Assembly: GCA_947303945.1 (NCBI GenBank)
Contig: CAMYZS010000004.1
Location: 1-64,000 of the forward strand
DNA length: 64,000 nt
Direction of reading: 5' to 3'
DNA from: an uncultured Candidatus Saccharibacteria bacterium
GTDB lineage: Bacteria; Patescibacteriota; Saccharimonadia; Saccharimonadales; Saccharimonadaceae
The notes beneath the pieces were generated by a model that was not told the DNA's origin, did no database searches, and saw only the letters and a program-made list of their open reading frames with translations. The position numbers were made by a program, and so were the translations under genes. How positions within the stretch are numbered: the stretch's first letter is position 1; the number at the start of each line of letters is the position of its first letter. Positions 1-64,000 of the stretch are shown here, piece after piece.

Positions 1-1
1 A

Positions 2-124
2 GAGCCTATCTTTTTGTTAGCTAACTATGTTGCAAAGGTGCTGAACGGTCTACGTGCATTAAATCCAGCTTTTGCGAATTGGATAGTATGCCGCGTCGGC
101 AACTGCCCTAATCCATCTCTGTAA
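2..124 (+). CDS. C-terminal end of an unidentified protein (partial)
   Basis: An open frame runs in from the left edge and stops with TAA at 122-124, giving 40 residues that end in CPNPSL. No start codon is visible because the gene begins outside the window. The piece is moderately hydrophobic (FLLANYVAKVL) and carries two Cys residues near its end. I do not recognise the family. The next transcription signal, a strong promoter at 180-208, lies clearly outside it, which agrees with the gene ending here. Confidence 0.4.
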   Translation, partial: EPIFLLANYVAKVLNGLRALNPAFANWIVCRVGNCPNPSL

Positions 125-179
125 AACCATATAAAACTTGACGTTTTGGATATTTTTAACGATTTCTTTAAAAAAATGC

Positions 180-208
180 TTGACTATTTTGATAAAATGC
201 ACTATAAT
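180..208 (+). promoter_or_regulatory. Sigma70-type promoter TTGACT-17-TATAAT
   Basis: TTGACT lies at 180-185 and a perfect TATAAT at 203-208, separated by exactly 17 bp. Transcription would start near 215. This places the start of the downstream transcript inside the longest open frame of the area, so that frame cannot be translated from its apparent start at 146. Confidence 0.7.
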
Positions 209-213
209 CTACA

Positions 214-590
214 AGGTTCGTGCTCAGTAGAGTACGATTTAATATGTTTCCCATATTATTGTCATAATGGGAGGCTGCAAAATAATTCCAGTGCATATGA
301 GGCATTGGTGATTCGCGGAGCGAAAGAGTCAAGAAGTATTTACCTTGGTGGGGGGCGTCGAGATAAACACTTACTTCTCGGCGGACGCGTTGAGAAGATG
401 GCTTATAAGCAGCGAATTTGAAAGAGGAAGATTTTGTAGATATTTCCCCGCCTATAAAAGAGCGGAAAATCTAAACGATTGCGACCCCTACGGGTTTAAA
501 AAGGAAGAAATTCCTCGCGAGAGTCCGGGTATGGCAAAAACAAAGCCTACTCCAGCATAACCTTTATCCCTCGACAATGTCGGGGGTTTT
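214..590 (+). other. Short transcription unit: structured RNA or frameshifted gene
   Basis: A strong promoter (180-208) and a Rho-independent terminator (568-590) bracket about 370 nt. Two readings are possible. (1) Protein: a frame open from 146 to 421 and another from 345 to 560 join into one continuous reading frame of about 139 codons if one G is removed from the G6 run at 350-355; the second part contains SADALRRWLISSEFERGRF and looks protein-like. (2) RNA: no convincing start codon with a ribosome site follows the promoter, and the transcript can form hairpins at 219-236 (CGTGCTC/GAGTACG), 356-383 (CGTCGAGA/TCTCGGCG) and near 431-469. It does not match the conserved cores of tmRNA, RNase P RNA or SRP RNA that I know. 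The nature of the product is open. Confidence 0.4.
568..590 (+). terminator. Rho-independent terminator
   Basis: CCCTCGAC (568-575) pairs with GTCGGGGG (579-586) over a three-base loop, followed by TTTT. It ends the short unit started at 180-208. Confidence 0.75.
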
Positions 591-742
591 ATCATTTTGC
601 TTCTTTTTAAAATATATTTATCTGCGGGTTCACTCAGTATACAATAAATCCTTTCCAAACTCAGAGAAAATATACGCTCATCGTCACCGAAGCTATGCTC
701 AACTAATTCATCGCTCGAGAAAAAAACGACGTAATCAAGAAC

Positions 743-1336
743 CTACCTAATCTTATTTGCGTATTTGTCATCCAATATTGCAAAGCTGTCAATATAATAA
801 TCGTGGAACTTATATCCTAATTCGTTCAGCTCTTTTTCGGAAATACTTTCGATTGGCTCCTTTGTCTTAATATCTAAAAGATTATAATAGTCTACGTTAT
901 CCTCTAGCTGAGCTTCCACGTCAATATAAATAGAACTCTGCCGATACGTTGGCTCATATATTAAACCAAATGACTTGTCAGATTCGGCTACTGGACGAAT
1001 ATAGGAAACATATGATTCCTGCTTTGTAATACTAAAATGATGCAAATATAGTTTATAATGAGCCAAGAAGCTAACTAGGGTATCAGTAATCTCCTTTAGG
1101 CTAAGATCTATGGAGTCAACCTCGAAATTTACCCTATTATAATAAACTGGGAAACGATTATTGCCTTTATGACCCGACTCATACCAACCATCTAATTCAA
1201 TTGTTTGTTGAGCAATATGATAGGTCTTGCCTTCTTTTCTGAACTTAATATCTAAATAGAAATTAGTTCTATTGTTTTGATAGTTGATATTTCTTATACT
1301 CACATCGCTACCTAAGAATCGCAGTTTATAATTCAT
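743..1336 (-). CDS. Hypothetical protein, 197 aa, probably leaderless
   Basis: I do not recognise this protein. It is soluble, rich in Tyr, Ile, Asp and Asn, with no signal peptide or membrane span, and its predicted strands alternate with charged turns. No ribosome binding site precedes the ATG. Instead a -10-like TATGAT (1343-1348) ends six bases before the ATG, the same geometry seen at gatC and murA in this window, so a leaderless mRNA is inferred. It is a single-gene unit: the terminator of the upstream minus-strand gene lies at 1438-1470. Confidence 0.7.
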   Translation of the reverse strand: MNYKLRFLGSDVSIRNINYQNNRTNFYLDIKFRKEGKTYHIAQQTIELDGWYESGHKGNNRFPVYYNRVNFEVDSIDLSLKEITDTLVSFLAHYKLYLHHFSITKQESYVSYIRPVAESDKSFGLIYEPTYRQSSIYIDVEAQLEDNVDYYNLLDIKTKEPIESISEKELNELGYKFHDYYIDSFAILDDKYANKIR

Positions 1337-1437
1337 AACATAATCATATCATGATATAAAAGAATACCTGCGATGGGGAATTATCTGTTTTTACATATTG
1401 AATTGTTTTTCGCGAAACGCCCCTAATATCTAAAAAA

Positions 1438-1470
1438 CAAAAAGCCCCGGCTGGCCGCCGAGGGCTTTTC
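1438..1470 (-). terminator. Terminator of the 1515-2549 gene
   Basis: AAAGCCC (1441-1447) pairs with GGGCTTT (1462-1468), with a GC-rich apical part. On the minus strand it is followed by a T-rich tract. Confidence 0.7.
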
Positions 1471-1514
1471 GCTCTTGAAAAGCGATCAAGATAGGATTTC
1501 AATCACTCCCCCTT

Positions 1515-2549
1515 TCATATGAGGTTATACTTCGCCGGATCAATGATACTGGCGGATGCACCGGCATCCACGAGATCCGACATGGCCTCAGAATAGAGTG
1601 CGTAGTCCGAACTGGCAATATCATTCATGAATTTTTCTGCAAGTTTATCCACGCTCCCACCGTTTTCGTCGTAATCGGCGATGAAGCTGCCGAATTTACG
1701 ATGCGGGCAATATCCAAGGATCTCTTCCATGTTGAAGTAGTCGACGAGTTTCTCCAGGCTAATCCCCTTTGGCAATTGGGTCGGCTCATACTCACGATAG
1801 AAGAACTGATGGCCTTTTCGGTTAAGCCAATCCTCAACGACATAATCGCAGTCAATGCCAAGCTTCTCGTAAAAGCCTATACCAGAGGAGCTAACAACAA
1901 AGTCATTCATACTCCTCGTCTCATGCTCTTCAATCCATGCTTTTATGTCGTCTCCTGGAAGCCCATGATCATAGAGCCAGGTCAGGTTTTCCACACAATC
2001 CCATGGTCTATCCGTAGGATCCAACGAACCCTTTACCAGATCAAAAGCTTTCTGTATGCTGACCCCTCGAGCCTGAAGCCCCTCGAGGTCGCTGACAATC
2101 TGAATATCAAGGATGCCACAGCATTGCTCTGCCAGCATATCAGGTGCAACTCCGCATTTGGCCAGCTCGTCCCAATGGGTTAGGATAAATTCTTCACTGA
2201 AGACACGCCGGCTACAGTCGGAAAAAAGCCTGGCTATGTTATTGGGGTTTTTCGGCGAAAGATCCTCCGGAAACAGGCTATCGTCCAAATAATTCGGAAA
2301 TAGTCTGGCTGGATTAATCTCGGCAACCCCACGGCTCATGAGCTCTTTGCGATTCATCCAGACGTCTAATGGGCGCATCATACTGACCACCAGATTTACT
2401 TCGCAGCCAGCATCCAAAAAGGCAAGCCATTTTTCATGCATCGCGTGGTGAGTATTTTCGACGTTGATCGGGTCGTCCGGATCACGCTCATACTCGCTCC
2501 TGATAAAATCGAAGTTCGCCCGTAATTTTGCTTTTGTAGCGTTGTTCAT
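1515..2549 (-). CDS. Hypothetical protein, 344 aa
   Basis: I do not recognise this protein. It is acidic, predicted mostly helical, without signal peptide or membrane spans. Phrases such as FLDAGCEV, ELMSRGVAE, ELAKCGVAP, LQARGVS, LYDHGLPGDD and LVDAGAS recur about every 30-50 residues, suggesting a weak helical repeat (ankyrin- or TPR-like solenoid), but this is inference. I chose the ATG at 2549 because a strong ribosome site (AAGGGGGAGAG) lies four bases upstream. In-frame ATGs at 2609 (with GGAGG) and 2627 are alternatives. Its terminator is at 1438-1470. Confidence 0.75.
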   Translation of the reverse strand: MNNATKAKLRANFDFIRSEYERDPDDPINVENTHHAMHEKWLAFLDAGCEVNLVVSMMRPLDVWMNRKELMSRGVAEINPARLFPNYLDDSLFPEDLSPKNPNNIARLFSDCSRRVFSEEFILTHWDELAKCGVAPDMLAEQCCGILDIQIVSDLEGLQARGVSIQKAFDLVKGSLDPTDRPWDCVENLTWLYDHGLPGDDIKAWIEEHETRSMNDFVVSSSGIGFYEKLGIDCDYVVEDWLNRKGHQFFYREYEPTQLPKGISLEKLVDYFNMEEILGYCPHRKFGSFIADYDENGGSVDKLAEKFMNDIASSDYALYSEAMSDLVDAGASASIIDPAKYNLI

Positions 2550-2802
2550 AATTCTCTCCCCCTTATTTCTTGCGGCATGGTTTTTAGAATTTGATGTTCT
2601 TATAGTCATAATACGCAAATCCTCCATGAAATGCCAAAAATCCTATCTTTTAAGGTGCGACACTCCTCCTTAGTGCCCCCTCCCAGTGCTTAGTTTAAGT
2701 ATAACACTTGTTGTTATACCACTCTTCTTTGTCTTTGTCAATAAAATCCCTAAGTTAACCCTTCAATTAACAGGACTGTCAGCTTAGCTGGGGGTTATGA
2801 TA

Positions 2803-2827
2803 CAAAAAACCAGGCGTTTTGTGCCTG
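2803..2827 (-). terminator. Terminator of the 2842-3324 gene
   Basis: On the minus strand CCAGGC and GCCTGG (2822-2827 and 2810-2815) form a hairpin followed by TTTTTT. Confidence 0.8.
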
Positions 2828-2841
2828 GCTCTTGGCTGGAT

Positions 2842-3324
2842 TTATACCGTACTAATTAAATCCTTGCAGCAATAGATTTGCTCGACGAGCTCACCATTAC
2901 CATTAATGTTCTTATTGAGGTTGCCATAAACTGTCGCAATCGTCTCTGCGATTTCTCTAAGAGGCGTTTCCTCCGAGACGGTTACCTTTGCTCCCCCTTG
3001 CTCTACGAAATGTCCATAATCATGATTTAAGCCGGCCCATATACCGCATTCGTCTAAATCCGGCATCACATACAGGAGCGGAGTTTGCCCCTGATTGTTC
3101 GACAGCTTATAGAATGCGATACCTCGTCGCCCGTTACGGTCATTTTCCGCAAAAGCCCCAACGACAAACCAAGTTTTGCCAGAATCTGGCATGCCGCTAT
3201 CGTCGAGCTCTCTACAGTAGCCGTAAAATTCATCCTCGTCGTTTGCGACAATCATACCCGAGAATGATAGATTAGACTCTGCCCCCTTCACTTCGTAACC
3301 TTTGATACTAAAAATGCGACTCAC
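2842..3324 (-). CDS. Hypothetical protein, 160 aa
   Basis: Unrecognised soluble protein of about 160 residues (SRIFSIKGYEVKG at the N terminus). It has a mixed, beta-rich composition and one C-terminal Cys pair (YCCKD). The start is chosen as GTG at 3324 because AGGAGG (3333-3338) lies eight bases upstream; the in-frame GTG at 3333 overlaps that ribosome site and cannot be the start. A near-perfect promoter sits at 3364-3392 and a terminator follows at 2803-2827, so this is a monocistronic gene. An insertion sequence ends immediately upstream of its -35 box. Confidence 0.75.
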   Translation of the reverse strand: MSRIFSIKGYEVKGAESNLSFSGMIVANDEDEFYGYCRELDDSGMPDSGKTWFVVGAFAENDRNGRRGIAFYKLSNNQGQTPLLYVMPDLDECGIWAGLNHDYGHFVEQGGAKVTVSEETPLREIAETIATVYGNLNKNINGNGELVEQIYCCKDLISTV

Positions 3325-3363
3325 ACATACCACCTCCTATTATAGTGAGTATAATTGTTTGAT

Positions 3364-3392
3364 ATTGTACCATTCTTTTCGTCGCTTGTCAA
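3364..3392 (-). promoter_or_regulatory. Promoter TTGACA-17-TACAAT of the 2842-3324 gene
   Basis: On the minus strand TTGACA (3387-3392), a 17-bp spacer and TACAAT (3364-3369) form a near-consensus sigma70-type promoter. The target duplication of the IS (3393-3399) abuts the -35 box, so the insertion removed everything upstream but left the core promoter intact. Confidence 0.8.
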
Positions 3393-3399
3393 TACCCCC

Positions 3400-3423
3400 G
3401 TAATCCATCAATACCTTTGCAAC
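3400..3423. repeat. Left terminal inverted repeat of the IS
   Basis: The inner 16 bases (3408-3423) are a perfect inverted copy of 4391-4406. The outer bases match imperfectly. Confidence 0.8.
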
Positions 3424-3429
3424 AAAAAA

Positions 3430-3491
3430 GGCAGTCTTCTAAACTGTAGATAAATAACGCTAATTAATTTCTACGGAAGGAGAAGACTACC
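3430..3491 (+). promoter_or_regulatory. Long inverted repeat enclosing the transposase ribosome site
   Basis: GGCAGTCTTCT (3430-3440) is complementary at 10 of 11 positions to AGAAGACTACC (3481-3491), and CTGTAGA (3444-3450) to TCTACGG (3470-3476). The ribosome site GGAAGGAG lies between the right-hand arms, just before the ATG at 3493. An RNA entering from outside the IS would fold this region and hide the site. IS10 and IS50 use such structures to block expression from read-through transcripts; the same role here is inferred. Confidence 0.6.
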
Positions 3492-3492
3492 T

Positions 3493-4416
3493 ATGGCGTA
3501 TTGTAACAGTAAAGCACAGGAAAAAGCTAGATATCTAGCCGTAACTGAAGTAAGAAATGGCAGAAGCGTCGCTCAGGTCGCAAGGAGATTCGGCTGTTTT
3601 CGTTCTACCATTTACCGATGGATTAGAAAATATGAGATATTGCTAGACTCAAAGGAAATAAATTCAAGTTTTCGACATATTCCTACCGCCAGCTCTCGCC
3701 CGAATCGTTCACCCAGAAGCCTAGATCAAAGCATTGTGGATCGAATAATTGCTATTCGATTGGCTTCTGGGCGCACCGCAGAAGTAATTTGGTCCGAAGC
3801 GAGACTATCTGGCCTAAACATTAGTCTAGCTAGCGTACATCGTATCCTGAAGCGCGCTAGACTCACAAGAGAGCCAAGCAAGTGGAAGCGTAAGCGAACG
3901 TTCTCGCCCAGGCCGCATGTGGATTGTCCCGGCGCATTGGTCGAAGTAGATACGGTGCACTTCTTTCATCCGATCACTCGAGAACGTCGCTACGCTACCT
4001 CTGTTATTGACGTCTACTCTAGAATGGCCTACGTGAGGATAAATGGGAATATGCAACAATACAACGCCGTCGAAGCTGTTCTGGCCGCTCAGAAGAGATT
4101 TGGCTTTAGGTTCCATACGGTACAAACAGACAATGGCTGCGAATTTGGCAAGAAGTTTCAAGACGAGATAACACGCCGAGGCATTAAATACCGCCATACG
4201 CGCGTACGCAAGCCAAACGACAATGCGCACGTTGAAAGATTCAATAGAACATTGCGCGAAGAATGCCTCGGCGACTATCTCCCAGATAAAGAATCCATTT
4301 TTAAAACTCAGCAACGCGTCGACCGCTATCTTGACTACTACAATACAAAACGTTTACATTTAGGTATACAGCTTAGAACTCCGCTAATGTGTTGCAAAGG
4401 TATTGAGAGGAGTTAG
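3493..4416 (+). CDS. Transposase, IS481-like (rve/DDE integrase core)
   Basis: A 307-residue transposase that would cut and join the element ends. Residues 1-60 form a helix-turn-helix region (SVAQVARRFGCFRSTIYRWI), followed by a second HTH-like segment (about 75-125). The integrase core carries the DDE residues in VEVDTVHFF, QTDNGCEF and AHVERFNRTLREE, followed by the usual YNTKRLHLGI motif. The single-ORF layout without a frameshift fits IS481 better than IS3. Start: ATG at 3493 with AAGGAG ten bases upstream. The gene is full length and its 3' end overlaps the right inverted repeat. Confidence 0.92.
   Translation: MAYCNSKAQEKARYLAVTEVRNGRSVAQVARRFGCFRSTIYRWIRKYEILLDSKEINSSFRHIPTASSRPNRSPRSLDQSIVDRIIAIRLASGRTAEVIWSEARLSGLNISLASVHRILKRARLTREPSKWKRKRTFSPRPHVDCPGALVEVDTVHFFHPITRERRYATSVIDVYSRMAYVRINGNMQQYNAVEAVLAAQKRFGFRFHTVQTDNGCEFGKKFQDEITRRGIKYRHTRVRKPNDNAHVERFNRTLREECLGDYLPDKESIFKTQQRVDRYLDYYNTKRLHLGIQLRTPLMCCKGIERS
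4391..4416. repeat. Right terminal inverted repeat of the IS
   Basis: This repeat lies inside the transposase coding region and includes its last eight codons and the TAG. It is a perfect inverted match to 3408-3423 over 16 bases. Confidence 0.8.
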
Positions 4417-4445
4417 TACCCCCATGCCTCCAGCGGTAACGGAAA

Positions 4446-4465
4446 GGCCACGCCGTAGCGTGACC
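4446..4465 (-). terminator. Hairpin, probable terminator of the 4493-5023 gene
   Basis: GGCCACGC (4446-4453) pairs with GCGTGACC (4458-4465) with one mismatch. On the minus strand it is followed by TTTCC, a weak T tract. Confidence 0.5.
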
Positions 4466-4492
4466 ATATTGTTTCCCATCTTAAGTATAGGT

Positions 4493-5023
4493 CTAACCAA
4501 TCTGCGACGTTAGCTGCAGGAAGCGTGCAAGACCAAGAAAATTTATAATATTGGTCTCTATTTTTGGAGTGTATATTATATACTGGCTCTTTTTTTCACC
4601 TCCATACAAATACACTTCGCGTTTTTCAACGTGAGGAGTCTGGCCCTCCCAGATTGGAATAGCTATAGCGTCCTCGGCTAAGATGTTGCAACAACAACGC
4701 CCATGCTCTGAGTCTTCGCATTTCATTCCGAAGAAGAAACATCGGTTAACATGATCATATTTAAAAAGCACAATATGATCATCCTTTTTCCAGAACTCAG
4801 GCTTGACTATGAACCCCTTTTCGTCATCGCATTTCGCTACGACATGTACCCCATAATTGTCAGCATCGTAGGGGATGAGGTTGTATTCTTCCAGAACAGA
4901 ATCACTAATATCAACTCGATTCATATTATCGAGCTTAAGATTAGCCATTCTTGATATGCTGACTGAAACATAGAATACCGTTATCACTATTACTATTGCG
5001 ACAAGAGCTTTGCAGATACCCAT
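4493..5023 (-). CDS. Hypothetical membrane-anchored protein, 176 aa
   Basis: The N terminus holds one hydrophobic span (about residues 4-24, ALVAIVIVITVFYVSVSI) that acts either as an anchor or as an uncleaved signal. The remaining 150 residues would face outside and are beta-rich, with a Cys cluster (GRCCCN) and scattered Cys that could form disulfides. No family is recognised. A good ribosome site (TGGAGGTGG) precedes the ATG at 5023. The IS lies downstream of its terminator-like hairpin, so the gene itself is intact. Confidence 0.7.
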   Translation of the reverse strand: MGICKALVAIVIVITVFYVSVSISRMANLKLDNMNRVDISDSVLEEYNLIPYDADNYGVHVVAKCDDEKGFIVKPEFWKKDDHIVLFKYDHVNRCFFFGMKCEDSEHGRCCCNILAEDAIAIPIWEGQTPHVEKREVYLYGGEKKSQYIIYTPKIETNIINFLGLARFLQLTSQIG

Positions 5024-5281
5024 TTTTCCACCTCCATATAGGATATTGTAACTATTTTAATCATAACATATATTGTATGTTTAGTCAAAGCTAGACTAAT
5101 CTAGTAAATAGTTGTATACTTTATCGATGTTCTTGACGGACCTATGGATAGATATAGGTTCTGAGTAGATCTTTTAAAACGGGAAGGTGGTGAATGCTAG
5201 GTTGAACGAAGAGTGAATTGATAAAGTTTCAAGTTTTCACAGATAAGAGACGCAAGAATTCCGATTTTTAAGGAGGGTAAA

Positions 5282-6034
5282 ATGAGGTTAGGTATATTGG
5301 GGGGGACTAGCCCCGAATCGACAATACATTACTATGAGCAAATAAACAGAAGAATCCGTCAAAGTGCTGGCGGAAACACCTCCGCAGATATGATGCTGAG
5401 GAGTGTTGACTTCGGTGCCTACTGTCAAATGATGGATGCTGGTGATTGGGATAAAATTGAAGGCCTACTTGCGAACGAACTCCTGCATCTCGCAATCAAA
5501 GATGAGTGCGATTTTGTTGCAATTGCGACAAATACTCTACATAAGGTTGCCAACAAAGCTGAGCGGATTTTAGCTCAATATGGAAAGCCGCTTATACATA
5601 TCGGGGATTGCATTGCCGATGAGTGCAAAGCTGCGGGATATAAGCGTGTCGCATTGCTCGGAACGAAAGTTACAATGACAGAAGACTTCCTAAAGGAGCG
5701 GCTGCGACAGAATGGCCTGGAGGTGGTTGGTGAGTTCTACGAATCTGAAATCGATGATCTCAACCGAATCATTTTTGAAGAGCTTTGTTGCGGCGAGGTG
5801 AAAATAGAGTCGCAGATTAAGTTTCTTGATATAATCCATCGTGCCGACGGAGTTGACTTCGAAAACGGCGGGGGCGGCTTCGATGCGGTTATTCTTGGCT
5901 GTACGGAGCTCGGGATGCTTCTGCAAGATAGACAGAATTTCATTACAGCAAGACCGAAGTATGATCATCATTATGGGTTCGTCGATTCAACGCAGGCACA
6001 CATCAATAAATTAGTTGAGACGTACTTGAAATAA
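5282..6034 (+). CDS. Aspartate/glutamate racemase family protein, atypical Thr/Cys type
   Basis: A 250-residue member of the PLP-independent Asp/Glu racemase family, which interconverts L- and D-forms using two acid/base residues. It shows the N-terminal GILGGTSPEST motif and the second catalytic Cys in LGCTELG (Cys207). The first catalytic position, usually Cys in a CNT motif, is Thr83 (ATNTLH). The same Thr83/Cys pairing is known in Escherichia coli YgeA, described as an L-Asp/Glu-specific racemase, so such activity is plausible and could supply D-amino acids for peptidoglycan. Start: ATG with AGGAGGG just upstream. It is a single-gene unit with a terminator at 6068-6093. The 250-bp leader contains no element I recognise. 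Confidence 0.85.
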   Translation: MRLGILGGTSPESTIHYYEQINRRIRQSAGGNTSADMMLRSVDFGAYCQMMDAGDWDKIEGLLANELLHLAIKDECDFVAIATNTLHKVANKAERILAQYGKPLIHIGDCIADECKAAGYKRVALLGTKVTMTEDFLKERLRQNGLEVVGEFYESEIDDLNRIIFEELCCGEVKIESQIKFLDIIHRADGVDFENGGGGFDAVILGCTELGMLLQDRQNFITARPKYDHHYGFVDSTQAHINKLVETYLK

Positions 6035-6067
6035 TAATGAATATCGATATCCTTTCCGTAATTTATG

Positions 6068-6093
6068 AAGCTCGACTATGGTCGAGCTTTTTT
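6068..6093 (+). terminator. Terminator of the racemase gene
   Basis: AAGCTCGAC and GTCGAGCTT form a nine-pair stem with a TATG loop, followed by a T run. Confidence 0.9.
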
Positions 6094-6129
6094 GATGACT
6101 AATAATTGAAGAGAATAAGGAGTAGCAAA

Positions 6130-6195
6130 ATGGAATTAGTTTCACCTAAGCTATTTTTTGCCAGATGCAGGATTCTGAGCTCGCGTCTCGTCTAA
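6130..6195 (+). CDS. Possible 21-aa small protein
   Basis: A short frame from ATG (6130) to TAA (6195) is preceded by AAGGAG seven bases upstream and followed closely by a strong terminator (6205-6230). The product would be MELVSPKLFFARCRILSSRLV, a basic amphipathic peptide. It lies after the terminator of the racemase gene, so it would need its own promoter, which I cannot identify. Its length and isolation keep confidence low. Confidence 0.25.
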   Translation: MELVSPKLFFARCRILSSRLV

Positions 6196-6204
6196 TTTAG
6201 TGTA

Positions 6205-6230
6205 AAAAAAGCCGCTTTTGCGGCTTTTTA
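6205..6230. terminator. Bidirectional terminator
   Basis: AAAAAGCCGC and GCGGCTTTTT flank a TTTT loop. The symmetric A and T tracts allow it to act for the minus-strand 6273-6869 gene and for plus-strand transcripts. Confidence 0.85.
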
Positions 6231-6272
6231 TAAGTTTACTCCTGAACTGGAATCTAGGGGGTAATAAAATCA

Positions 6273-6869
6273 TCAATCTCCGAGATAACCTTCCAGATCC
6301 TGAAGGTCGGCTTCCGAGAAATCGAACCTCTCCCTAAGAGTAGCCTGGACGAATGCTTTTGGGCGTGGCAGACCGCGCAGCTCTGACCAAGCTTTGAAGA
6401 TATCTTTTACGATATCTTTGTTATTCGCAGCATATTTAGAGATGTAGCATGCGACATAACGCACGCCGTCACAGTCTGGCCGATTACATAAGACAAGCGA
6501 CCAGCCATTGTCGTAGCGGACATACTCTTCGTAGTGATCCCATCTATACGAGTAGCGCTGTCTGATGAGGAGATCTCTGTAATTTTTCCTGTGCCGGACG
6601 CGAGTCGCTTTCGGAAAACCAAGTAGCCACGCCAGGCAATCAATCTTCCCGTTCGGGAGTTTGGCGTGTCCTATTTGAGGAATGCCGCCCCAACAGTTTA
6701 CCCATACGGGTTCACCTTCGCTAACATTCTCCAATACGACAGGCCCACCACGTTTCCAGAACACTTTTAGCACTCTCTTCTCTGGATTATATAAGTACGT
6801 TGTGTCTACAGAATTGCCGACTTTCGCTGGTGTACCTTTCGTGTCTTTTACAAATATAATCTGCTTCAT
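6273..6869 (-). CDS. Hypothetical protein, 198 aa
   Basis: Unrecognised soluble protein rich in Arg, Trp and Tyr. The N-terminal third is predicted beta (KQIIFVKDTKGTPAKVGNSV and VFWKRGGPVVLENVSEGEPVWV); the middle contains a basic RHRKNYRDLLIRQRYSYRW stretch that could bind nucleic acid, and the end is helical and acidic. I prefer ATG at 6869 because the in-frame ATG at 6881 directly touches the purine-rich AGAGAGG site. It has its own promoter (7072-7100), an unusually long leader of about 190 nt, and a terminator at 6205-6230. Confidence 0.65.
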   Translation of the reverse strand: MKQIIFVKDTKGTPAKVGNSVDTTYLYNPEKRVLKVFWKRGGPVVLENVSEGEPVWVNCWGGIPQIGHAKLPNGKIDCLAWLLGFPKATRVRHRKNYRDLLIRQRYSYRWDHYEEYVRYDNGWSLVLCNRPDCDGVRYVACYISKYAANNKDIVKDIFKAWSELRGLPRPKAFVQATLRERFDFSEADLQDLEGYLGD

Positions 6870-6954
6870 CGAACGTCTCATCCTCTCTTTCTACCAAATC
6901 TAGGCTAGTGAATTGGATCAATCTCGACCCTAAAGTCCTGCTCGTTTTTGAGCC

Positions 6955-6980
6955 GGCTCAGAACCCCCTCACTCTGAGCC
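6955..6980 (-). promoter_or_regulatory. Hairpin in the leader of the 6273-6869 gene
   Basis: GGCTCAGA (6955-6962) pairs perfectly with TCTGAGCC (6973-6980) over a ten-base loop. It lies about 90 nt upstream of the start codon, inside the transcript predicted from the promoter at 7072-7100. No T run follows on the minus strand, so it is not a simple terminator. Function unknown. Confidence 0.45.
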
Positions 6981-7071
6981 GACCCAAAATAGACAAAAAG
7001 AGATTTTTCTTCGGAGATAACTTACTAATGTTCTATAAGGTCTTTATATCATTCTCGACCACATAGCGCAT

Positions 7072-7100
7072 ATTGTAGTATATTTATATAAGGCAGTCAA
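7072..7100 (-). promoter_or_regulatory. Promoter TTGACT-17-TACAAT
   Basis: On the minus strand TTGACT (7095-7100) and TACAAT (7072-7077) are 17 bp apart. Transcription would start near 7065 and run through the hairpin at 6955-6980 into the 6273-6869 gene. The rest of the 6900-7324 interval holds only this promoter and two terminators; I see no gene in it. Confidence 0.65.
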
Positions 7101-7173
7101 TAATGCTATAATCTACTATTGAATTTGCAATATAGCTAGTGGAGGCTTTGTTATATAATTTCAGATATAAAAA

Positions 7174-7193
7174 ATCCCGCACGAATGTGCGGG
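7174..7193 (-). terminator. Second terminator downstream of the nicotinamidase-like gene
   Basis: CCCGCAC and GTGCGGG with a GAAT loop; on the minus strand the stem is followed by ATTTTTT. Confidence 0.75.
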
Positions 7194-7241
7194 ATCTTTG
7201 CTACTCGAGAACCCTCTAGTTAGGCCGGCGGTTTTTGAGTG

Positions 7242-7275
7242 CAAAAAGCTCCGAATTAATAATTCGGAGCTTTTT
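7242..7275. terminator. Bidirectional terminator after the nicotinamidase-like gene
   Basis: A long palindrome (AAAAAGCTCCGAATTA and its complement) is centred near 7258 with A and T tracts on either side. Confidence 0.85.
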
Positions 7276-7324
7276 ATTAAGGGTGATTATCAAGCCGCGA
7301 CGTCGCAGGGAACCTCATTAATAG

Positions 7325-8311
7325 TTACTCGCTGAGCACCAGGTCAGTACTCTTAACGATATTGACCCCCTGACGCGCAAACTCGTCGAGAGCATCCTTC
7401 ATCTGCTGCTCAAAACCTGGAACAGGACTAATACAATCTTCTAGCAGATAAAGTCGCCGAATAACATCAGGATATCCCCTGAAGAGCTTTATGACCTGCC
7501 TTAAACATTCGGGGACACAATGACTACCGGCTTCGCCGGCGAAGATGACCTTGTCCCATTTCATTCCTACAAGATCGCCAGTCTGCGGATCAAAACTCGC
7601 AAGATTGTCGAGAACGGGCTTTGTCACGATTCCGTCGGGATTGAACTCGGGCTCCAGAAAACCATACATCTCACTATAAGGATCGGCCCCCTTAAGAACA
7701 ATGATCGGCTCGACATTTCTTGCCGCAGAGTGAAAATGAACCATATTCATGAGCTGCGGGTCAGGAAGCCAGCCAGGCGTACCAATAAGACAGTGGTCCG
7801 GCCAGATAAATACTCCGCCCTTGCCTGCTTTTTCAAGCGCAATAATGCAGTCCTTCGCCTTCTCAGGATTGTCGCCCATGAACCTGTACTTGCCAGAGGA
7901 GAAGTTTGTTGAGGTGATTAGCGTATTCGGCGCTACGGGCATATCATTTTCATCGCGCCACATCGCGCGGAGAAAAATCTGATGCGGATAGTGCGTATCC
8001 ATAGATAGCATAATGCGAGTAATATTGCGCATATTACCATAAATGAAACGCGTCAATCGCTCGATGTCGCCTTTTGCCCCGGGAACACTGAGGGTACCAT
8101 ACGGTTCACCCCTCGCAACCTGCGTAGCATCAGGGAGAATAAAATCACACTGACAGTCAATCGCTACCACTAGATTTCGCTGCTTGTCCTTGTCTGCAGC
8201 AGGAATATCCTTTTCCATTAGGGCTAATCCGTTGATTTCGGCTGGATGCTGTCCGGGCTTACCAGTCGCGATATAGTCAACATTAACGATGTGCTCATAT
8301 GGAGTTAACAT
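7325..8311 (-). CDS. Nicotinamidase-like cysteine hydrolase
   Basis: A 328-residue isochorismatase-superfamily protein that resembles PncA, which deamidates nicotinamide to nicotinate for NAD salvage. The expected residues are visible: the catalytic triad Asp52 (AIDCQCDF), Lys207 (VLKGADPYSE) and Cys265 (GEAGSHCVPE), and metal ligands Asp105/His107 (DTHYPH) and His173 (WPDHC). It is longer than typical PncA (about 180-210 aa), with an N-terminal extension of about 45 residues and internal insertions, so the exact substrate is inferred. Start: ATG at 8311 with an AAAGGAGG site upstream. It is monocistronic. Together with the NMN adenylyltransferase-like gene at 15610 it suggests NAD salvage. 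Confidence 0.8.
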   Translation of the reverse strand: MLTPYEHIVNVDYIATGKPGQHPAEINGLALMEKDIPAADKDKQRNLVVAIDCQCDFILPDATQVARGEPYGTLSVPGAKGDIERLTRFIYGNMRNITRIMLSMDTHYPHQIFLRAMWRDENDMPVAPNTLITSTNFSSGKYRFMGDNPEKAKDCIIALEKAGKGGVFIWPDHCLIGTPGWLPDPQLMNMVHFHSAARNVEPIIVLKGADPYSEMYGFLEPEFNPDGIVTKPVLDNLASFDPQTGDLVGMKWDKVIFAGEAGSHCVPECLRQVIKLFRGYPDVIRRLYLLEDCISPVPGFEQQMKDALDEFARQGVNIVKSTDLVLSE

Positions 8312-8556
8312 ATAAACCTCCTTTTATTAGGTGAAAAATTAATTTCGCCTTAAAAAACGACATTCTTCATAATCAACCCTGTTAAAATACTAGAGCCCAC
8401 AAAAATATCGTCTTTCAAGACTCTACCTAGATATTATGCACTATTTTTAGATAAATGTCTACTTCATTTTTTATTAGCCACACATATTAATAAGATGCAA
8501 AACCATCTATATGCCGCCTTGATAACATGTACTTAATATGTTATATTAATGCTGTT

Positions 8557-8585
8557 TTGATAGGATTGTGTCAAAAAGCTATTCT
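8557..8585 (+). promoter_or_regulatory. Probable promoter TTGATA-17-TATTCT
   Basis: TTGATA (8557-8562) and TATTCT (8580-8585) are spaced by 17 bp. A start near 8592 leaves a short leader with the GGAAGGGGGG ribosome site of the 8617 gene. Confidence 0.45.
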
Positions 8586-8616
8586 AAGAGTGCGAATGAA
8601 GGAAGGGGGGGTGCTC

Positions 8617-8955
8617 ATGTTTGTAGTTGAAAATTGGGGTGTACCTCAATATATTTATGCCACAATTGCAGTGATCAATATTATTTGTAGCGCTATTCTT
8701 TCTGGCGAACAGATGACGCATGGCTCGTTTGGCGGTGCTTTAGTGCTAAAATTCATCCAAATTACTATTTTAGCCTTTGGCGGTTTTTTCGACAGTTTCA
8801 ATTGGCCTCAGGTAGTTTGGGCTATATTAACCGTAATTGGTCTTGGTCGTGCTTACACTGTTAGCCGGCAGGAATACAAAGAAAGTTTATTCCGCACGAT
8901 TATAAGCTACGCTTTTACGATATTTATTTTAGCTATGGGTGGATTCTTCGCCTAA
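8617..8955 (+). CDS. Small integral membrane protein, 112 aa
   Basis: Unrecognised membrane protein with three to four predicted spans (YIYATIAVINIICSAIL; ALVLKFIQITILAFGGFF; QVVWAILTVIGLG; TIISYAFTIFILAMGGFF). The in-frame start further upstream at 8527 is rejected because it lies before the probable promoter; ATG at 8617 follows a very strong G-rich ribosome site. It ends next to a terminator and appears monocistronic. Function unknown. Confidence 0.7.
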   Translation: MFVVENWGVPQYIYATIAVINIICSAILSGEQMTHGSFGGALVLKFIQITILAFGGFFDSFNWPQVVWAILTVIGLGRAYTVSRQEYKESLFRTIISYAFTIFILAMGGFFA

Positions 8956-8973
8956 AAATCGTACCTGAGTTAT

Positions 8974-9012
8974 AACCCCGGTTTCCACTATAGAACTGGG
9001 GTTTATTTTATT
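8974..9012 (+). terminator. Terminator of the 8617 gene
   Basis: AACCCC with GGTTT pairs with GAAC and GGGGTT around an apical loop, followed by TATTTTATT. Confidence 0.75.
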
Positions 9013-9040
9013 ATCAAGTACCTGTTAAATCCGCTTAGAA

Positions 9041-9087
9041 AAAGCCCCCTATCCTTGCCTATATTAGATAGGTAAGAATAGGGGGAT
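9041..9087 (-). terminator. Terminator of the 9097 gene
   Basis: CCCCCTAT (9045-9052) and ATAGGGGG (9078-9085) form the base of a long stem continued by CCTAT/ATAGG; a CTTTTTC tract follows on the minus strand. Confidence 0.8.
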
Positions 9088-9096
9088 AATAAAATG

Positions 9097-9462
9097 TTAG
9101 CTCTCGATAGCGAAATAGATTACTACTTGTTCACCCTTCTTTGTGAGATAGATGATTCTTTCAAAACAAACGCCCTTGCGATTACGCCAGTGCTCATATT
9201 GGTAAAAACCATATTTCTGCACCCACTCGGCAAAGGACCCAAAGAGCTCCCCATGTTTTCCCCATTCATCTTCTGCCTCAGTCCCAATCAAAAGTGATCG
9301 CACCTCATCTTTGGTGTATGGAGTACATATTCTCGGCCAACAGCAGCTAGGGGTGTTATCAAATATTCTCTCGATTCTCGTGCAGATAAATGCATTTTCG
9401 TCATTCTCCCACCTCTCCGCATCATCCGCGGACATAATAATATGTTCATAAACATGAGACAT
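9097..9462 (-). CDS. Hypothetical protein, 121 aa
   Basis: Unrecognised small soluble protein with many aromatic residues and four Cys, two adjacent (PSCCWPRIC). The start at 9462 is supported by AAGGAGGCGG seven bases upstream. It is a single-gene unit with its own terminator. No signal peptide or membrane span. Confidence 0.7.
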   Translation of the reverse strand: MSHVYEHIIMSADDAERWENDENAFICTRIERIFDNTPSCCWPRICTPYTKDEVRSLLIGTEAEDEWGKHGELFGSFAEWVQKYGFYQYEHWRNRKGVCFERIIYLTKKGEQVVIYFAIES

Positions 9463-9642
9463 AATTCCGCCTCCTTCCTTAAAAGAGCGATTCTATGATG
9501 GAGCACATATAAAGCCCCATCGACAACGAGTATTAAAGAACTTTATATAATAGAGTATTCTACACTTTTTGCAAGCTATTTACCAGTTTTTAGCGAGCAT
9601 AGAAAACAATCAATAAAATCATAGAAGCATCTCTAATATATT

Positions 9643-12600
9643 CTATTCTAATACCCAAGGACTATTTTCACTTCCGTCGCCATCCGAAATGATGGTTCCA
9701 GGAATAATTGAAATAACAGGACGCACTGAACCGTAAGAGATATTCACATCGGCATAACCAGTGCGCGTATTCCAAACAAGATTTAGCGCATTATTTTGGT
9801 GGAATGAGTACGGAGTCATTGACCACGAAGAACTATTGCCGTTATATAGGTAAGTATTGTCACTATAGCCATTTATGCCATGTCCAGCCAAAGTAAGTTC
9901 GTCTTCGGTTAGGAGCCCAACTGGGTAGATAAGCTTACCGTTACCATTTGCCGCGCTGACAGTAAAAGCGTCATTAGATGGACAATCGAATGATGGATGG
10001 TTGCTGTTACCTATCGCGGCAAAGTAAGCACCGCCATTAGTCTTACCGCCATTCGCATTCCAGCCACCAACATTATATGGCCAAAAGTTGCGATTGTTGC
10101 AGTATTGAACGTCCTCGATCTTATCTGTATATCCCACAAGAGTATGAGCATACCAGGCATCAATTGCGCTTTTGACTAAGGAATTAGTTCTATTCTCTTT
10201 CATTGCCGCAAGCACAGCATCAATACTATCTACGCCATTTGAAAGTGTAATATAGAATGCATTACTGGTGCCAGTATAGTAGTAAATGTAACGTACTTGC
10301 GTGCAGCTAGTTTGACCAAAGGTTGGACAAACGTAGTGATGGGTAGAAATGTCCGTCATATTGTTATAACTTTCAAGACCCTTAGTGTTGTTGAGGGTAT
10401 AACTCGTCCCGTTCCATGTTACGCTTGCGCCGAAGATAATATTATGCGTATAACTGTAAGATGTTGCGGTATATTCGGTAACCATACGGAGATTGCTAGA
10501 TGTGCAAGTAGTAGACGTGTCGCCACAGGTATACTTATATTCAGAATAATTGCTCGGATTCTGAGATAATTGATAGAGCTTCACGGTTGTGGTATCTGTA
10601 AGTCCAAGGTCACTATGAGATTTCGCGATTGTGAGTGTAGAACTTACTGGAATATAGTTATAATAAAATGCGAAACTATCCTGGATATACTGCGGATTAC
10701 TACAAGTAGTGTTAGTATTATTGCCGCAAGTAAACATTCCTTTGGCTTCGGAATATCTTGAACCCCATTCGCTCCTCTTCATAGTGAAAGGATTGTTCAG
10801 TGTATAGGTTCCATTACCATTATTTATGACACTGTCACCAATCATATAACTAGTGTCCACATCTGATAAGGTTTGGCCATCTTGCATTTCGAGATAATAC
10901 ATCGCAGAGCCATCCACGCCAGCAATGTAGTAAATGACATTATTATGATAGTCGCTCTGACTGGCGCGAAAAGTATATTTACCGAGCAGGCTAGCATAAT
11001 CCGAAGCGGAGCTTACCTGATATGGATTAGTAAGACTATATTTATCCGCCACATCGGTACCGTAGGTCATACCATTGGCATAATAGAAGTCGGTACTCAG
11101 TGAGGTGCTTTGGAGAACGGCCGCTTCCGTTATAAAGCCATAAGTCGAGGAAATGGTCATTTCGTCACGAGGATAAACATCGCCATACATATAGCCAACA
11201 TAAGCCATAGAATCTTTTTCTGCGTTAAATTGCATTTTTCCGATTGCCCAATATGCCGTAGAAGAATTCAGTGGCAAGGCGTAGGCAGAATTGTCGTTTT
11301 GTTTAGATTCTATATAATACAGTGTCGAGCAAGAGGCGTTTTCATTGGCGCTCTTACAAGTGTATTTGCCGACGAGCGAATCGCTAGTAGTAGCATCCCA
11401 TCTGGCAAGATACTTTATACCCGACAGAGTGAAAGTCTTAGCGCTTTCGTTGTATGTATAGTCGGTGCCGTAGTAATAGTTATTGGAAAGATTCTGTGAG
11501 GATCTGCCACCGAAGCCATCATGCGCACTGCGGGAAGCGCCGCATTGATTACTGTTATCTGCCTTTCCGTTGTATACCAGTTTTACGCCGCCAGTATTTG
11601 TGGTACGCATAGCTTTCCAACAGATATCGGCAAAAAGCACGTTATTATCCGCAACTGCACCGCGGAAATAATGAACTGGATATTCATCGTTAGCGGTCGA
11701 GGCGACAGTGTTCGCCCCATCGCCATTTGTCGCAGACGAGGCCTGACCAAAGTTGATGTCACTATCTATATTATAGTTGCCATCTGAGCCCTGCATAAGA
11801 GACCTCTTAGCCATTTCTTTATAAAGAGTTTTGGCAGTATAGATTGATCCTTCCATGCTCTTATTTAAGTCCACCTTTGTCCAGGTTGCACCGAGCGTAA
11901 CGCTTTTACTTGGCATGCGGAAGTAATCGTCATTAAGTCTAGTGACTTGATCTTCGACAATGTCGTAACCAGCGAAATTATACCCACTACAGGTCGGCAC
12001 GATATCCGTAATCTCGACAGCGGTATAGACAAAATGCGCTTCCGGCTCTGGTATGCCCGACACTTCACAATCGCTCGGAGCATTCGCAGCATATGTGACT
12101 ATGAAGTCGGTCTTGAGGATAGGTGTGGATTCGGTCGTTACATTCTCACTGGCAGTATTATAGAGAGAAGACTTTACGGAGGCGCTTCGATTAGTTGGGA
12201 AAAGTGCTGGCGTAGTGATATATTCGGGTTTTAAGTTGATATCTATCTCCATGCGAGCGCGTGCCCCAGAGCGAAGCTTTTCACTCATATCCCATGTAAT
12301 TTTTGGAGTGGTTCCATCATAATCTAATGATGCCGTACCCCTATTTACACGAATCGCATCGGAGCCAGAGATCGTAAAGAACTCGTCATTTATATGATCC
12401 GTAAGGACAAACTCATCATATCCATATGGGGCAATCGATGCGTCAATAATCACATCAGTAAGATTATCTCCGTCTGCCACAAATTGATAATCTGAGATGG
12501 AAGCCAGGTTATTATTGACAGAATCGCCCATCTCATATTGAATAGCGTTGACAGTGACGAAGGGGTACTTATTTTTAATGAGCCAATATTCAGCAATCTG

Positions 12601-15084
12601 ATAGAGGAGTTCTTCGTTTGGGGCGCCATCGGTAAGGAATACAATAATGGTGTTTCTCCCCTCCGACTCCGTATAGCTATCCAACAAACGCTCCGCACCG
12701 TTTAAGCCCTGATAATAGTTAGTCTTACTACTGTCGGCAGAAATGTCGGAAATCTTAGACAGTAAAAGATCACGATCATTGGTAAAGCCCGTCTCAATGT
12801 AATATCCGTGACTAAAAGTGACGAGGGCTAAATTATTATCTCCTTCGTCCAAAAATGCGTTTGTAAAACTAGTTAATGAGTCTTTTAGAATTGGTAGCCT
12901 GTCGCTATCCATCGACTTACCGTTATCTACTACAAGTATCACATCATTATCTTCATCCTGAGACTTCAACAATGACTCGACGTCAACAATAATCCTAGCC
13001 GTACTGCTGCTAGTCCAACCAGCCATCTTATTTACCTTCCAGGCGCCAGGTTCGCCACTAGCAAAGCTTGTGTGTTGAGATGTTAATTCTATTGAGGGGA
13101 TTGGCTCGGTGGGCACAGCAAAAACCCTACTAATTAAAAGGATAGAGAACGACGACGCTACAATAATAGCGGATACACGAAGTGCGCGACGAGGTGTCCT
13201 AGAGAGACTACGAGGACAGAGGCTTCTTTCTTTTTTGCCGTCCGCTTTCCTAAATATTACATATATACCAATGCAGCATATAGCCATCGCAATAATCGTA
13301 ATATAGGGACCAACATTGCCCATAAGTACTCCAGTTAGGACTGGAATATCTTGCCAACTTTTCGTATTAAAGCTTACGGAGTCGGTATAATCTTTCGTCG
13401 TGTCGATGTTATAGTTTGCCTCGGATGCCGTAGCGCCAACTATAGCAACAGTATTGATAATCTCCGCAGTTTCATCATTAGTGACCGTATACTGTGCTTT
13501 TAGAGTGATACTTTCATTGGCAGCAAGCGTTGGAATAGATACTAAGCGATTTTCGGTAAGAGTATAGCCAGCACCAGTTAAGAATACGGTACCGTCGAGT
13601 TGATCAAGCACCCTCACGTCGGTGATAGAAAAGTCTGCCGTGTTAGTTACGATAATATCAAAATCCACGACCTGATTAACATGATAGCTATCTTGTTGAT
13701 TAGGAATACTAATGGTAATGGTTGGCGAGAAAACCCCTTCCTGGATTGACCATTCGCCATAAATTACGAGGTTCTTTGCTGGCATAACAAAAGATGGCTC
13801 ACTATACCAACCGGTGAAGCGATACCCCTCTGCGCTCGGATTAGCCGCAAGCGTCACGACGGCCCCAACGGGGTAGCTTGCTGGTGCTGGCAGTAGCGAA
13901 GGCGCGTTCGGTGGCAAAACAGAACCCTCAAAAGCATAGGTAACGGTGTAAGTCTGACGAGTAAAGCTACCCGTAATAGTAACATTGCCTTCGGGCATAA
14001 TAAAACTGCCATCGGTTATAGATACATCATTAGACGTCCAGCCAGAGAAGATATAGTCATCAATCACGGCATTTTCTTGAGTCGAATCTACACTAACAAC
14101 TTCGCCAGCTTCATATGTTTTTTCCTTTGGAACGATATAGCCTGCAGGAGCATCACTGTTTACCTCATAAGTAACAGTATATTTTGTGGTAGTTTGCTTT
14201 TCGACAAAAACGCCCACAAAATTAACGTTATTACCTGGCATAGAAAATACGCCACCACTAACAGTAGCGTCAGACGTCGTCCATCCAGAGAACTCGTAGC
14301 CGTCGAGAGACGGCTCCATCGCTACATTAACGGTTGAGTTCTGAGTATACGATTGACTGCTCGGTAGTGCAGGAGCGTTTTCTGGCACATCGCCAGTATA
14401 GCTATAAGTAACATTATATATAAGAGCTGTATCTTTACCCATCCAAACATGAACCATGTTTGAATCCTTACTAATAAGACCCTCGCTGACTCTGCCGGTA
14501 TTATAGAAGTCCATACGTTCCACATCGCCAAGAGCTGGGGTTTTCGTAATGATACCTACCGTCAAATTGCAGCCAGCCTGGACGTCTGTTGTCTTAAATT
14601 TCACCGTCCGGCTGGCGGAGTAGTAATGCAACCCATGATAAGTATACTCTGTATGAGCCGCATTCCATGAACCCGTTTCGACAGACTCGTTGCCCGTGTC
14701 GTCAATTACGTGACCAGGGCAAGAAACAGTACTATCGCTACGCTCTATTGCGCCTATGTGCCCCGTATCTGTCGTCTTAAACCCAATAAAATCGAGGCCG
14801 TCAGGGATATGGTCGACAACTTCAGTTATCCCACTTCTGATATTTGCGGTAGTCGTATCGGTAGATTCAACGCCATACTTATCTACGCCGTCGTATTTGA
14901 CGGTAAGATAATATGTTAGCTCAGATTCCTCCTCGACACGAGTGCCATTTTCGATAGGTTCCGCCACGACGGCCCAATAGCTTGTAGCAATTGCAATAAA
15001 GGTAAAGACTAGGGCAAAAGCTATACCTATTACGCATAGGAAGTGCCTACTTATTCTACCTCTGCTTGCATGAGTCGACTGCAT
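9643..15084 (-). CDS. Giant surface polyprotein 1 (InlB-type repeats, sorting signal, VWA, lectin-like C terminus)
   Basis: An 1813-residue protein built like two fused preproteins. Residues 20-42 are a signal/anchor span, followed by an ectodomain with InlB-type B repeats (GYEFSGWTT, DYIFSGWTS, GYRFTGWYS; about 220-445) and a DUF11-like module (450-575). It ends in a sorting-signal-like unit: IPVLTG (580-585), a membrane span (590-611) and a basic tail. A second signal-like span (634-656, ending VFA) starts the second half: a VWA domain (713-900) whose MIDAS reads DNGKS (720-724) instead of DxSxS, another InlB-type repeat, Cys-paired repeats and a C-terminal domain ending SYGSVRPVISI. Start: ATG at 15084 after GGAG; the TTG at 15105 lacks a site. 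It carries the shared surface-gene promoter element (15115-15144). Likely an adhesin. Confidence 0.85.
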   Translation of the reverse strand: MQSTHASRGRISRHFLCVIGIAFALVFTFIAIATSYWAVVAEPIENGTRVEEESELTYYLTVKYDGVDKYGVESTDTTTANIRSGITEVVDHIPDGLDFIGFKTTDTGHIGAIERSDSTVSCPGHVIDDTGNESVETGSWNAAHTEYTYHGLHYYSASRTVKFKTTDVQAGCNLTVGIITKTPALGDVERMDFYNTGRVSEGLISKDSNMVHVWMGKDTALIYNVTYSYTGDVPENAPALPSSQSYTQNSTVNVAMEPSLDGYEFSGWTTSDATVSGGVFSMPGNNVNFVGVFVEKQTTTKYTVTYEVNSDAPAGYIVPKEKTYEAGEVVSVDSTQENAVIDDYIFSGWTSNDVSITDGSFIMPEGNVTITGSFTRQTYTVTYAFEGSVLPPNAPSLLPAPASYPVGAVVTLAANPSAEGYRFTGWYSEPSFVMPAKNLVIYGEWSIQEGVFSPTITISIPNQQDSYHVNQVVDFDIIVTNTADFSITDVRVLDQLDGTVFLTGAGYTLTENRLVSIPTLAANESITLKAQYTVTNDETAEIINTVAIVGATASEANYNIDTTKDYTDSVSFNTKSWQDIPVLTGVLMGNVGPYITIIAMAICCIGIYVIFRKADGKKERSLCPRSLSRTPRRALRVSAIIVASSFSILLISRVFAVPTEPIPSIELTSQHTSFASGEPGAWKVNKMAGWTSSSTARIIVDVESLLKSQDEDNDVILVVDNGKSMDSDRLPILKDSLTSFTNAFLDEGDNNLALVTFSHGYYIETGFTNDRDLLLSKISDISADSSKTNYYQGLNGAERLLDSYTESEGRNTIIVFLTDGAPNEELLYQIAEYWLIKNKYPFVTVNAIQYEMGDSVNNNLASISDYQFVADGDNLTDVIIDASIAPYGYDEFVLTDHINDEFFTISGSDAIRVNRGTASLDYDGTTPKITWDMSEKLRSGARARMEIDINLKPEYITTPALFPTNRSASVKSSLYNTASENVTTESTPILKTDFIVTYAANAPSDCEVSGIPEPEAHFVYTAVEITDIVPTCSGYNFAGYDIVEDQVTRLNDDYFRMPSKSVTLGATWTKVDLNKSMEGSIYTAKTLYKEMAKRSLMQGSDGNYNIDSDINFGQASSATNGDGANTVASTANDEYPVHYFRGAVADNNVLFADICWKAMRTTNTGGVKLVYNGKADNSNQCGASRSAHDGFGGRSSQNLSNNYYYGTDYTYNESAKTFTLSGIKYLARWDATTSDSLVGKYTCKSANENASCSTLYYIESKQNDNSAYALPLNSSTAYWAIGKMQFNAEKDSMAYVGYMYGDVYPRDEMTISSTYGFITEAAVLQSTSLSTDFYYANGMTYGTDVADKYSLTNPYQVSSASDYASLLGKYTFRASQSDYHNNVIYYIAGVDGSAMYYLEMQDGQTLSDVDTSYMIGDSVINNGNGTYTLNNPFTMKRSEWGSRYSEAKGMFTCGNNTNTTCSNPQYIQDSFAFYYNYIPVSSTLTIAKSHSDLGLTDTTTVKLYQLSQNPSNYSEYKYTCGDTSTTCTSSNLRMVTEYTATSYSYTHNIIFGASVTWNGTSYTLNNTKGLESYNNMTDISTHHYVCPTFGQTSCTQVRYIYYYTGTSNAFYITLSNGVDSIDAVLAAMKENRTNSLVKSAIDAWYAHTLVGYTDKIEDVQYCNNRNFWPYNVGGWNANGGKTNGGAYFAAIGNSNHPSFDCPSNDAFTVSAANGNGKLIYPVGLLTEDELTLAGHGINGYSDNTYLYNGNSSSWSMTPYSFHQNNALNLVWNTRTGYADVNISYGSVRPVISIIPGTIISDGDGSENSPWVLE

Positions 15085-15114
15085 TGATTCTCCAACAAAA
15101 AGCAATTAGTAATC

Positions 15115-15144
15115 AACTCACACATTCCACTTATGCTAAGTATA
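15115..15144 (-). promoter_or_regulatory. Surface-gene promoter element, copy D
   Basis: On the minus strand TATACT (15139-15144, preceded by TGA as an extended -10) is followed six bases later by AAGTGGAATGTGTGAGTT (15115-15132). The other three copies have AAGTGGTTTGTGAGAGTT or a one-base-shorter form at the same distance. No good -35 box is visible here. Confidence 0.7.
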
Positions 15145-15298
15145 TCATGTTTTTTAAGAAAAATACAATTAATGGACGAGCGATGGTTTGCTCTTTTATT
15201 TCGCCACTCAGAAGAATATACTTTATAAGTATGTCGTTCACGACAAGTTTTTTAGGATTTGAACTAAAGATTATTGACTATGGGGGAGGTAAGATAAT

Positions 15299-15528
15299 AT
15301 GGACAAAAGATGCAATGTGTATAGCAGAAGGTTTATCGACGCACTAGACGACGGAAAGAAAATGCTTCCAGTGAGAGGAAACTGTATACAACTCCGCAAA
15401 GAAGAACGACGACGAAGAAAAGAAGAAGAAAAAAAGAAAAGCGATTGCGGCTCTTAAGGCGCAGAGATGAACTGTTGCGCGAAAGTCAAAGAAGAAAACA
15501 TAAGGATAAACGAGGCAAATACAGATAG
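15299..15528 (+). CDS. Small basic protein with candidate -1 programmed frameshift
   Basis: ATG at 15299 follows GGGGGAGG. The zero frame ends at TAA 15455-15457 after 52 codons (MDKRCNVYSRRFIDALDDG...). At codons 45-46 the sequence A AAA AAG (15430-15436) is in exactly the phase of the dnaX slippery heptamer. A -1 slip there opens a frame to TAG at 15526-15528, giving a 76-residue, very basic product ending KHKDKRGKYR. A short hairpin (TGCG/CGCA, 15446-15463) lies about ten bases downstream and GAGAGGAA-like purines lie upstream, but neither is strong. The unit has its own terminator (15541-15566). Alternative: a chance frameshift in an A/G-rich gene. Function unknown; nucleic-acid binding is possible from charge. 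Confidence 0.45.
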
Positions 15529-15540
15529 TTCAAGCCATAC

Positions 15541-15566
15541 TGCCCTGACAAAAGTCGGGGCATTTT
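15541..15566 (+). terminator. Terminator of the small basic gene
   Basis: TGCCCTGAC and GTCGGGGCA with an AAAA loop and one G-T pair, followed by TTTT. Confidence 0.75.
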
Positions 15567-15574
15567 ACGTTACA

Positions 15575-15601
15575 AAAAGCCCCCGATTATATCGGGGGCT
15601 A
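15575..15601 (-). terminator. Terminator of the NMN adenylyltransferase-like gene
   Basis: AGCCCCCGAT and ATCGGGGGCT with a TA loop; the minus strand continues with TTTTTG. Confidence 0.85.
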
Positions 15602-15609
15602 CGTTGTGG

Positions 15610-16176
15610 TTAGTCGATCCGCTCTCTAAGCTTTCGGTAATACTCTACCGACATAAGCTCCATGCGCAGTTCGTCATATAGCTTATGGAGTTTTGGATTA
15701 ACATATTTCATCCATTCTTCACGCTCGTCGCGCACCATCATTTCACGCAACATTGTTGCCGAAATCGGCAAACGAGAACGCGGAATAATAAATTCCGCCG
15801 CGTCTTTAATGTCGTTAAGGTCAAACCAGCGGCTGCGCGCTTCGTCGTTGCCATATATCATTAGCTCTGGCACTTTATATAGATAGTGATGAACATTCTC
15901 AAGTACATAGCGTCCCCATTCGGGCGTAACATCATCCTCGTTTGTCAAGTCCGATAAAGCGTAAATTTTTACACGCTCTTTATTCGGATAACACTCCCGA
16001 ATAACTTTCATACGCGTCGCAATATTGAAAGGGTTACGCTCGGTGCCAAATTCCTGTGCTGATCCAACAAGAATAAATAAACGATCGCACAGTTCAAGTC
16101 CAGCATCAATTAGACTCTGGTGACCGAGATGAAAAGTCTGAAAGCGCCCAACAATTAATCCAGAATCGTAAACCAT
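15610..16176 (-). CDS. NMN adenylyltransferase-like nucleotidyltransferase (NadM/NadR type)
   Basis: A 188-residue cytidylyltransferase-like protein that would join NMN or nicotinate mononucleotide to AMP from ATP, forming (deamido-)NAD. Visible motifs are the N-terminal GRFQTFHLGHQSLID (nucleotide-binding GxFxxxHxGH) and ISATMLREMM near residue 137, matching the ISxTxxR motif. Length fits archaeal-type NadM. Start: ATG at 16176 with AGGAGG five bases upstream. A terminator follows at 15575-15601. A related function such as FMN adenylyltransferase is less likely from the motifs. Confidence 0.8.
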   Translation of the reverse strand: MVYDSGLIVGRFQTFHLGHQSLIDAGLELCDRLFILVGSAQEFGTERNPFNIATRMKVIRECYPNKERVKIYALSDLTNEDDVTPEWGRYVLENVHHYLYKVPELMIYGNDEARSRWFDLNDIKDAAEFIIPRSRLPISATMLREMMVRDEREEWMKYVNPKLHKLYDELRMELMSVEYYRKLRERID

Positions 16177-16312
16177 AATAACCTCCTAACGTTCAATAAA
16201 ATAACCACCGTTTTTGTATTATAACATTTTTCTTAATAAAATCAAAATCAAGCCTTAGGCCATATCAATGCCACTATCAGATATCATAGAATCATCCATT
16301 CCTTCGTGGCGA

Positions 16313-16342
16313 TTGAGTCGCTAGATGATGATATGGTAGAAT
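16313..16342 (+). promoter_or_regulatory. Probable promoter TTGAGT-18-TAGAAT
   Basis: TTGAGT (16313-16318) and TAGAAT (16337-16342) are spaced by 18 bp upstream of the 16379 gene. The distance leaves a short leader with the GAAAGGAC ribosome site. Confidence 0.45.
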
Positions 16343-16378
16343 ATAAGTAGCATATAAACATCGAAAGGACTTATTTTA

Positions 16379-17560
16379 ATGTCAGAGATAACTAAAGCCA
16401 GTCAGGAGTTGCCACGTTTTGCAGATGATCCAAATCAATACTCTGAGGCGGAGCTTTTACTAGACCCCGCAAAACGTTTCCATGTAAACCCAAAAGATTT
16501 TCCTATTTTTTCAAAACAAGCCGAATTGGGTCCGAATTGGGGCAACGCCGCTGAGACTCTCCCAATTGACGAGACCGTAGGGCGCTATGTGCAGTCGACC
16601 GCCGATTGTATTGCCGTCCTCGCTGGCGAAGACAAAGGCATCCGCCCTGAGGGTATTCCAGCGGCTGATCATATTATCTACTTAGATAAATCCGCTCGCC
16701 CAGTATGTTGGTTAAATAATGTTTTTTGGGATGCTTTTACGGAAAAACCACGCCCGCCTCATTCCTTTCTAGCCATAGATCGCTACGATTGGTTTATGCG
16801 TACTGGCACAGATATTGATAAAAGTAAATATGTTAAAGATAAAGATGGCATAACATCTCACCTGGCTACTTTTCGAGATTTCCGTACAGAGAATGTTAGC
16901 AATGAAGATATTGCGCGCATACGTGCTCTATTTATCCCCGACGGCATCGAAGAGGAGGATGCAGAAAAAATTATAGCCACACCAACTAATCTAGAAGGAA
17001 AGAATATTACCATTATTGACGAAGTATCATTAAGTGGCTCTACGTTGGAGATAGCAAAATATTTAATTTCGCGTGCGATTCCTGAAGCTGCTAGCGTCAA
17101 TGGCTACACCTACTGGAAGCCTGGCACTCAAACTAGCAAAGATGGGGATAGTCAGATGCGTGGCGCTCCAGTTTGGTATGACGAATTATCTAATCTTGGT
17201 CGTGGTATTGGAGATGTAGATGAATCATTCTACGCTGATCGCTACAAGCGGATACCAAACCCAAAAACGCGCGCACAAAAATACGGATCTATTGTGCTTG
17301 GTAAATTTATTAACTTATCGAAGGAGCCAGGCAATAAGTCTCGTCAGCTCATGAAAGAGATAATAACTATGCGCAAAGAGTGGGATGCTGGACACATCTT
17401 AATGAGCAGTCCAAGCCATTATGATGATGAAAAATGGGCGGAGCACCTAGAGGGCCAGGGCGTACAATTCGCTCCAGTAAACCCAAATAAGCGTTTGCCA
17501 AAAAACTCATATCAAGCAATTCGACGCGATATTCATAGTCGTCCGCCAGCTGAGATATAA
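16379..17560 (+). CDS. Phosphoribosyltransferase-like protein, 393 aa
   Basis: A soluble protein with a type I phosphoribosyltransferase signature near residues 210-227: NITIIDEVSLSGSTLEIA, equivalent to the PRPP-binding VxxVDDxxxTGxT loop with Glu and Ser substitutions. The about 200 residues before and 160 after are not recognised; YLDKSARPVCWLNNVFWDAF (about 101-120) resembles the 'KSARP' segments of PRT-like proteins from CPR genomes. Substrate unknown. It faces the NMN adenylyltransferase-like gene divergently, so a role in nucleotide or NAD salvage is possible but only inferred. Start: ATG at 16379. Confidence 0.6.
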   Translation: MSEITKASQELPRFADDPNQYSEAELLLDPAKRFHVNPKDFPIFSKQAELGPNWGNAAETLPIDETVGRYVQSTADCIAVLAGEDKGIRPEGIPAADHIIYLDKSARPVCWLNNVFWDAFTEKPRPPHSFLAIDRYDWFMRTGTDIDKSKYVKDKDGITSHLATFRDFRTENVSNEDIARIRALFIPDGIEEEDAEKIIATPTNLEGKNITIIDEVSLSGSTLEIAKYLISRAIPEAASVNGYTYWKPGTQTSKDGDSQMRGAPVWYDELSNLGRGIGDVDESFYADRYKRIPNPKTRAQKYGSIVLGKFINLSKEPGNKSRQLMKEIITMRKEWDAGHILMSSPSHYDDEKWAEHLEGQGVQFAPVNPNKRLPKNSYQAIRRDIHSRPPAEI

Positions 17561-17585
17561 TAATCTACTAAGAAAAAGCCGCCAA

Positions 17586-17900
17586 CTAACATACTGGCAG
17601 CTCTACGGGTGGAGTCGCGAGAAATGCTTCGATTGTGTCGAGGTGTGCGACCCCAGTTAGTGATATCTTTATTTCATAATACTCATGCTCGCGCGTGAGT
17701 ACTTCCCCGTAAATTCTCCGAATTACACCAAGGAGAGTGTTGCGGGTTATTTTGAATTTGAGACGATAGGCCTGGCCTTTCTCGTCTCCTACGACAACTT
17801 CTAGGTCGTCACCGAAACCAACCCCATCAAAGGCTGTTCGGTCACTGGACACGAAATTAAACTTAATATATTTCGCACCAGCAAACATGAAACTATCCAT
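17586..17900 (-). CDS. Hypothetical protein, 104 aa
   Basis: Small soluble, probably all-beta protein (MDSFMFAGAKYIKFNFVSSD). Unrecognised. The frame opens further upstream at 17948, but the ATG at 17900 has a strong GAGAGGGGGG ribosome site four bases before it, so that start is preferred. It is convergent with the phosphoribosyltransferase-like gene, with only 25 bp between them. Confidence 0.65.
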   Translation of the reverse strand: MDSFMFAGAKYIKFNFVSSDRTAFDGVGFGDDLEVVVGDEKGQAYRLKFKITRNTLLGVIRRIYGEVLTREHEYYEIKISLTGVAHLDTIEAFLATPPVELPVC

Positions 17901-18086
17901 CTTACCCCCCTCTCCGATTTGGAATAGGAACACTTTATATTGTATCATATTTGATTAGTTATGTCAATAGCACCAACATGAAAAATAGTTTAAAAATTCT
18001 TAGGCGCCCAACCCCCCTAAGCAACATGATGTCCAGCAAAGACTGATAAAAATAAGACTTTTTTCTTATAACAATATAAAAACCTG

Positions 18087-18092
18087 TATAAT
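18087..18092 (+). promoter_or_regulatory. Probable -10 box of the thyA-folA operon
   Basis: A perfect TATAAT preceded by TG lies 67 bp upstream of thyA. No clear -35 box is seen at 17 bp. The rest of 17949-18158 holds nothing else I recognise. Confidence 0.4.
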
Positions 18093-18158
18093 TGTTGTTA
18101 GTCGTTCTATCGACTGCAGCTTTACATCTACAATATTCTGAAAGAAGGGGGTGATTTA

Positions 18159-19007
18159 ATGAGTAAGGCTGATAGAATTTTTATTGACATGTGCCGAGAT
18201 ATACTCGACAACGGCACCGACACACGTGGCGAAAAAGTCCGCCCGCACTGGGAGGACGGAACGCCGGCCTACACGATTAAAAAGTTCGGCGTAGTCAATC
18301 GCTACGATCTTCGGGAAGAGTTCCCGGCGCTTACGCTCCGCCGCACCTTACTGAAGAGTGCAATGGATGAGATTCTGTGGATTTGGCAGAGGAAATCGAA
18401 CAACGTGCGCGACTTGCACTCCCATATCTGGGACGAATGGGCGGATGCGGATGGATCCATCGGGAAGGCCTACGGCTATCAGATGGGAATTAAGCACGCA
18501 TATAAGGAGGGCATGTTTGACCAGACAGACCGCGTGCTTTATGATCTGAAAAATAATCCTTTCAGCCGCCGGATTATTACGAGTATCTACAATCATGCGG
18601 ACTTACACGAAATGAACCTCTATCCGTGCGCTTGGTCGATGACATTTAATGTCACGCAGAGAAAGGGTGAGAATAAGCTCACGCTGAATGCAGTGCTCAC
18701 TCAGCGCTCTCAGGACGTCCTGGCAGCCAACAACTGGAATGTCTGTCAGTACGCAATTCTCGTGATGATGTTCGCGCAGAGTTGCGATATGTATCCAGGA
18801 GAGCTCGTTCATGTGATTGCGGACGCACATATCTACGACCGTCACATTCCACTGATCGAGGAGCTGATTTCTCGTCCAACCTACGACGCGCCACGCGTTA
18901 CGCTCAATCCGGAGGTCACGGATTTCTACGCCTTTACGACGGGCGATTTGATTGTCGAGAATTATCAGCATGGGCCGCAGATAAAGAACATTCCGATCGC
19001 AATTTGA
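18159..19007 (+). CDS. thyA: Thymidylate synthase
   Basis: ThyA methylates dUMP to dTMP using methylene-tetrahydrofolate and releases dihydrofolate. The 282-residue length fits. The catalytic Cys is in NLYPCAWSM, followed by the dUMP-binding QRSQDVLAANNWNVCQYA block and the HVIADAHIYDRHI motif; LKSAMDEILWIWQ matches the N-terminal folate region. The LYPCAW context instead of LPPCH fits a Clostridium-like branch. Start: ATG at 18159 with AAGAAGGGGG upstream. folA follows after 10 bp, so the dihydrofolate formed is recycled by the next gene product. The gene ends with TGA, showing that TGA is a stop here. Confidence 0.95.
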   Translation: MSKADRIFIDMCRDILDNGTDTRGEKVRPHWEDGTPAYTIKKFGVVNRYDLREEFPALTLRRTLLKSAMDEILWIWQRKSNNVRDLHSHIWDEWADADGSIGKAYGYQMGIKHAYKEGMFDQTDRVLYDLKNNPFSRRIITSIYNHADLHEMNLYPCAWSMTFNVTQRKGENKLTLNAVLTQRSQDVLAANNWNVCQYAILVMMFAQSCDMYPGELVHVIADAHIYDRHIPLIEELISRPTYDAPRVTLNPEVTDFYAFTTGDLIVENYQHGPQIKNIPIAI

Positions 19008-19017
19008 GGGGGGACAG

Positions 19018-19527
19018 ATGAACGTCGTTGTAGTTGTAGATCGAAACTGGGCAATTGGAGCAAAAGGAAAGTTGCTCTTTCATATCCCAGAGGATCTTGA
19101 GCATTTTCGCGATATTACCTATAGCCATTGCGTCGTCTATGGTAGTGAAACTCTAAAGACTTTCCCTGGAGAAAAGCCGTTACCAGGACGCAGCAACATT
19201 ATTCTTACGAGGAGCGAGATGCCCGAAATAAACGCTCTAATTGCCCATAATCTTGACGAGCTTGCTGAGATTCTATGTAAGTATCATACAGAACAAGTAT
19301 TCGTCATCGGTGGCGCTAGCGTCTATGAACAGTTACTAGCATACTGCGACACTGCCTATGTGACCAAAGTTAATGCTAGCATAGGAGGAGCTGACGCTTT
19401 CTTCCCAGACCTCGACTCAAAGGAGTCGAGCTGGAGGCTTATCAACGAAGGTGCGCCTCAGAAAAGTAGAACTGGTTATCAGTATCGTTTCTTAGTCTAT
19501 AAAAATGAAGGTATGAGAAAATACTGA
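19018..19527 (+). CDS. folA: Dihydrofolate reductase
   Basis: A 169-residue DHFR that reduces dihydrofolate with NADPH. Visible are the N-terminal VVVVDRNWAIGAKGKLLFHIPEDLEHFR (compare WAIGxxGxLPWxxPxDLxxF), the NADPH-binding GRSNIILTR and the FVIGGASVYEQLL motif. Leu-Phe replaces the usual Pro-Trp in the active-site loop. It follows thyA by 10 bp with a GAGGGGGG ribosome site, forming a two-gene operon closed by the terminator at 19535-19563. Confidence 0.93.
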   Translation: MNVVVVVDRNWAIGAKGKLLFHIPEDLEHFRDITYSHCVVYGSETLKTFPGEKPLPGRSNIILTRSEMPEINALIAHNLDELAEILCKYHTEQVFVIGGASVYEQLLAYCDTAYVTKVNASIGGADAFFPDLDSKESSWRLINEGAPQKSRTGYQYRFLVYKNEGMRKY

Positions 19528-19534
19528 TATCCAT

Positions 19535-19563
19535 AAGCCAGGCCTATACGACCTGGCTTTTTT
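19535..19563 (+). terminator. Terminator of the thyA-folA operon
   Basis: AAGCCAGG and CCTGGCTT form the stem, followed by TTTTT. Confidence 0.9.
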
Positions 19564-19678
19564 GAATACATCGGCCAACCTTATTACGCTTGGCCGACCA
19601 AATCGCCACGCACATTTATATACTTCATGTATAATTTAGTTATCTAGTCTTAGTAAATATACTGAAAGATGGCGAGAA

Positions 19679-21295
19679 ATGAGCGAAATAATTAAAGGCC
19701 GCCGTGAAGTTGCGGCTATGCAGATAGAGCAAAGTGAGCACTACCAGGCAATGAATACCCTAGTAAAGTTGGGTGTAGCTAAAAAATTAAACGATTTAGA
19801 ACTCTACCATGGACGCGCCGGAAGCGGCGATAGTGTTTGGAAAGTCGATTCGGCTTTTGATAATTCTGGCAATAATACTGGCAATCGAAATATAAATAAA
19901 CGCCCCGCCATAAATGCATCAAGCTTTGAGACAGCAGAAGCTTTTGCAAAAAGTCGCATAAATAATCAGAATAACATAGCCGAAGTACATCGCATTATTT
20001 CCACTGACCCCGATGCGGTCATTTTAGATCCAGGCGTCTGCGCTACACTTAATTCGAGTGACAAGATAACCTATAGAGCAGCACTTATGAAAACAATTAT
20101 TCTTCCGTTAGAGGGGTCTCCGTTGTCTTTTCGCGACAGAACAATACCAGTCCCTAAGCGGAAAAACTTTCTTAACAAATACGCATTAATGTTCGAGAAC
20201 AATATAGATAGTATTGCAGAAAAAACTGGCCTACGAAGGGCTTTAGTAACCCATATCGGCTCAGCAATAAATACAGAACAACTAATCGGGCTCGGCGAAA
20301 TAGGCGTGCTTTGTAATGCGTTTCGAAAAAACGAAGCAACTATCACAGTTTCAACCACTGAAGACGGAGGGCAGACGGTGCCAATTAATCTCGAATATTT
20401 AGCGAGTTGGTTTCGGAAGAATCATATCGTAGGCTACAGAATACCCACCGACTCTGCCACACTAAGAAAACGAATAGACAATTATCTCTTGTTTGATTTA
20501 GAAAAAGTTAACACCGACACAGAAGCCGAACGTAAAAGACAGATACGTAATAAACGCTTCGGTTCAATTTGCATCGGTACGACAGAAAAGATGAAGAAAG
20601 ATCACAGTAAGATAATGGAGATTCTAGCAACCAATTTGTATATTAGCCCCAAGGAGATTATCGAGCTCGCCGAACAGACGCCTGGTTTTGAGAATGTTTT
20701 CAAGGAAGACGCGGGCAATTGGGAGAAGTTTACGCTAGGCGAACATACCGAAACGGTGTTGCAGTTTTTTGATGATAATTATGCCGATTCAATCCCAGCC
20801 GCCATGTTGCCTATTATGAGAATGGCTTTGTTAACACACGATATTGGTAAATCGAGAGCCGTCAAGCTAGGTGACAAAAAAAACCAGGAGCATTACAACA
20901 TTGCGGACGCAAGGCGCTTTATGAGGATGAATGGCGTCAATAAAGATACTGCCAATTTAATAATCGCAATGATTGGCCAAGGAAAAGATTATGTCTTCAA
21001 TTATATTATGTACAAAAATCAATCTTCCGCCGAACAGTTGAATCGGTTCTGCGAGAACACCATTCAATCATATTTAGGCATCAGTCCGACCGACCGAGAA
21101 TCGGTAAAAGGATTTAGAAATATGCTCAAGATACTTCAAACATGTGACAGCGCAGCTTATACTACAATGTCAACCACGCGCAAGGCTAACGGGATTAGAT
21201 ACTGGAATAGCGGTGGGCACAAAGGAAACTTTAATGCCTCGTTCGAACCATATCATGGCTTTACGGGGCGACGGGCGAGGTTTAAAAGAACGTAG
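19679..21295 (+). CDS. HD-domain protein with unknown N-terminal region, 538 aa
   Basis: The C-terminal half (about 350-500) shows an HD phosphohydrolase pattern: GEHTETVLQFF, then MALLTHDIGKSRA with the His-Asp pair, and later metal-ligand candidates (QEHYNIADARR). HD enzymes hydrolyse phosphate esters such as nucleotides. The N-terminal region has LYHGRAGSGDSVW (about 42-54) and INASSFETAEAFAKS (about 78-92), which loosely recall the His and Ser/Thr motifs of ADP-ribosyltransferase folds; that reading is speculative. No signal peptide. Start ATG at 19679 with a weak purine-rich site; a TATAAT at 19630-19635 is a likely -10 box. It is monocistronic. Confidence 0.6.
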   Translation: MSEIIKGRREVAAMQIEQSEHYQAMNTLVKLGVAKKLNDLELYHGRAGSGDSVWKVDSAFDNSGNNTGNRNINKRPAINASSFETAEAFAKSRINNQNNIAEVHRIISTDPDAVILDPGVCATLNSSDKITYRAALMKTIILPLEGSPLSFRDRTIPVPKRKNFLNKYALMFENNIDSIAEKTGLRRALVTHIGSAINTEQLIGLGEIGVLCNAFRKNEATITVSTTEDGGQTVPINLEYLASWFRKNHIVGYRIPTDSATLRKRIDNYLLFDLEKVNTDTEAERKRQIRNKRFGSICIGTTEKMKKDHSKIMEILATNLYISPKEIIELAEQTPGFENVFKEDAGNWEKFTLGEHTETVLQFFDDNYADSIPAAMLPIMRMALLTHDIGKSRAVKLGDKKNQEHYNIADARRFMRMNGVNKDTANLIIAMIGQGKDYVFNYIMYKNQSSAEQLNRFCENTIQSYLGISPTDRESVKGFRNMLKILQTCDSAAYTTMSTTRKANGIRYWNSGGHKGNFNASFEPYHGFTGRRARFKRT

Positions 21296-21361
21296 TCTAT
21301 ACCTCCTTTTCAGGCGATTGATACTTCAATAACAAACAGTCGAGGCAAGAACAGGAAGAAG

Positions 21362-21934
21362 TTAGTCCAGATTATGTACTTTGTCGGCATATGCTTCAAA
21401 TCTATTACCCCCTGCGGTTTTCAATATCTGCTCCCTCATCTGGATAAATTCAGTATCATTCACGGCGTAACCGCCAGTTTTATATTCTTTTCCAGATTTT
21501 GTTCTGACTAAGATATACTCACTGGAGCCATCTAGAACATCCTTGTTGCTTTTATCTTCATCTGAGAAAATATTGATGTGGCTCTCGATATAATTAGACA
21601 AAGACAAATAGTCGCCTGGGTTGATTCTATAGTTCTCTATATAGCCAAAGTCATAATCGTTCGTTAATTTAACGCTTCTGTCACCATTAATACTTACAGT
21701 AATGTCGGCGCACATAGCCTCCGTGCCCATACCAGCTCCGCCGTCAGTATATTGAATTAGCTCAAAGTCACTTTGCTTATCGTGCGATTTTTGGATTAGC
21801 TTAAGAATACCGAATCCGATACCGCAGATAATTATGACACTAGCAACTATCGCTGCAATTATCCATTCTTTTTTGCCTTTATGTTTATTGGTGGTTTTTT
21901 TGTTGCTTGCTATAGTATATTCCTTTCTAAACAT
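21362..21934 (-). CDS. Hypothetical membrane-anchored protein, 190 aa
   Basis: A basic cytoplasmic N terminus (about 25 residues) is followed by one membrane span (about 24-47, IIAAIVASVIIICGIGFGILKLI) and an acidic extracytoplasmic domain of 140 residues. That domain contains TVSINGDRSVKL and GYIENYRINPGDYLSL and is probably beta-rich. Function unknown. It is on the same strand as the sortase locus and 66 bp downstream of the GH30 gene, so it may belong to that operon. No convincing ribosome site precedes the chosen ATG. Confidence 0.65.
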   Translation of the reverse strand: MFRKEYTIASNKKTTNKHKGKKEWIIAAIVASVIIICGIGFGILKLIQKSHDKQSDFELIQYTDGGAGMGTEAMCADITVSINGDRSVKLTNDYDFGYIENYRINPGDYLSLSNYIESHINIFSDEDKSNKDVLDGSSEYILVRTKSGKEYKTGGYAVNDTEFIQMREQILKTAGGNRFEAYADKVHNLD

Positions 21935-22000
21935 TCTTAATATTGAGCTTATAGGGGGTTTCGTAAAAGAAAAATAAGCATCACCGTTATTGTAGCATAC

Positions 22001-23266
22001 CTATTTGAATGATTCTTTTAATAAACTTGACTTTTTTAAACTATCATTCGAGAGAAAAGTAACTTTTTTAATTTCCGACTCGGTCAAAGAAATAGTTTTT
22101 TGTTGATGGTCAAAAATAATATCAACCTCCGCTTTTTGACCAGATGTATTCATGATAATAACCTCATAAGCAAATTGGGTTCTTCTAGCTACCGCCATTA
22201 ACTCCTCAGAATTATAATCACAACGAACAACTAAGCTACCCGCTGGAAACATTTTGACAAACTTTTTTAACGCTTCATAAATCGGGGTGAGGATAAAACC
22301 ATCCTCAGTTCCTGTTAGGATAATTGGGCTTTTGACATAATTGCCACAGTAGTTGGGGCCACCCTGCTCTGAAAGTAAGATATTCCAGTCCAACCAAGCG
22401 TTTGAGCCAGAATTGATGTCTGCAAAAAGCTCACGACAATAAAGCTTTGCAGCATATTTCCAGTCTTGCTCATCATAGGGGGACTTATAGCCACAGCACA
22501 TTTCAGAACTAATCATTAGAATATCTGGGTATTTTTGTCGAACTTGCCACATTTGGTCTGGATGCGTGCCGTCATACCAATGGAAGCAAATGCCAGCGAT
22601 TTTTTTATTTGCTTCGCATTTTTTAGTAACGAGACGCTTTGCAACGTCAGTAAGGTACTTCTTGTTATGGTCCCAGAGTAGTATTTGCACATCCATATCT
22701 CTAAGCTCAGCAGCTAGATATCTATATGCGAGTTTCTTTTGCGAGCGATAGGAATAAATACACGATTCCCAAGGTTGAATGACGCAGGGTTCATTCTGAG
22801 GAGTAATATAATTGATTATTACTCCTTCGTCAGCATAAGCCTCGAGCCATTTGTGAATGTATCTAGCATAGCGCCCGTAGTGCCAAAAGCTCAGACGTTG
22901 GCCACGAGAAGCTTTGAGGCAGCTTGGCGGCGACCAAGGGCTAGCGATAAATTGGAGTTTTTTCTTGGCAAGGATTTTTCGCAACATCGGTAAGACCCAC
23001 TTCTGATCATGATTGATAGAGAAATCACTTAGGTTGGTCTTTTTTGTATATTCATAAGGTTTTAAACAAAAATCATTACTGCCAATACTGACACGCGCCC
23101 AGCGGTAATCTAGACCATCTTTGCTATAATAAGCATTAATAAGCTCTTGCTGTTTTTTTGGAGATAATTTTGCAAAATTATAAGCGGCCGCTTCCGTAAT
23201 GGCGCCACCTATGCCCTGCCAAAAACCAATTTCAATATCTTTTCTGACGGTTATTGTTATTGCCAT
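22001..23266 (-). CDS. Glycoside hydrolase family 30-like enzyme
   Basis: A 421-residue (beta/alpha)8 glycosidase of the GH30 (glucosylceramidase/xylanase-like) group. Recognisable are GIGGAITEAAAYNFAKLS near the N terminus, SPWSPPSCLK, the acid/base Glu in YITPQNEP, GICFHWYDG, and the probable nucleophile Glu in LMISSEMCCGY, followed by a small C-terminal beta domain. It cleaves beta-linked sugars; the substrate is not clear. There is no signal peptide, which is odd for a family usually secreted, so the enzyme appears cytoplasmic. A TATAAT (23277-23282) lies ten bases before the ATG, so the mRNA would have almost no leader. It follows the sortase gene by 66 bp. Confidence 0.8.
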   Translation of the reverse strand: MAITITVRKDIEIGFWQGIGGAITEAAAYNFAKLSPKKQQELINAYYSKDGLDYRWARVSIGSNDFCLKPYEYTKKTNLSDFSINHDQKWVLPMLRKILAKKKLQFIASPWSPPSCLKASRGQRLSFWHYGRYARYIHKWLEAYADEGVIINYITPQNEPCVIQPWESCIYSYRSQKKLAYRYLAAELRDMDVQILLWDHNKKYLTDVAKRLVTKKCEANKKIAGICFHWYDGTHPDQMWQVRQKYPDILMISSEMCCGYKSPYDEQDWKYAAKLYCRELFADINSGSNAWLDWNILLSEQGGPNYCGNYVKSPIILTGTEDGFILTPIYEALKKFVKMFPAGSLVVRCDYNSEELMAVARRTQFAYEVIIMNTSGQKAEVDIIFDHQQKTISLTESEIKKVTFLSNDSLKKSSLLKESFK

Positions 23267-23332
23267 AGATACTTAAATTATAACTAAATACTAGGACAAC
23301 AAAAAATCCCCCTATTTTGCCAATTATTTTAA

Positions 23333-24079
23333 CTAATCGCGCGGGACCATTTTAGCAAGGAGTACATTGCGATAATGCTTAGAGTCTTTATCGCAGGTTG
23401 AGAGGACGATGATTTTGTCGTCGTCTTCGTATTTAACTTTGCGCGATTGTTTCGCAAACGAATGCACCTCATGAATCACCGTACCGTTACGATTATTGCG
23501 ATTATTATCATGGTTATAAATAGTAGTGCGATCAACGTCTACGATTGAGAAATCGGATATTTCTAAGTCATAGATGCCGTCCTCAGTATAGAGGACGCCG
23601 CTCTTATGCTTGTCGAAATACTCCTCTTGCTCGAAGAGCGAAATACCACCAAACATACGCTGCCCATCCATGCGGTGTCCATAAACCATCGAGAAGTCAT
23701 CTTTAAAGCCATCATTGCGATAGTCTAAAAAGATACTTCCAGCCGTGGCAAACTCGCCGCGGTAATTCCTCGTTAAATACTTAGTATTATTATTTGCCTG
23801 AACCACTGGATAATTGATATTCGTATTATTGATCTTAATCCAGGCAATAATATCAGGGTTAATCTTTTTTAATTCAGCAAGATCAATATCTACATCCGCG
23901 TCAGGCGATAAGCTTGCAATTTCCTCGTCCATCTTGGCACTAATATTGACTGCATGAATATCTAATAGAGCATAGAAGCCAATTAGAAAAATAAGTAAGA
24001 AAATTGCGGTTGATAATAAATCTACTATTCGTTCGATGTATGATCGAACATTTTCTGCAATACTTTTATTTTTCTTCAT
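23333..24079 (-). CDS. Class B-type sortase
   Basis: A 248-residue membrane-anchored transpeptidase that cuts sorting signals and joins the protein to an amino group on another pilin subunit or cell wall. One N-terminal span (about 21-40) is followed by the catalytic domain with the class B pattern WIKINNTNINYPVVQ, GSIFLDYRN, His135 (VYGHRMDG), Cys229 (LSTCD) and Arg237 (YRNVLLAK). It starts two bases after the stop of the signal-peptidase-like gene, indicating translational coupling. With the pilin and the Lys-less signal peptidase homologue it matches the content of class B sortase pilus loci of streptococci (FCT type). Substrates are probably the local proteins ending in P-x-TG-like motifs. 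Confidence 0.9.
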   Translation of the reverse strand: MKKNKSIAENVRSYIERIVDLLSTAIFLLIFLIGFYALLDIHAVNISAKMDEEIASLSPDADVDIDLAELKKINPDIIAWIKINNTNINYPVVQANNNTKYLTRNYRGEFATAGSIFLDYRNDGFKDDFSMVYGHRMDGQRMFGGISLFEQEEYFDKHKSGVLYTEDGIYDLEISDFSIVDVDRTTIYNHDNNRNNRNGTVIHEVHSFAKQSRKVKYEDDDKIIVLSTCDKDSKHYRNVLLAKMVPRD

Positions 24080-24081
24080 GG

Positions 24082-24597
24082 CTAAATTGACCTTGTGCGG
24101 AAAATGCTCACGATTTTCCCCTTTATGTTTGTTTCAAAAATCGAACCAAAACTGCGCGAGTCGTCCATTGCTTCGAGATTCTCATTAATCAGGAAGTAAC
24201 TCCCAGTTGGGACACGGAACGGAAAAGTGATAGAAGGTGTCTCTCCTTGATCCAAGTTATAAACAGGGCTATCGTAGACCCGCGTGCCATTGACATATAG
24301 GCAACCTTTTTCGTCTATGGTGATCAAATCACCTGGAGAGGCAAGTATCGACGATACGTGCGTTTCGTTGTCGCGCTCAAACAACACGACATCGTCTGGA
24401 TAATATGTCTTATCCGTACGGGAGAATAGGACGAGATCGCCGTCCTCTACGCGATTCGACATAGATACACCTTCTACCCGCTGAAAACCAATTAATACAC
24501 CGAACAGCAACCAAAGCACGAAGGCTAATATCGCTATCTTTATAACCAGACGAATCCAGCTTTGATGCTTCTTAATTAGGGTTTTCATTCCGTTCAT
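24082..24597 (-). CDS. Signal peptidase I homologue lacking the catalytic Lys (SipA-like)
   Basis: A 171-residue S26-family protein with one N-terminal span (about 16-36). Box B is present with the Ser nucleophile at 45 (VEGVSMSNRVEDGDLVLF) and box E is present (DDSRSFGSI). In box D, where active enzymes read VKRVIGLPGD, this protein reads VSSILASPGD: the general-base Lys is Ser82. It lies between the pilin (27 bp upstream) and the sortase (2 bp downstream). In Streptococcus pyogenes the signal-peptidase-like SipA/LepA of the pilus locus also lacks a normal dyad and is needed for pilus assembly; a similar non-proteolytic role is inferred. An ER-type Ser-His dyad using His80 cannot be excluded. 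Confidence 0.8.
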   Translation of the reverse strand: MNGMKTLIKKHQSWIRLVIKIAILAFVLWLLFGVLIGFQRVEGVSMSNRVEDGDLVLFSRTDKTYYPDDVVLFERDNETHVSSILASPGDLITIDEKGCLYVNGTRVYDSPVYNLDQGETPSITFPFRVPTGSYFLINENLEAMDDSRSFGSIFETNIKGKIVSIFRTRSI

Positions 24598-24624
24598 GAT
24601 AAATATGTTCGATATTTAAGCTTA

Positions 24625-25722
24625 TTACTGTTCTTCGTTGTCCCGTTTGCGACGACCGATAATGAAGAAGAAGCCGAAGAGGCCAGCAATGAGAAGCATG
24701 ACATAGAACCAGAAGTTGGTGATAATACCAGTTAATGGATCAGTATTCTTATTGTTTTCGAGCGTAATAGTATTGTCTTGACTGAAACAGCCATTAGCAT
24801 CACCACAAGTATTGTCGTCTGCGGCGGCAGCCGTCTTGGAAATATTATCTTGAATAGTACCACCCATTTTAGTGGTATAGCCATCATTACCGTTAATATC
24901 GGTAATGGTGTAGCTAGCACCAACAGGAAGTTGATATGAACCACCATTGTAGCCAACGCGAACAGTATCGCCTTCTTTGAGGTAGACAGTAGCCGGAGTG
25001 CCAGCAGCCACGCTCGAGGCACTACCAGAACAGCCATTAGCTGGATTAATATCGATGGCGTAAGTACCGCCCGCCGTGATGCCGCTATTTGGGATCGAGA
25101 TCTCATAAGCGAAACATTCGCTGGTTTCTGCCATGTTGCCAGTAGTGGTAGCGGTGGCTTGGATGTAGGTGTAGCTTGAACCACTAGTCCAAGTAGCCTC
25201 AGTAACCTTGGTGCCACCATTGTTCTCAATAATTACAACAGCGGTATAACGAGAATTGTCTGGTACGTTAGTACTTTGGTTGACATAGTAACGCACTTGG
25301 ACGATTGCTTTGTAGCTATTATTAATAGTGTCGATTGGATAGTTCGCTAAATCGGACGAGCTGTTTTCCGTGATAGTAAACTCGTAGTCGCCGACTTTGG
25401 AATAGTTGGCGGCGGAAAAGTTTACGGTCGTAGTAGCTTGTACGGAGCCACTAGTTGGCGTAGCGTTGCTGAATGCAATACTAGCAGAGCTTGGCACACC
25501 GGACACAGTGCCACCAGTTGGCGCCGATGTATTAGTAATGGAGTAGCCAAAAGTATTGGTTACTGGGTTTGTAACATTGGTTACGGTGCGACGTAGTGTA
25601 ATAGGATTACCCGAGTAATCTCCATTTGCTACCGTATTGGCGAATACGCCAGCCGCTGGAAGAATTGCCGTAAGTGCTAGAGCGATAGCAGTTACGCCAG
25701 CGGTAAATGAAATTTTTTTCAT
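24625..25722 (-). CDS. Sortase-dependent pilin, FctA/Spy0128-like
   Basis: A 365-residue secreted protein that is the best candidate for a polymerising shaft pilin. It has a classical signal peptide (cleavage near VFA-NT, residue 28). The first domain (about 35-175) resembles the streptococcal pilin isopeptide domain, with FGYSITN, the F-x-x-x-x-Y strand pattern and GDYEFTITE carrying the conserved Glu. The second (about 190-325) resembles DUF7601-type domains (VYLKEGDTVRV, YQLPVGASYTITD) and has paired Cys. It ends DPLTGI, a membrane span and the basic RRKRDNEEQ tail, a sorting signal. Start: ATG after AAGGGAG. It heads the pilin/SipA-like/sortase operon and carries the shared promoter element (25910-25962). 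Confidence 0.85.
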   Translation of the reverse strand: MKKISFTAGVTAIALALTAILPAAGVFANTVANGDYSGNPITLRRTVTNVTNPVTNTFGYSITNTSAPTGGTVSGVPSSASIAFSNATPTSGSVQATTTVNFSAANYSKVGDYEFTITENSSSDLANYPIDTINNSYKAIVQVRYYVNQSTNVPDNSRYTAVVIIENNGGTKVTEATWTSGSSYTYIQATATTTGNMAETSECFAYEISIPNSGITAGGTYAIDINPANGCSGSASSVAAGTPATVYLKEGDTVRVGYNGGSYQLPVGASYTITDINGNDGYTTKMGGTIQDNISKTAAAADDNTCGDANGCFSQDNTITLENNKNTDPLTGIITNFWFYVMLLIAGLFGFFFIIGRRKRDNEEQ

Positions 25723-25909
25723 TTCTCCCTTTCTTTTATTTTTTTACTTGCTCATATGTCACAACGCTCAGCTACCTTGCCTTATCGCCGAGAAAGGCAA
25801 AAGCGTAAACTCAATTTAATAATTAAGATAAGACGTTGCGAGTTTTATTAATATCGGTCATATGGAGGACCATTAAACCGAATACTCCCAAAAAATGGGT
25901 TAAACTAAT

Positions 25910-25962
25910 AACTCTCACAAACCACTTATGATTACTATAAAGCATAAATGGTGTTATGTAAA
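25910..25962 (-). promoter_or_regulatory. Surface-gene promoter element, copy A (pilin)
   Basis: On the minus strand: TTTACA (25957-25962), 17 bp, TATAGT (25934-25939), six bases, then AAGTGGTTTGTGAGAGTT (25910-25927), which would be the first bases of the transcript. The pilin ATG lies about 190 nt further on, so the mRNA has a long leader. The remainder of 25723-26041 holds this leader and the 3' flank of the 26042 gene; I see no gene in it. Confidence 0.75.
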
Positions 25963-26018
25963 GTTTTCTTTCGATAATTAATGTAAAGGTTGCTAAAGTT
26001 GTTCTGGTTTTGTACTCT

Positions 26019-26871
26019 TACTCACATTAATAAATAGTTTTCTATTCCTTATCCTCCTCCTTTCCGCAATAAGCTACAACAGCTCCCGCCAGACCAATAG
26101 CTCCAATAGCTAGAAGAAAGGCATACAGTAGTGTTGTAGCTTGAGAAATATTGATGCCAGTAAGTACTGGGACATCTTGCCAGCTTTGAGTATTGAAGGT
26201 AGTGCTGGCGGTATAGCTTTGGTTTGGATCAAGGAAATAATAGTTATTAGCACTGGCGGCAGTAATCTCAACAGTATTAGTACGACCAGTCTGAGTGACA
26301 TCATCGGTGATTGGATATTCGGCAGTCAACGTAATGCTGCTGTTAGCTGGAATTGTAGCAATGGTCGCAATATCGCCCGTGTTGGAAACGGTGTAATTGG
26401 GACTGATAACGAAAGTGGCACCAAGTAGATTCTCCTTTACCTCAACGTTGGTAATTGGGAAGCTAGCAGTGTTTGTGACTGTAATTTGAAACTGGACCGT
26501 ATCGCCGAAGCGATAAATGGTTTGCGGATTAATAACTTGTTTTGCTAAAGTCGGAGCGAAGTAGCCGTTAAACTGTTCCCAGCTACCAGTGACAACAACG
26601 TCACTGGTAGGCATAGTGAAACTGGCACCAGCTGGAGAGCCATTTATCTGCCAGCCCAGAAAACGGTAGCCTGCAGCGGTAGGGCCTTGAGCAACCGTAA
26701 CGGTTGTGCCGACTTCATGCTCGGCCGTGGCCGGCAAAAGAGTGCTAGCATTCGGCGGCTGAACAGAGCCAGTGAATTGATAGATAACGTCATGATATTT
26801 AGGATGATAGACGTAAGTTACTTCTATATCCTGATTAATAGTGCCCGTGGCTTGGCCGATGGTGATTTCTG
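26019..26871. repeat. Direct repeat, copy 1 (853 bp)
   Basis: Identical to 27990-28842 wherever I compared it; it covers the 3' end of adhesin A, coding for its last 278 residues and 23 bp past the stop. Homology outside is absent at the 3' side and weaker at the 5' side. Confidence 0.85.
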
Positions 26872-27769
26872 GGATGTAGCGATTATTAGAGATTGGACTA
26901 GCAGTATAAGTGTCGCCACAAGTGTAAGACGTAGTCGTATCGGCGGCAAAGATTGTATTATCTTCGTTGAGGTGGTGGATAGTAAGATTGCAAGTAGTAG
27001 CCTGAAGGGTGTTTGTAAATATTGCGGTCGAGCCTGTGGCGTTGCTATAAGTGCCGTAATAAGCTGCTGAAATATTAGCATTGCGGTTAATACCTACGGT
27101 CACATTATTACTCCTTACGCTTACGGTAATATTGGAGTCGTATGTATTATTGCCATAGAACGCATTACTGGAAGTAACATTAATTGTCGTGCCAATTTTT
27201 GCACTGATAGCCTGATTAAAAGAAGCTAATTGCGTTGCATTCAGCATCTCTCTGGTGTATAGATAATAGGTTCCATTTTTATTATAGAGGAAATATGAAA
27301 TTCTGCCCAAGTTCGTGGAGGCATTATTCTGATAAATCGAGCTAGCGGCTATCGTATAGGTATCGATGCTGGCATTGTTAGATACCGATATAGTAGACGG
27401 TTCACCAATTATATAATCGCTAAAGTTATCTTGGGAGACGACATAGGTAAAGTTGCTATTGTATGAAATACCACTGAACGTTCCTACCCATTTGTTGGGA
27501 TTATTTGGATCTTGATTAGACGCCGTTAAAGTGAGAGTACTCAAAATAGAGTTATTGTTAGTTCTTCGGAGACGCAAAATAACTTGCGTTGGCCTAGTAC
27601 CCGCGCTAACGCCTTGATCGTCCCAATTAATTTCAACAGGAATGCTGAAAGTTGCCGCGAAAGCCACATTAAGGATTAAAAGCGCCGTCGCTAGGATGAT
27701 TATAAAAACAAAGAATAATCTTGCGAGCGCTTTCCTTATGTCGGCTTTCACGGTTCTCGTGAAAACCAT
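26042..27769 (-). CDS. Cell-surface adhesin A (Cna-B, MucBP, InlB-type repeat, sorting signal)
   Basis: A 575-residue secreted protein. After a signal peptide (about 1-38) comes a Cna-B-like domain (IPVEINWDDQ to NFTYVVSQDNF), a variable region, a MucBP-like domain (TIHHLNEDNTIFAADT to EVTYVYHPKY), an InlB-type repeat (GYRFLGWQI) and a DUF11-like module. It ends SWQDVPVLTG, a membrane span and GKEEDKE, a sorting signal. The last 278 residues are identical to those of adhesin B and are encoded by identical DNA; the N-terminal half is only similar. Start: ATG at 27769 with AGGAG. The shared promoter element lies at 27800-27852. Probable role: binding of host cell or mucin-like glycans, anchored by the local sortase. 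Confidence 0.85.
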   Translation of the reverse strand: MVFTRTVKADIRKALARLFFVFIIILATALLILNVAFAATFSIPVEINWDDQGVSAGTRPTQVILRLRRTNNNSILSTLTLTASNQDPNNPNKWVGTFSGISYNSNFTYVVSQDNFSDYIIGEPSTISVSNNASIDTYTIAASSIYQNNASTNLGRISYFLYNKNGTYYLYTREMLNATQLASFNQAISAKIGTTINVTSSNAFYGNNTYDSNITVSVRSNNVTVGINRNANISAAYYGTYSNATGSTAIFTNTLQATTCNLTIHHLNEDNTIFAADTTTSYTCGDTYTASPISNNRYIPEITIGQATGTINQDIEVTYVYHPKYHDVIYQFTGSVQPPNASTLLPATAEHEVGTTVTVAQGPTAAGYRFLGWQINGSPAGASFTMPTSDVVVTGSWEQFNGYFAPTLAKQVINPQTIYRFGDTVQFQITVTNTASFPITNVEVKENLLGATFVISPNYTVSNTGDIATIATIPANSSITLTAEYPITDDVTQTGRTNTVEITAASANNYYFLDPNQSYTASTTFNTQSWQDVPVLTGINISQATTLLYAFLLAIGAIGLAGAVVAYCGKEEDKE

Positions 27770-27799
27770 ATCACTCCTAAAAACTTAGGTTACTTTAGC

Positions 27800-27852
27800 A
27801 ACTCTCACAAACCACTTAGGCTTATAATATAGCATCAGCTGCATCCTGTAAA
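27800..27852 (-). promoter_or_regulatory. Surface-gene promoter element, copy B (adhesin A)
   Basis: On the minus strand: TTTACA (27847-27852), 17 bp, TATTAT (27824-27829), six bases, AAGTGGTTTGTGAGAGTT (27800-27817). The start codon of adhesin A follows about 30 nt downstream. Confidence 0.75.
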
Positions 27853-27989
27853 GTCTCCACCCCGAGCGGTTTTGTTGGATGCTGCAAAAATTTATGCCCA
27901 TATTGTTCTTAGGCGTATCAAAAATATTGCATTTGTTTTTGAAGAAAGAATTAAAAAGTTACCGATGTTACCTAGTATGTTTGGTCTTA

Positions 27990-28842
27990 TACTCACATTA
28001 ATAAATAGTTTTCTATTCCTTATCCTCCTCCTTTCCGCAATAAGCTACAACAGCTCCCGCCAGACCAATAGCTCCAATAGCTAGAAGAAAGGCATACAGT
28101 AGTGTTGTAGCTTGAGAAATATTGATGCCAGTAAGTACTGGGACATCTTGCCAGCTTTGAGTATTGAAGGTAGTGCTGGCGGTATAGCTTTGGTTTGGAT
28201 CAAGGAAATAATAGTTATTAGCACTGGCGGCAGTAATCTCAACAGTATTAGTACGACCAGTCTGAGTGACATCATCGGTGATTGGATATTCGGCAGTCAA
28301 CGTAATGCTGCTGTTAGCTGGAATTGTAGCAATGGTCGCAATATCGCCCGTGTTGGAAACGGTGTAATTGGGACTGATAACGAAAGTGGCACCAAGTAGA
28401 TTCTCCTTTACCTCAACGTTGGTAATTGGGAAGCTAGCAGTGTTTGTGACTGTAATTTGAAACTGGACCGTATCGCCGAAGCGATAAATGGTTTGCGGAT
28501 TAATAACTTGTTTTGCTAAAGTCGGAGCGAAGTAGCCGTTAAACTGTTCCCAGCTACCAGTGACAACAACGTCACTGGTAGGCATAGTGAAACTGGCACC
28601 AGCTGGAGAGCCATTTATCTGCCAGCCCAGAAAACGGTAGCCTGCAGCGGTAGGGCCTTGAGCAACCGTAACGGTTGTGCCGACTTCATGCTCGGCCGTG
28701 GCCGGCAAAAGAGTGCTAGCATTCGGCGGCTGAACAGAGCCAGTGAATTGATAGATAACGTCATGATATTTAGGATGATAGACGTAAGTTACTTCTATAT
28801 CCTGATTAATAGTGCCCGTGGCTTGGCCGATGGTGATTTCTG
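27990..28842. repeat. Direct repeat, copy 2 (853 bp)
   Basis: Identical to 26019-26871 at a constant offset of 1971 bp. It covers the 3' end of adhesin B. Confidence 0.85.
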
Positions 28843-29749
28843 AGGTGTAGCGATTATTAGAGATTGGACTAGCAGCATAAGTGTCGCCACTATTGTAGGT
28901 AGTTACTACGTCGGCGGCAAAAGTTGTGTTATCTTCATTAAGATGATGAACAGTAAGGGTAAATGTTGAGTTTCGGACGTTCGTAAAGGAGACGACACCA
29001 CTAGTGGCTGGCACAATCTCACCATAGTAATAAGATCTAAAGCGATTACCTAATAATGTTGTGCCCGAATGGGAGAACGATACGTTATTATTAGACTGAC
29101 TAAGGGTAACAGATTCATTAAAGATAATCCCATCGTAGATAGAGAAAGTAGTGGGGAGAGTTGTTGTATAGTTTGAATTATTAAGCGTAAAGCTTGAACC
29201 GACCATCGCATAAAGGGCTGACAAGAGCTGGCTGTAGTCAGTACCAGCATAGGAGTCTCTGGTCCAGAGATAATACGAGTTGCTGCTAACAATGAGTACA
29301 AAATCGGTCGCGCCCAGATTATTCGAGGAAGTACTGGTAACATTTTGAGTATTTGACACGGCAATATTATGGTCAATGTTAGGTGCGATGTTATTTGCAA
29401 TAATGCCGTAGTTATTAACATTATCTTCGACGATTGTATAGTTCGAACTTTCTGGTACGGATGCAAAAACACCAACCCACTTATCGCTATCTGACGGATC
29501 AGCGTCGGATGCGGTGAGAGTGATATTCGACACCTCCGTACTCCCATCCATCAGGCGTAGCGTTACGCTACTTGGCCTATAGTTAGAGCCTTGATCGGTC
29601 CAATTTACCTCGACTGGGATGTCCATCGCAGTACGAGCAAAAGCCGCATTAATAATGATTGACGCTAACACGAAAACAATCGCGATGGCGAAAATAGACT
29701 TCGCGAGAGTCCTTTTAATGCTGGCTTTTACGGATCTTGTAAAAACCAC
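28013..29749 (-). CDS. Cell-surface adhesin B (Cna-B, MucBP, InlB-type repeat, sorting signal)
   Basis: A 578-residue paralogue of adhesin A with the same order: signal peptide (about 1-37), Cna-B-like domain (IPVEVNWTDQ to NYTIVEDNV), variable region, MucBP-like domain, InlB-type repeat, DUF11-like module, VPVLTG, membrane span and acidic-basic tail. The start is set at GTG 29749, giving MVFTRS as in the MVFTRT start of adhesin A, with GGGAG five bases upstream. The N-terminal halves differ through substitutions and indels while the C-terminal 278 residues are identical, a mosaic typical of gene conversion. The shared promoter element lies at 29780-29808. Confidence 0.85.
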   Translation of the reverse strand: MVFTRSVKASIKRTLAKSIFAIAIVFVLASIIINAAFARTAMDIPVEVNWTDQGSNYRPSSVTLRLMDGSTEVSNITLTASDADPSDSDKWVGVFASVPESSNYTIVEDNVNNYGIIANNIAPNIDHNIAVSNTQNVTSTSSNNLGATDFVLIVSSNSYYLWTRDSYAGTDYSQLLSALYAMVGSSFTLNNSNYTTTLPTTFSIYDGIIFNESVTLSQSNNNVSFSHSGTTLLGNRFRSYYYGEIVPATSGVVSFTNVRNSTFTLTVHHLNEDNTTFAADVVTTYNSGDTYAASPISNNRYTSEITIGQATGTINQDIEVTYVYHPKYHDVIYQFTGSVQPPNASTLLPATAEHEVGTTVTVAQGPTAAGYRFLGWQINGSPAGASFTMPTSDVVVTGSWEQFNGYFAPTLAKQVINPQTIYRFGDTVQFQITVTNTASFPITNVEVKENLLGATFVISPNYTVSNTGDIATIATIPANSSITLTAEYPITDDVTQTGRTNTVEITAASANNYYFLDPNQSYTASTTFNTQSWQDVPVLTGINISQATTLLYAFLLAIGAIGLAGAVVAYCGKEEDKE

Positions 29750-29779
29750 ACTTACTCCCAAAAATTAGGTTACATCAGT

Positions 29780-29808
29780 AACTCTCACAAACCACTGGCT
29801 TTAGTATA
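29780..29808 (-). promoter_or_regulatory. Surface-gene promoter element, copy C (adhesin B)
   Basis: On the minus strand: TATACT (29803-29808), six bases, then AGTGGTTTGTGAGAGTT (29780-29796). The -35 region is poor (TTTTAA). Confidence 0.75.
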
Positions 29809-29890
29809 GCATATAAGCATATATATTAAAATGGAGCCTTTGGTGTAGCAATAGAATTGCATTTATCTAGCCGCCACACAGAGCCGTCGT

Positions 29891-30484
29891 TTAACAAAGC
29901 CACCAAACTGCAAGAGAGCCGATAAAATTACCCAATATACACGGTATAATTGTCCAGCTAAAAGTTTGAGCTACACCGAGCGTAATAATGTTTGCAATGC
30001 AGTGCTGAAAGCCGCAAAGAATAAAGAGCGGTACGCCAAAAAGAATACCAAGTTTACTGCCTTTTCGGTAAATAGCAACGGCGAGATACATAATGACGCC
30101 GCATAAGATGGATCGAATAAAGAAACTCCAGTCAAAATGCCAGGAGGTGGCCTTTTCTTGCGCAGCGGCAATAATACTCACATCGGCGACGCTAAAAAGG
30201 AGGCCAAAAAGATACCCCGCCAGCAAGTTGACTAGCAAGATTACCAGCAGATGAAGCGGTTTAATTTTGTCTTCAATCAGAAAACCACATTTACCCGTGA
30301 ACAGATTGGCGCCCATAACGCAAACACAGAGTAGACCAAAGGCGAACATGAATGGTCCAAGCGGATTGCCAATTTTGAGCAAGACATAGTCGCCGAGGCC
30401 GATCATGAGGGCGGCGGCGATAGATTTATGAATGAGTTCAGAATATACTTGTTTTGTGCTTATGCTTGACTTATTACGCTTCAT
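29891..30484 (-). CDS. Formate/nitrite transporter family channel
   Basis: A 197-residue integral membrane protein with six predicted spans. FNT hallmarks are visible: ANLFTGKCGFL (the FTGN-like loop after TM2) and the central-His motif GFQHCIANI in TM5. FNT pentamers conduct formate, nitrite or hydrosulfide. It is shorter than typical FocA (about 280), lacking long termini. It lies immediately downstream of nrdG-nrdD (22 bp from nrdG) on the same strand. Many class III ribonucleotide reductases use formate as reductant, so formate uptake for NrdD is the natural inference. Confidence 0.85.
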   Translation of the reverse strand: MKRNKSSISTKQVYSELIHKSIAAALMIGLGDYVLLKIGNPLGPFMFAFGLLCVCVMGANLFTGKCGFLIEDKIKPLHLLVILLVNLLAGYLFGLLFSVADVSIIAAAQEKATSWHFDWSFFIRSILCGVIMYLAVAIYRKGSKLGILFGVPLFILCGFQHCIANIITLGVAQTFSWTIIPCILGNFIGSLAVWWLC

Positions 30485-30506
30485 ATGATATAATTAAATT
30501 ATGTAG

Positions 30507-31049
30507 TTATTCTTGCTTAATGATTTTGCCATGATCAAGATAGAGGATGCGCTGATTGCGACTACCGCGGAATTTGAGGGTTAAGTCGCGCTGAGATTGA
30601 ATAAAAGGACCGTCAATAAGCGCATCGAGTTCTTTGACAAATTCCCAGGCGACAGAATCGTGCGGAATTTGCTCATAGACGAGACCCGTAAAGGACCAGA
30701 TATTCCAGCCGAGTTCTTCGCGACAATACTTGGCAATTTCGAGACACGCTTTAGCCTGAAGGAGCGGCTCGCCGCCGCAGAAAGTAATGCCGCTCTGCCC
30801 TTTCAGTTTGGCAAGTTCTTCTTTAACCTTATCGATAGAGACGCGAATGCCGGCATTTTTTTCGGCCCAAGTCTCTGGATTCTGGCAACCCGGACACGAC
30901 TGACGACAGCCCTGCGTCCAGAGGACGGCGCGTAGGCCGGGGCCATTTACGATAGAGTCATGTTCGAGGTCGCCAGAAAGCATTATATAACCATCTGGAA
31001 CATCCATTTGTGGTTCACATAGAAAGTTAGTCTTCTTCTTTGTCGTCAT
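30507..31049 (-). CDS. nrdG: Anaerobic ribonucleotide reductase activating protein
   Basis: A 180-residue radical SAM activase that generates the glycyl radical on NrdD. The [4Fe-4S] motif is in TQGCRQSCPGCQNPETW (CxxxCxxC), followed by the SAM-contact segment GITFCGGEPLLQ and SFTGLVYEQI. It is the second gene after nrdD; a GC-rich hairpin with a TTTT tract lies in the 59-bp gap and could reduce its expression relative to nrdD. Confidence 0.93.
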   Translation of the reverse strand: MTTKKKTNFLCEPQMDVPDGYIMLSGDLEHDSIVNGPGLRAVLWTQGCRQSCPGCQNPETWAEKNAGIRVSIDKVKEELAKLKGQSGITFCGGEPLLQAKACLEIAKYCREELGWNIWSFTGLVYEQIPHDSVAWEFVKELDALIDGPFIQSQRDLTLKFRGSRNQRILYLDHGKIIKQE

Positions 31050-31072
31050 ATGATTCCTTAATTAGCCCAAAA

Positions 31073-31098
31073 TGCCGCGCCTATTCGCGCGGCACTCG
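31073..31098 (-). terminator. Hairpin between nrdD and nrdG (attenuator-like)
   Basis: TGCCGCGC and GCGCGGCA (31073-31080 and 31087-31094) form a strong stem; on the minus strand TTTT follows. It would allow partial termination after nrdD. Confidence 0.6.
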
Positions 31099-31108
31099 AG
31101 GGATTTGC

Positions 31109-33457
31109 TTATTTTTTACCGAGAGCGGCTTCCGCTAAAGCTTTCTCTTCCTCACGTTTTACCTTAGTGGCTTGATCGAATTGCCCCACCGATACGTCAT
31201 GCTTGACGCGAGCAGCCTCTTCGGCTTTCTTGCCATCATTCCAACGCTCGAGCGAGCCAACTAGGTAGCCAGTAATGCGGCGGAGACGTTCAAAGCCAAA
31301 CTCGCCGTCAGATTCATGTCGTCCACAGCTTGGGCAAACATCGCCCTCAATGATACCAGAAAAGCCACAGACTGGGTCGCGATCGACTGGGTGATTGACC
31401 GAACCATAGCCGATGCCAGCCTCTTTCATATGACGAATAACCGCCTCAAAAGCTTCAATATTGTCGGAAGGGTCGCCATCCATTTCAATATAAGTAATAT
31501 GACCAGCATTACAAAGGGCGTGATACGGCGCTTCGATATCAATCTTTTCGAAAGCGGAAATCGGATAATAGACTGGGACATGGAAGGAGTTAGTATAGAA
31601 ATCACGATCAGTTACGCCCTTGATGGTGCCGAATTCTTTGCGGTCCATACGAGTAAAGCGACCAGCAAGACCTTCAGCCGGAGTGGCAAGAAGGCTGTAA
31701 TTGAGATGGCGCTTTTTTGTCATTTCATCACAAAATTCACGCATGTGACCAACAATATCCAAGCCGAGTTCTTGCGCTTCGGCACTTTCGCCATGATGCT
31801 TGCCAACCATCGCCACGAGCGTCTCGGCTAGCCCGATAAAACCAATGGAAAGAGTGCCGTGCTTAATAACGTCGCGAAGTTTGTCGTTTGGACCAAGCTT
31901 TTCGCTGCCAACCCAGTTACCTTGCCCCATGAGGAATGGGAAGTTTTTAACTTTTTGGTTTCCTTGGAATTCAAATCGTTGATATAGCTGATCGGCGCAA
32001 AGCTGAAGTTTTTCATCGAGTTCTTTATAGAAACCGTCCCAGTCCGCCTCTTTGCGCTGACCAAGGCAAATACCATGCTTGATGCCAATACGAACTAGAT
32101 TGAGCGAGGTAAAGGAAAGGTTACCGCGCCCAAAAGTCTTACCGTCGGTCTCTGGGAAACATGAGCCAAACACACGAGTGCGACAGCCCATGGTAGCAAT
32201 CTCGGTATTCGGATCGCCTGGCTTGTAGTACTGAAGATTAAATGGTGCATCTATAAATGAGAAATTTGGAAATAGACGCTTGGCAGAAACTTCCATCGAC
32301 CGCTTGAAGAGGTCGTAGTTTGGATCTTCTGGATTATAATTGACACCCTCCTTAACCTTGAAGATGGATATTGGGAAAATCGGGGTTTCATGATGACCAA
32401 GACCGTTCATAGTGGCCTCTAGTAGCATTTTGGAGACCAGACGACCTTCTGGGCTAGTATCAGTGCCGAAATTAATCGAAGTAAACGGCACCTGCGCACC
32501 AGCGCGACTATGCATTGTATTTAGATTATGAACGAAACCTTCCATGGCTTGCAATGTCTGATGCTCGGTGTCTTTATGTGCGTCTTCGATTACTTTCTCT
32601 GGAATCTTAAGCTTCTTAAGCTTTTTATCGTCGCCAAGGGTAATATCGTCTTTAATTTCAATTTTTAAGTTCTTACCAGTGAAGTCATTATATTTTTCAA
32701 GGTTTGATTTCAGGCATTTTTGGAAAGTTTTGTTGACGCTCGGCGCTAAAGCATAATCGAAATTCGGAATGGATTGGCCGCCATGTTGTTCGTTTTGATT
32801 GGCCTGAAGGATAATGGCAGCCAAAGCAGCAGCTGTACCAATCGATTGTGGCGTACGAAGATAACCATGGCCAGTATTAAAGCCGCGCTCGAAGAATTTT
32901 AGCGGATCAGTTTGACAGCAGGTCAACGTGCCCGTAGCCATAAAATCAAGGTCATGAATATGAATGTCGCCATTATCATGTGCAGTTGCAAATTCTGGCT
33001 TTAAAAGTAGTAGCTTCGCATACTCTTTTGCGCCTTCGGACCCAAAGCGAAGCATTTTACCCATCGCGCAATCACCGTCAATATTGCCATTCTCACGCTT
33101 AACGGACGAATCCTCCGATGAATCAACGACAGAAATGACACCGTAAGTCTGCATAAGCTTACTTTTCGCAGAACGAACCCGAGTGCGCTCGGCGCGATAC
33201 TCAATATAAGCCTTCGCAGTACGCTTAAAGGCAGACTCCATCAAGACTCTTTCGACGATATCCTGAATCTGCTCAACAGTCGGAATGCGACTCTTTATTT
33301 CTTCTTGGGCAACACGCACGACCTTGTCGGCAATATTTTCGGCGCGATCGCGGCCAAATTCGCCCGTAACTGCACCAGCTTTGGCGATTGCCTCAGTGAT
33401 TTTTTCTTCTTTGAAGCGCACAACCTTACCGTCACGCTTCCTGATTGACTTGAACAT
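31109..33457 (-). CDS. nrdD: Anaerobic (class III) ribonucleoside-triphosphate reductase
   Basis: A 782-residue glycyl radical enzyme that reduces NTPs to dNTPs without oxygen. It starts with an ATP-cone (FKSIRKRDGKVVRFKEEKI, about 1-95) for allosteric control. The catalytic barrel includes DIHIHDLDF and MGCRTRVFGSC. The C-terminal zinc site is seen in DPVCGFSGII and DVCPSCGRHE, and the glycyl radical loop in RITGYLVGSLERWNDGK. Start: ATG with a GGAGG site. The upstream region carries NrdR-type palindromes at 33514-33562 and a promoter TTGAAA-18-TATACT ending at 33483. It is the only RNR seen here, suggesting dependence on low-oxygen conditions. Confidence 0.96.
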   Translation of the reverse strand: MFKSIRKRDGKVVRFKEEKITEAIAKAGAVTGEFGRDRAENIADKVVRVAQEEIKSRIPTVEQIQDIVERVLMESAFKRTAKAYIEYRAERTRVRSAKSKLMQTYGVISVVDSSEDSSVKRENGNIDGDCAMGKMLRFGSEGAKEYAKLLLLKPEFATAHDNGDIHIHDLDFMATGTLTCCQTDPLKFFERGFNTGHGYLRTPQSIGTAAALAAIILQANQNEQHGGQSIPNFDYALAPSVNKTFQKCLKSNLEKYNDFTGKNLKIEIKDDITLGDDKKLKKLKIPEKVIEDAHKDTEHQTLQAMEGFVHNLNTMHSRAGAQVPFTSINFGTDTSPEGRLVSKMLLEATMNGLGHHETPIFPISIFKVKEGVNYNPEDPNYDLFKRSMEVSAKRLFPNFSFIDAPFNLQYYKPGDPNTEIATMGCRTRVFGSCFPETDGKTFGRGNLSFTSLNLVRIGIKHGICLGQRKEADWDGFYKELDEKLQLCADQLYQRFEFQGNQKVKNFPFLMGQGNWVGSEKLGPNDKLRDVIKHGTLSIGFIGLAETLVAMVGKHHGESAEAQELGLDIVGHMREFCDEMTKKRHLNYSLLATPAEGLAGRFTRMDRKEFGTIKGVTDRDFYTNSFHVPVYYPISAFEKIDIEAPYHALCNAGHITYIEMDGDPSDNIEAFEAVIRHMKEAGIGYGSVNHPVDRDPVCGFSGIIEGDVCPSCGRHESDGEFGFERLRRITGYLVGSLERWNDGKKAEEAARVKHDVSVGQFDQATKVKREEEKALAEAALGKK

Positions 33458-33513
33458 TTTTACCTCCGTAGTTCTGAAAATCAGTATATTTTTGTGTTTT
33501 TCGGTGTTTCAAA

Positions 33514-33529
33514 ACACTATATTTAGTGT
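33514..33529. promoter_or_regulatory. NrdR box 1
   Basis: ACACTATATTTAGTGT closely matches the NrdR box pattern (ACAC-n-ATAT-n-GTGT). It lies next to the -35 region of the nrdD promoter (TTGAAA, complement of 33507-33512). Confidence 0.75.
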
Positions 33530-33546
33530 TTGTTGAGATAATGTTA

Positions 33547-33562
33547 ACGCTATATGTGGAAC
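33547..33562. promoter_or_regulatory. NrdR box 2 (degenerate)
   Basis: ACGCTATATGTGGAAC keeps the core of the NrdR box. Its centre is 33 bp from that of box 1, about three helical turns, as is usual for paired NrdR boxes. Confidence 0.55.
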
Positions 33563-33620
33563 TTTTTCAATAGAAATTGTAAATAATACAACGACTAACG
33601 GATTGAGATTTTTAGCCATC

Positions 33621-33640
33621 AAACGCTATATATAGCGTTT
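33621..33640. promoter_or_regulatory. Perfect NrdR-like palindrome near murA
   Basis: AAACGCTATATATAGCGTTT is a perfect 20-bp palindrome with the NrdR core, 76 bp from box 2 and 60 bp upstream of the -10 box of the divergent murA gene. It could serve nrdD, murA or both. Confidence 0.6.
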
Positions 33641-33699
33641 GATCTGTTGGTCGATGCGCTATTTTCTTATATCACGTGTTGCATATATGCGCCTCATGA

Positions 33700-33705
33700 T
33701 ATACT
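33700..33705 (+). promoter_or_regulatory. -10 box directly before murA start
   Basis: TGATATACT gives an extended -10 (TATACT at 33700-33705) six bases before the ATG at 33712, so transcription would begin at or next to the start codon. Confidence 0.6.
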
Positions 33706-33711
33706 AGAGAT

Positions 33712-35253
33712 ATGAAAAAACAAGCTGATTACATGGTAGAGATAGGAGCAATTATCGCTACTGCTCGTACTCGCCAAAATATTACTCAGGCCGAATTGGC
33801 CGAAAAGATTGGTACTAGCCAATCTGCAATTAATCGAATTGAGCATGGCAAGCAAAATGCTTCGTTAGAGATAATCAGCAAGATTAGCCGCGCCCTAAGT
33901 ACGCCAATTGTCACCGTAAACGACAACGCCGCAAAAAGCTTCCGAATTAATGGCGGCAAAGAGTTGCATGGCTCGGTCACGATTAATACCTCAAAGAATG
34001 CCGCGGTAGGCTTGCTCTGCGCCTCACTTTTAAATGAGCAAAAAACCACCCTGAAGCATCTAGCCCACATTGAGGAGGTTTATCGCATAATAGAAGTATT
34101 GGAGTCGATTGGCGTAAAAACCGACTGGGTTAATAATGGGCGCGATTTAGAAATTACACCGCCAAAGAAATTAGACTTAGACCATCTAGACATCGAGGCG
34201 GCACGGCGCACTCGTACTATTATTATGTTCATGGGGCCACTACTGCACCTCTTTAAGACATTTCGATTACCATATGCTGGTGGTTGCTCGCTTGGTTCCC
34301 GTACGGTTGAGCCACATTTACATGCACTCAAGAGCTTCGGCCTGGATGTGGACGCCAAATGCAACCCCGGCTTTTATGAGGCCACCGTGCGCAATATTAA
34401 AACGGAAGATAAGAAAATCGTACTAATCGAGCGTGGTGATACGGTGACCGAAAATGCCGTGATGGCGGCAGCACTCTACCCTGGTAAAACCACAATCGTT
34501 GGCGCTAGCCCAAATTACATGGTGCAAGACGTCTGCTTCTTCTTAAAAGAGCTAGGCGTAAGAATTGAAGGAATCGGAACAACAAATCTAGTGGTTCATG
34601 GCGTTCAGCGCATTAGCAAGGAAATATCCTATGCGCCAGGCGAAGACCCAATTGAAGCAATGAGCTTCATTGCGGCTGGCATCGCGACGAATTCCGAGAT
34701 CGAAATCAAGCGTGTACCAATTGAATTTTTGGAAATTGAGCTCGAAATCTTGCGCAATATGGGTCAAAAAATGCAGATCAGCGACGAATACCGAAGTGTC
34801 AATAAACACACACGCTTAGTAGATATTAAGTTAAAAAAATCAACCCTAAAGGCGCCGGCAGACAAGATTCATCCAATGCCTTTCCCTGGCCTAAATATCG
34901 ACAGTTTGCCATTTTTCTCACTAATTGCAGCTACCGCCGAAGGGCGAACCCTGATTCATGATTGGGTATTCGAGAATCGCGCCGTCTATTCAACAGAGCT
35001 TACAAACCTCAATGCAAAGGTGGAATTGCTAGACGCACATCGCATCTTTATTAGCGGACCAACAAATTGGCGTCCGGCCGAAATGATGGCTCCACCGGCG
35101 CTTCGTCCGGCAGTTGTAATCATGCTAGCAATGCTAGCCGCCCCGGGTACTTCAATTTTACGCAACGTTTATTCGATAGCGCGCGGCTATGAGGATTTCG
35201 CCAATCGCCTACGCAGTCTCGGCGCAGACATCGAGCCTTTGTCCGATATTTAG
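33712..35253 (+). CDS. murA: UDP-GlcNAc 1-carboxyvinyltransferase with N-terminal HTH domain
   Basis: A 513-residue fusion. Residues 8-66 form an XRE/Cro-type helix-turn-helix (IGAIIATARTRQNITQAELAEKIGTSQSAINRIEHG). Residues 76-513 are MurA, which transfers enolpyruvate from PEP to UDP-GlcNAc as the first step of peptidoglycan synthesis: Lys95-Asn96 (TSKNAAVG), catalytic Cys192 in AGGCSLGSRTVEPHL, and the C-terminal ALRPAVVIMLAM motif. Ordinary MurA (about 420 aa) has no HTH, so this copy may sense or regulate. No ribosome site is present; the extended -10 lies six bases upstream, implying a leaderless mRNA. It is divergent from nrdD, with a perfect NrdR-like palindrome between them. Confidence 0.92.
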   Translation: MKKQADYMVEIGAIIATARTRQNITQAELAEKIGTSQSAINRIEHGKQNASLEIISKISRALSTPIVTVNDNAAKSFRINGGKELHGSVTINTSKNAAVGLLCASLLNEQKTTLKHLAHIEEVYRIIEVLESIGVKTDWVNNGRDLEITPPKKLDLDHLDIEAARRTRTIIMFMGPLLHLFKTFRLPYAGGCSLGSRTVEPHLHALKSFGLDVDAKCNPGFYEATVRNIKTEDKKIVLIERGDTVTENAVMAAALYPGKTTIVGASPNYMVQDVCFFLKELGVRIEGIGTTNLVVHGVQRISKEISYAPGEDPIEAMSFIAAGIATNSEIEIKRVPIEFLEIELEILRNMGQKMQISDEYRSVNKHTRLVDIKLKKSTLKAPADKIHPMPFPGLNIDSLPFFSLIAATAEGRTLIHDWVFENRAVYSTELTNLNAKVELLDAHRIFISGPTNWRPAEMMAPPALRPAVVIMLAMLAAPGTSILRNVYSIARGYEDFANRLRSLGADIEPLSDI

Positions 35254-35276
35254 TTTATTACTTCTACTCTATCTGT

Positions 35277-35282
35277 TATAAT
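35277..35282 (+). promoter_or_regulatory. -10 box directly before gatC start
   Basis: A perfect TATAAT ends six bases before the ATG at 35289, and no ribosome site is present: a leaderless transcript is inferred. Confidence 0.6.
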
Positions 35283-35288
35283 TGGTTC

Positions 35289-35576
35289 ATGGCTATTACT
35301 AGAGAAGATGTTTCACATTTGGCAAAGCTGTCAAATATTTCGTTGAACGAAAAGCAGATAGAGCCGCTAATGAAGGACCTCGGCAATATTGTCGGTTATA
35401 TTTCTCAGCTCGATGAGCTAGATACCGAAGGCGTCGAGCCAACTTATCAGTGTTTCGACATGCAGAACGTTTGGCGCGAAGACGTAATTGAAGAATTCGA
35501 GGCAAATCGCGAAGATTTGTTGAACCTTACAGTCGAGAGCGAAGATTATCAGATAAAGGTACCGAGAGTATTATGA
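35289..35576 (+). CDS. gatC: Asp-tRNA(Asn)/Glu-tRNA(Gln) amidotransferase subunit C
   Basis: A 95-residue GatC, the small subunit that holds GatA and GatB together in the transamidosome. The sequence MAITREDVSHLAKLSNISL and the C-terminal LNLTVESEDYQIKVPRVL are typical. It has its own TATAAT box immediately upstream and overlaps gatA by four bases, starting the gatC-gatA-orf-gatB operon. Confidence 0.93.
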   Translation: MAITREDVSHLAKLSNISLNEKQIEPLMKDLGNIVGYISQLDELDTEGVEPTYQCFDMQNVWREDVIEEFEANREDLLNLTVESEDYQIKVPRVL

Positions 35577-36961
35577 TTATTGCAGATAAAAACACCAAAG
35601 CCGTAGATTTAGTCCGCGCGGCGCTCGACAAAGCAAAAGAATTCGAGGACTATCACTGTTTTATTTCAATGAACGAAGCTCGCGCACTAGACAAGGCGCG
35701 CGAGATTGATGAAAAAATTGCCCGCGGCGAAAAAGTTGGTCGCTTGGCCGGTGTGCCGTACGCCCTAAAAGATAACTATCTCAGTCCAGAAGGCGTAACG
35801 ACGGCGGCCGCCAGAATGCTCGACAACTTCCCTTCACCAATCACCGCAACGGCCGTTGCTAAACTAGAAGCCGAAGGCGCAATTATGATTGGTCGCGCCA
35901 ACCTCGATGCTTATGCGCATGGCTCCAGTACTGAGAACTCTTATTTTGGACCAACCTTAAACGCTCACAACAAGAGTCGAGTCGCCGGCGGCTCAAGTGG
36001 CGGTTCAGCCGCAGCGGTTGCGTTGGGTATTGTACCATTTGCATTAGGTTCAGATACGGGCGGCTCGATTCGTCAGCCAGCCAGCTATAACGGCGTCTGG
36101 GGAATGAAGCCAACCTATGGCACAGTTAGTCGTTACGGCGTAGTCGCCATGGCGTCTTCGACTGATGTGATGGGTTGTCTCGCTAATAATGCAGATGACG
36201 TCGATCTAGTAATGAGTATTATAGCCGGAAAAGATCCAAAAGATTCAACGACTCTGGATAACTTCTGGAATCGCGAGCTTGAAGATGCGAAGCCGAAAAA
36301 GAAAAAGATTGGTATTATCAAAGATTTCTTGGGCGACGGCGTGAACCCAGAAGTCATCAAAACCGTACGCGATTATGCAGAAAAAATGAAGAAAGCCGGT
36401 TTCGAAGTCGAAGAAGTCGAAATGCCGATCATGAAATACGGCTTGGCGATTTACTACATTGTCCAGCCGGCCGAGGTTGCTTCGAACTTAAGCCGTTACG
36501 ACGGCATTCGCTATGGTCATCGCTCGAACGAGGCTAAAGATCTAGATAGTATCTACAGCATGTCGCGCGATGAGGGTTTTATGCCAGAAAACAAACGTCG
36601 CATCATGATTGGTAACTTCGTATTAAGCTCTGGCTTTTATGATGCCTATTATCTAAAAGCACAAAAAGCCCGCACGCTACTAATTAATGCTTATAATGAA
36701 GCTTTTGAAAAATACGATGCTCTGCTTTGCGCCGTGGCTCCGGCGCCAGCTTTCAAGTTTGGCGAGAAGACCGATGATCCGCTTCAGATGTATATGGAAG
36801 ACGTAATGAGCGTGCCGCCGAGCATGGCCGGCTTGCCGGCTTTGGCCGCACCGGCCGGAACTTCAAAAGAAGGATTGCCAATTGGTATCCAGTTGATTGG
36901 ACCGCGCAAGAGTGATCAAATGCTAATTAATATCGCCAAGAGCGTGGAGGAAGTAGCCTAA
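35573..36961 (+). CDS. gatA: Asp-tRNA(Asn)/Glu-tRNA(Gln) amidotransferase subunit A
   Basis: A 462-residue amidase-signature enzyme that frees ammonia from glutamine for transfer by GatB. The Ser-cisSer-Lys triad is visible: Lys in YALKDN, cis-Ser in the GGSSGGSAAAVALG loop, and nucleophile Ser in DTGGSIRQPAS. The length is somewhat shorter than the usual 480-490. It overlaps gatC at its start and the next small gene at its stop by one base, so the operon is tightly coupled. Confidence 0.95.
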   Translation: MIIADKNTKAVDLVRAALDKAKEFEDYHCFISMNEARALDKAREIDEKIARGEKVGRLAGVPYALKDNYLSPEGVTTAAARMLDNFPSPITATAVAKLEAEGAIMIGRANLDAYAHGSSTENSYFGPTLNAHNKSRVAGGSSGGSAAAVALGIVPFALGSDTGGSIRQPASYNGVWGMKPTYGTVSRYGVVAMASSTDVMGCLANNADDVDLVMSIIAGKDPKDSTTLDNFWNRELEDAKPKKKKIGIIKDFLGDGVNPEVIKTVRDYAEKMKKAGFEVEEVEMPIMKYGLAIYYIVQPAEVASNLSRYDGIRYGHRSNEAKDLDSIYSMSRDEGFMPENKRRIMIGNFVLSSGFYDAYYLKAQKARTLLINAYNEAFEKYDALLCAVAPAPAFKFGEKTDDPLQMYMEDVMSVPPSMAGLPALAAPAGTSKEGLPIGIQLIGPRKSDQMLINIAKSVEEVA

Positions 36962-37383
36962 TGGACGGTTCACTACTTACATTGCTGGTCGCGATTGTGG
37001 GCGTAGGTATTTTACTACTAGTAATGATTTCGCTTACCAAAAAACGCGCTTACACTTTCGATAAGGAAAACTACCAAGTAGATTTTCTAAGAATCGAAAA
37101 TTCCCTACAACAAGGCAATGAGGCTACTTACGCAATGGCAATTATTCAAGGCGACAAGCTACTCGATAAAGCACTCTGCGAAATGGGAGTACAAGGGCGC
37201 ACAATGGGGGATCGCCTAAAGAAGATTGGAAAAGAAAAGTTTTCTGAGCTAAATGCCGTTTGGCACGCTCATAAACTTCGCAATCAAATTGCCCATGAAA
37301 GCGATTTTCAACCAGAATATCGTCAAGCGCAACACGCCTTGGCGACCTACCGACAGGCCTTAAAAGATTTGGGAGCAATATAG
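36961..37383 (+). CDS. Small membrane protein with R-x4-H motif inside the gat operon
   Basis: A 140-residue protein with one N-terminal span (about 5-24, LLTLLVAIVGVGILLLVMISL) and a helical cytoplasmic domain. That domain contains HKLRNQIAHES, an R-x4-H motif of the kind found in HEPN and DUF4145-like helical domains. It overlaps the gatA stop by one base and ends directly at the gatB start, so it is translated with the amidotransferase. A link to tRNA or translation is suggested only by position; RNase activity is not shown. Confidence 0.7.
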   Translation: MDGSLLTLLVAIVGVGILLLVMISLTKKRAYTFDKENYQVDFLRIENSLQQGNEATYAMAIIQGDKLLDKALCEMGVQGRTMGDRLKKIGKEKFSELNAVWHAHKLRNQIAHESDFQPEYRQAQHALATYRQALKDLGAI

Positions 37384-38811
37384 ATGAGTAAAAGCGATTA
37401 TAAAATAACAGTTGGCATCGAATGCCACGTACAACTCAATACAAAAACCAAGCTTTTTAGCGCCGTAGATAATGATGCGGTAGACAAAGAGCCAAACTCC
37501 TGCGTCAGCCCGATTGATTATGCACTTCCAGGCATGTTGCCCGTTTTGAATAAAGCCGCTGTCGAAAAGGCCGTACGCGCCGGTTTGGCAATGAATTGTA
37601 AAATTAATCTGGTCAGTCGCTTCGATCGTAAGCATTATTACTATCCAGATTTGCCGAAAGGTTATCAGATTTCGCAGATGTATCAGCCGATTATCGGCTC
37701 TGGTGAAATCCATTTGCCGGATGGGTCCTATGTAAAGATCGAACATGCGCATATGGAAGAAGATGCCGGTAAGCTCACCCACTTCAGTAACTATTCCTTG
37801 GTAGACCTTAACCGCGCTGGTACGCCATTGATTGAGATTGTTTCGATGCCAGACATCCATTCAGCCGCACAAGCTCGCGCCTATTGCGAAGAATTACATC
37901 GTTTGATGCTTTATGCCGAAGTAACAAACGGCGATTTGTATCAAGGTAATATGCGTTTCGATGTAAATATTTCCTGCTCAAAGACCGACAAGTTAGGCAC
38001 TCGCGCCGAAGTTAAGAACCTAAACTCTTTCCGTAGCGTCGAACGTGCGGTTGAATATGAGTTTGACCGTCAAGTTAAGCTGCTCGAAAAAGGCGAGAAA
38101 GTTATTCAGGAAACTCGCGGTTGGAACGACGCGACTGGCAAAACTACTGCACAGCGCAGCAAAGAGGAAGCTCAAGATTATCGCTACATGCCTGAGCCAG
38201 ACGTTCCGCCGGTCGTTCTAGAACAGAGCTATATCGACAAAATTGAGGCAAATATGCCGATGATGCCAGATGAATACCGCTCGAAGTTTGGCGTGCTCAA
38301 CCTTGATAATAGCGAGCGAGAAGCAATATTAAACTACCCAATTTTGGCAGGACGCCTAAATGAAGTGCTCGATAAGGGGGGCGCACAACTTGCGCCGCGC
38401 GTTGCGCATTGGTTCTCAAGTATTTTACTAGCTGAAGAGAATCTTGATAAAGATTTTTCGCTTGCGACCGCAAGTGAATTAACCGAACTATCCGAAATGG
38501 TTGAAAAAAATGAACTATCTTCCACGGGGGCCAAAGCAGTTCTAGCGGAAATGTACGACAAGAAAAATACCCAAAAGACCCCGCATCAACTTGCAAAAGA
38601 AATGAATCTTTTGCAAGAGAACGACGAAGATGCGCTTGGCGCAATTATTGACGAAGTTTTAACGGCGCCAGAATGCGCCAAAGCAGCCGACGATGTTCGC
38701 AATGGTGAAATGAAAGCGATTGGATTCCTAGTTGGGCAAGTAATGAAGAAGTCAAAAGGCAAAGCAAACCCAGCTACTGTGAATGAGCTAATTAAAAAGA
38801 AGTTGTCATAA
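37384..38811 (+). CDS. gatB: Asp-tRNA(Asn)/Glu-tRNA(Gln) amidotransferase subunit B
   Basis: A 475-residue GatB that binds mischarged tRNA and activates its carboxylate before amidation. Visible motifs include GIECHVQLNTKTKLFS at the N terminus, YYYPDLPKGYQISQ, VDLNRAGTPLIEIVS, and the YRYMPEPDVPP segment, followed by the tail domain. Start directly after the small membrane protein gene; it closes the operon, with galU following 20 bp later. Confidence 0.95.
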   Translation: MSKSDYKITVGIECHVQLNTKTKLFSAVDNDAVDKEPNSCVSPIDYALPGMLPVLNKAAVEKAVRAGLAMNCKINLVSRFDRKHYYYPDLPKGYQISQMYQPIIGSGEIHLPDGSYVKIEHAHMEEDAGKLTHFSNYSLVDLNRAGTPLIEIVSMPDIHSAAQARAYCEELHRLMLYAEVTNGDLYQGNMRFDVNISCSKTDKLGTRAEVKNLNSFRSVERAVEYEFDRQVKLLEKGEKVIQETRGWNDATGKTTAQRSKEEAQDYRYMPEPDVPPVVLEQSYIDKIEANMPMMPDEYRSKFGVLNLDNSEREAILNYPILAGRLNEVLDKGGAQLAPRVAHWFSSILLAEENLDKDFSLATASELTELSEMVEKNELSSTGAKAVLAEMYDKKNTQKTPHQLAKEMNLLQENDEDALGAIIDEVLTAPECAKAADDVRNGEMKAIGFLVGQVMKKSKGKANPATVNELIKKKLS

Positions 38812-38831
38812 ACGAAAGGAGCAATAGTACA

Positions 38832-39674
38832 ATGTCTTATAAAACCCCAACAAAGGCCGTCATTACTGACGCTGGATTCGCAAGTCGTTTTTTGCCGATT
38901 ACTAAAACGATCCCAAAAGCAATGATTCCGCTTGGACCAAAACCAATCATGCAGTACGTGGTCGAGGAATGCGTAGCGGGCGGAATTAAAGATATCATTA
39001 TTATTGCAACCCATGACGGAAAACCAATTTATGAGGATTATTTTAGTAATCCTTGCGAGAAGATATACGCACAGTTAGAGTCGCAAGGAAAACTAGATCG
39101 CTTTGAGTCTGTCCGCGAAGTACTCTCGATCGCAAATATTACCGTAATCGAACAAGACCCTTCCTTGCCATACGGTAACGGTTCGCCAATCGCCTCCGCC
39201 AAGCCGTACTTAAATGAAGACGAGGCCTTTATCGCTCTTTATAGTGATGATTTAATTTTTGGCGAAGGTGACGTAAAAACTCTCATTAAGGCTTACGAAA
39301 AGCATCCCGAAGCAAAAGCAATTATTACTGCTCAGGAAATGCCTAGAGAGGTTTGGAATAAATATGGCATGATTGCACTAAAGGATAAGAAGAAGAAAAC
39401 TTTGAGCCATATTGTCGAGAAGCCTGCCACGCCAGAACTGTCACCATCCAACTTAACTTCTTATGGTCGCTATTTATTGACTCCAGAAGTATTCGCGCAT
39501 CTAGTTCCAAAAAATACCGGTCTTGACGATGAACTATGGACCGTTGATGCGATTACTAAACTTGCTAAGTCCGGCGACGTCTTTGTCGTTAAAAGCAAAG
39601 GCAAATGGCTCACGACTGGCGATCCAAAGAACTATTTCAAAGCTTACGAAGAATTTAACAAAATGGAGGCATAA
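38832..39674 (+). CDS. galU: UTP-glucose-1-phosphate uridylyltransferase-like nucleotidyltransferase
   Basis: A 280-residue enzyme that forms UDP-glucose for envelope glycans. The nucleotide-binding signature appears as DAGFASRFLPITKTIPKAMIP, a variant of the GxGTRxLPxTKxxPKxM motif, followed by ALYSDDLIFG and the IVEKP segment. Start: ATG after AAAGGAG. It is the first of three closely spaced genes with the two small envelope proteins. Closely related nucleotidyltransferases using other sugars cannot be excluded. Confidence 0.88.
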   Translation: MSYKTPTKAVITDAGFASRFLPITKTIPKAMIPLGPKPIMQYVVEECVAGGIKDIIIIATHDGKPIYEDYFSNPCEKIYAQLESQGKLDRFESVREVLSIANITVIEQDPSLPYGNGSPIASAKPYLNEDEAFIALYSDDLIFGEGDVKTLIKAYEKHPEAKAIITAQEMPREVWNKYGMIALKDKKKKTLSHIVEKPATPELSPSNLTSYGRYLLTPEVFAHLVPKNTGLDDELWTVDAITKLAKSGDVFVVKSKGKWLTTGDPKNYFKAYEEFNKMEA

Positions 39675-39677
39675 ATC

Positions 39678-39968
39678 ATGGAAACTCCTGCTTGGATATT
39701 AGTATTTATTCTTTCGGGAATGCTCTTTCTATTCTTACTGCTCTTTATTATTCTATTAGTCAGACTAATTGGCGTCACAAAAGAAGCCAAGAAAATTATG
39801 ATTCAAGGTCAAGGCATTGCGGAAAAAGCAGACGACATTGCAGGAAACGTTCGCGACATGACAACTATAGGCGGACTAGTAAAAACATTCGTTGATAATT
39901 ACGCCGGAAATGGAGCTAGGAAGAAAAAAACGAAAAAGACTAAAGATATAAAAGATGAGGAGGAATAA
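39678..39968 (+). CDS. Small membrane protein with charged tail, 96 aa
   Basis: One N-terminal span (about 7-31) is followed by an amphipathic helix (TKEAKKIMIQGQGIAEKADDI) and a Lys-rich C terminus (KKKTKKTKDIKDEEE). It resembles the DUF948-type small proteins that often precede YtxH genes, which fits its position three bases after galU and just before a YtxH-like gene. Role unknown, probably envelope stress or structure. Confidence 0.7.
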   Translation: METPAWILVFILSGMLFLFLLLFIILLVRLIGVTKEAKKIMIQGQGIAEKADDIAGNVRDMTTIGGLVKTFVDNYAGNGARKKKTKKTKDIKDEEE

Positions 39969-39972
39969 AGAA

Positions 39973-40302
39973 ATGAGCGAAGAAAAAGGTAAAGGCGGCA
40001 AGTTTCTGCTTGGCGCTGCACTAGGCGCGGTTGCCGGCGCAATTGCTGGTATCGTGATGGCGCCAAAGAGCGGCGAGGAGACCCGTAAGGATATTAAAAA
40101 TGCTGGCGATAAGGCAATACAGGATAGTAAAAAAGGAGCTGGCAAGTTCTTGAGTCGATTCAAAAAAGATGACAATATTGAAGAGAAAGTCGGAGACATT
40201 AAAGAAAACGTCGAGAAAAAAGTAGAAGAAGTCAAAGAAACAGTCGAAAAAATAGCCGAGAAAAAGAAAGTCGAACCAAAAAAGACAAGCGAAAAAAAGT
40301 AA
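39973..40302 (+). CDS. YtxH-like protein
   Basis: A 109-residue protein with the YtxH pattern: a Gly/Ala-rich membrane segment (GKFLLGAALGAVAGAIAGIVMAPKSGEETRKDI) followed by a long charged helix rich in Lys, Glu and Val (EKVGDIKENVEKKVEEVKE). The start is taken at 39973, after GAGGAGG; the frame opens at 39955 but that codon lies inside the ribosome site region. It ends the galU group with a terminator at 40319-40351. Confidence 0.8.
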   Translation: MSEEKGKGGKFLLGAALGAVAGAIAGIVMAPKSGEETRKDIKNAGDKAIQDSKKGAGKFLSRFKKDDNIEEKVGDIKENVEKKVEEVKETVEKIAEKKKVEPKKTSEKK

Positions 40303-40318
40303 CAATAATGTTATAAAA

Positions 40319-40351
40319 AGTATCTCGCAATATAACGCGAGATATTTTTTT
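40319..40351. terminator. Bidirectional terminator between the YtxH-like gene and murJ
   Basis: TATCTCGC (40321-40328) and GCGAGATA (40337-40344) form the stem, followed by T7. The minus strand is less T-rich but reads AAAAAGTATC-type sequence after murJ. Confidence 0.85.
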
Positions 40352-41990
40352 ATTGACGCTTAATGTTTTTGAATAAAGTGTCGTTGATTCTTTGCACAAC
40401 GGGTTTAACCTCTTCGATACGTAAGACCGAACAAATAATGATATAGAATACAGCAGTGACAGCCGTGATCGCTAGAAACTTTGGAAAGGTTGCAAGGAAT
40501 GAATTGTTTACAGCTAAAAGCGGGAGTAGTTTAGTCATAATATACGCAACAATGCCCGCCAAAACGGACGCTACCAGTATTTTTCCCATCGCAACCCAGA
40601 AGTTAAAATCAAATAACCTACGCTCCATGTCGCGGTTCTGCAAGATAGCCAATACGCCAACCTCAAAAATAGCACTAATGGATGTCGCATAAGCAAGTCC
40701 TTCTGGGCCGAGCTTAAGAGCACTGAAACCGACTGCAAAAATAATCTGAACAACGAAGGCTATTATCGAAATAATAAGTGGGGTACGCGTGTTTTGCTTG
40801 GCGTAATAGCCGCGCGCTACGATATGGTAGAGTGACTGACAAAAGATTGCAATCACAAAAGCCGCTAGAACACTGGCAATCTTAGGGTCGCCGCCGTTCT
40901 TGATGAAGTTTACGACATAGCCACGGATAAAGAATGCAACAATTGCGACCGGAAGTGATATCCATATAATAGTTCGATAAGCAGAACGTAATGTATTAAG
41001 GTATGCCTCTTCGTGGCGAAGCCCAGCTTCTTCGCTTAGTTTTGGAAAGAAGGCGGTCGAGATGGCGACGCCAATGAGATTGATTGGCATCGAATGTAAA
41101 GACGAAGCTTGCTGAAAAGCACGAATCGACTGCTCCCCCATGCGAGAGGCAAGATTAGTATTCATAATACTCGTCACATAATCAATACCCTGATCGACCG
41201 AACGAAGTGGCAAAACTCTTAGGATTGAACGAAAACCTTGATTCTTCCAATGGATTTTAAACTCATATTCAAAACCAAGACCAACAAGACCGACAATACT
41301 GGTTATCAGCTGAAGGATAGCGCCAAGTACAACACCGAGTGCGACGCCCATAATGCCACCTTCGAATAATTGAATACCAAAAATACTAATTCCATTAGTG
41401 AAACTCAGGATACCAATAATGATACCAATATTATATAGGGCTGGTGCGATTGCGTAGAAAACAAAGCGCCCAACCGCTTGCTGCATACTGGAGAGAACTG
41501 TCGCAATAGCAAATAAAAACGGATTAATAGCAATAACGCGCATCATATTAATAGCCAAAGCCATAGCGGATTCATTAAGGCCTGGCGCCACAACATAACG
41601 AACGAGCGGGTCGGCAAAAGCCATGATAAGAATAGACGCAATTAAGCACAATATGGCCAGAAAATTCAAGATACTGCCGCTAAGCTCCCATGCAGATTTC
41701 TTATTCCCAGAGACGAGACGTTGATTAAAGACTGGGATAAAAGTAACCGCAAGTGCGCCAGACGTAATAATGAAGAAAAGAAAGTCTGGCACCGTAAAGG
41801 CTGCTGTGTAGGCGTCAAGGCCAGCTGGATACGTATCGTAATACATCGAGTTTAGCCAGCGGTCACGAAAAATACCGAGTAAAGCGGATATTAAAGTCGA
41901 ACTAGCAATTACAATTGCTGCGGTCTTGACTGACAGTTTAGTGTTTACTAGCGAAACGACTGAACGAAAACGATTCTTGCGTTCTTTCAT
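40350..41990 (-). CDS. murJ: Lipid II flippase MurJ
   Basis: A 546-residue MviN/MurJ membrane protein with about 14 spans that flips lipid II across the membrane. Typical segments are SALLGIFRDRWLNSMYY, AAFTVPDFLFFIITSGALAVTFIPVF and the RAFQQASSLHSMPINLIGVAISTAFFPKLSE stretch. Start: ATG eight bases after the ftsH stop with AAAAGGA; it is transcribed with ftsH. Together with MurA it implies a complete peptidoglycan pathway. Confidence 0.93.
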   Translation of the reverse strand: MKERKNRFRSVVSLVNTKLSVKTAAIVIASSTLISALLGIFRDRWLNSMYYDTYPAGLDAYTAAFTVPDFLFFIITSGALAVTFIPVFNQRLVSGNKKSAWELSGSILNFLAILCLIASILIMAFADPLVRYVVAPGLNESAMALAINMMRVIAINPFLFAIATVLSSMQQAVGRFVFYAIAPALYNIGIIIGILSFTNGISIFGIQLFEGGIMGVALGVVLGAILQLITSIVGLVGLGFEYEFKIHWKNQGFRSILRVLPLRSVDQGIDYVTSIMNTNLASRMGEQSIRAFQQASSLHSMPINLIGVAISTAFFPKLSEEAGLRHEEAYLNTLRSAYRTIIWISLPVAIVAFFIRGYVVNFIKNGGDPKIASVLAAFVIAIFCQSLYHIVARGYYAKQNTRTPLIISIIAFVVQIIFAVGFSALKLGPEGLAYATSISAIFEVGVLAILQNRDMERRLFDFNFWVAMGKILVASVLAGIVAYIMTKLLPLLAVNNSFLATFPKFLAITAVTAVFYIIICSVLRIEEVKPVVQRINDTLFKNIKRQ

Positions 41991-41998
41991 ATATCCTT

Positions 41999-43897
41999 TT
42001 AATTATGTAGTTTAGCGGTTTCTGGTAACGTAGTTCCCTCGAGGATTTTAGCAACTTCTGACTCTTCAAGCGTCTCTTTTTCAAGCAAAGCCATAGCAAG
42101 CTCATCGAGGAATTTACGATTCGCTTTAAGTACAGCCTCGGCGCGCATACCCGCTTCTTTATTAAGGGCTTCAATTTCCGAGTCGATAAGTTCGGATGTC
42201 TTTTCGGAATAAATCTTAGCGCGGTCACCGAAGAAGTTTACTTCATCAGTATTAAATACTTGATCACGCAGCTTAGCTCCCATGCCCTCTTGCGAAATCA
42301 TCTCACGCGCAAGTTCTGCAACGTGCTGAAGATCAGAGCTAGCACCAGTCGTAATACCATCTTTGCCAAGAATTATACGCTCGGCAACGCGGCCGCCCAT
42401 CGCACGCGCCAAAACATCTTTTAGTTCATAGATGCTTTTGTAGCTACGATCCTCTGGCGATAAGAACCAAGTTACACCACCAGCATGCCCGCGCGGAATG
42501 ATAGTGACCTTATGAACTGGATCGGAATCTGGAAGTACATGGCCGACGATGGCGTGGCCGGCTTCGTGATAAGCCGTAATGCGACGTTCTTGATCATTCA
42601 TAACCTTCGATTTGCGCTCTGGGCCAATAGCAACACGCTCAAAAGCTTCCGTAACATCCGCATTTGTGATTTCGGTATGATTTTCGCGTGCAGCAGTGAT
42701 AGCGGCTTCGTTTGCGATATTTGCGAGGTCAGCACCGGAGCTGCCCGCAGTTTTGGCGGCCAGAGCATCAATGTCGACATCTTTGGCGACCGGCTTATTC
42801 TTAAAGTGAACATTGAGAATTTCGACACGATCCTTGCGTTCAGGTAGCGTAACATTGACATGACGATCAAAACGTCCGGGGCGTAAGAGTGCCTTATCTA
42901 ACATATCAATGCGGTTAGTGGCAGCCATTACAATGACACCCGTATCATTATCGAAGCCATCCATCTCAACAAGAATCTGATTAAGTGTCTGCTCGTCTTC
43001 ACGACCAGCGCCGCCACGAGCATCACGTTTGTGCGCCACGGCATCAATCTCGTCTATAAAGATGATGCTCGGAGCATTTTTCTTTGCTTTACCAAAGAGA
43101 TCGCGCACGCGTGAAGCGCCAACGCCGACGAACATTTCGGCAAACTCGGAACCAGAAATCGAGAAGAATGGCACACCTGCTTCGCCAGCTACCGCACGAG
43201 CCATAAGTGTTTTGCCGGTGCCAGGCTCGCCAGCTAAAAGTACGCCTCGCGGGATCTTTGCGCCGAGCTTCTCGTATTTCTTCGGATTCTTGAGAAAATC
43301 GACAATCTCAGTCAAGTCTTGTTTGGCGGATTCATTGCCGGCAACATCATTGAAAGTCACTTTCTTTTTTTCATTGCCATAAAGGCGAGCTTTGGCCTTG
43401 CCAAAACCCATAGATTGACTATTCATATTCTGCGCTTGGCGCATCATATAGAGAAGGAGGCTGGCTATAATTACAATCGGAAGAACAATGAGGGCAATAT
43501 CCATAATAATGCCCATCGTATCGACATTTTCGACAATTTCAATCGCAACTTTACCATCTTTGATTACCTCATCGAAGCCTTGTTCCTGTAAAGTGCCCGA
43601 TCCGTCTTTACGAGAAGTGATTTTTTTTGGCAAACCAGAGCCATCTTTAGATGTAATAGTAAGTTCATTACCCTTTACGACAATTTTCTCAAGCTTTGAT
43701 TCTCTCGCATAAGTCAAGACATCTGTAAGTGAGCGATCTTCAGACTTACCGCCATTGGTCGGACTAAACGACATTACTACGCCCATACCGAGAACAATCA
43801 CAATCGCCCAGAACAAAATAGTTCGGATAGTATTTAAGAACTTGTTCGGTTTTTTTTGCGAATGCTTTCCGCTGACATTCTTTTTATATTCTGGCAT
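41999..43897 (-). CDS. ftsH: ATP-dependent zinc metalloprotease FtsH
   Basis: A 632-residue membrane AAA+ protease that extracts and degrades membrane and short-lived proteins. It has two N-terminal spans (about 24-44 and 130-152), Walker A GEPGTGKT, Walker [12 protein letters not shown], the second region of homology [19 protein letters not shown], and the zinc site [12 protein letters not shown]. Start: ATG after TAGGAG. murJ follows on the same transcript. Confidence 0.97.
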
Positions 43898-44016
43898 TTA
43901 AACTCCTAAATTAATAGCGAATAACTCGCACTTATCATCTAATAATTATAGCAAAGATTATTGATGACGACATAGAAAATGAGCCTAAAAAAATGAGCCT
44001 GCAAGCTCCTTCTAGA

Positions 44017-44092
44017 TGGTCGGGGTTAGCAGGCTCGAACTGCTGACCTCGCGCTCCCAAAGCGCGCGCGCTACCAACTGCGCCAAACCCCG
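44017..44092 (-). tRNA. tRNA-Pro (anticodon TGG)
   Basis: A cloverleaf of 76 nt with encoded CCA: acceptor CGGGGTT/AACCCCG, D-arm GCGCAGTTGGTAGCGC, anticodon stem CGCGC/GCGCG with loop TTTGGGA, T-arm AGCAGTTCGAGCCTGCT, discriminator A. It lies between ftsH and giant gene 2. Confidence 0.95.
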
Positions 44093-44151
44093 ACTGTGTG
44101 TTATTATATCATGATTGTGGCGAAAATAAAATATAGCCATTATATCTTACC

Positions 44152-47100
44152 CTATGCTCCCGTATACCATGTCGGCAGTGGAACAGTGTCTGGGATATTA
44201 TCAAATGCGCCAGTTTTGGAAACTATACTAGCAGTGTCCCAATCATCAAGTGGGCTAAAGGTTGTAACGCTAGATGCGTTTTTAAATATATTATTAATAT
44301 TTGTTACTTTGGAAGTATTCCAGCCAGCAATTGCTTCAACGGAAGTGAGTCTAGATACACCCTGGAACATTGATGACATATCTAATACATTTGAAACGTC
44401 CCATTTTTCGGCACCGCTAATATCCACAAGATTATAGGCATTATAAAACATCCAGCTCATGTTTGTAACTTTTGAGGTATCCCAGTTCGTCATGCCCGTT
44501 ATATCCGTCAGGTTTGTAGCGTAATAAAACATAGAATTCATATCCACCACATTGCCAGTGTTCCAATTTGATATACTATTTACATCAACTAGACTCCTAG
44601 CATTAAAGAACATTTCGTTCATCTTGGTGACATTAGAAGTATTCCAGCTGCTAGCGCCGCTTATATCTGCAAGGTTATTGGTTCCATAAAACATACTACT
44701 CATATTCGTTACGTTGGCGGTATTCCAATTTGACGCACCGTTTATATTAGCGAGGCTGGACGCATTATGAAACATGCCGCCCATATTCGTTACATTGGCA
44801 GTATTCCAATTAACTAGCGCGTCAATATCAGGTAAACTAGATGCACCATTAAACATATTACCCATGTCGGTTACATTTGCCGTGACCCAACTAGAGATCC
44901 CATTAATATCTGCAAGGCTGGTAGCTACATAGAACATATAACTCATATCAGTTACATTTGCCGTATCCCAATTCGTTAACGCATCTAGGCTGGCAATTTT
45001 AGTGGCACCAAATACCCATTTCATGTTTGTCACTTTGGATGTGTCCCAACCGGAGACTCCATCTATATCGACAAGCTTATTGGCGCTATAAAATAGATAG
45101 CTCATATTCGTAACGTTAGACACATCCCAACTTGCAAGTGCATCTACATTCGTCATTCTTGTGCCCTGAAGTGTACCACTCATACTTGTCACCTTTGAGG
45201 TATCCCAGTTAGCAAGTATGTCAATATTGGTAATCGGTGCATTGCGAAACATACTATTCATATCTGTTACGCTAGATGTATCCCAATTAGCTACGCCGTC
45301 AATACTTGTGAGATTGGAGGCGCCATAAAACATAAATCCCATGGTCGTCACATTGGCAGTACTCCAATTAACCGCGCCGTCAATGTCAGTAAGGTTAGTA
45401 GCGTTGTTAAACATATAGCTCATATTTGTCACCTTTGCCGTATCCCAATTCGCGAGCGCATCTATATTGGCTATGCTGGTCTCGCGAAACATTGCGGCCA
45501 TATTTGTTACGCTTGAAGTATCCCAATTAGCAAGAGCATCTATGTCAGAAATATTAGTATTACGGAATGCATCATTCATATCTGTAATATTAGAAGTATT
45601 CCAATTGGCAAGTGCTTCAATATTAGTTATTTTAGTAGATCTAAAGATTGAACCGATACTCGTTACTTTTGAAGTATTCCAGCCGGCTAGTGAATCTATA
45701 TCGGCGATATTAGTTTCAAAGAACATACTATCCAATCTTGTAACACTAGATATGTCCCAATTAGCGAGTATAGATATATCAGTGAGGCCGGAGGCGCGAT
45801 TGAACACGTCGCGCATATTTGTCACTTTCGATGTATTCCAATTTGCTAAATCATCAATACTAGTGAGGCTTGTTGCTTCACGAAAAGCGCTATTCATATT
45901 TGTAGTATTTGAAGTATCCCAACTCGCGACTGCCGAGATATTACTCAAAGCCGAGAATGCATAGAATAGGTTACTCATATTCGCATTCCCCTCAATCTTA
46001 TCCGCCTCAGAATAGATATAGATTGAGCCATCAGTATCATCAAACCAAGCGTAGATTGGTACTGGTGAGTTTGTGGCTGAAATAATAGCTGCACTAGCTT
46101 CTTGAACTGGATTCATGCTAGTAGCGGACTTTATAGCAGTAATGGTTGTATTTTGTGTAGTGTGGGTTGCACCGGATTGACCAGACAATTTCTTGAGTGC
46201 TACATTGATGTTTGATCCAGTATTTAGTACTGCGGTTATTTCTTCTTTTACTTCCCCATCCATACTCTTGGAGATGAAAGGCTTAGTCCAAGTAGCGCGT
46301 AGTACTACATCATCCTCCATTAGTTTGAAGTAGTCATCATTAAGGATTCTGGAATCACCCTCAGCAATCTCCCAACCATTAAAGTTGTAGCCACTACAAG
46401 ATAATGTATTATTAGATTTCTGAACTACTGCTAATGGTTGGTAGTCTTGTTCAATTGGAACCGTACCTTCGTAGCTACTACAGTCACTAGGTAGATTAGC
46501 TTCGTAGCTTATTTTGTAGCTAGATTTAAGTACGGGAGTAAGTTCACTCTCTATGTTTTCGTCTAATACTTCTGGGATAGTGGTTTGGATGGTTTCATGA
46601 TCATTAGTTGGTAGGAAGGTGCCTTCTGGGATAGTACTAGCATTCTTAATGGTGACATCTATGGTTAATTGAGCAGTATGGCCAGACATTAAGGCATTAT
46701 TCATTGTCCAGGTTACTACTGGCGTATTGTTGTTGTAGTTTAGGGCTGTCTCGCCAATAGAGGCTTCTACTGCATCTATACTATCTACATCCCAGTATTC
46801 ATCATTGATGTAGTCGGTGAGGGTAAAGTCTTCGTAAGTATACGGAGCGAGACTTGCTTCAAAGAGGACGTCTCTTAGCGTGCTCATGTTAGCAATGAAC
46901 TGGTTGTCTGAGACTTTCTTAATTGGATCGAGGACTTCATCGCCCATTTCGTATTGGATCCCATTAACGACCATATATGGATACTGAGCCTTTAATGCTT
47001 GGTATTCAGCTACTTCATTTGGAGTTTGCTTGTTTGGATAACCGTCGGTAAGGAACAATAGGATAAGTTCACGGTTCTCTTGCTTTTGGTAGCCTTCAAG

Positions 47101-49611
47101 GACTTCTTCGGCTTTCGAGAGACCGGCATAGTAGTTAGTATCTCCAGAAGCGCTTAGATTGTTTAGAAGATTTATGAGAGCAGATTTATTCGAAATTAAG
47201 TTGGTATGCTTGGTAGCTTTCGAATTAAAGCTAATTAGGCTAATACGGTTGTCACCATCGGAAAGGAGGTCTTCAATTAATTCGGCTGCATCATGCTTAG
47301 CTTGGTCTAGCTTCTCCCCCTCCATGGAGCCAGAATTGTCTACGACCATCACGATGTCTAGATCGGCATTATCTGCAACTTTAGCGATTGTATTAACATC
47401 AAAGGTTATTCTTGCTTTGCCCTGCTCAACCCACTTGGCGCTCTTTGTAACATGCCAGGAACCTGGGTCGCTATTAGCATAGCTGACGTGTTGGGAGGTA
47501 AGTTCGATGGATTTAATGACTTCGGTATAGCTTGTGGCATAGGTAAGTTTGGCAATAATGCCACCAATAATAACGCTAACTATGACTAGGGCCGACAAAG
47601 CGTAGCGTAGAGTGCGCTTACCCCGATTCACTCCAATATGAAGAATGCGAGATAGTCTTTCTTTGAGGTTTCGTTTCTCTGAGGTAGCGACAGCGAAGGC
47701 TAAGATTCCAACTCCTAAGCCCACTAGGCCTACATATGGTAAAGCATTGAAGATGATGCCAGTAAAGGGTACGGGTTCGGGGATAGTATTAAAGTTTACC
47801 GTAGCCTTGTACTCTTGGCTAGTATCTAGGATACGGTTCTCAGCTAGGGCACCGGTTAGCTCTACTGTATTGGTGAGAGTTTGAGCTTTATTCTCGGTTA
47901 CCTTGTATTCAGCATAGACGTCAAGGCTAGAGTTTGCGGCAATGGTTGGAATGAAGGCTATGGTACTAGTCTTTACGGTGTAGGAATCGTCAGCAGGAGC
48001 CGTGAAGATGGCACCATCAAGTTCTTCTTGGAGATAGACATCCGTTATTTCATATGCGGCTGTATTAGTGACAGTAACTTTGAACTTGACGGTTTCGCCA
48101 TACATATATTCGCTGCCGTTGTTACCTTCTCCAGGGTCTATGACGATCTTAGCAATACTTGGCGTGAACTTATCCATGGCTCTAGTCCATTCGCCTTGGA
48201 TGGTAACGTTACCTTCTGGCATGGTGAAGCTTGCATTCTTGTACCAGCCTAGGAAGTTATAGCCATCAGCTTGTGGATCAGCTGCTCTGGTGACGGTATC
48301 GCCAGGGTAATAGGTTTCACATGGTGGAAGGAGTGAGTTAGCATCATCTGGGGATACTGCACCTTCAAACTCATAGCAGACCTTGTAGGATATACGCTCA
48401 AAGCTACCGACAATAGTAACGTCTTGGGCGGGCATAATGAAGCCAGTTTCACTTAGGGTTACGTCTTGAGTGGACCAACCGCTAAAACGGTAGCCATCAA
48501 TAACGGTATCCTTGGCAGTTGAATCGAGATCTACCGTCACGCCAGCCTCGTATTCTTTCTGAGCAGGCGGCATAAAGTCTGTTGGTTTATCTCCATTTAC
48601 GACATAGGTGACATTGTACTTAGGGCTAGTAGTATTCTTGGTCCAGATACCAACTAGCTCCACGTCTTGGCCGGGCATGGTGAACCTACCATTGGCTACG
48701 GTAGCGTTAGTAGTAGTCCAACCAGAGAAGGTGTAACCTTCCAGGGTTGGATTCATACTGACGGCTACTTCATTGTTGGCTGGGTGAGATTGCTCGGTTG
48801 GTGTAGTTGGGGCTCCGGATGGGATATTGCCCGTATAGCTATATCTAACCTTAAAGACTCTTGCGCTAGAATTACCAATCCAGGCATGGACAGTATTGGA
48901 GATAGTAGTAATGTTCTTCTCGGCGGCAAAGGCAGAGTTGTAGAAATCTCGTCTGGTTTCAACCACTGTAGTAGTTGGATCATCGACTTCTGCGGGGGTT
49001 TTAGTCATAATGCCAACAGTGAGTTCACAACCAGCCTTAAGCTTCTCTACCATAAAGGAGACAGTACGTGTCGCATCGTCATAATGTAGACCATGGTAGA
49101 AGTATTTAGTATGGTCATTATTCCAAGTGCCAGTATTTAGGGTATCTTCATTCGTATCGTCGATGACTTTACCGGAACATTGGATAGAACTATCTGCGCG
49201 GGAGACGGCACCGATGGTACCATCCGAGGTCGTAACGAAGCCTTGAAACTCAAGGCCATCAGGTATCTTGTCTGTGACGGAGATTCTACCGCTATAGATA
49301 CTAGCTACTTGAATGTCGCTAGACTCTATACCAGCAGCATCAACGCCATCTTCATGAACGGCAAGATAATACGTGAGTTCAGCATCAGTATCTAGGCGGA
49401 CATCATTATCTTCAATGATGTTTGCAAAAGACTGAACAACAAAAACACTCAAAAAACCAAGCATCAAGAGTGTTGCAAAAAATACAACGTTCTTGTTTGT
49501 TCTTTGCGTTTTTGTCTTGCGCAACTTGGCGCGAGATGTTGCAGGATTCCTCCTGAATAACACCAATTTTCTCCATTCTCTCGCAGTAGTTGAGATTTGA
49601 AGAAACTGCAC
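44152..49611 (-). CDS. Giant surface polyprotein 2 (InlB-type repeats, sorting signal, VWA, 22 BspA repeats)
   Basis: An 1819-residue paralogue of giant 1 with the same first 1200-residue plan: signal/anchor span (41-62), InlB-type repeats (255-475), DUF11-like module (480-610), VPFTG (614-618), a span (623-643) and a basic loop, then a second signal-like span (670-692, ending TYA) and a VWA domain (750-930) with an intact DNSGS MIDAS (758-762). The C terminus differs: about 22 BspA/DUF285-type repeats of about 26 residues (NWDTSKVTNMSYMF pattern) instead of the lectin-like part. Likely a host-binding adhesin. Start: GTG at 49611 with AGGGAGGG; a TTG/GTG start about 17 codons later is possible. 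The shared promoter element of giant 1 is not found here. tRNA-Pro genes flank both ends. Confidence 0.85.
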   Translation of the reverse strand: MQFLQISTTAREWRKLVLFRRNPATSRAKLRKTKTQRTNKNVVFFATLLMLGFLSVFVVQSFANIIEDNDVRLDTDAELTYYLAVHEDGVDAAGIESSDIQVASIYSGRISVTDKIPDGLEFQGFVTTSDGTIGAVSRADSSIQCSGKVIDDTNEDTLNTGTWNNDHTKYFYHGLHYDDATRTVSFMVEKLKAGCELTVGIMTKTPAEVDDPTTTVVETRRDFYNSAFAAEKNITTISNTVHAWIGNSSARVFKVRYSYTGNIPSGAPTTPTEQSHPANNEVAVSMNPTLEGYTFSGWTTTNATVANGRFTMPGQDVELVGIWTKNTTSPKYNVTYVVNGDKPTDFMPPAQKEYEAGVTVDLDSTAKDTVIDGYRFSGWSTQDVTLSETGFIMPAQDVTIVGSFERISYKVCYEFEGAVSPDDANSLLPPCETYYPGDTVTRAADPQADGYNFLGWYKNASFTMPEGNVTIQGEWTRAMDKFTPSIAKIVIDPGEGNNGSEYMYGETVKFKVTVTNTAAYEITDVYLQEELDGAIFTAPADDSYTVKTSTIAFIPTIAANSSLDVYAEYKVTENKAQTLTNTVELTGALAENRILDTSQEYKATVNFNTIPEPVPFTGIIFNALPYVGLVGLGVGILAFAVATSEKRNLKERLSRILHIGVNRGKRTLRYALSALVIVSVIIGGIIAKLTYATSYTEVIKSIELTSQHVSYANSDPGSWHVTKSAKWVEQGKARITFDVNTIAKVADNADLDIVMVVDNSGSMEGEKLDQAKHDAAELIEDLLSDGDNRISLISFNSKATKHTNLISNKSALINLLNNLSASGDTNYYAGLSKAEEVLEGYQKQENRELILLFLTDGYPNKQTPNEVAEYQALKAQYPYMVVNGIQYEMGDEVLDPIKKVSDNQFIANMSTLRDVLFEASLAPYTYEDFTLTDYINDEYWDVDSIDAVEASIGETALNYNNNTPVVTWTMNNALMSGHTAQLTIDVTIKNASTIPEGTFLPTNDHETIQTTIPEVLDENIESELTPVLKSSYKISYEANLPSDCSSYEGTVPIEQDYQPLAVVQKSNNTLSCSGYNFNGWEIAEGDSRILNDDYFKLMEDDVVLRATWTKPFISKSMDGEVKEEITAVLNTGSNINVALKKLSGQSGATHTTQNTTITAIKSATSMNPVQEASAAIISATNSPVPIYAWFDDTDGSIYIYSEADKIEGNANMSNLFYAFSALSNISAVASWDTSNTTNMNSAFREATSLTSIDDLANWNTSKVTNMRDVFNRASGLTDISILANWDISSVTRLDSMFFETNIADIDSLAGWNTSKVTSIGSIFRSTKITNIEALANWNTSNITDMNDAFRNTNISDIDALANWDTSSVTNMAAMFRETSIANIDALANWDTAKVTNMSYMFNNATNLTDIDGAVNWSTANVTTMGFMFYGASNLTSIDGVANWDTSSVTDMNSMFRNAPITNIDILANWDTSKVTSMSGTLQGTRMTNVDALASWDVSNVTNMSYLFYSANKLVDIDGVSGWDTSKVTNMKWVFGATKIASLDALTNWDTANVTDMSYMFYVATSLADINGISSWVTANVTDMGNMFNGASSLPDIDALVNWNTANVTNMGGMFHNASSLANINGASNWNTANVTNMSSMFYGTNNLADISGASSWNTSNVTKMNEMFFNARSLVDVNSISNWNTGNVVDMNSMFYYATNLTDITGMTNWDTSKVTNMSWMFYNAYNLVDISGAEKWDVSNVLDMSSMFQGVSRLTSVEAIAGWNTSKVTNINNIFKNASSVTTFSPLDDWDTASIVSKTGAFDNIPDTVPLPTWYTGA

Positions 49612-49743
49612 ACTGCCAAGTACCCTCCCTGATGTGAGTACTTAAGATAATAGTAACACTCATAATCAATAAAACCAATAGCGGAATTACACTGAACCAA
49701 ATCTTGAAATTAGCGAAAGAATAGAGATATAATATTGCGTAGT

Positions 49744-49819
49744 CGGGGCGTGGCGCAGTTGGTAGCGCGCGCGGTTCGGGACTGCGAGGTCGCCTGTTCG
49801 AGTCAGGTCGCCCCGACCA
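49744..49819 (+). tRNA. tRNA-Pro (anticodon CGG)
   Basis: A 76-nt cloverleaf with encoded CCA: acceptor CGGGGCG/CGCCCCG, the same D-arm as the TGG tRNA, anticodon stem CGCGG/CTGCG with loop TTCGGGA, T-arm GCCTGTTCGAGTCAGGT. Confidence 0.95.
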
Positions 49820-49873
49820 CAGAATGATACTGAGGCTATTATTTGAGATAGTCTTTTTTGATTAGTATTAATA

Positions 49874-49905
49874 AAGCCTAAGCTTGATTAGCTTAGGCTT
49901 TATTG
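49874..49905. terminator. Bidirectional terminator after the DHH-like gene
   Basis: AAAGCCTAAGC and GCTTAGGCTTT form an 11-pair stem over a seven-base loop. Confidence 0.8.
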
Positions 49906-49913
49906 GCATCTTT

Positions 49914-52046
49914 CTACATATTTGGTATCTGGAAAGCACTTGGATCAACTGGGTACACTTGATCTGGCATTACCCCACCGCGCACAGTGTTAGTCGAATT
50001 ATCGTTATTGGCTATTTGCTCACTTACGGGTGGCATGGAGATATCTGGCGTAGTTAACTCCGCGTTCGAGTTGCTGTTCTCCAAGTTATTTATATCTTGC
50101 TGAAGTTGGTTAACATAATCTTGAGCGGACGGAGCCTCGATTGGAGCAGCGACTGGCGCATCGTCGACCGTTGATGGCGCAGCAGAAGGGTCGAATGGAG
50201 CTGGTGGTGGTGGCAAAATAGTATTCGCCTCTGGCATTGGGAGTGGCGGATCGACATATTCATTCTCGACCGTGCCAGGTTCAGCTAGAACTGGACCAGC
50301 CTCAATAGAGGTCGACTCCGAAATGGGTGACTCAGGAACGGAAGTTGGTTCTGGGGAGGTATCCATAACGGGCATATTATCTGGAACGGGCGCAATTAGT
50401 GGCTCTGGCTCAGTTGCCCCAAGTGGAGGTTGAGACCCTTCAGATAGTTCGGAAGCCATCATTGCGGCATAATCTTTGGGGATTTTCGGCGGACTAAGAG
50501 CTTCGCTTGGGGGGATAATATTCTTCTTTGTATGAGCACTAGTATCTTGAAGCTCATTAATTACCGAATCTTCTGCACCGCTAGCAACGTTCGGAGTAAC
50601 CAACTGCTCCAACTCGGCGGTTGCAGTAGCCTGCTCCTCTGGAGTGGGGACGATAGGATCGGCCGACAACTCAATTTGAGGCTCTGGTTCCGCAGGCAAA
50701 ATTGGTACAATTGGCGGTTCGGCTGACTCATCTTTGGTCGGCACAGTTTCTGGCTCCGAGGCTAAAACTGACTCCGGCTTATCTTTTGAGGACTCTGGAG
50801 ACTCTTTGGAGGCTGAAGTCTCCTCAACTATTAACGGTTCAGCATTGGGGGTTGGTGTCGACTTATCTACGATATCGACAAGTTGCGGTTTTTCTTGGTT
50901 AAGCTTTTGTTCTGATTCTGATTCTGATTCTATTTTTGATTCTGAGTCTAATTCTTTTTTCGTTATCCGCTCAGATTTCTCGGTAGCAACTGACTCTTTC
51001 TCGACTAGAGTCGGTTCCGGCTCAGAGACTGAAACTGATGCTAATTTCTTTTTCTCTACTTTAACCTGTTCATTTTTATCAGCGTGGGCAATAGCAAGGT
51101 TAGTTGGATCAACTGGCTTTTCTGGCTCTGGCTCTGCTTTTGGTTCTGGCTCTGATTCTATTTTTGGCTCCGAAGTATCATTAATAATTACATCGTCCAA
51201 AGCATTGTCGGGATCGGGTTCAACCTTAGCATCCTCGGTAGCGTCAACTACATCAGACGTAAGAATATCAACGGGGATACTTGACGAAATAAGCTGCTGG
51301 TCTGCGCCATAGGCCATAAGCTTACTAGCGGTTGCCATAGTTTCTGAAGTTGTACGCTCATTTGAGAAGCGGTTCGTAGCCGCCACAATGCCCGCAAGAA
51401 GCGCGGTCGCGGTTGACTTATCTACATTCTCTTTCCCCTTCTCTTTTATGGCTTGAGAAAGCTCAAAAATCATTTCCGAAACAGAAGAAGCGGCTGGGTT
51501 ACCCCATTCGAGATCACCAAAATTACCAGGAACATTTGCAGAAATATTGATTGAACTAGCATCGTGCATGATTCGACCATACTCAGTCAAAGCCGAATCA
51601 AGATCATTCGAGCTAGCCACATTGAGCGCTATAACAAGGTCGACATTATAGTCGCCATGGCTAAATTCCATATCCCCTTCATCAATAGTGGTTTTGTATG
51701 GGGTAATAAAGACCTTCACATAATCGCCGTCGATTTTATAGCGGAGATGATCTGCCTTCTCTTTGTCGAGGGCAATAATGAAGTCTTGTAAACTATTTGT
51801 GTTTGTCTCAAAGGTTTTTTCTGGCTCAAGGAATTCAATCGCATTCGGTACAGCGCCAGAGAAAATTGCGGTAGCGTGCTTTCCCATTTTATCTAATATG
51901 AAGGTAAGCCCCAGAGCAGCAGAAAGCTCGTCTACGCTCGGGTCTTTCGAAAGCGCAACAAGCACATTGTCGCTAGTGCGCACACGTTCAGCGACTTGCG
52001 AAATAATGCTGCTATTCTCCTTGGGCTGAGTGTTTGGATTTGGCAT
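49914..52046 (-). CDS. DHH phosphoesterase-like protein with long acidic low-complexity region
   Basis: A 710-residue cytoplasmic protein. The first 260 residues resemble the DHH family (phosphodiesterases acting on short RNAs or cyclic dinucleotides): VAERVRTSDNVLVALSKDPSVDELSAALGLTFIL. The metal-binding Asp/His motifs are not intact (DPSVDE replaces DxDxxxS), so enzymatic activity is doubtful. Residues 270-660 are disordered and rich in Glu, Pro, Ser and Ala with EPEPEP-type runs. A short ordered C terminus mentions YVNQLQQDINNLENSNS. No ribosome site precedes the ATG. Role unknown; similar large DHH-like proteins are known in CPR genomes. Confidence 0.65.
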   Translation of the reverse strand: MPNPNTQPKENSSIISQVAERVRTSDNVLVALSKDPSVDELSAALGLTFILDKMGKHATAIFSGAVPNAIEFLEPEKTFETNTNSLQDFIIALDKEKADHLRYKIDGDYVKVFITPYKTTIDEGDMEFSHGDYNVDLVIALNVASSNDLDSALTEYGRIMHDASSINISANVPGNFGDLEWGNPAASSVSEMIFELSQAIKEKGKENVDKSTATALLAGIVAATNRFSNERTTSETMATASKLMAYGADQQLISSSIPVDILTSDVVDATEDAKVEPDPDNALDDVIINDTSEPKIESEPEPKAEPEPEKPVDPTNLAIAHADKNEQVKVEKKKLASVSVSEPEPTLVEKESVATEKSERITKKELDSESKIESESESEQKLNQEKPQLVDIVDKSTPTPNAEPLIVEETSASKESPESSKDKPESVLASEPETVPTKDESAEPPIVPILPAEPEPQIELSADPIVPTPEEQATATAELEQLVTPNVASGAEDSVINELQDTSAHTKKNIIPPSEALSPPKIPKDYAAMMASELSEGSQPPLGATEPEPLIAPVPDNMPVMDTSPEPTSVPESPISESTSIEAGPVLAEPGTVENEYVDPPLPMPEANTILPPPPAPFDPSAAPSTVDDAPVAAPIEAPSAQDYVNQLQQDINNLENSNSNAELTTPDISMPPVSEQIANNDNSTNTVRGGVMPDQVYPVDPSAFQIPNM

Positions 52047-52206
52047 TTTTGTTTTTCTGTTTATGTTTTTGACCTTTAATAATTACACCTTAGCATAATC
52101 TTTTTAGGATTGCAAGTATTAAATCACCTTAACACTTTACTTTTTTTGAGTTTTAGAATATAATATACCTCAATTGAAAATAATAATATTAAGGAATAAG
52201 AGTTAA

Positions 52207-52626
52207 ATGCCGATTATCAAATCCGCAAAGAAGGCTGCGCGTCAAGCTACTAAACGCCGCGCTAACAATCAAGCGATTAAGAAGGTTATCCGTAATGCTT
52301 TGAAGGATTTCCATAATAAACCAACCGCCGAAAAGATGGCAGTCGTACAATCCGAATACGACAAGGCTGTTAAGAAAGGCTTGTTAAAGAAGAATACTGC
52401 TAGTCGCCGCAAAGCTGCGCTCGCTAAGTGGGCAAAAGAGCATAATGTAAAGCTATCTACAGGCAAAAAAGCTATTGAGTCAAAAGTTGCCACAAAACCA
52501 GCTACCGAGAAAAAAGCGTCAGCAACCAAGGCTACTACGACAAAAAAGACTGCAGAGAAGAAACCTGCGACAGCTAAGAAAGCTGCTACAAAAAAAGCCG
52601 CTACAAAAAAAGCGACAGAAAAATAA
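52207..52626 (+). CDS. rpsT: 30S ribosomal protein S20 with long Lys/Ala/Thr tail
   Basis: Residues 1-85 are S20 (MPIIKSAKKAARQATKRRANN start and the RRKAALAKWAK end), which binds 16S rRNA during early 30S assembly. Residues 90-139 form a tail of repeated AKKAATKKAT-type units, not present in ordinary S20 (about 87 aa). The tail resembles histone H1-like or disordered nucleic-acid-binding extensions. Start: ATG with AAGGAATAAG; it is monocistronic with a terminator at 52639-52672. Confidence 0.9.
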   Translation: MPIIKSAKKAARQATKRRANNQAIKKVIRNALKDFHNKPTAEKMAVVQSEYDKAVKKGLLKKNTASRRKAALAKWAKEHNVKLSTGKKAIESKVATKPATEKKASATKATTTKKTAEKKPATAKKAATKKAATKKATEK

Positions 52627-52638
52627 AAATGATCCTAT

Positions 52639-52672
52639 AAAATATCTCCGCTTAGTTGCGGAGATATTCTTT
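52639..52672. terminator. Bidirectional terminator after rpsT
   Basis: AATATCTCCGC (52641-52651) and GCGGAGATATT (52658-52668) with a six-base loop and a TCTTT tract. Confidence 0.85.
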
Positions 52673-53234
52673 ATCCGGCGATAGTATCGTGTTCAGACGA
52701 CTCAAGCAGTTCGCCATAACTTTGTTCAATTGGTTTACCCTTTACCTTAAGTACGCGAAAAGTTTCGACTAAATCATTGAAGGCCTCCTCTGGATCATCG
52801 GCGTCGCTTAGATTCGACTCAATACGACCATAATAGCCTGGTAGTCCGTCAATTTTGTCAATATAAATATTAATAGTATCACCCATTGCGAGTTCTTCGC
52901 GGCGACGACTAACCTCATATTTTAACTCGTAGCCAAGCTGATAGACGATATGAGCAGCTTCAGTATAATCCTTAACAACTGTCGAGTTAACAATATCTAA
53001 ATGTTTCTCCTCATAATGACGCCGTAAAACTAACGCATAAATTGTTTTGTCTGGTGCTTTAACAATGGTGCGCAACGAGAGGCGTGGCATCGACTTATCG
53101 CGCGAATAGTTCTTTGGCACGAAAATGCGATCATGCTGCCAATACGCTTCGGAAAACTTAAAATTTATCTCCTCAAGGGTCTGGATAAAATCAGAACGGC
53201 TCTGCAACTTCATTTTAACGATTGATTTCTTCAT
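52671..53234 (-). CDS. CYTH-domain protein
   Basis: A 187-residue protein with the CYTH (class IV adenylate cyclase/thiamine triphosphatase) pattern of alternating charged strands: MPRLSLRTIVKAPDKTIYALVLRRHYEEK, YEVSRRREEL, TINIYIDKIDGLPGYYGRIES. The N-terminal ExExK signature is poorly conserved (VKMKLQSR). CYTH proteins hydrolyse or cyclise triphosphates in a tunnel; the substrate here is unknown. It overlaps rnhA by four bases and is the second gene of that operon. Confidence 0.7.
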   Translation of the reverse strand: MKKSIVKMKLQSRSDFIQTLEEINFKFSEAYWQHDRIFVPKNYSRDKSMPRLSLRTIVKAPDKTIYALVLRRHYEEKHLDIVNSTVVKDYTEAAHIVYQLGYELKYEVSRRREELAMGDTINIYIDKIDGLPGYYGRIESNLSDADDPEEAFNDLVETFRVLKVKGKPIEQSYGELLESSEHDTIAG

Positions 53235-53647
53235 ATTATTTCTCCTTCACGAGCTTTATTCGCCCACTTATCCGCATCCTCATTGCCGTCAGTGCCAACA
53301 TGGCCACGCGTCCATTCGAGAGTAACATCTGGCTTTTCCAAATATAGCGCATATAATTCTCGGACAAGCTCAAGGTTCTTTATTTCGCCCGTTTTCTTTT
53401 TCCAGCCATTTTTTTGCCAACTAGGCGCCCACTTCGTAACAACGTTGACCCAAAATTCGCTATCGGTCGATATTTTGTCGCCAGCATCGGCGATTCTATA
53501 GGCGGCTATGAGCGCCTGTGCCTCCATTCGAATATTGGTCGAGTTGCTCTCGCGGCCAAGTGCGACTGGTTGACCATCAAGAATGACGGCATATCCGCCA
53601 GGGCCAGGGTTTGGGCTTGCGCTGCCATCTGTATAATAGTGTGCCAT
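53231..53647 (-). CDS. rnhA: Ribonuclease HI
   Basis: A 138-residue RNase H that cuts the RNA strand of RNA-DNA hybrids. The catalytic carboxylates are visible as Asp7 (YYTDGSASPNPGPGGY), Glu42 (IRMEAQALI), Asp62 (ISTDSEFW) and a C-terminal Asp in GNEDADKWA; the RGHVGTDGN loop is also typical. A TAGAAT box preceded by TGG (53657-53662) ends nine bases upstream of the ATG and no ribosome site is seen, so the leader is at most a few bases. Confidence 0.93.
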   Translation of the reverse strand: MAHYYTDGSASPNPGPGGYAVILDGQPVALGRESNSTNIRMEAQALIAAYRIADAGDKISTDSEFWVNVVTKWAPSWQKNGWKKKTGEIKNLELVRELYALYLEKPDVTLEWTRGHVGTDGNEDADKWANKAREGEII

Positions 53648-53750
53648 ATATTATATATTCTACCACAGCTAGGTATTTCATTGCCGTAGCTATAGAATTG
53701 TATTATAATATTAATGGACGTAAGTGCGCATACTTAAAGGAGGTGGTAAA

Positions 53751-54119
53751 ATGTGCACGTCAGTAGTAGTTTTTGGGGCGCTAGCATTGATAGTAGTAAT
53801 ATTGCTCATCTATGGCCATTTAAGAGGAGGTTATTACGGTTATTGCATCATGATAGTGGCGGCTATATTTGGGGTAGTTGGGAATTGCGTTGCACTGTTT
53901 AATGCGTTTCCTAGAACGGAAATCCGCCAAATATGCTGGAAGCAGGATAATGTAATATCCGCAATAGACGACAACGGCGAATCGAAGAAGTATCAATTAG
54001 ATAAGATAAAGCATACAGATGCCGAGTACGATAATGGGGACAATATAGTAATCATATCCGATGCTTTAGGGACAGTTTTTTATATCGCTCCGGCCGGAAT
54101 CGTCTCATTAAATGAGTAA
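53751..54119 (+). CDS. Small membrane protein, 122 aa
   Basis: Two N-terminal spans (about 5-25 and 29-52, SVVVFGALALIVVILLIYG and YGYCIMIVAAIFGVVGNCVALF) are followed by a 70-residue acidic cytoplasmic or external domain. Family not recognised. The ATG at 53751 follows AAAGGAGGTGG by four bases; an in-frame start at 53724 lies upstream of that site and is rejected. A terminator closes the gene at 54134-54164. Confidence 0.7.
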   Translation: MCTSVVVFGALALIVVILLIYGHLRGGYYGYCIMIVAAIFGVVGNCVALFNAFPRTEIRQICWKQDNVISAIDDNGESKKYQLDKIKHTDAEYDNGDNIVIISDALGTVFYIAPAGIVSLNE

Positions 54120-54133
54120 CAACATAGTAAAGC

Positions 54134-54164
54134 GTCGCAATCGTTTCGTGATTGCGACTTTTTG
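54134..54164 (+). terminator. Terminator of the 53751 gene
   Basis: GTCGCAATC (54134-54142) and GATTGCGAC (54150-54158), followed by TTTTTGTTT. Confidence 0.9.
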
Positions 54165-54208
54165 TTTCGATTTGGCGCCACCTCTTATTGGTGTTAAAAT
54201 TAGATTAT

Positions 54209-54295
54209 GCCCGCGTGGCGGAATTGGCAGACGCGCTAGCTTCAGGTGCTAGTGCCTTCACGGGCGTGCTGGTTCAACTCCAGTCGCGGGCACCA
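54209..54295 (+). tRNA. tRNA-Leu (anticodon CAG)
   Basis: An 87-nt type II tRNA with encoded CCA: acceptor GCCCGCG/CGCGGGC, anticodon stem CTAGC/GCTAG with loop TTCAGGT, a variable arm (TGCCTTCACGGGCGT), and T-arm GGTTCAACTCC. Between it and 54528 I see no gene. Confidence 0.93.
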
Positions 54296-54527
54296 TTTCT
54301 GAACTATTTTTTGAAGATCATGCCCACTAGGCGATTTAGCTCGAAGCTCGACGATTATACCTATGAGTCACTTATAGACCTATAATTACATCAACGATAT
54401 CCTATCATAATAAATAATTAAAACGTCACGATCTAACCCATTTCGTCTAATGCGTAATGATTAAGTTATTTTTATCATACCACCTTAGCAAAACACAAGC
54501 GGCAATTGGGTGAGTATTTTTTGCTTT

Positions 54528-56030
54528 TCATCGGCCTGAGTTAGGACAGCCTTTTGTTTTTTCTTCAACTACGCCAGCCGCTTCGTTCCAGACAGACTCC
54601 GAGTAAGTGCAGTTCTTGGTGACGTAAAAATCCTTAATGATATTATCATCATTACTTTCTGGATCATTAACTGCGAGTGCATAGTTAACAATTGGGAAAT
54701 AATTGTCAATAAGTTCTACGCGCGCCTCGACTCGGCGAAAGAGATCGTTCGCGCGGCCCGTCGAATCTATGACTGGTTGAACGTTGGCGAACTTGACGCT
54801 ATTACATCCAGATTCATCAGTAGCGCCCTTCTCTTTATAGATACTGTCGCTATCTCTGTCGCAATGTTTAAGCTCAACATTGACTTCGGTTTCTGGGCCA
54901 CCATACGGGAGATTAAGAACTAGGAAAAATGTCGTGCGGTTACGCTTATTGATTGGGTAGCTTTGCGAATAGCCAATCGGCTTAGGAATATAAATATCCG
55001 CAGTGCAAGCATAGCCGTTGGCGGTATCCATATTATCATCAATAAAACAATGCACATCTAACGGTGTATTTTGCGATTTTGTTGCAGAAGCGACGAAAGG
55101 ACCACCATTTGTTGAGAAGTCATCTCCGCCAATGTGATTTGAATATTTTTCCTTGGTAACTCCGTATGGATTAGCAGTAGAGGGACGAAGAGTGATGGAG
55201 CCGCGATTAGTACGTCCGCTCCTGGAGGAATAGAACTGGCTTAATTTAAACGTCTCTGCAGTTTGAATAAGCGTTGCCCGGATTACGGATGGCACGACAG
55301 GCTTCTCGGTAAAGGTATTTTTATAGTTTTCAGTATTGCTTAGAAATATATTATTATCCGTTAGCACACCATTCATTTCGGGGGCACTCTTGAAGCTACG
55401 AAAATCATTAGTATTAAGATTGTTGCTAGTATCATTAACACTCGAAAGGTCTTTACGGCTAAACCAGCTTAATACGATACGGTTGACACTGTCGGTAGAC
55501 TCACCACTATCGGTACGAAGCGGCACAATTTTGGAAGGGTAATTTTCGGTAAGTGTAGTAATGTAGTCTTTATTTTGCGGAGAGACTTTTACACAGGTAT
55601 ATGCCTGATCGAAAGCAGTCGCAGACTCATTAACTTTTTCGCTATTACTCTCCGTCTGAATAATCGTTTCATGATTACTGATATTATAATTCAATGCTTT
55701 TCCAACAAGATCGCAATCTTGCGAGTACTTATCGACATTTGTTTGGAGATAATCAATTAGTTTGTCACATCCGACATTTTGGCCATTAACGGTGTAATTT
55801 GGATTATTAACGCAGTTTTGATAGCGCAAAAGAACGATTTTCGCATCCTCAATACCAGCGAGCGCAGAGTTGTAAGCTGACTGAGAGAGGCTGTAATTAG
55901 ACGTGCGACCCAGTTCCGTAATCATTAAACGAACGAAGCTTAATGCAATAATACTCAGAAGGGTGGCCGTAAATACGACTACATAGATTGCGGCTGCACC
56001 TCTTTTTGTTTCTATCTGTTTTTTCAGCAT
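54528..56030 (-). CDS. PilX/GspK-like minor pilin, 500 aa
   Basis: The N terminus (MLKKQIETKRGAAAIYVVVF) has a basic leader, a Gly before the hydrophobic helix and no Glu at position 5, as in PilX and GspK proteins. The helix (about 12-35) is followed by a 460-residue external domain, much larger than typical PilX. The domain contains Cys pairs (FIDDNMDTANGYACTADIY, ELKHCDRDSD). It starts one base after the stop of the previous gene with AAAGG as ribosome site; the longer frame to 56183 overlaps that gene and is rejected. It is the last gene of the pilin run. Confidence 0.7.
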   Translation of the reverse strand: MLKKQIETKRGAAAIYVVVFTATLLSIIALSFVRLMITELGRTSNYSLSQSAYNSALAGIEDAKIVLLRYQNCVNNPNYTVNGQNVGCDKLIDYLQTNVDKYSQDCDLVGKALNYNISNHETIIQTESNSEKVNESATAFDQAYTCVKVSPQNKDYITTLTENYPSKIVPLRTDSGESTDSVNRIVLSWFSRKDLSSVNDTSNNLNTNDFRSFKSAPEMNGVLTDNNIFLSNTENYKNTFTEKPVVPSVIRATLIQTAETFKLSQFYSSRSGRTNRGSITLRPSTANPYGVTKEKYSNHIGGDDFSTNGGPFVASATKSQNTPLDVHCFIDDNMDTANGYACTADIYIPKPIGYSQSYPINKRNRTTFFLVLNLPYGGPETEVNVELKHCDRDSDSIYKEKGATDESGCNSVKFANVQPVIDSTGRANDLFRRVEARVELIDNYFPIVNYALAVNDPESNDDNIIKDFYVTKNCTYSESVWNEAAGVVEEKTKGCPNSGR

Positions 56031-56031
56031 A

Positions 56032-56904
56032 TTACCTTTCCCCATATTGGTCTGCGTTGTGCGACTCTCCTGTTGCGCGCATTGCAAAATTAAATTTATT
56101 AACAGCACAGTAGTTAAATTCCTGATTGGTAGATTCGACATTGTTGCTATACATAATTTCAGAGCCTGTACAAAAATCTCCATTAGTCAGCACATTTACA
56201 CCACCGCGTATCGTGGCAAGAATAAACATGCCAGAGTAGAAAATCTGACCGGTTTTATTATTCTGAGTAGCAGGAAGAATAACGAAGTCGTAAAGCGCCA
56301 GATCTGCATCATCGTCACTTATTAAGCTTACAATATCTCTTTTATCGCTAACTTCGGTTACCTTTGATTTTAGATTCATACTATCCTCATCTGAACGCTC
56401 GCATGCTTTTCGACTAGTGTCGGGTATTCTAGCAAACTTATAATAATTCTCCTCGTCTCCGACTTTTATGCGAAAAAGACTAGATATATAACTCGAATCT
56501 TCGCGCGCCATCTTAATAGCAGGTGCAGTATTCCAGATATATGAGTAGGATCCAGTACAGAAAACGCCGCCAGCCTGAACGTTTTTCTCGTTATATAGCA
56601 TAGTGGATTCATTATAATAGTTGCGATATACCTTTAGGATATCATCACCGGTAATATTCTTTGTACTATCGGCTGCTGTCGGGTTAATATTCTCTACTAT
56701 TGGCGAGCTAGCGATAGTACGCGATAAATCATTAAGAATATCACGACCGGTTGCGTTAATGGCGCGCATAGATAAGCCTTTGCGATATATCTCAAGAATT
56801 CGCATCGTAACGGTTGCAATGCCCATGAGTAAAACCGCGAGAAATGTCATAGCAATCATAAATTCAATAATCGTGAATGCTTTTTTTTGTTTTTTCTTTG
56901 TCAT
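56032..56904 (-). CDS. PilW/GspJ-like minor pilin
   Basis: A 290-residue prepilin-like protein. KKQKKAFTIIEFMIAMTFLA gives a basic leader, processing before Phe after Ala (-1), and Glu at +5. The external domain includes RAINATGRDILNDLSRTIASSP, close to the start of PilW/PulJ globular domains. Its start overlaps the stop of the preceding gene by one base. It would be processed by a prepilin peptidase not located in this window. Confidence 0.75.
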   Translation of the reverse strand: MTKKKQKKAFTIIEFMIAMTFLAVLLMGIATVTMRILEIYRKGLSMRAINATGRDILNDLSRTIASSPIVENINPTAADSTKNITGDDILKVYRNYYNESTMLYNEKNVQAGGVFCTGSYSYIWNTAPAIKMAREDSSYISSLFRIKVGDEENYYKFARIPDTSRKACERSDEDSMNLKSKVTEVSDKRDIVSLISDDDADLALYDFVILPATQNNKTGQIFYSGMFILATIRGGVNVLTNGDFCTGSEIMYSNNVESTNQEFNYCAVNKFNFAMRATGESHNADQYGER

Positions 56905-57752
56905 TATTCAATCACCTCTGGATTATATAGGCGAACGATAGTTGAAACCGTGCTTGGAGCGAAAGAGCCAACACTATGCCAGCAAGAGCGGATATAGAAG
57001 TCGAAGTAATTTGATCTAATAGGGTCATCCTGATTGTCGCCTACAGCAATGATAAAAATGCCTTCTGCGCGCTCTACGCGATTATAAACTTGTTTTTCCG
57101 CGAGTGAGCTCGATTCGTTATTGTTCTCGCTACTATGAGATTCGTCGTTGATAGCACGACCAAGCCCAGTATCGCTAGTCTTCTTATAAATAATACGCGG
57201 ATATAAAGGAGTCGTGGTGAGGCGCGACGAGGCGTCAACAGACCTGGTGCCACCATCCTCATTCACCGTTACGCCGACAATGATATCATCAATAACCGTT
57301 TGGTAAGAGTTGCCATCATATGATGTGCCAGAGTCTGGTAGGATCAGACGAGTATTTAGAACAAATGCGTTATATCCAGCCACCATACCGTTCGCGCCGT
57401 AAGCCTCGTCACAGGAATGAATCTTATTAATATCAAATTCGACAGTGGCGCCAGTATGTTCATCCTCAATTTGCTGAGGCTTTCGCGCGATTGCGCGAAG
57501 CGCATCCCAAAGTGAACGGAACTGACTCGATTTTTTATCAAGTTGACGTTCAGCGATATAGCTATGATGAATATAGCGTAGAGCTTCAGCTTGATTGTCG
57601 ACTTCATTGCGTGCCATAGTAAATTCAAGAGTACGCTGAGCATCATTGATGCCACTATTCATTAGGTTGATCGAAATAATAGCAATAAGGGCAAAAATAG
57701 CGATTGCTATCATTACTTCAATAATTGTGTCACCGCGTTTTCTTATTTGCAT
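56904..57752 (-). CDS. PilV/GspI-like minor pilin
   Basis: A 282-residue prepilin-like protein starting MQIRKRGDTIIEVMIAIAIF: processing after Gly7, Glu at +5 and a long hydrophobic helix. The next segment, NDAQRTLEFTMARNEVDNQAEALRYI, matches the helix continuation of PilV/GspI pilins. It overlaps the upstream gene by ten bases. Confidence 0.75.
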   Translation of the reverse strand: MQIRKRGDTIIEVMIAIAIFALIAIISINLMNSGINDAQRTLEFTMARNEVDNQAEALRYIHHSYIAERQLDKKSSQFRSLWDALRAIARKPQQIEDEHTGATVEFDINKIHSCDEAYGANGMVAGYNAFVLNTRLILPDSGTSYDGNSYQTVIDDIIVGVTVNEDGGTRSVDASSRLTTTPLYPRIIYKKTSDTGLGRAINDESHSSENNNESSSLAEKQVYNRVERAEGIFIIAVGDNQDDPIRSNYFDFYIRSCWHSVGSFAPSTVSTIVRLYNPEVIE

Positions 57753-58756
57753 TCATATTCTCCGTCTTCAAAAGTCATACCGCTTGATGCGTCTTTTGCT
57801 AAATCGAGATTAATAAGCTCTACGGCATTTTGCCCCATGCCACCGCGTTGGACTTTAATAAGTCGGCGTGCATTATTATATGTTTGGTTGTCGCCAGAAT
57901 CAACGCAGATATCGAGGTCTTGAATTTTGAAATGCCCAGAGTCAAGATATTGATTAATACCGTATGTATCAATAATTGTTGAAGCGGCAGTCTCTTCGCC
58001 TTGACCGCCATTCTTCTTGTTTATGTCTTCATATTTAATATAATTGTCGCCATCTTTAATGGCATCATTCCAGACATATGTCCTAATCGACCCATCGCGT
58101 GGCGAACGGAATATTAAGAGTGTCTTATGCATTGTGGAGCCATCAACATTTACAAATTTCGTACCCCATTTTGCAGACTGGATGCGCGAGCTATCTGCCG
58201 CACGTACGAAACAATGGCTAAAAGTATCGTCGCAATGATAAAACATATTGTTTGCGCTTGCAATATTCTTTAGAATCTCTAAGTCTGTCATACTTGAATC
58301 TAGTTCTTGGCTATTCGCCTTCAAAACTGCTGAATAATCGCGGCCAATAAGCTCCGTAGTCTCTATGTAATTATCATTCAGAAATACAACAGCTCCGTAA
58401 ATAACGCAGTTTGTGCGACCGCGATAAGAGATACTATCTGCCGCAAGTGTCGATTGTGCCTTAAAGTAGCTCCCTGGACCAGTAGTGGCGTCAAAATCAG
58501 TATCACTGCTAGTTAGACCATAACAACTGGCGTCATTCTTGTTGTGACGAATTGAGATTTCCGTATCGGTTACGAATGAGTATTGATCACGAAGCATATT
58601 AACCGTGTCCTGAACAGCATCGTTATACCGCTGCCTGGCAATATTGCCACCTAGACCGCCAAGGATACCGACAAGCAAGAGTCCACTTAATGCTAGAAAC
58701 AACATCACCTCAATAATAGTGAAACCTTTATGGTGAGCTCCCATATATTTAGCCAT
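57743..58756 (-). CDS. FimT/GspH-like pilin, leaderless start
   Basis: A 337-residue prepilin-like protein with the class III signal MAKYMGAHHKG-FTIIEVMLFLAL, cleaved after Gly, Glu at +5. The external domain follows (NIARQRYNDAVQDTVNMLRD is a FimT-like start). The start at 58756 is chosen because a perfect TATAAT (58763-58768) ends six bases before it and no ribosome site exists; the upstream in-frame ATGs overlap this -10 box. It therefore has its own promoter within the pilin run. Confidence 0.75.
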   Translation of the reverse strand: MAKYMGAHHKGFTIIEVMLFLALSGLLLVGILGGLGGNIARQRYNDAVQDTVNMLRDQYSFVTDTEISIRHNKNDASCYGLTSSDTDFDATTGPGSYFKAQSTLAADSISYRGRTNCVIYGAVVFLNDNYIETTELIGRDYSAVLKANSQELDSSMTDLEILKNIASANNMFYHCDDTFSHCFVRAADSSRIQSAKWGTKFVNVDGSTMHKTLLIFRSPRDGSIRTYVWNDAIKDGDNYIKYEDINKKNGGQGEETAASTIIDTYGINQYLDSGHFKIQDLDICVDSGDNQTYNNARRLIKVQRGGMGQNAVELINLDLAKDASSGMTFEDGEYECK

Positions 58757-58762
58757 ACTATT

Positions 58763-58768
58763 ATTATA
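58763..58768 (-). promoter_or_regulatory. -10 box directly before the FimT/GspH-like gene
   Basis: TATAAT on the minus strand, six bases before the ATG at 58756. The geometry is the same as at gatC and murA. Confidence 0.55.
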
Positions 58769-58806
58769 CATTAACATAAGCGAAAAATCTCGTATTTTTA
58801 TTTATA

Positions 58807-61800
58807 CTAATATCTAGGTGGCAACTCGCGCGAGTAGGTCGTAATTGCTTGGTTATAGCGGGTCATTTGGCTAAAGTCCCATAAATAATTATCCATACCA
58901 AGGTAAAATATCTCCGCTCTCTTGATGGAGTTGGGGCCACTATCGAGTCCGGCCGTGCGATTTAATGTAATAGAGCGAGTAATTACTGGAGCCGTAAAAA
59001 TAATCGTCTCATTGCATTGATCGGCAGATATGTTGCCAATTTCGGCTATAGTATCATTTAGAAAATCTGCATAGCTTGCAAAAGCGCAAGTATTGATGTT
59101 ATTTGCAATAATTAAGGCATCTATACGTTTAACCCTGTGCGTAATTAAAATATTATCGGCAATAATAATAGCTTGACGAATCTGAGAAATATCCGTAAAG
59201 TCAGGGTCGCTTTCTCCGATGCGAATATCCTCATCAATAACTAAGGTGCCGGTTATATTCATGACGGCATCCTTAAAGTTGCTGCCCGAGCTCGCAATCA
59301 GTCTTAGCAAAGTTTTATTCGTATTAGAATTAGATCCTAGATAAGCATTCCCAATAATATGAGCTTTAAAATTATCTTTATCGCTGAGTATATTGTCAAG
59401 ATAAGCGTATTTTTTACCATTCGATATAATACACCTAGTAGATGGGTGATCAGATGAGGTGCATGACGACTCTGAAATACTGCTCATATCAACGGTATCT
59501 GTATAGTTATTACTATATCGTCCTTTGACATTATTGATATATCGCTCGATTGCGCGGTTGTTTATATTATTGCTACCAATAAAGCTAGAGCCACTTGCGC
59601 AATCGGCATTCGTAAATGTTTGCGTAGAATACACACAGACCCTAGTATTACTCTCGGTTGCTACGCGAGAGTCGTCGGTGTTTTCGCGTGCCTCATTTAT
59701 GTATACTCCTTTATTCTTAGTATGGTAGCCGTACGTTGCACCAGAAGCCATACCATGACCACTCGCAGTCATTACTTTACCGTAGACCCCATATTCCGAC
59801 CAAGAACCAAACAGATATTGAGTGCCAGCTATACTCTTTGATGTCGTTGATGTAACAAAGCCTTTTTCACCGCCCGCAAAAGCATTTGATGCCTCAATAC
59901 TAATGGCTGGCTTTTTCGCAACAACACTGCAAGTCGTTGCCGTTTTACTGCTACTGCCAGTGCCTTTTAGTGCAATATCACCTAAGCCAGCTCCGTCAAC
60001 CACTGGTTGCATATATTGATCATGGCTATCGGCTGGAGAAACAGTAATACGAGCGCATACCTTCGTGCCAATCTCTAAATCGTCAGGAACTGGAACGTCA
60101 AATGATATATGACTATGGCCACCATCGCTTAGGGAACCGTCCGTGTTCGCGGTTCCATTTAAGTTACCATTTTTATTAAGAACGCCATCATAGCTGCCCG
60201 CGTCAATAGTATGCCTACCGAACCTTGCACCATTCCTGTTTTGATAATAATAATCTACACGGACAGAGGTCTTTTTGGTAATAGTCGCATAAGTATTATC
60301 TTCTGGGTTAGCGCCAAACTTACTATTTTTGCGGGGCGTAACGTAGATATCTGTCCCAATCCTCATACTTTTTCCACCATAAACTACGTGTTTGGCAGCG
60401 TCATTGGAGATTGCTGGCTGGACATTATAGTTATATGGAACCTTTACGGAAGCGGTTGCCCGATATTGATCATTCTGATTATAAGTGCCATTTGGAACTC
60501 CATTGGTAATTTTAAGATTATTCCATTGGATACTTTGAGTAATAACCGTTCCAACATCTGAAGTTCTATTTGTAAAATATGTCGCGTTGCAATTTGAACT
60601 ACTACCTCCTGCGATTTGATAATACGATAAAGAATACTTGGCAGCTGAGGTGTTATTACAGCTATACGACTTAGTGTTATATGTATCCGCATTGGATGAT
60701 TCAATATTTGTATCGGACGGAGAGGTGGCACTCAGTTCAATGGAGTTTCCGGTCGTAAAGCCATTAGCACTAGTACTCAGCCAGGTGCGATCATCGGAAT
60801 ATTTAAGTGGCGAAGTGGAGATTGTGGTCGGGATCTTCTCGCCAAATAAATAACCACTCGCACCAGTTGAGCTTTTACCGGCAGAGTGAAATCTGGTCTT
60901 ATATGTATCGTTGTCGAGGTTTGAGTTATTGACTGCGTATTGAGCGCCAGCGCAGCCTTGATGAATAAAGCGAATCGAATCGCCCGGGCGCGCCCATACG
61001 TCATCTGCGGAGACGGTATGATTCGTGGCAGCTCGAAGGGTTGGCGCAGATGTCGGACTATAGCTATAATTGCCGCCAGAAATAGTTTTATTAGTTGCGC
61101 CGATACGAGCAATATTCCAACCATTATCGACACCATACCGATATGAACTATCGAGTGCACAGGCGGCGAATTTGCGTTTTATCTTGATACATGCCTTTGA
61201 TGTTTCCATCTTCGTACCTACACTCAGGCCCGCGTCCGCATAATATTTATCATGATGCGATATCGTTTCGCAAACAGTAGTCGACTGTTCTGGCAATAGT
61301 TTGATCGTATAAGTCGTGGCGGCGATATTAGCAGTAGCACCAAGGGTCACATTTACTGCACGGTTTCTAGCTCCACCACTTACGCTGCCATGAGAACTTG
61401 AAAATGTAATCGAGGGGTTCAAGTTAAAAGAGTTTACCTGTCCACGGCGACGAAGTGAGTGCGAGAACGTCACATTTGTTGTTTCGCTATCTACGACAAT
61501 ATATTCGCCATCATTGGCCACAACTACGCCGTCCCAATCGGAGGTATTTTCGTAGATTGTATCGTCGACTGTCATCTTGACGGTACTATTCGAGTCAATC
61601 AAACTTGGACGATAAACTTTTGCGCAAACTTTTACGCCCTTGTGTTCGGTCGAGTCTTTGTAGCCAGCACCGTAAGATAGGTTTTTGTACCCAATCTGCT
61701 CGCAGTATTCCGCCCCATTTTCAGCATTATCTGGTATTTTGAAGTCGCGGAAGATAAAACCATTGCTATCGAAGTTTCCACCAGCGTTTCCAAATCTTTT

Positions 61801-62802
61801 GACTCCATTAATGTCTTTAATACTAGCACTACCGTTCTTACAGGCATTGCCAAAATTAGGAGCCGACGATGTCGTAGCGGTACCACCATTATTATAAAAA
61901 GTAATATTACAACGAGTATCCGACTTCCAGTTGTTTAGATTAGTATAATAATGCCTGAATGTCACAGTTTCGCCAGGATGAACATTGATTGTCTCCTTGG
62001 CTTTCGTTGTATTGTAAGGAGTTTCATTGCCGTTACGAGTCTTATTTTTAATGGTACTGCGAGGCAAAATGGTGGGTTTTGGAGCATCCTCAATCAAGAA
62101 AAGGAGTTGCGACCAGCCACAATTACCATTGTAGTTATAGCACCTATGCACCCAAATTGAACCTTCTCGATAGCCGTTTTTCTTTTTAAGGTTACTCTCT
62201 CCGTAAGCCTTAATGTATTCATCGATATTAACCTCAACTTGTGCGGTCGCAATTGGCGTCGAAAAACCGCCGCCTACATTATTATTATAAATTCCGTGAG
62301 TTCGAATAAAATAATAGCCCCATTCATTTGAGTACCCCCAACCCGTTTTGTATTTAAAGATAGAAGTCTGAGTACTATTACATCCTTGATAAGTACAGAT
62401 ACGAACCTTAGCGGCATACACCGCGCCCTCGGGCTGATGAATTTGCCCCATCATGCCGATTGTAACTTTACCGGTTGGAGGGGCGTAGTAATTTAAAAAT
62501 AGCTCATACTTATTGTTAACTTTTCTAAATCCTTTTCCATTACTATACAAGCCAGTAATATAATAAATGCCGCGCGACGGGCCGCCGCAAGCCCAAGTTG
62601 GATTGGCATGTAATGGAAAAGTACCATTCCGATCAATATCTTCAAATTTTTCGTAGGCTTTAATGGAGGCATTGTTCGGTAAGAAATACGAGTTGGCGTC
62701 AGAGATACAGCTCGCATAAGTGTCTTTAATACCAATGCCACCCACGCTTCCAATAGCAGAAACAAGTAGCCCTAACAATAATAACCGGTACATTCTCTTC
62801 AT
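58807..62802 (-). CDS. Very large secreted protein next to pilin genes (candidate pilus-tip or surface adhesin)
   Basis: A 1331-residue protein with a signal peptide (cleavage near TYA-SCI, residue 31) and no membrane span. Internal units repeat: segments such as VNVTLGATANIAATTYTIKLLPEQST, ADDVWARPGDSIRFIHQGCAGAQY and TINVHPGETVTFRHYYTNLN look like beta-sandwich repeats with conserved Cys (SNWKSDTRCNITFYN). The last 180 residues (QAIIIADNILITHRVKRIDALIIANNINTC) look like a stacked beta region. It lies directly upstream of the pilin genes on the same strand and four bases after the membrane TPR-like gene. By position it could be a tip adhesin as PilY1 is, but no PilY1 homology is evident. Confidence 0.7.
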   Translation of the reverse strand: MKRMYRLLLLGLLVSAIGSVGGIGIKDTYASCISDANSYFLPNNASIKAYEKFEDIDRNGTFPLHANPTWACGGPSRGIYYITGLYSNGKGFRKVNNKYELFLNYYAPPTGKVTIGMMGQIHQPEGAVYAAKVRICTYQGCNSTQTSIFKYKTGWGYSNEWGYYFIRTHGIYNNNVGGGFSTPIATAQVEVNIDEYIKAYGESNLKKKNGYREGSIWVHRCYNYNGNCGWSQLLFLIEDAPKPTILPRSTIKNKTRNGNETPYNTTKAKETINVHPGETVTFRHYYTNLNNWKSDTRCNITFYNNGGTATTSSAPNFGNACKNGSASIKDINGVKRFGNAGGNFDSNGFIFRDFKIPDNAENGAEYCEQIGYKNLSYGAGYKDSTEHKGVKVCAKVYRPSLIDSNSTVKMTVDDTIYENTSDWDGVVVANDGEYIVVDSETTNVTFSHSLRRRGQVNSFNLNPSITFSSSHGSVSGGARNRAVNVTLGATANIAATTYTIKLLPEQSTTVCETISHHDKYYADAGLSVGTKMETSKACIKIKRKFAACALDSSYRYGVDNGWNIARIGATNKTISGGNYSYSPTSAPTLRAATNHTVSADDVWARPGDSIRFIHQGCAGAQYAVNNSNLDNDTYKTRFHSAGKSSTGASGYLFGEKIPTTISTSPLKYSDDRTWLSTSANGFTTGNSIELSATSPSDTNIESSNADTYNTKSYSCNNTSAAKYSLSYYQIAGGSSSNCNATYFTNRTSDVGTVITQSIQWNNLKITNGVPNGTYNQNDQYRATASVKVPYNYNVQPAISNDAAKHVVYGGKSMRIGTDIYVTPRKNSKFGANPEDNTYATITKKTSVRVDYYYQNRNGARFGRHTIDAGSYDGVLNKNGNLNGTANTDGSLSDGGHSHISFDVPVPDDLEIGTKVCARITVSPADSHDQYMQPVVDGAGLGDIALKGTGSSSKTATTCSVVAKKPAISIEASNAFAGGEKGFVTSTTSKSIAGTQYLFGSWSEYGVYGKVMTASGHGMASGATYGYHTKNKGVYINEARENTDDSRVATESNTRVCVYSTQTFTNADCASGSSFIGSNNINNRAIERYINNVKGRYSNNYTDTVDMSSISESSCTSSDHPSTRCIISNGKKYAYLDNILSDKDNFKAHIIGNAYLGSNSNTNKTLLRLIASSGSNFKDAVMNITGTLVIDEDIRIGESDPDFTDISQIRQAIIIADNILITHRVKRIDALIIANNINTCAFASYADFLNDTIAEIGNISADQCNETIIFTAPVITRSITLNRTAGLDSGPNSIKRAEIFYLGMDNYLWDFSQMTRYNQAITTYSRELPPRY

Positions 62803-62805
62803 TAT

Positions 62806-63762
62806 CTACCCATCTCCTCTTCGCGGATCTAAATCTTCACCTATACGCTCATTGGCTAATTTTTCGTATTTAATCGCTTCGTCTTCGTTGCCTTTGTGTC
62901 GCTCTAAAATTGCAATCATTGAGGCTGACTGAGAATTTGGATGAATTTTTTCCGCCTCGCGTGCATCTTTTAGGGCCTGGTTTATCTCCATATCGCCGCC
63001 AAAACAATCATAAATTGCCGTAGCGCGCTGAATATATAGTAGTGCTTTACTTTCTTCATTCTTGGCATTTTTGATTAATTCGTCGTACGCCGCCATGCCA
63101 TCAGCGTAATCTCCTTCTATGAAATAGCTGTTCGCTGTTTCGCTATCCATGAACGCGTCGATAACTTTATTATTGTATTCTTGATGCTCTATGATTTTCT
63201 TCTGTTTAGTCGTCGCTTTAATACCAAATATTGCAGCGACTACTAATACAATTAGAGTAATAACTCCAATTATTATGTATTTACAGATTATCTTGCGGTT
63301 TTCACGCAGGCGAAAGATAAGGTTTTCGCGCCGAATACGTTTATCTTCTCTTTTTTTAGCGCGTCGTTTATCTTTTGAATCTTTTTGCTTAGCTCGTTTG
63401 ATATCATTAACCTCGCGTTCTGCGGCGCGCTTCGCCTCAAGACGCTCGCGTTCGGCTAGTTCCGCTTTATGTTTGGCCTCGCGTTTCGCTTCACGCGCAC
63501 GCTGCTCTGCACCCTCGACGTTAATAAACATGTCGGCGAGGTCTTTTTGGCTGATCTTGCTTGAATGAAATTTAATGTCGCTTTCGTTGATAGGAACACC
63601 ATCAATTGCGACCGTTTCGCGTTTGCGGCGCGCTTCTATTGCGGGGTCTTCCGAACCATCAGGGTTTTGGAGAGCACTCTTAATATTCGGGGATGAGCCC
63701 ATGGTAAGGTCTTCGTCTTTTTTGCCCACCTCTGGCAAAGCTTTTGCGATATTATCGCTCAT
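62806..63762 (-). CDS. Membrane protein with TPR-like C terminus
   Basis: A 318-residue protein: a charged, coiled-coil N-terminal half (AEQRAREAKREAKHKAELAERERLEAKRAAEREV), a single span (about 160-182, YIIIGVITLIVLVVAAIFGI) and a C-terminal TPR-like region (ANSYFIEGDYADGMAAYDELIKNAKNEESKALLYIQRATAIYDC). Start: ATG at 63762, seven bases after an extended -10 box TAAAAT (63770-63775), hence probably leaderless; the ATG at 63771 lies inside that box. It heads the pilin run, four bases before the 1331-residue protein gene, and may be an assembly platform; that is inferred from position only. Confidence 0.7.
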   Translation of the reverse strand: MSDNIAKALPEVGKKDEDLTMGSSPNIKSALQNPDGSEDPAIEARRKRETVAIDGVPINESDIKFHSSKISQKDLADMFINVEGAEQRAREAKREAKHKAELAERERLEAKRAAEREVNDIKRAKQKDSKDKRRAKKREDKRIRRENLIFRLRENRKIICKYIIIGVITLIVLVVAAIFGIKATTKQKKIIEHQEYNNKVIDAFMDSETANSYFIEGDYADGMAAYDELIKNAKNEESKALLYIQRATAIYDCFGGDMEINQALKDAREAEKIHPNSQSASMIAILERHKGNEDEAIKYEKLANERIGEDLDPRRGDG

Positions 63763-63844
63763 GCTTACCATTTTAACATATTTATTGCAAGAATTCCGAT
63801 GATAAAATGATTAGCTTAGGATACTAATGGTAGATAACCAATAA

Positions 63845-64000
63845 TTACTTTGCATACTCGATGGCACGAGTCTCACGAATAACATTAACCTTAATGACTC
63901 CTGGATATTGCATCGTTGCCTCAATCTTATTAGCAATGTCGCGCGCAAGCTTAAGTGCCGACAAGTCATCAATCTGCTTCGGCTCAACAATGACGCGGAT
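63845..64000 (-). CDS. rny: Ribonuclease Y, C-terminal end (partial)
   Basis: The last 51 codons of RNase Y, the membrane-bound endonuclease that starts mRNA decay, run in from the right edge. [51 protein letters not shown] is a close match to the conserved RNase Y end. The HD domain and N-terminal span are outside the window. Confidence 0.93.

What the first reader, a model, noticed from the sequence alone, without database searches (positions are those of the whole stretch)
23333..29808. Compact sortase pilus-like locus in a Saccharibacteria-type genome
Seen: on one strand, two multi-domain adhesins, an FctA/Spy0128-like pilin with signal peptide and C-terminal sorting signal, a signal-peptidase homologue without the catalytic Lys, and a class B sortase with His135/Cys229/Arg237. 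Known: class B-type sortase plus a dyad-deficient SipA/LepA and an FctA pilin make up the core of FCT pili in Streptococcus pyogenes. Inferred: the locus builds a covalent pilus, perhaps for holding a host cell. Sortase-built pili are a feature of classical Gram-positives, and I know of no characterised one in Saccharibacteria.
Basis: partly seen in the sequence, partly recalled or inferred. Interest (0 to 1): 0.9.

Follow-up and report, generated by a model that had tools for sequence, protein, structure and literature searches.

The report
Sortase pilus genes in rumen Saccharibacteria
A genus of tiny rumen bacteria (Saccharibacteria) carries gene sets that should build covalently linked surface hairs like those of streptococci, and sister copies of the set in the same genomes contain conserved stop codons that appear to be read as tryptophan.

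Summary
On the minus strand lie two Cna_B/MucBP/DUF11 adhesins, an FctA-type pilin, a SipA-like signal-peptidase homologue without its Lys, and a class B sortase with His135/Cys229/Arg237.

A profile of 43 relatives matches Spy0128 and T18.1 pilins in the PDB (E 3.5e-18 and 1.6e-33). The shaft-linking Lys (K161 of Spy0128) is Lys172 here and invariant in 72 of 72 aligned pilins. The pilin-SipA-sortase cassette is in most genomes of one rumen genus (pilin in 41 of 45) and almost nowhere else in the phylum. I take it to be a sortase-assembled pilus of the FCT-2/3 or PI-2 kind.

One expectation fails. Neither domain of this pilin has the Lys-Glu/Asp-Asn set for an internal isopeptide bond; cysteine pairs may replace them.

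The most surprising result lies outside the window. Sister cassettes, one of them in this genome, carry in-frame TGA codons, several at tryptophan positions. Of 26 internal stops found, 26 are TGA and none TAA or TAG. One pilin TGA is kept in 8 of 8 relatives with purifying selection downstream, although the genome has RF2 and uses TGA as a stop. I read this as stop-codon readthrough of pilus genes.

The parts
23333..24079 (-). Pilus-specific class B sortase (His135 at 23675-23677, Cys229 at 23393-23395, Arg237 at 23369-23371; Trp80 codon at 23840-23842 is the position that is TGA in some sister sortases)
   Evidence: TIGR03064 176 bits, above cut-off; PDB 4y4q 5e-36; invariant catalytic residues
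24082..24597 (-). SipA-like signal-peptidase homologue: Ser45 (24463-24465) kept, catalytic Lys replaced by Ser82 (24352-24354); presumed assembly factor
   Evidence: TIGR02227 3.7e-26; best PDB hits S. pyogenes SipA/LepA; Lys absent in 26/26 full-length relatives
24625..25722 (-). Major pilin of FctA/Spy0128 type: signal peptide, two Ig-like domains, acceptor Lys172 (25207-25209), sorting signal DPLTG (24727-24741); isopeptide positions R45/E119/S180 and A191/D275/N323; Cys203 and Cys231 (25114-25116, 25030-25032)
   Evidence: Profile against PDB: T18.1 1.6e-33, Spy0128 3.5e-18; Lys172 invariant 72/72; AF2 model + Foldseek best = PitB of PI-2
26042..27769 (-). Adhesin 1 (Cna_B, MucBP, Flg_new_2, DUF11; sorting signal VPVLTG at 26156-26173), presumed tip or ancillary subunit
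   Evidence: Pfam; single-copy orthologue directly before the pilin in relatives
28013..29761 (-). Adhesin 2, same architecture, different N-terminal part (sorting signal VPVLTG at 28127-28144)
   Evidence: Pfam; identical 3' half to adhesin 1
26019..26871 (.). Copy 1 of an 853-bp stretch without a mismatch, shared 3' half of the two adhesin genes
   Evidence: Position-by-position comparison at offset 1971; the repeat finder
27990..28842 (.). Copy 2 of the 853-bp stretch

Best explanation
The locus builds a sortase-assembled covalent pilus of the FCT-2/3 or PI-2 kind on a rumen Saccharibacterium. The pilin (24625-25722) is secreted by Sec and held at the membrane by its C-terminal tail. The class B sortase cuts the xPLTG signal between Thr and Gly and joins Thr331 to Lys172 of the next pilin, making the shaft; the SipA-like protein, with no Ser-Lys dyad, assists as a non-catalytic assembly factor. 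One of the two adhesins, with the same type of sorting signal, caps the tip. Shown here: the genes, families, catalytic and acceptor residues, operon conservation, loss of the intramolecular isopeptide residues. Inferred: polymerisation, tip position, disulfides in place of isopeptides (Cys203-Cys231), and attachment to another microbe, feed particle or the animal.
For: Sortase above the class B cut-off with intact catalytic residues. SipA/LepA are the best PDB matches of the middle gene and the Lys is missing in all 26 full-length relatives. The pilin profile matches FctA-type shaft pilins along their length, and the column invariant in 72/72 aligns with K161, the Lys shown to link FctA subunits (PMC7900414). 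Threonine-glycine of the sorting signal is 97/93% conserved. Foldseek top 8 hits are all PitB, the shaft pilin of PI-2 pili, which also use a SipA and dedicated sortases. Order pilin-SipA-sortase repeats across the genus, and in window-type loci an adhesin ending in a matching xPxTG-type signal sits directly upstream.
Against: The window pilin itself has no Pfam match and only partial NCBIfam matches; the link to FctA depends on the family profile. The AF2 model rests on two sequences and is weak (mean pLDDT 62, TM 0.28 to PitB). Intramolecular isopeptide residues are absent. No base pilin with a distinct housekeeping signal is in the operon, so wall anchoring is unexplained. No filament, ladder or expression has been observed.
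Confidence: 0.8

Rival explanations
1. Monomeric wall anchoring: the sortase joins the pilin-like protein and the adhesins singly to peptidoglycan, and no polymer is made.
For: Class B sortases commonly anchor single proteins (own knowledge); no base pilin; all three substrates have the same kind of signal.
Against: Lys172 is invariant at the FctA acceptor position in pilins down to about 25% identity; a SipA homologue is kept, and SipA is needed for polymerisation in S. pyogenes (PMC4049620).
Confidence: 0.13
2. The middle gene is an active signal peptidase with a variant dyad (Ser45 with another general base) that processes the pilin or adhesins, not a chaperone. (This is about one step and can hold together with the pilus reading.)
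For: Ser45 and the signal peptidase fold are kept; Ser is present in 14 of 26 full-length relatives.
Against: Ser is Ala, Val or Gly in the other 12 and Lys is absent in all 26, so catalysis is not what selection keeps.
Confidence: 0.12
3. Recently acquired and decaying streptococcal-type island without function in this host.
For: Restricted to essentially one genus of the phylum; sister loci hold in-frame TGA codons.
Against: Full-length genes in nearly all genomes of the genus, invariant catalytic columns, dN/dS 0.06-0.24 even behind the TGA of the sister pilin, and no TAA or TAG among 26 internal stops.
Confidence: 0.04

Closest known systems
FCT-2/FCT-3 pilus of Streptococcus pyogenes (Cpa, FctA, SipA/LepA, class B SrtC)
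   Same: FctA-type two-domain shaft pilin with acceptor Lys in the loop before the last strand of domain 1, class B pilus sortase, dyad-deficient SipA, upstream tip-type adhesin, xPxTG signals
   Different: Saccharibacterial host; no Lys-Glu-Asn isopeptide set in this pilin; Ser of the SipA dyad still present; pilin-SipA-sortase order with adhesin(s) directly before; no FctB-like base pilin in the operon
Pilus islet 2 (PI-2) of Streptococcus pneumoniae and oral streptococci (PitA, SipA, PitB, SrtG1/2)
   Same: PitB is the best fold match; SipA-like protein required; few components (PMC3178606)
   Different: One sortase here; two adhesins in tandem; PI-2 pitA of S. pneumoniae is a pseudogene by a premature stop (PMC3178606), whereas here the TGA-bearing genes are sister pilins and sortases under purifying selection
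Type IV pili of Saccharibacteria (TM7x T4P-1/2, PMC12206443)
   Same: Surface filaments of the same group of bacteria, used to bind a host bacterium
   Different: Unrelated machinery; no sortase is mentioned in that paper
Sortase family fam000526 of CPR bacteria (PMC6744442)
   Same: Sortases are widespread in CPR genomes
   Different: That work reports the family only, no pilin-SipA-sortase operon

Membership tests
Class B sortase (TIGR03064) | Profile match over the curated cut-off and His/Cys/Arg active site | tested here: met
   176.4 against 153.75 bits; H135, C229, R237 invariant among relatives
SipA/LepA-type signal-peptidase-like pilus factor | Signal peptidase fold next to pilin and sortase, without Ser-Lys dyad | tested here: met
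   Best PDB hits SipA/LepA; Lys absent 26/26. Ser45 still present, so the dyad is half lost
FctA/Spy0128-type pilin | Homology over the two-domain body | tested here: met
   Family profile to 3b2m residues 13-292, E 3.5e-18; Pfam FctA in 7/43 members, not in the window pilin itself
FctA/Spy0128-type pilin | Acceptor Lys of the K161 position | tested here: met
   Lys172 aligned to K161 region 'EGSK', invariant 72/72
FctA/Spy0128-type pilin | Intramolecular Lys-Glu-Asn isopeptide in domain 1 (K36-N168) | tested here: not met
   R45, E119, S180; full set in 0/72 relatives
FctA/Spy0128-type pilin | Intramolecular Lys-Glu-Asn isopeptide in domain 2 (K179-N303) | tested here: not met
   A191, D275, N323 in this pilin; full set in 18/72 relatives
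Sortase-assembled pilus | Sorting signal on pilin and ancillary protein | tested here: met
   DPLTG and VPVLTG followed by hydrophobic stretch and charged tail
Sortase-assembled pilus | SDS-resistant covalent polymer, filaments by microscopy | not testable with these tools
   Needs cells or recombinant proteins

The most novel reading that the evidence does not exclude
In this genus UGA has two meanings. It ends proteins in general (RF2 present; 63 of 492 long ORFs in the sampled loci end in TGA), but inside one subgroup of pilus cassettes, including the one at G000:C3 in this genome, it is read as tryptophan by ordinary tRNA-Trp. A UGA just behind the signal peptide of the shaft pilin, conserved in all 8 relatives, would then act as a dose valve, so that pilin output depends on readthrough efficiency: a stop-codon-controlled bacterial pilus.
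Probability: 0.5. Interest if true: 0.88.

Novelty: new variant of a known kind. Interest (0 to 1): 0.7.

Why it matters
Cultivated Saccharibacteria live attached to other microbes, and among their filaments only type IV pili have been shown to serve attachment (PMC12206443). A lineage-specific, multi-copy sortase pilus in rumen Saccharibacteria would give a second, covalent attachment system with a testable genetic basis, in a phylum where none is described in the papers found. It would also show an FctA-type pilus that does without the internal isopeptide bonds held to give such pili their strength. The in-frame UGA codons of the sister cassettes would, if confirmed, be a natural case of operon-limited readthrough in a bacterium with the standard code.

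Tried and rejected
Selenocysteine at the UGA codons: no SelB over its cut-off in this genome, and the sister residue is Trp. Suppressor tRNA with UCA anticodon: a pattern search in 5 genomes gave no hit that looked like a shared tRNA, and ARAGORN found none at the loci scanned; only tRNA-Trp(CCA) with a normal 5-bp anticodon stem was found. The pattern assumes a standard T-loop, so a deviant tRNA could be missed. Whole-genome code change: rejected by RF2, TGA stops, and open FtsW/RodA in 41 genomes. Pseudogenes: rejected by TGA-only stops and dN/dS. Misbinned foreign contig: rejected, because one 463-kb contig (G245:C1, matching JAFYAV010000001.1 in length) carries both the window-type and a TGA-bearing locus. 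RNA structure behind the pilin TGA: none predicted. Viral carriage of pilin or adhesin: none found. Plasmid relatives: only distant signal peptidases and class B sortases, no pilin, so the donor of the island was not found. The all-ORF BLAST screen for U=W was swamped by antisense frames; the filtered version still has antisense noise, and outside the pilus genes no convincing case.

Full report
WHAT IS THERE. On the minus strand, in transcription order: adhesin 2 (28013-29761), adhesin 1 (26042-27769), pilin (24625-25722), SipA-like protein (24082-24597), class B sortase (23333-24079). The sortase passes TIGR03064 and its closest PDB chains are class B sortases. The SipA-like gene is a signal peptidase I homologue whose nearest solved relatives are S. 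pyogenes SipA/LepA. The adhesins carry Cna_B, MucBP, Flg_new_2 and DUF11. The pilin alone matches little.

WHOSE GENOME. The window is contig 4 of a 1.29-Mb, 45-contig, 99.9% complete genome. The closest named relatives of the sortase are Candidatus Saccharibacteria genomes from yak and sheep rumen, 85% and 81% identical.

FAMILY EVIDENCE FOR THE PILIN. Relatives were found in 41 of 45 genomes of the same genus and weakly or rarely elsewhere in the family. In 380 genomes of the phylum, five of six matches are in this genus and the sixth is short and weak. A profile of 43 pilins matches T18.1 (1.6e-33) and Spy0128 (3.5e-18, residues 13-292). The Lys aligned with the EGSK loop, K161, which links FctA subunits (PMC7900414), is invariant in 72 of 72 aligned pilins; a few of these rows are near-copies. 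Thr-Gly of the sorting signal is conserved at 97 and 93%. The AF2 model is weak (two sequences, pLDDT 62), yet the eight Foldseek hits below 0.001 are all PitB of PI-2 pili.

WHERE IT DIFFERS. The positions of K36 and N168 are Arg45 and Ser180; those of K179, E258 and N303 are Ala191, Asp275 and Asn323. The full domain-1 set exists in 0 of 72 pilins, the domain-2 set in 18 of 72, not here. Cys203 and Cys231 lie in domain 2 of the window pilin and its close relatives, with a further pair at 306/312 in this one. A disulfide as substitute is inference; CPR genomes do hold MdbA- and VKOR-like disulfide machinery (PMC6744442). SipA keeps Ser45 but has Ser for Lys; no Lys is found in 26 full-length relatives.

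OPERON. In window-type loci of relatives one adhesin stands directly before the pilin. Here it is doubled: 853 bp (26019-26871 and 27990-28842) are identical and the 5' halves differ, which looks like recent duplication or conversion that pairs a constant stalk with different N-terminal parts. Other surface proteins of the genus end in NPKTxD instead (L041, L038, L040), which suggests, without test, that another sortase serves them. The own genome also has non-class-B sortases on contigs 19 and 14 and a further class B sortase on contig 7.

MECHANISM. Sec export, sorting at xPLTG by the class B sortase, Thr331 joined to Lys172 of the next subunit, SipA as assembly factor, adhesin at the tip. 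Parts and residues are shown; assembly and role in attachment are inferred.

SISTER CASSETTES WITH TGA. Two more pilin loci lie in this genome, at C28 and C3. Cassettes fall into those with a full SipA (type A, window and C28) and those with a short SipA-like ORF or none detected (type B/C, C3). In B/C cassettes TGA codons lie in frame. At the sortase column of window Trp80, 56 sequences have Trp, 5 have TGA, and none has any other residue. That TGA needs five changes on a tree in which the 21-row group that holds the window sortase and most type A rows has none. SipA holds TGA twice, at one position that is mostly Trp in relatives and one that is Trp, Tyr or Phe. With all three stops read through, 26 internal stops were found in aligned regions and all 26 are TGA. 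Type A genes have 123 Trp codons and no TGA. The pilin TGA lies some 17 residues behind the predicted signal peptide, is present in 8 of 8 relatives, is always followed by A, and the sequence behind it evolves with dN/dS 0.06-0.24 where dS is not saturated. At that pilin column other pilins mostly have Ser or Thr, so reading it as Trp rests on the sortase and SipA sites. Controls: RF2 present; TGA ends 63 of 492 long ORFs in the sampled loci; no internal stop in FtsW/RodA of 41 genomes nor in the other sortases listed. A known UGA-to-Trp change in the phylum concerns another class, family JAKLIH01 (PMC13092985). I hold Trp decoding at these codons likely (about 0.8) and a regulatory role less certain.

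LIMITS. Loci are from draft metagenome assemblies; there are no expression data; the literature search covers open papers only; the fold evidence is weak because only two sequences could be used.

Noticed in passing
L039:7513-8589 (-) and 6541-7266 (-) = G000:C3 around 46.5-48.6 kb; also L044-L050: Sister pilin-SipA-sortase cassette with in-frame TGA in pilin (8/8 relatives, same site) and sortase; sortase TGA sites alternate with TGG.
   Followed up: yes
L105, L112, L124, L126, L104, L098, L101, L116: Further B/C-type cassettes with in-frame TGA in the sortase or SipA gene, several at conserved Trp columns; no TAA or TAG seen.
   Followed up: yes
26019-26871 and 27990-28842: 853 bp without a mismatch shared by the two adhesin genes, with diverged 5' halves: candidate for domain shuffling of tip adhesins.
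   Followed up: partly
44152-49611 (-) and 9643-15105 (-): Two giant surface proteins of about 1820 aa with VWA, Flg_new and DUF11 domains; the first also has six DUF285 stretches, a family named after Mycoplasma.
   Followed up: partly
L041:1858-3531, L038:10620-15317, L040:181-915: Surface proteins outside the pilus loci end in NPKT[LIV]D + hydrophobic tail, unlike the xPxTG-type signals of pilus substrates: two sorting codes in one genome.
   Followed up: no
22001-23266 (-): GH30-family enzyme next to the sortase, also close to it in the yak relative (L037:1934-3166); related to an endo-1,6-beta-glucanase profile, far below its cut-off.
   Followed up: no
L043:7056-7892: A further class B sortase in this genome (above the TIGR03064 cut-off) that stands beside leuS- and rnc-like genes without a pilin.
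   Followed up: no
L094, L096, L097, L138, L140, L141: Some cassettes hold two different pilin-like genes in tandem before or around SipA and sortase, perhaps shaft plus base subunits.
   Followed up: no

What the first reader, a model, noticed from the sequence alone, without database searches (positions are those of the whole stretch)
24082..24597. Signal peptidase homologue with Ser in place of the general-base Lys
Box D reads VSSILASPGD where active SPase I has VKRVIGLPGD, while the nucleophile Ser45 and the box E DSRSFG motif remain. The gene is coupled to the sortase. This half-dead active site points to a binding or chaperone role, or to a relay using His80.
Basis: partly seen in the sequence, partly recalled or inferred. 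Interest (0 to 1): 0.7.

Follow-up and report, generated by a model that had tools for sequence, protein, structure and literature searches.

The report
SipA-like pilus helper in Saccharibacteria
The gene makes a signal-peptidase look-alike that has lost its cutting site and most likely helps a neighbouring class B sortase build a hair-like pilus; such helpers (SipA) are known from streptococci, but I found no report of one in the tiny epibiotic Saccharibacteria.

Summary
The gene lies on the minus strand (24597..24082, 171 aa); Ser82 stands where active signal peptidases have the general-base Lys, and Ser45 and DSRSFG remain. It is not a lone half-dead enzyme but a SipA-type pilus assembly factor in a pilin, SipA, class B sortase operon of a Ca. 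Saccharibacteria genome. By sequence and predicted fold it is closest to Streptococcus pyogenes SipA (4N31: Foldseek TM 0.84, VIA-align Z 19.1), ahead of any active peptidase. All 35 full-length relatives in the genus lack the Lys; only 17 keep the Ser and 9 the His80, so the retained Ser looks like a relic and a His80 relay is unlikely. The same genome has a canonical Ser-Lys SPase I. Sister loci give a natural deletion series: 94-116 aa and 72-73 aa SipAs that keep only the membrane helix and three strands, and loci with none. This points to docking or scaffolding rather than catalysis. The binding/chaperone reading is supported by comparison; no function was tested. Side finding, unexplained: a third pilus locus carries in-frame TGA at Trp positions in pilin and sortase, shared by several genomes.

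The parts
24082..24597 (-). SipA-type signal-peptidase-like protein, 171 aa; predicted membrane helix (residues 12-35), then S26 fold
24463..24465 (-). Ser45, position of the SPase nucleophile (SipA Asp48)
   Evidence: TCT codon; S in 17 of 35 relatives
24352..24354 (-). Ser82, position of the catalytic Lys (SipA Gly85)
   Evidence: TCG codon; K in 0 of 35 relatives
24358..24360 (-). His80, two residues before the Lys position (SipA Lys83)
   Evidence: CAC codon; H in 9 of 35 relatives
24184..24186 (-). Asn138 in place of the SPase Gly next to the catalytic Lys (E. coli Gly272; SipA Asn140)
   Evidence: N in 27 of 35 relatives; comparison from PMC4049620
24154..24162 (-). Box E D146-S147-R148, invariant
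   Evidence: 35 of 35
23333..24079 (-). Class B sortase, 248 aa, GHRM and LSTC..R motifs; ATG 2 nt after the sipA stop
   Evidence: TIGR03064 176 bits, cut-off 153.75; 3psq (Spy0129) 104 bits
24625..25722 (-). Major pilin, 365 aa, FctA/T-antigen-like
   Evidence: family profile hits T18.1, Spy0128 and PitB
25207..25209 (-). Pilin Lys172, aligned with the polymerisation Lys161 of Spy0128
   Evidence: K in 18 of 19 pilins, profile alignment
24727..24741 (-). Pilin sorting-like motif DPLTG before the C-terminal membrane segment
   Evidence: the Thr is invariant in 19 pilins
26042..27769 (-). Putative ancillary pilin/adhesin (Cna_B, MucBP, DUF11 matches; PVLTG C-terminus)
   Evidence: place in the operon inferred from strand and order
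28013..29761 (-). Second putative ancillary pilin/adhesin with near-identical C-terminal half

Best explanation
The protein is a catalytically dead SipA-type pilus assembly factor. It sits in the membrane by its N-terminal helix, beside the class B sortase encoded 2 nt downstream, and holds or positions the FctA-like pilin (probably near its sorting signal and membrane segment) so that the sortase can join the pilin Thr of the DPLTG-like motif to Lys172 of the next pilin. Signal peptides are removed by the separate canonical SPase I. Shown here: homology, predicted fold, lack of the Lys, operon partners, purifying selection, and the reduced relatives. Inferred: requirement for polymerisation (shown only for streptococcal SipA), contact with sortase or pilin, and that the membrane-side sheet is the working module.
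For: Closest solved structure by sequence is SipA 4N31 (74 bits against 35 for the best active SPase; family profile 133 against 64 bits) and by predicted fold (TMt 0.84; Z 19.1, rmsd 2.1 over 131 residues, against 14.3 for E. coli SPase; model mean pLDDT 83.8). Lys position never K in 35 relatives; the Gly272 equivalent is Asn as in SipA. Every full-length SipA locus with enough sequence has a class B sortase next door or one gene further on, and mostly a pilin before it. The pilin family matches T18.1, Spy0128 and PitB of pneumococcal pilus islet 2, with Lys172 on Lys161. Canonical SPase I elsewhere. dN/dS 0.07-0.15. Reduced SipAs keep helix plus three strands.
Against: No function was tested. 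In this subclade Ser45 is fully conserved and box D keeps SPGD, so a residual activity is not excluded. Young et al. (PMC4049620) could not detect binding of SipA to pilin, sorting peptides or sortase. Some sister loci have pilin and class B sortase with no SipA at all, so SipA is not universally needed for such loci.
Confidence: 0.85

Rival explanations
1. It is an active peptidase with an altered catalytic site: Ser45 activated by His80, by another group, or by a residue of the pilin or sortase.
For: Ser45 and box E are retained and conserved in the close clade.
Against: His80 is R in L016 and Y, L or F in the Ser-retaining paralogues and not conserved overall; Lys replaced everywhere; Asn138 replaces the Gly next to the Lys; the Lys-contacting Ser278 equivalent is Met144; a normal SPase I is present.
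Confidence: 0.07
2. The gene is a decaying signal peptidase on the way to loss.
For: Sister loci hold shortened SipAs or none.
Against: dN/dS 0.07-0.15; full-length frame and invariant DSR in all 35 relatives; the shortened forms are themselves shared between species in the same operon position.
Confidence: 0.03
3. It is a SipW/ER-type signal peptidase (Ser-His) specialised for the pilins.
For: A His lies near the Lys position.
Against: In ER-type enzymes the His replaces the Lys itself; here that residue is Ser82 and His80 is two residues earlier. The genome's own ER-type protein (L004, VTHRVIEI) is separate. The fold match to the human signal peptidase complex is far weaker (Z 8.2).
Confidence: 0.02

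Closest known systems
SipA/LepA of the S. pyogenes FCT-2/3/4 pilus region (PDB 4N31, 4K8W; PMC4049620)
   Same: S26 fold with N-terminal membrane anchor, small cap, Lys lost, Gly next to the Lys replaced by Asn, gene beside an FctA-type pilin and a class B sortase
   Different: Nucleophile position is Ser here, Asp in SipA; His80 here, Lys83 in SipA; organism is a Saccharibacterium; 34-36% identity in the structural alignments
SipA of pneumococcal pilus islet 2 and related mitis-group islets
   Same: Pilin relative PitB and the same type of locus (PitB match)
   Different: The SipA sequence of that islet was not compared here
Canonical type I signal peptidase (E. coli LepB, S. aureus SpsB; own genome L001)
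   Same: Fold, boxes B and E
   Different: Lys general base absent; the genome's own SPase scores only 23.5 bits against the SipA family profile

Membership tests
SipA-type pilus assembly factor | S26 signal-peptidase fold, nearest to SipA | tested here: met
SipA-type pilus assembly factor | Broken Ser-Lys dyad | tested here: met
   Lys lost in 35 of 35 relatives; the Ser half is retained in this protein and in 17 of 35, unlike S. pyogenes SipA, which lost both
SipA-type pilus assembly factor | Gene in a pilus operon with a class B sortase | tested here: met
SipA-type pilus assembly factor | FctA/Spy0128-type major pilin with acceptor Lys outside a YPKN motif | tested here: met
SipA-type pilus assembly factor | Required for pilin polymerisation | not testable with these tools
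   needs gene removal or reconstitution
Active type I signal peptidase (S26A) | Catalytic Ser-Lys dyad | tested here: not met
   Ser82 at the Lys position
ER-type/SipW signal peptidase (S26B) | His in place of the Lys | tested here: not met
   position 82 is Ser; His80 is two residues earlier
Class B sortase (neighbour gene) | TIGR03064 over its cut-off, catalytic His/Cys/Arg motifs | tested here: met
   176 bits against 153.75; GHRM and LSTC..R

The most novel reading that the evidence does not exclude
The working part of SipA is only its membrane helix and the three membrane-side strands (b1, b2 and the last strand), which dock the class B sortase and pilin at the membrane; the peptide-binding cleft and the dead active site are dispensable. 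Saccharibacteria show this by having evolved 72-73 aa micro-SipAs in intact-looking pilin-sortase operons.
Probability: 0.35. Interest if true: 0.65.

Novelty: new member of a known kind. Interest (0 to 1): 0.5.

Why it matters
What SipA does has been open since 2008: it is essential for class B sortase pili in streptococci, yet no activity or partner has been shown (PMC4049620, PMC7900414). This finding places the same triad in Saccharibacteria, epibiotic bacteria for which the papers I found describe type IV pili only (PMC12206443), so a covalent sortase pilus could be a second means of attachment. The natural series of full, mini, micro and absent SipA next to related sortases turns the question 'which part of SipA is needed' into an experiment with ready-made constructs.

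Tried and rejected
Reading the interval on the plus strand: no ORF. His80 relay: rejected by non-conservation. Plasmid-borne relatives by tblastn: all below 60% identity; the best, from Paenibacillus, has an intact KR box D and no sortase beside it, the others were not opened. Named-genome scan: one locus, Ca. Saccharibacteria UBA3225, 81% identity. I first took the third locus (L007) for a decayed operon; conserved TGA positions and shared mini-SipA argue otherwise. Selenocysteine for those TGAs: not at the sortase Cys, and the only tRNA-Sec hit over cut-off is a tRNA-Ser(UGA). Trp tRNA with a 4-bp anticodon stem, as in PMC13092985: the stem has 5 pairs. Foldseek with the micro-SipA model: no significant match, so its likeness to SipA rests on sequence and strand order. 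Promoter and terminator scans gave no more than chance.

Full report
What was checked. It scores above cut-off for Peptidase_S26 and TIGR02227. The window lies in a 1.29 Mb, 45-contig genome (99.9% complete); the nearest named relative found is Ca. Saccharibacteria UBA3225 (81% identity).

Other signal peptidases in the genome. Four S26 matches were found: a canonical SPase I with GGSMENT and IIKRVIAFPGE (L001), the window gene, a paralogue with the same Lys-to-Ser change (DISMNGR, YLSEIIAVEDD; L003), and an ER-type protein with VTHRVIEI beside a 187-aa gene that looks TasA-like (L004; the last label is by eye). The paralogue also lies between a pilin and a class B sortase.

Neighbourhood. Downstream by 2 nt is a class B sortase (TIGR03064 176 bits; Spy0129 3psq 104 bits). 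Upstream is a pilin whose family profile matches the S. pyogenes T18.1 backbone pilin (E 2e-29), Spy0128 (6e-19) and pneumococcal PitB (1e-9). Pilin Lys172, present in 18 of 19 pilins, aligns with the Lys of Spy0128 'GSKVPIQFKN', which by its seven-residue distance to Asn168 is Lys161, the polymerisation lysine (PMC3019223; the Asn168 anchor is my own knowledge of 3GLE as the N168A mutant, consistent with the FKAS sequence). So all three parts of the streptococcal SipA-dependent system are present.

Relatives. In the same genus 29 of 45 genomes hold a relative. In nearly all loci with enough sequence a class B sortase follows SipA directly, and mostly a pilin precedes it; in L026 and in the two loci of a neighbouring genus (L074, L075) a second pilin gene lies between SipA and the sortase. 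Across 392 genomes of the class (149 genera) only this genus and two genomes of a second genus in the family score 172 bits or more; the next hits score 69 bits or less, and those whose box D could be read keep the Lys (L082 was not parsed). Among 35 full-length sequences (L012 and L039 are the same protein) position 82 is S 23, L 4, G 4, A 3, Q 1, K 0; position 45 is S 17, A 9, N 3, V 3, G 2, I 1; position 80 is H in 9; the Gly next to the Lys in SPases is N in 27; D146-S147-R148 is invariant. dN/dS between the window gene and its seven closest orthologues is 0.07-0.15.

Structure. An AlphaFold2 model from 29 window and locus sequences (mean pLDDT 83.8) matches SipA 4N31 best by Foldseek (TMt 0.84) and VIA-align (Z 19.1, rmsd 2.1 over 131 residues; E. 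coli SPase 14.3). The alignment and the numbering offset of three put Ser45, His80 and Ser82 at SipA Asp48, Lys83 and Gly85.

Natural deletion series. Other class B sortase loci of the genus carry shortened SipAs between pilin and sortase: 94-116 aa (mini) and 72-73 aa (micro: L047, L056, L140), and some carry none. The full-length SipA profile finds the short forms at E 2e-12 to 4e-5 (fixed Z of 10,000), matching the N-terminal helix and first strands, with a weak separate match of the last strand in most minis; profile-profile comparison gives 99.3% probability. The micro forms have lost boxes D and E and the cap. A model of L140 shows one helix (5-31) and three strands (32-36, 51-55, 62-66), with modest confidence (mean pLDDT 74, pTM 0.43) and no significant Foldseek match. 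On a sortase tree of 68 rows the SipA state is strongly clustered (6 changes against 29 in shuffles); one row, L145, was labelled full there but holds a short SipA on inspection, in line with its micro neighbours. This suggests, but does not prove, that the membrane-side sheet is the part under selection. In S. pyogenes SipA strands 1, 2 and 10 form the sheet thought to lie on the membrane (PMC4049620).

Side finding. A third pilus locus of the same genome (L007/L057) has in-frame TGA in its pilin and sortase. Of all class B sortase matches in the genus, the only stops inside are TGA. In the loci examined all 23 in-frame stops in pilin, mini-SipA and sortase alignments are TGA; the pilin TGA is at one position in 7 of 7 closely related pilins; in the sortase, five loci have TGA at an otherwise invariant Trp, and at a second site L050 and L052 have TGG Trp where six others have TGA. 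The loci L045-L055 were chosen because the search flagged TGA, so that count is not a random sample, but one search was unselected. The genome has RF2, uses TGA as an ordinary stop in 15 of 77 long ORFs examined, and has one tRNA-Trp(CCA) with a normal anticodon stem. The mechanism is unexplained.

Limits. All functional statements are by comparison. The literature library holds open-licence papers only; 'no report found' means within it. Zahner and Scott 2008 was not held and is cited through PMC4049620 and PMC7900414. Sortases as such are known in candidate-phyla bacteria (PMC6744442).

Noticed in passing
G000:C3:44500-50000 (L057; also L007) and L045-L055 in related genomes: Third pilin / mini-SipA / class B sortase locus with in-frame TGA codons in pilin and sortase, several at Trp positions, shared across species, while the genome has RF2 and only tRNA-Trp(CCA). 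Looks like UGA read as Trp in one operon; unexplained.
   Followed up: partly
L047:2268-2486, L056:1959-2177, L140:1297-1518 (minus strand): 72-73 aa micro-SipAs: membrane helix plus three strands, catalytic core and cap gone, still between pilin and class B sortase.
   Followed up: partly
window 9643-15105 (-): 1820-aa ORF that looks, by eye, like two surface proteins fused in frame: an internal PVLTG sorting-like C-terminus is followed by a second signal-like segment and a von Willebrand-like region.
   Followed up: no
window 26042-27769 and 28013-29761 (-): Two tandem putative adhesins with near-identical C-terminal halves and different N-terminal halves, suggesting duplication or recombination.
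   Followed up: no
window 22001-23266 (-): GH30-family glycosidase (endo-1,6-beta-glucanase-like, below that model's cut-off) right after the pilus sortase.
   Followed up: no
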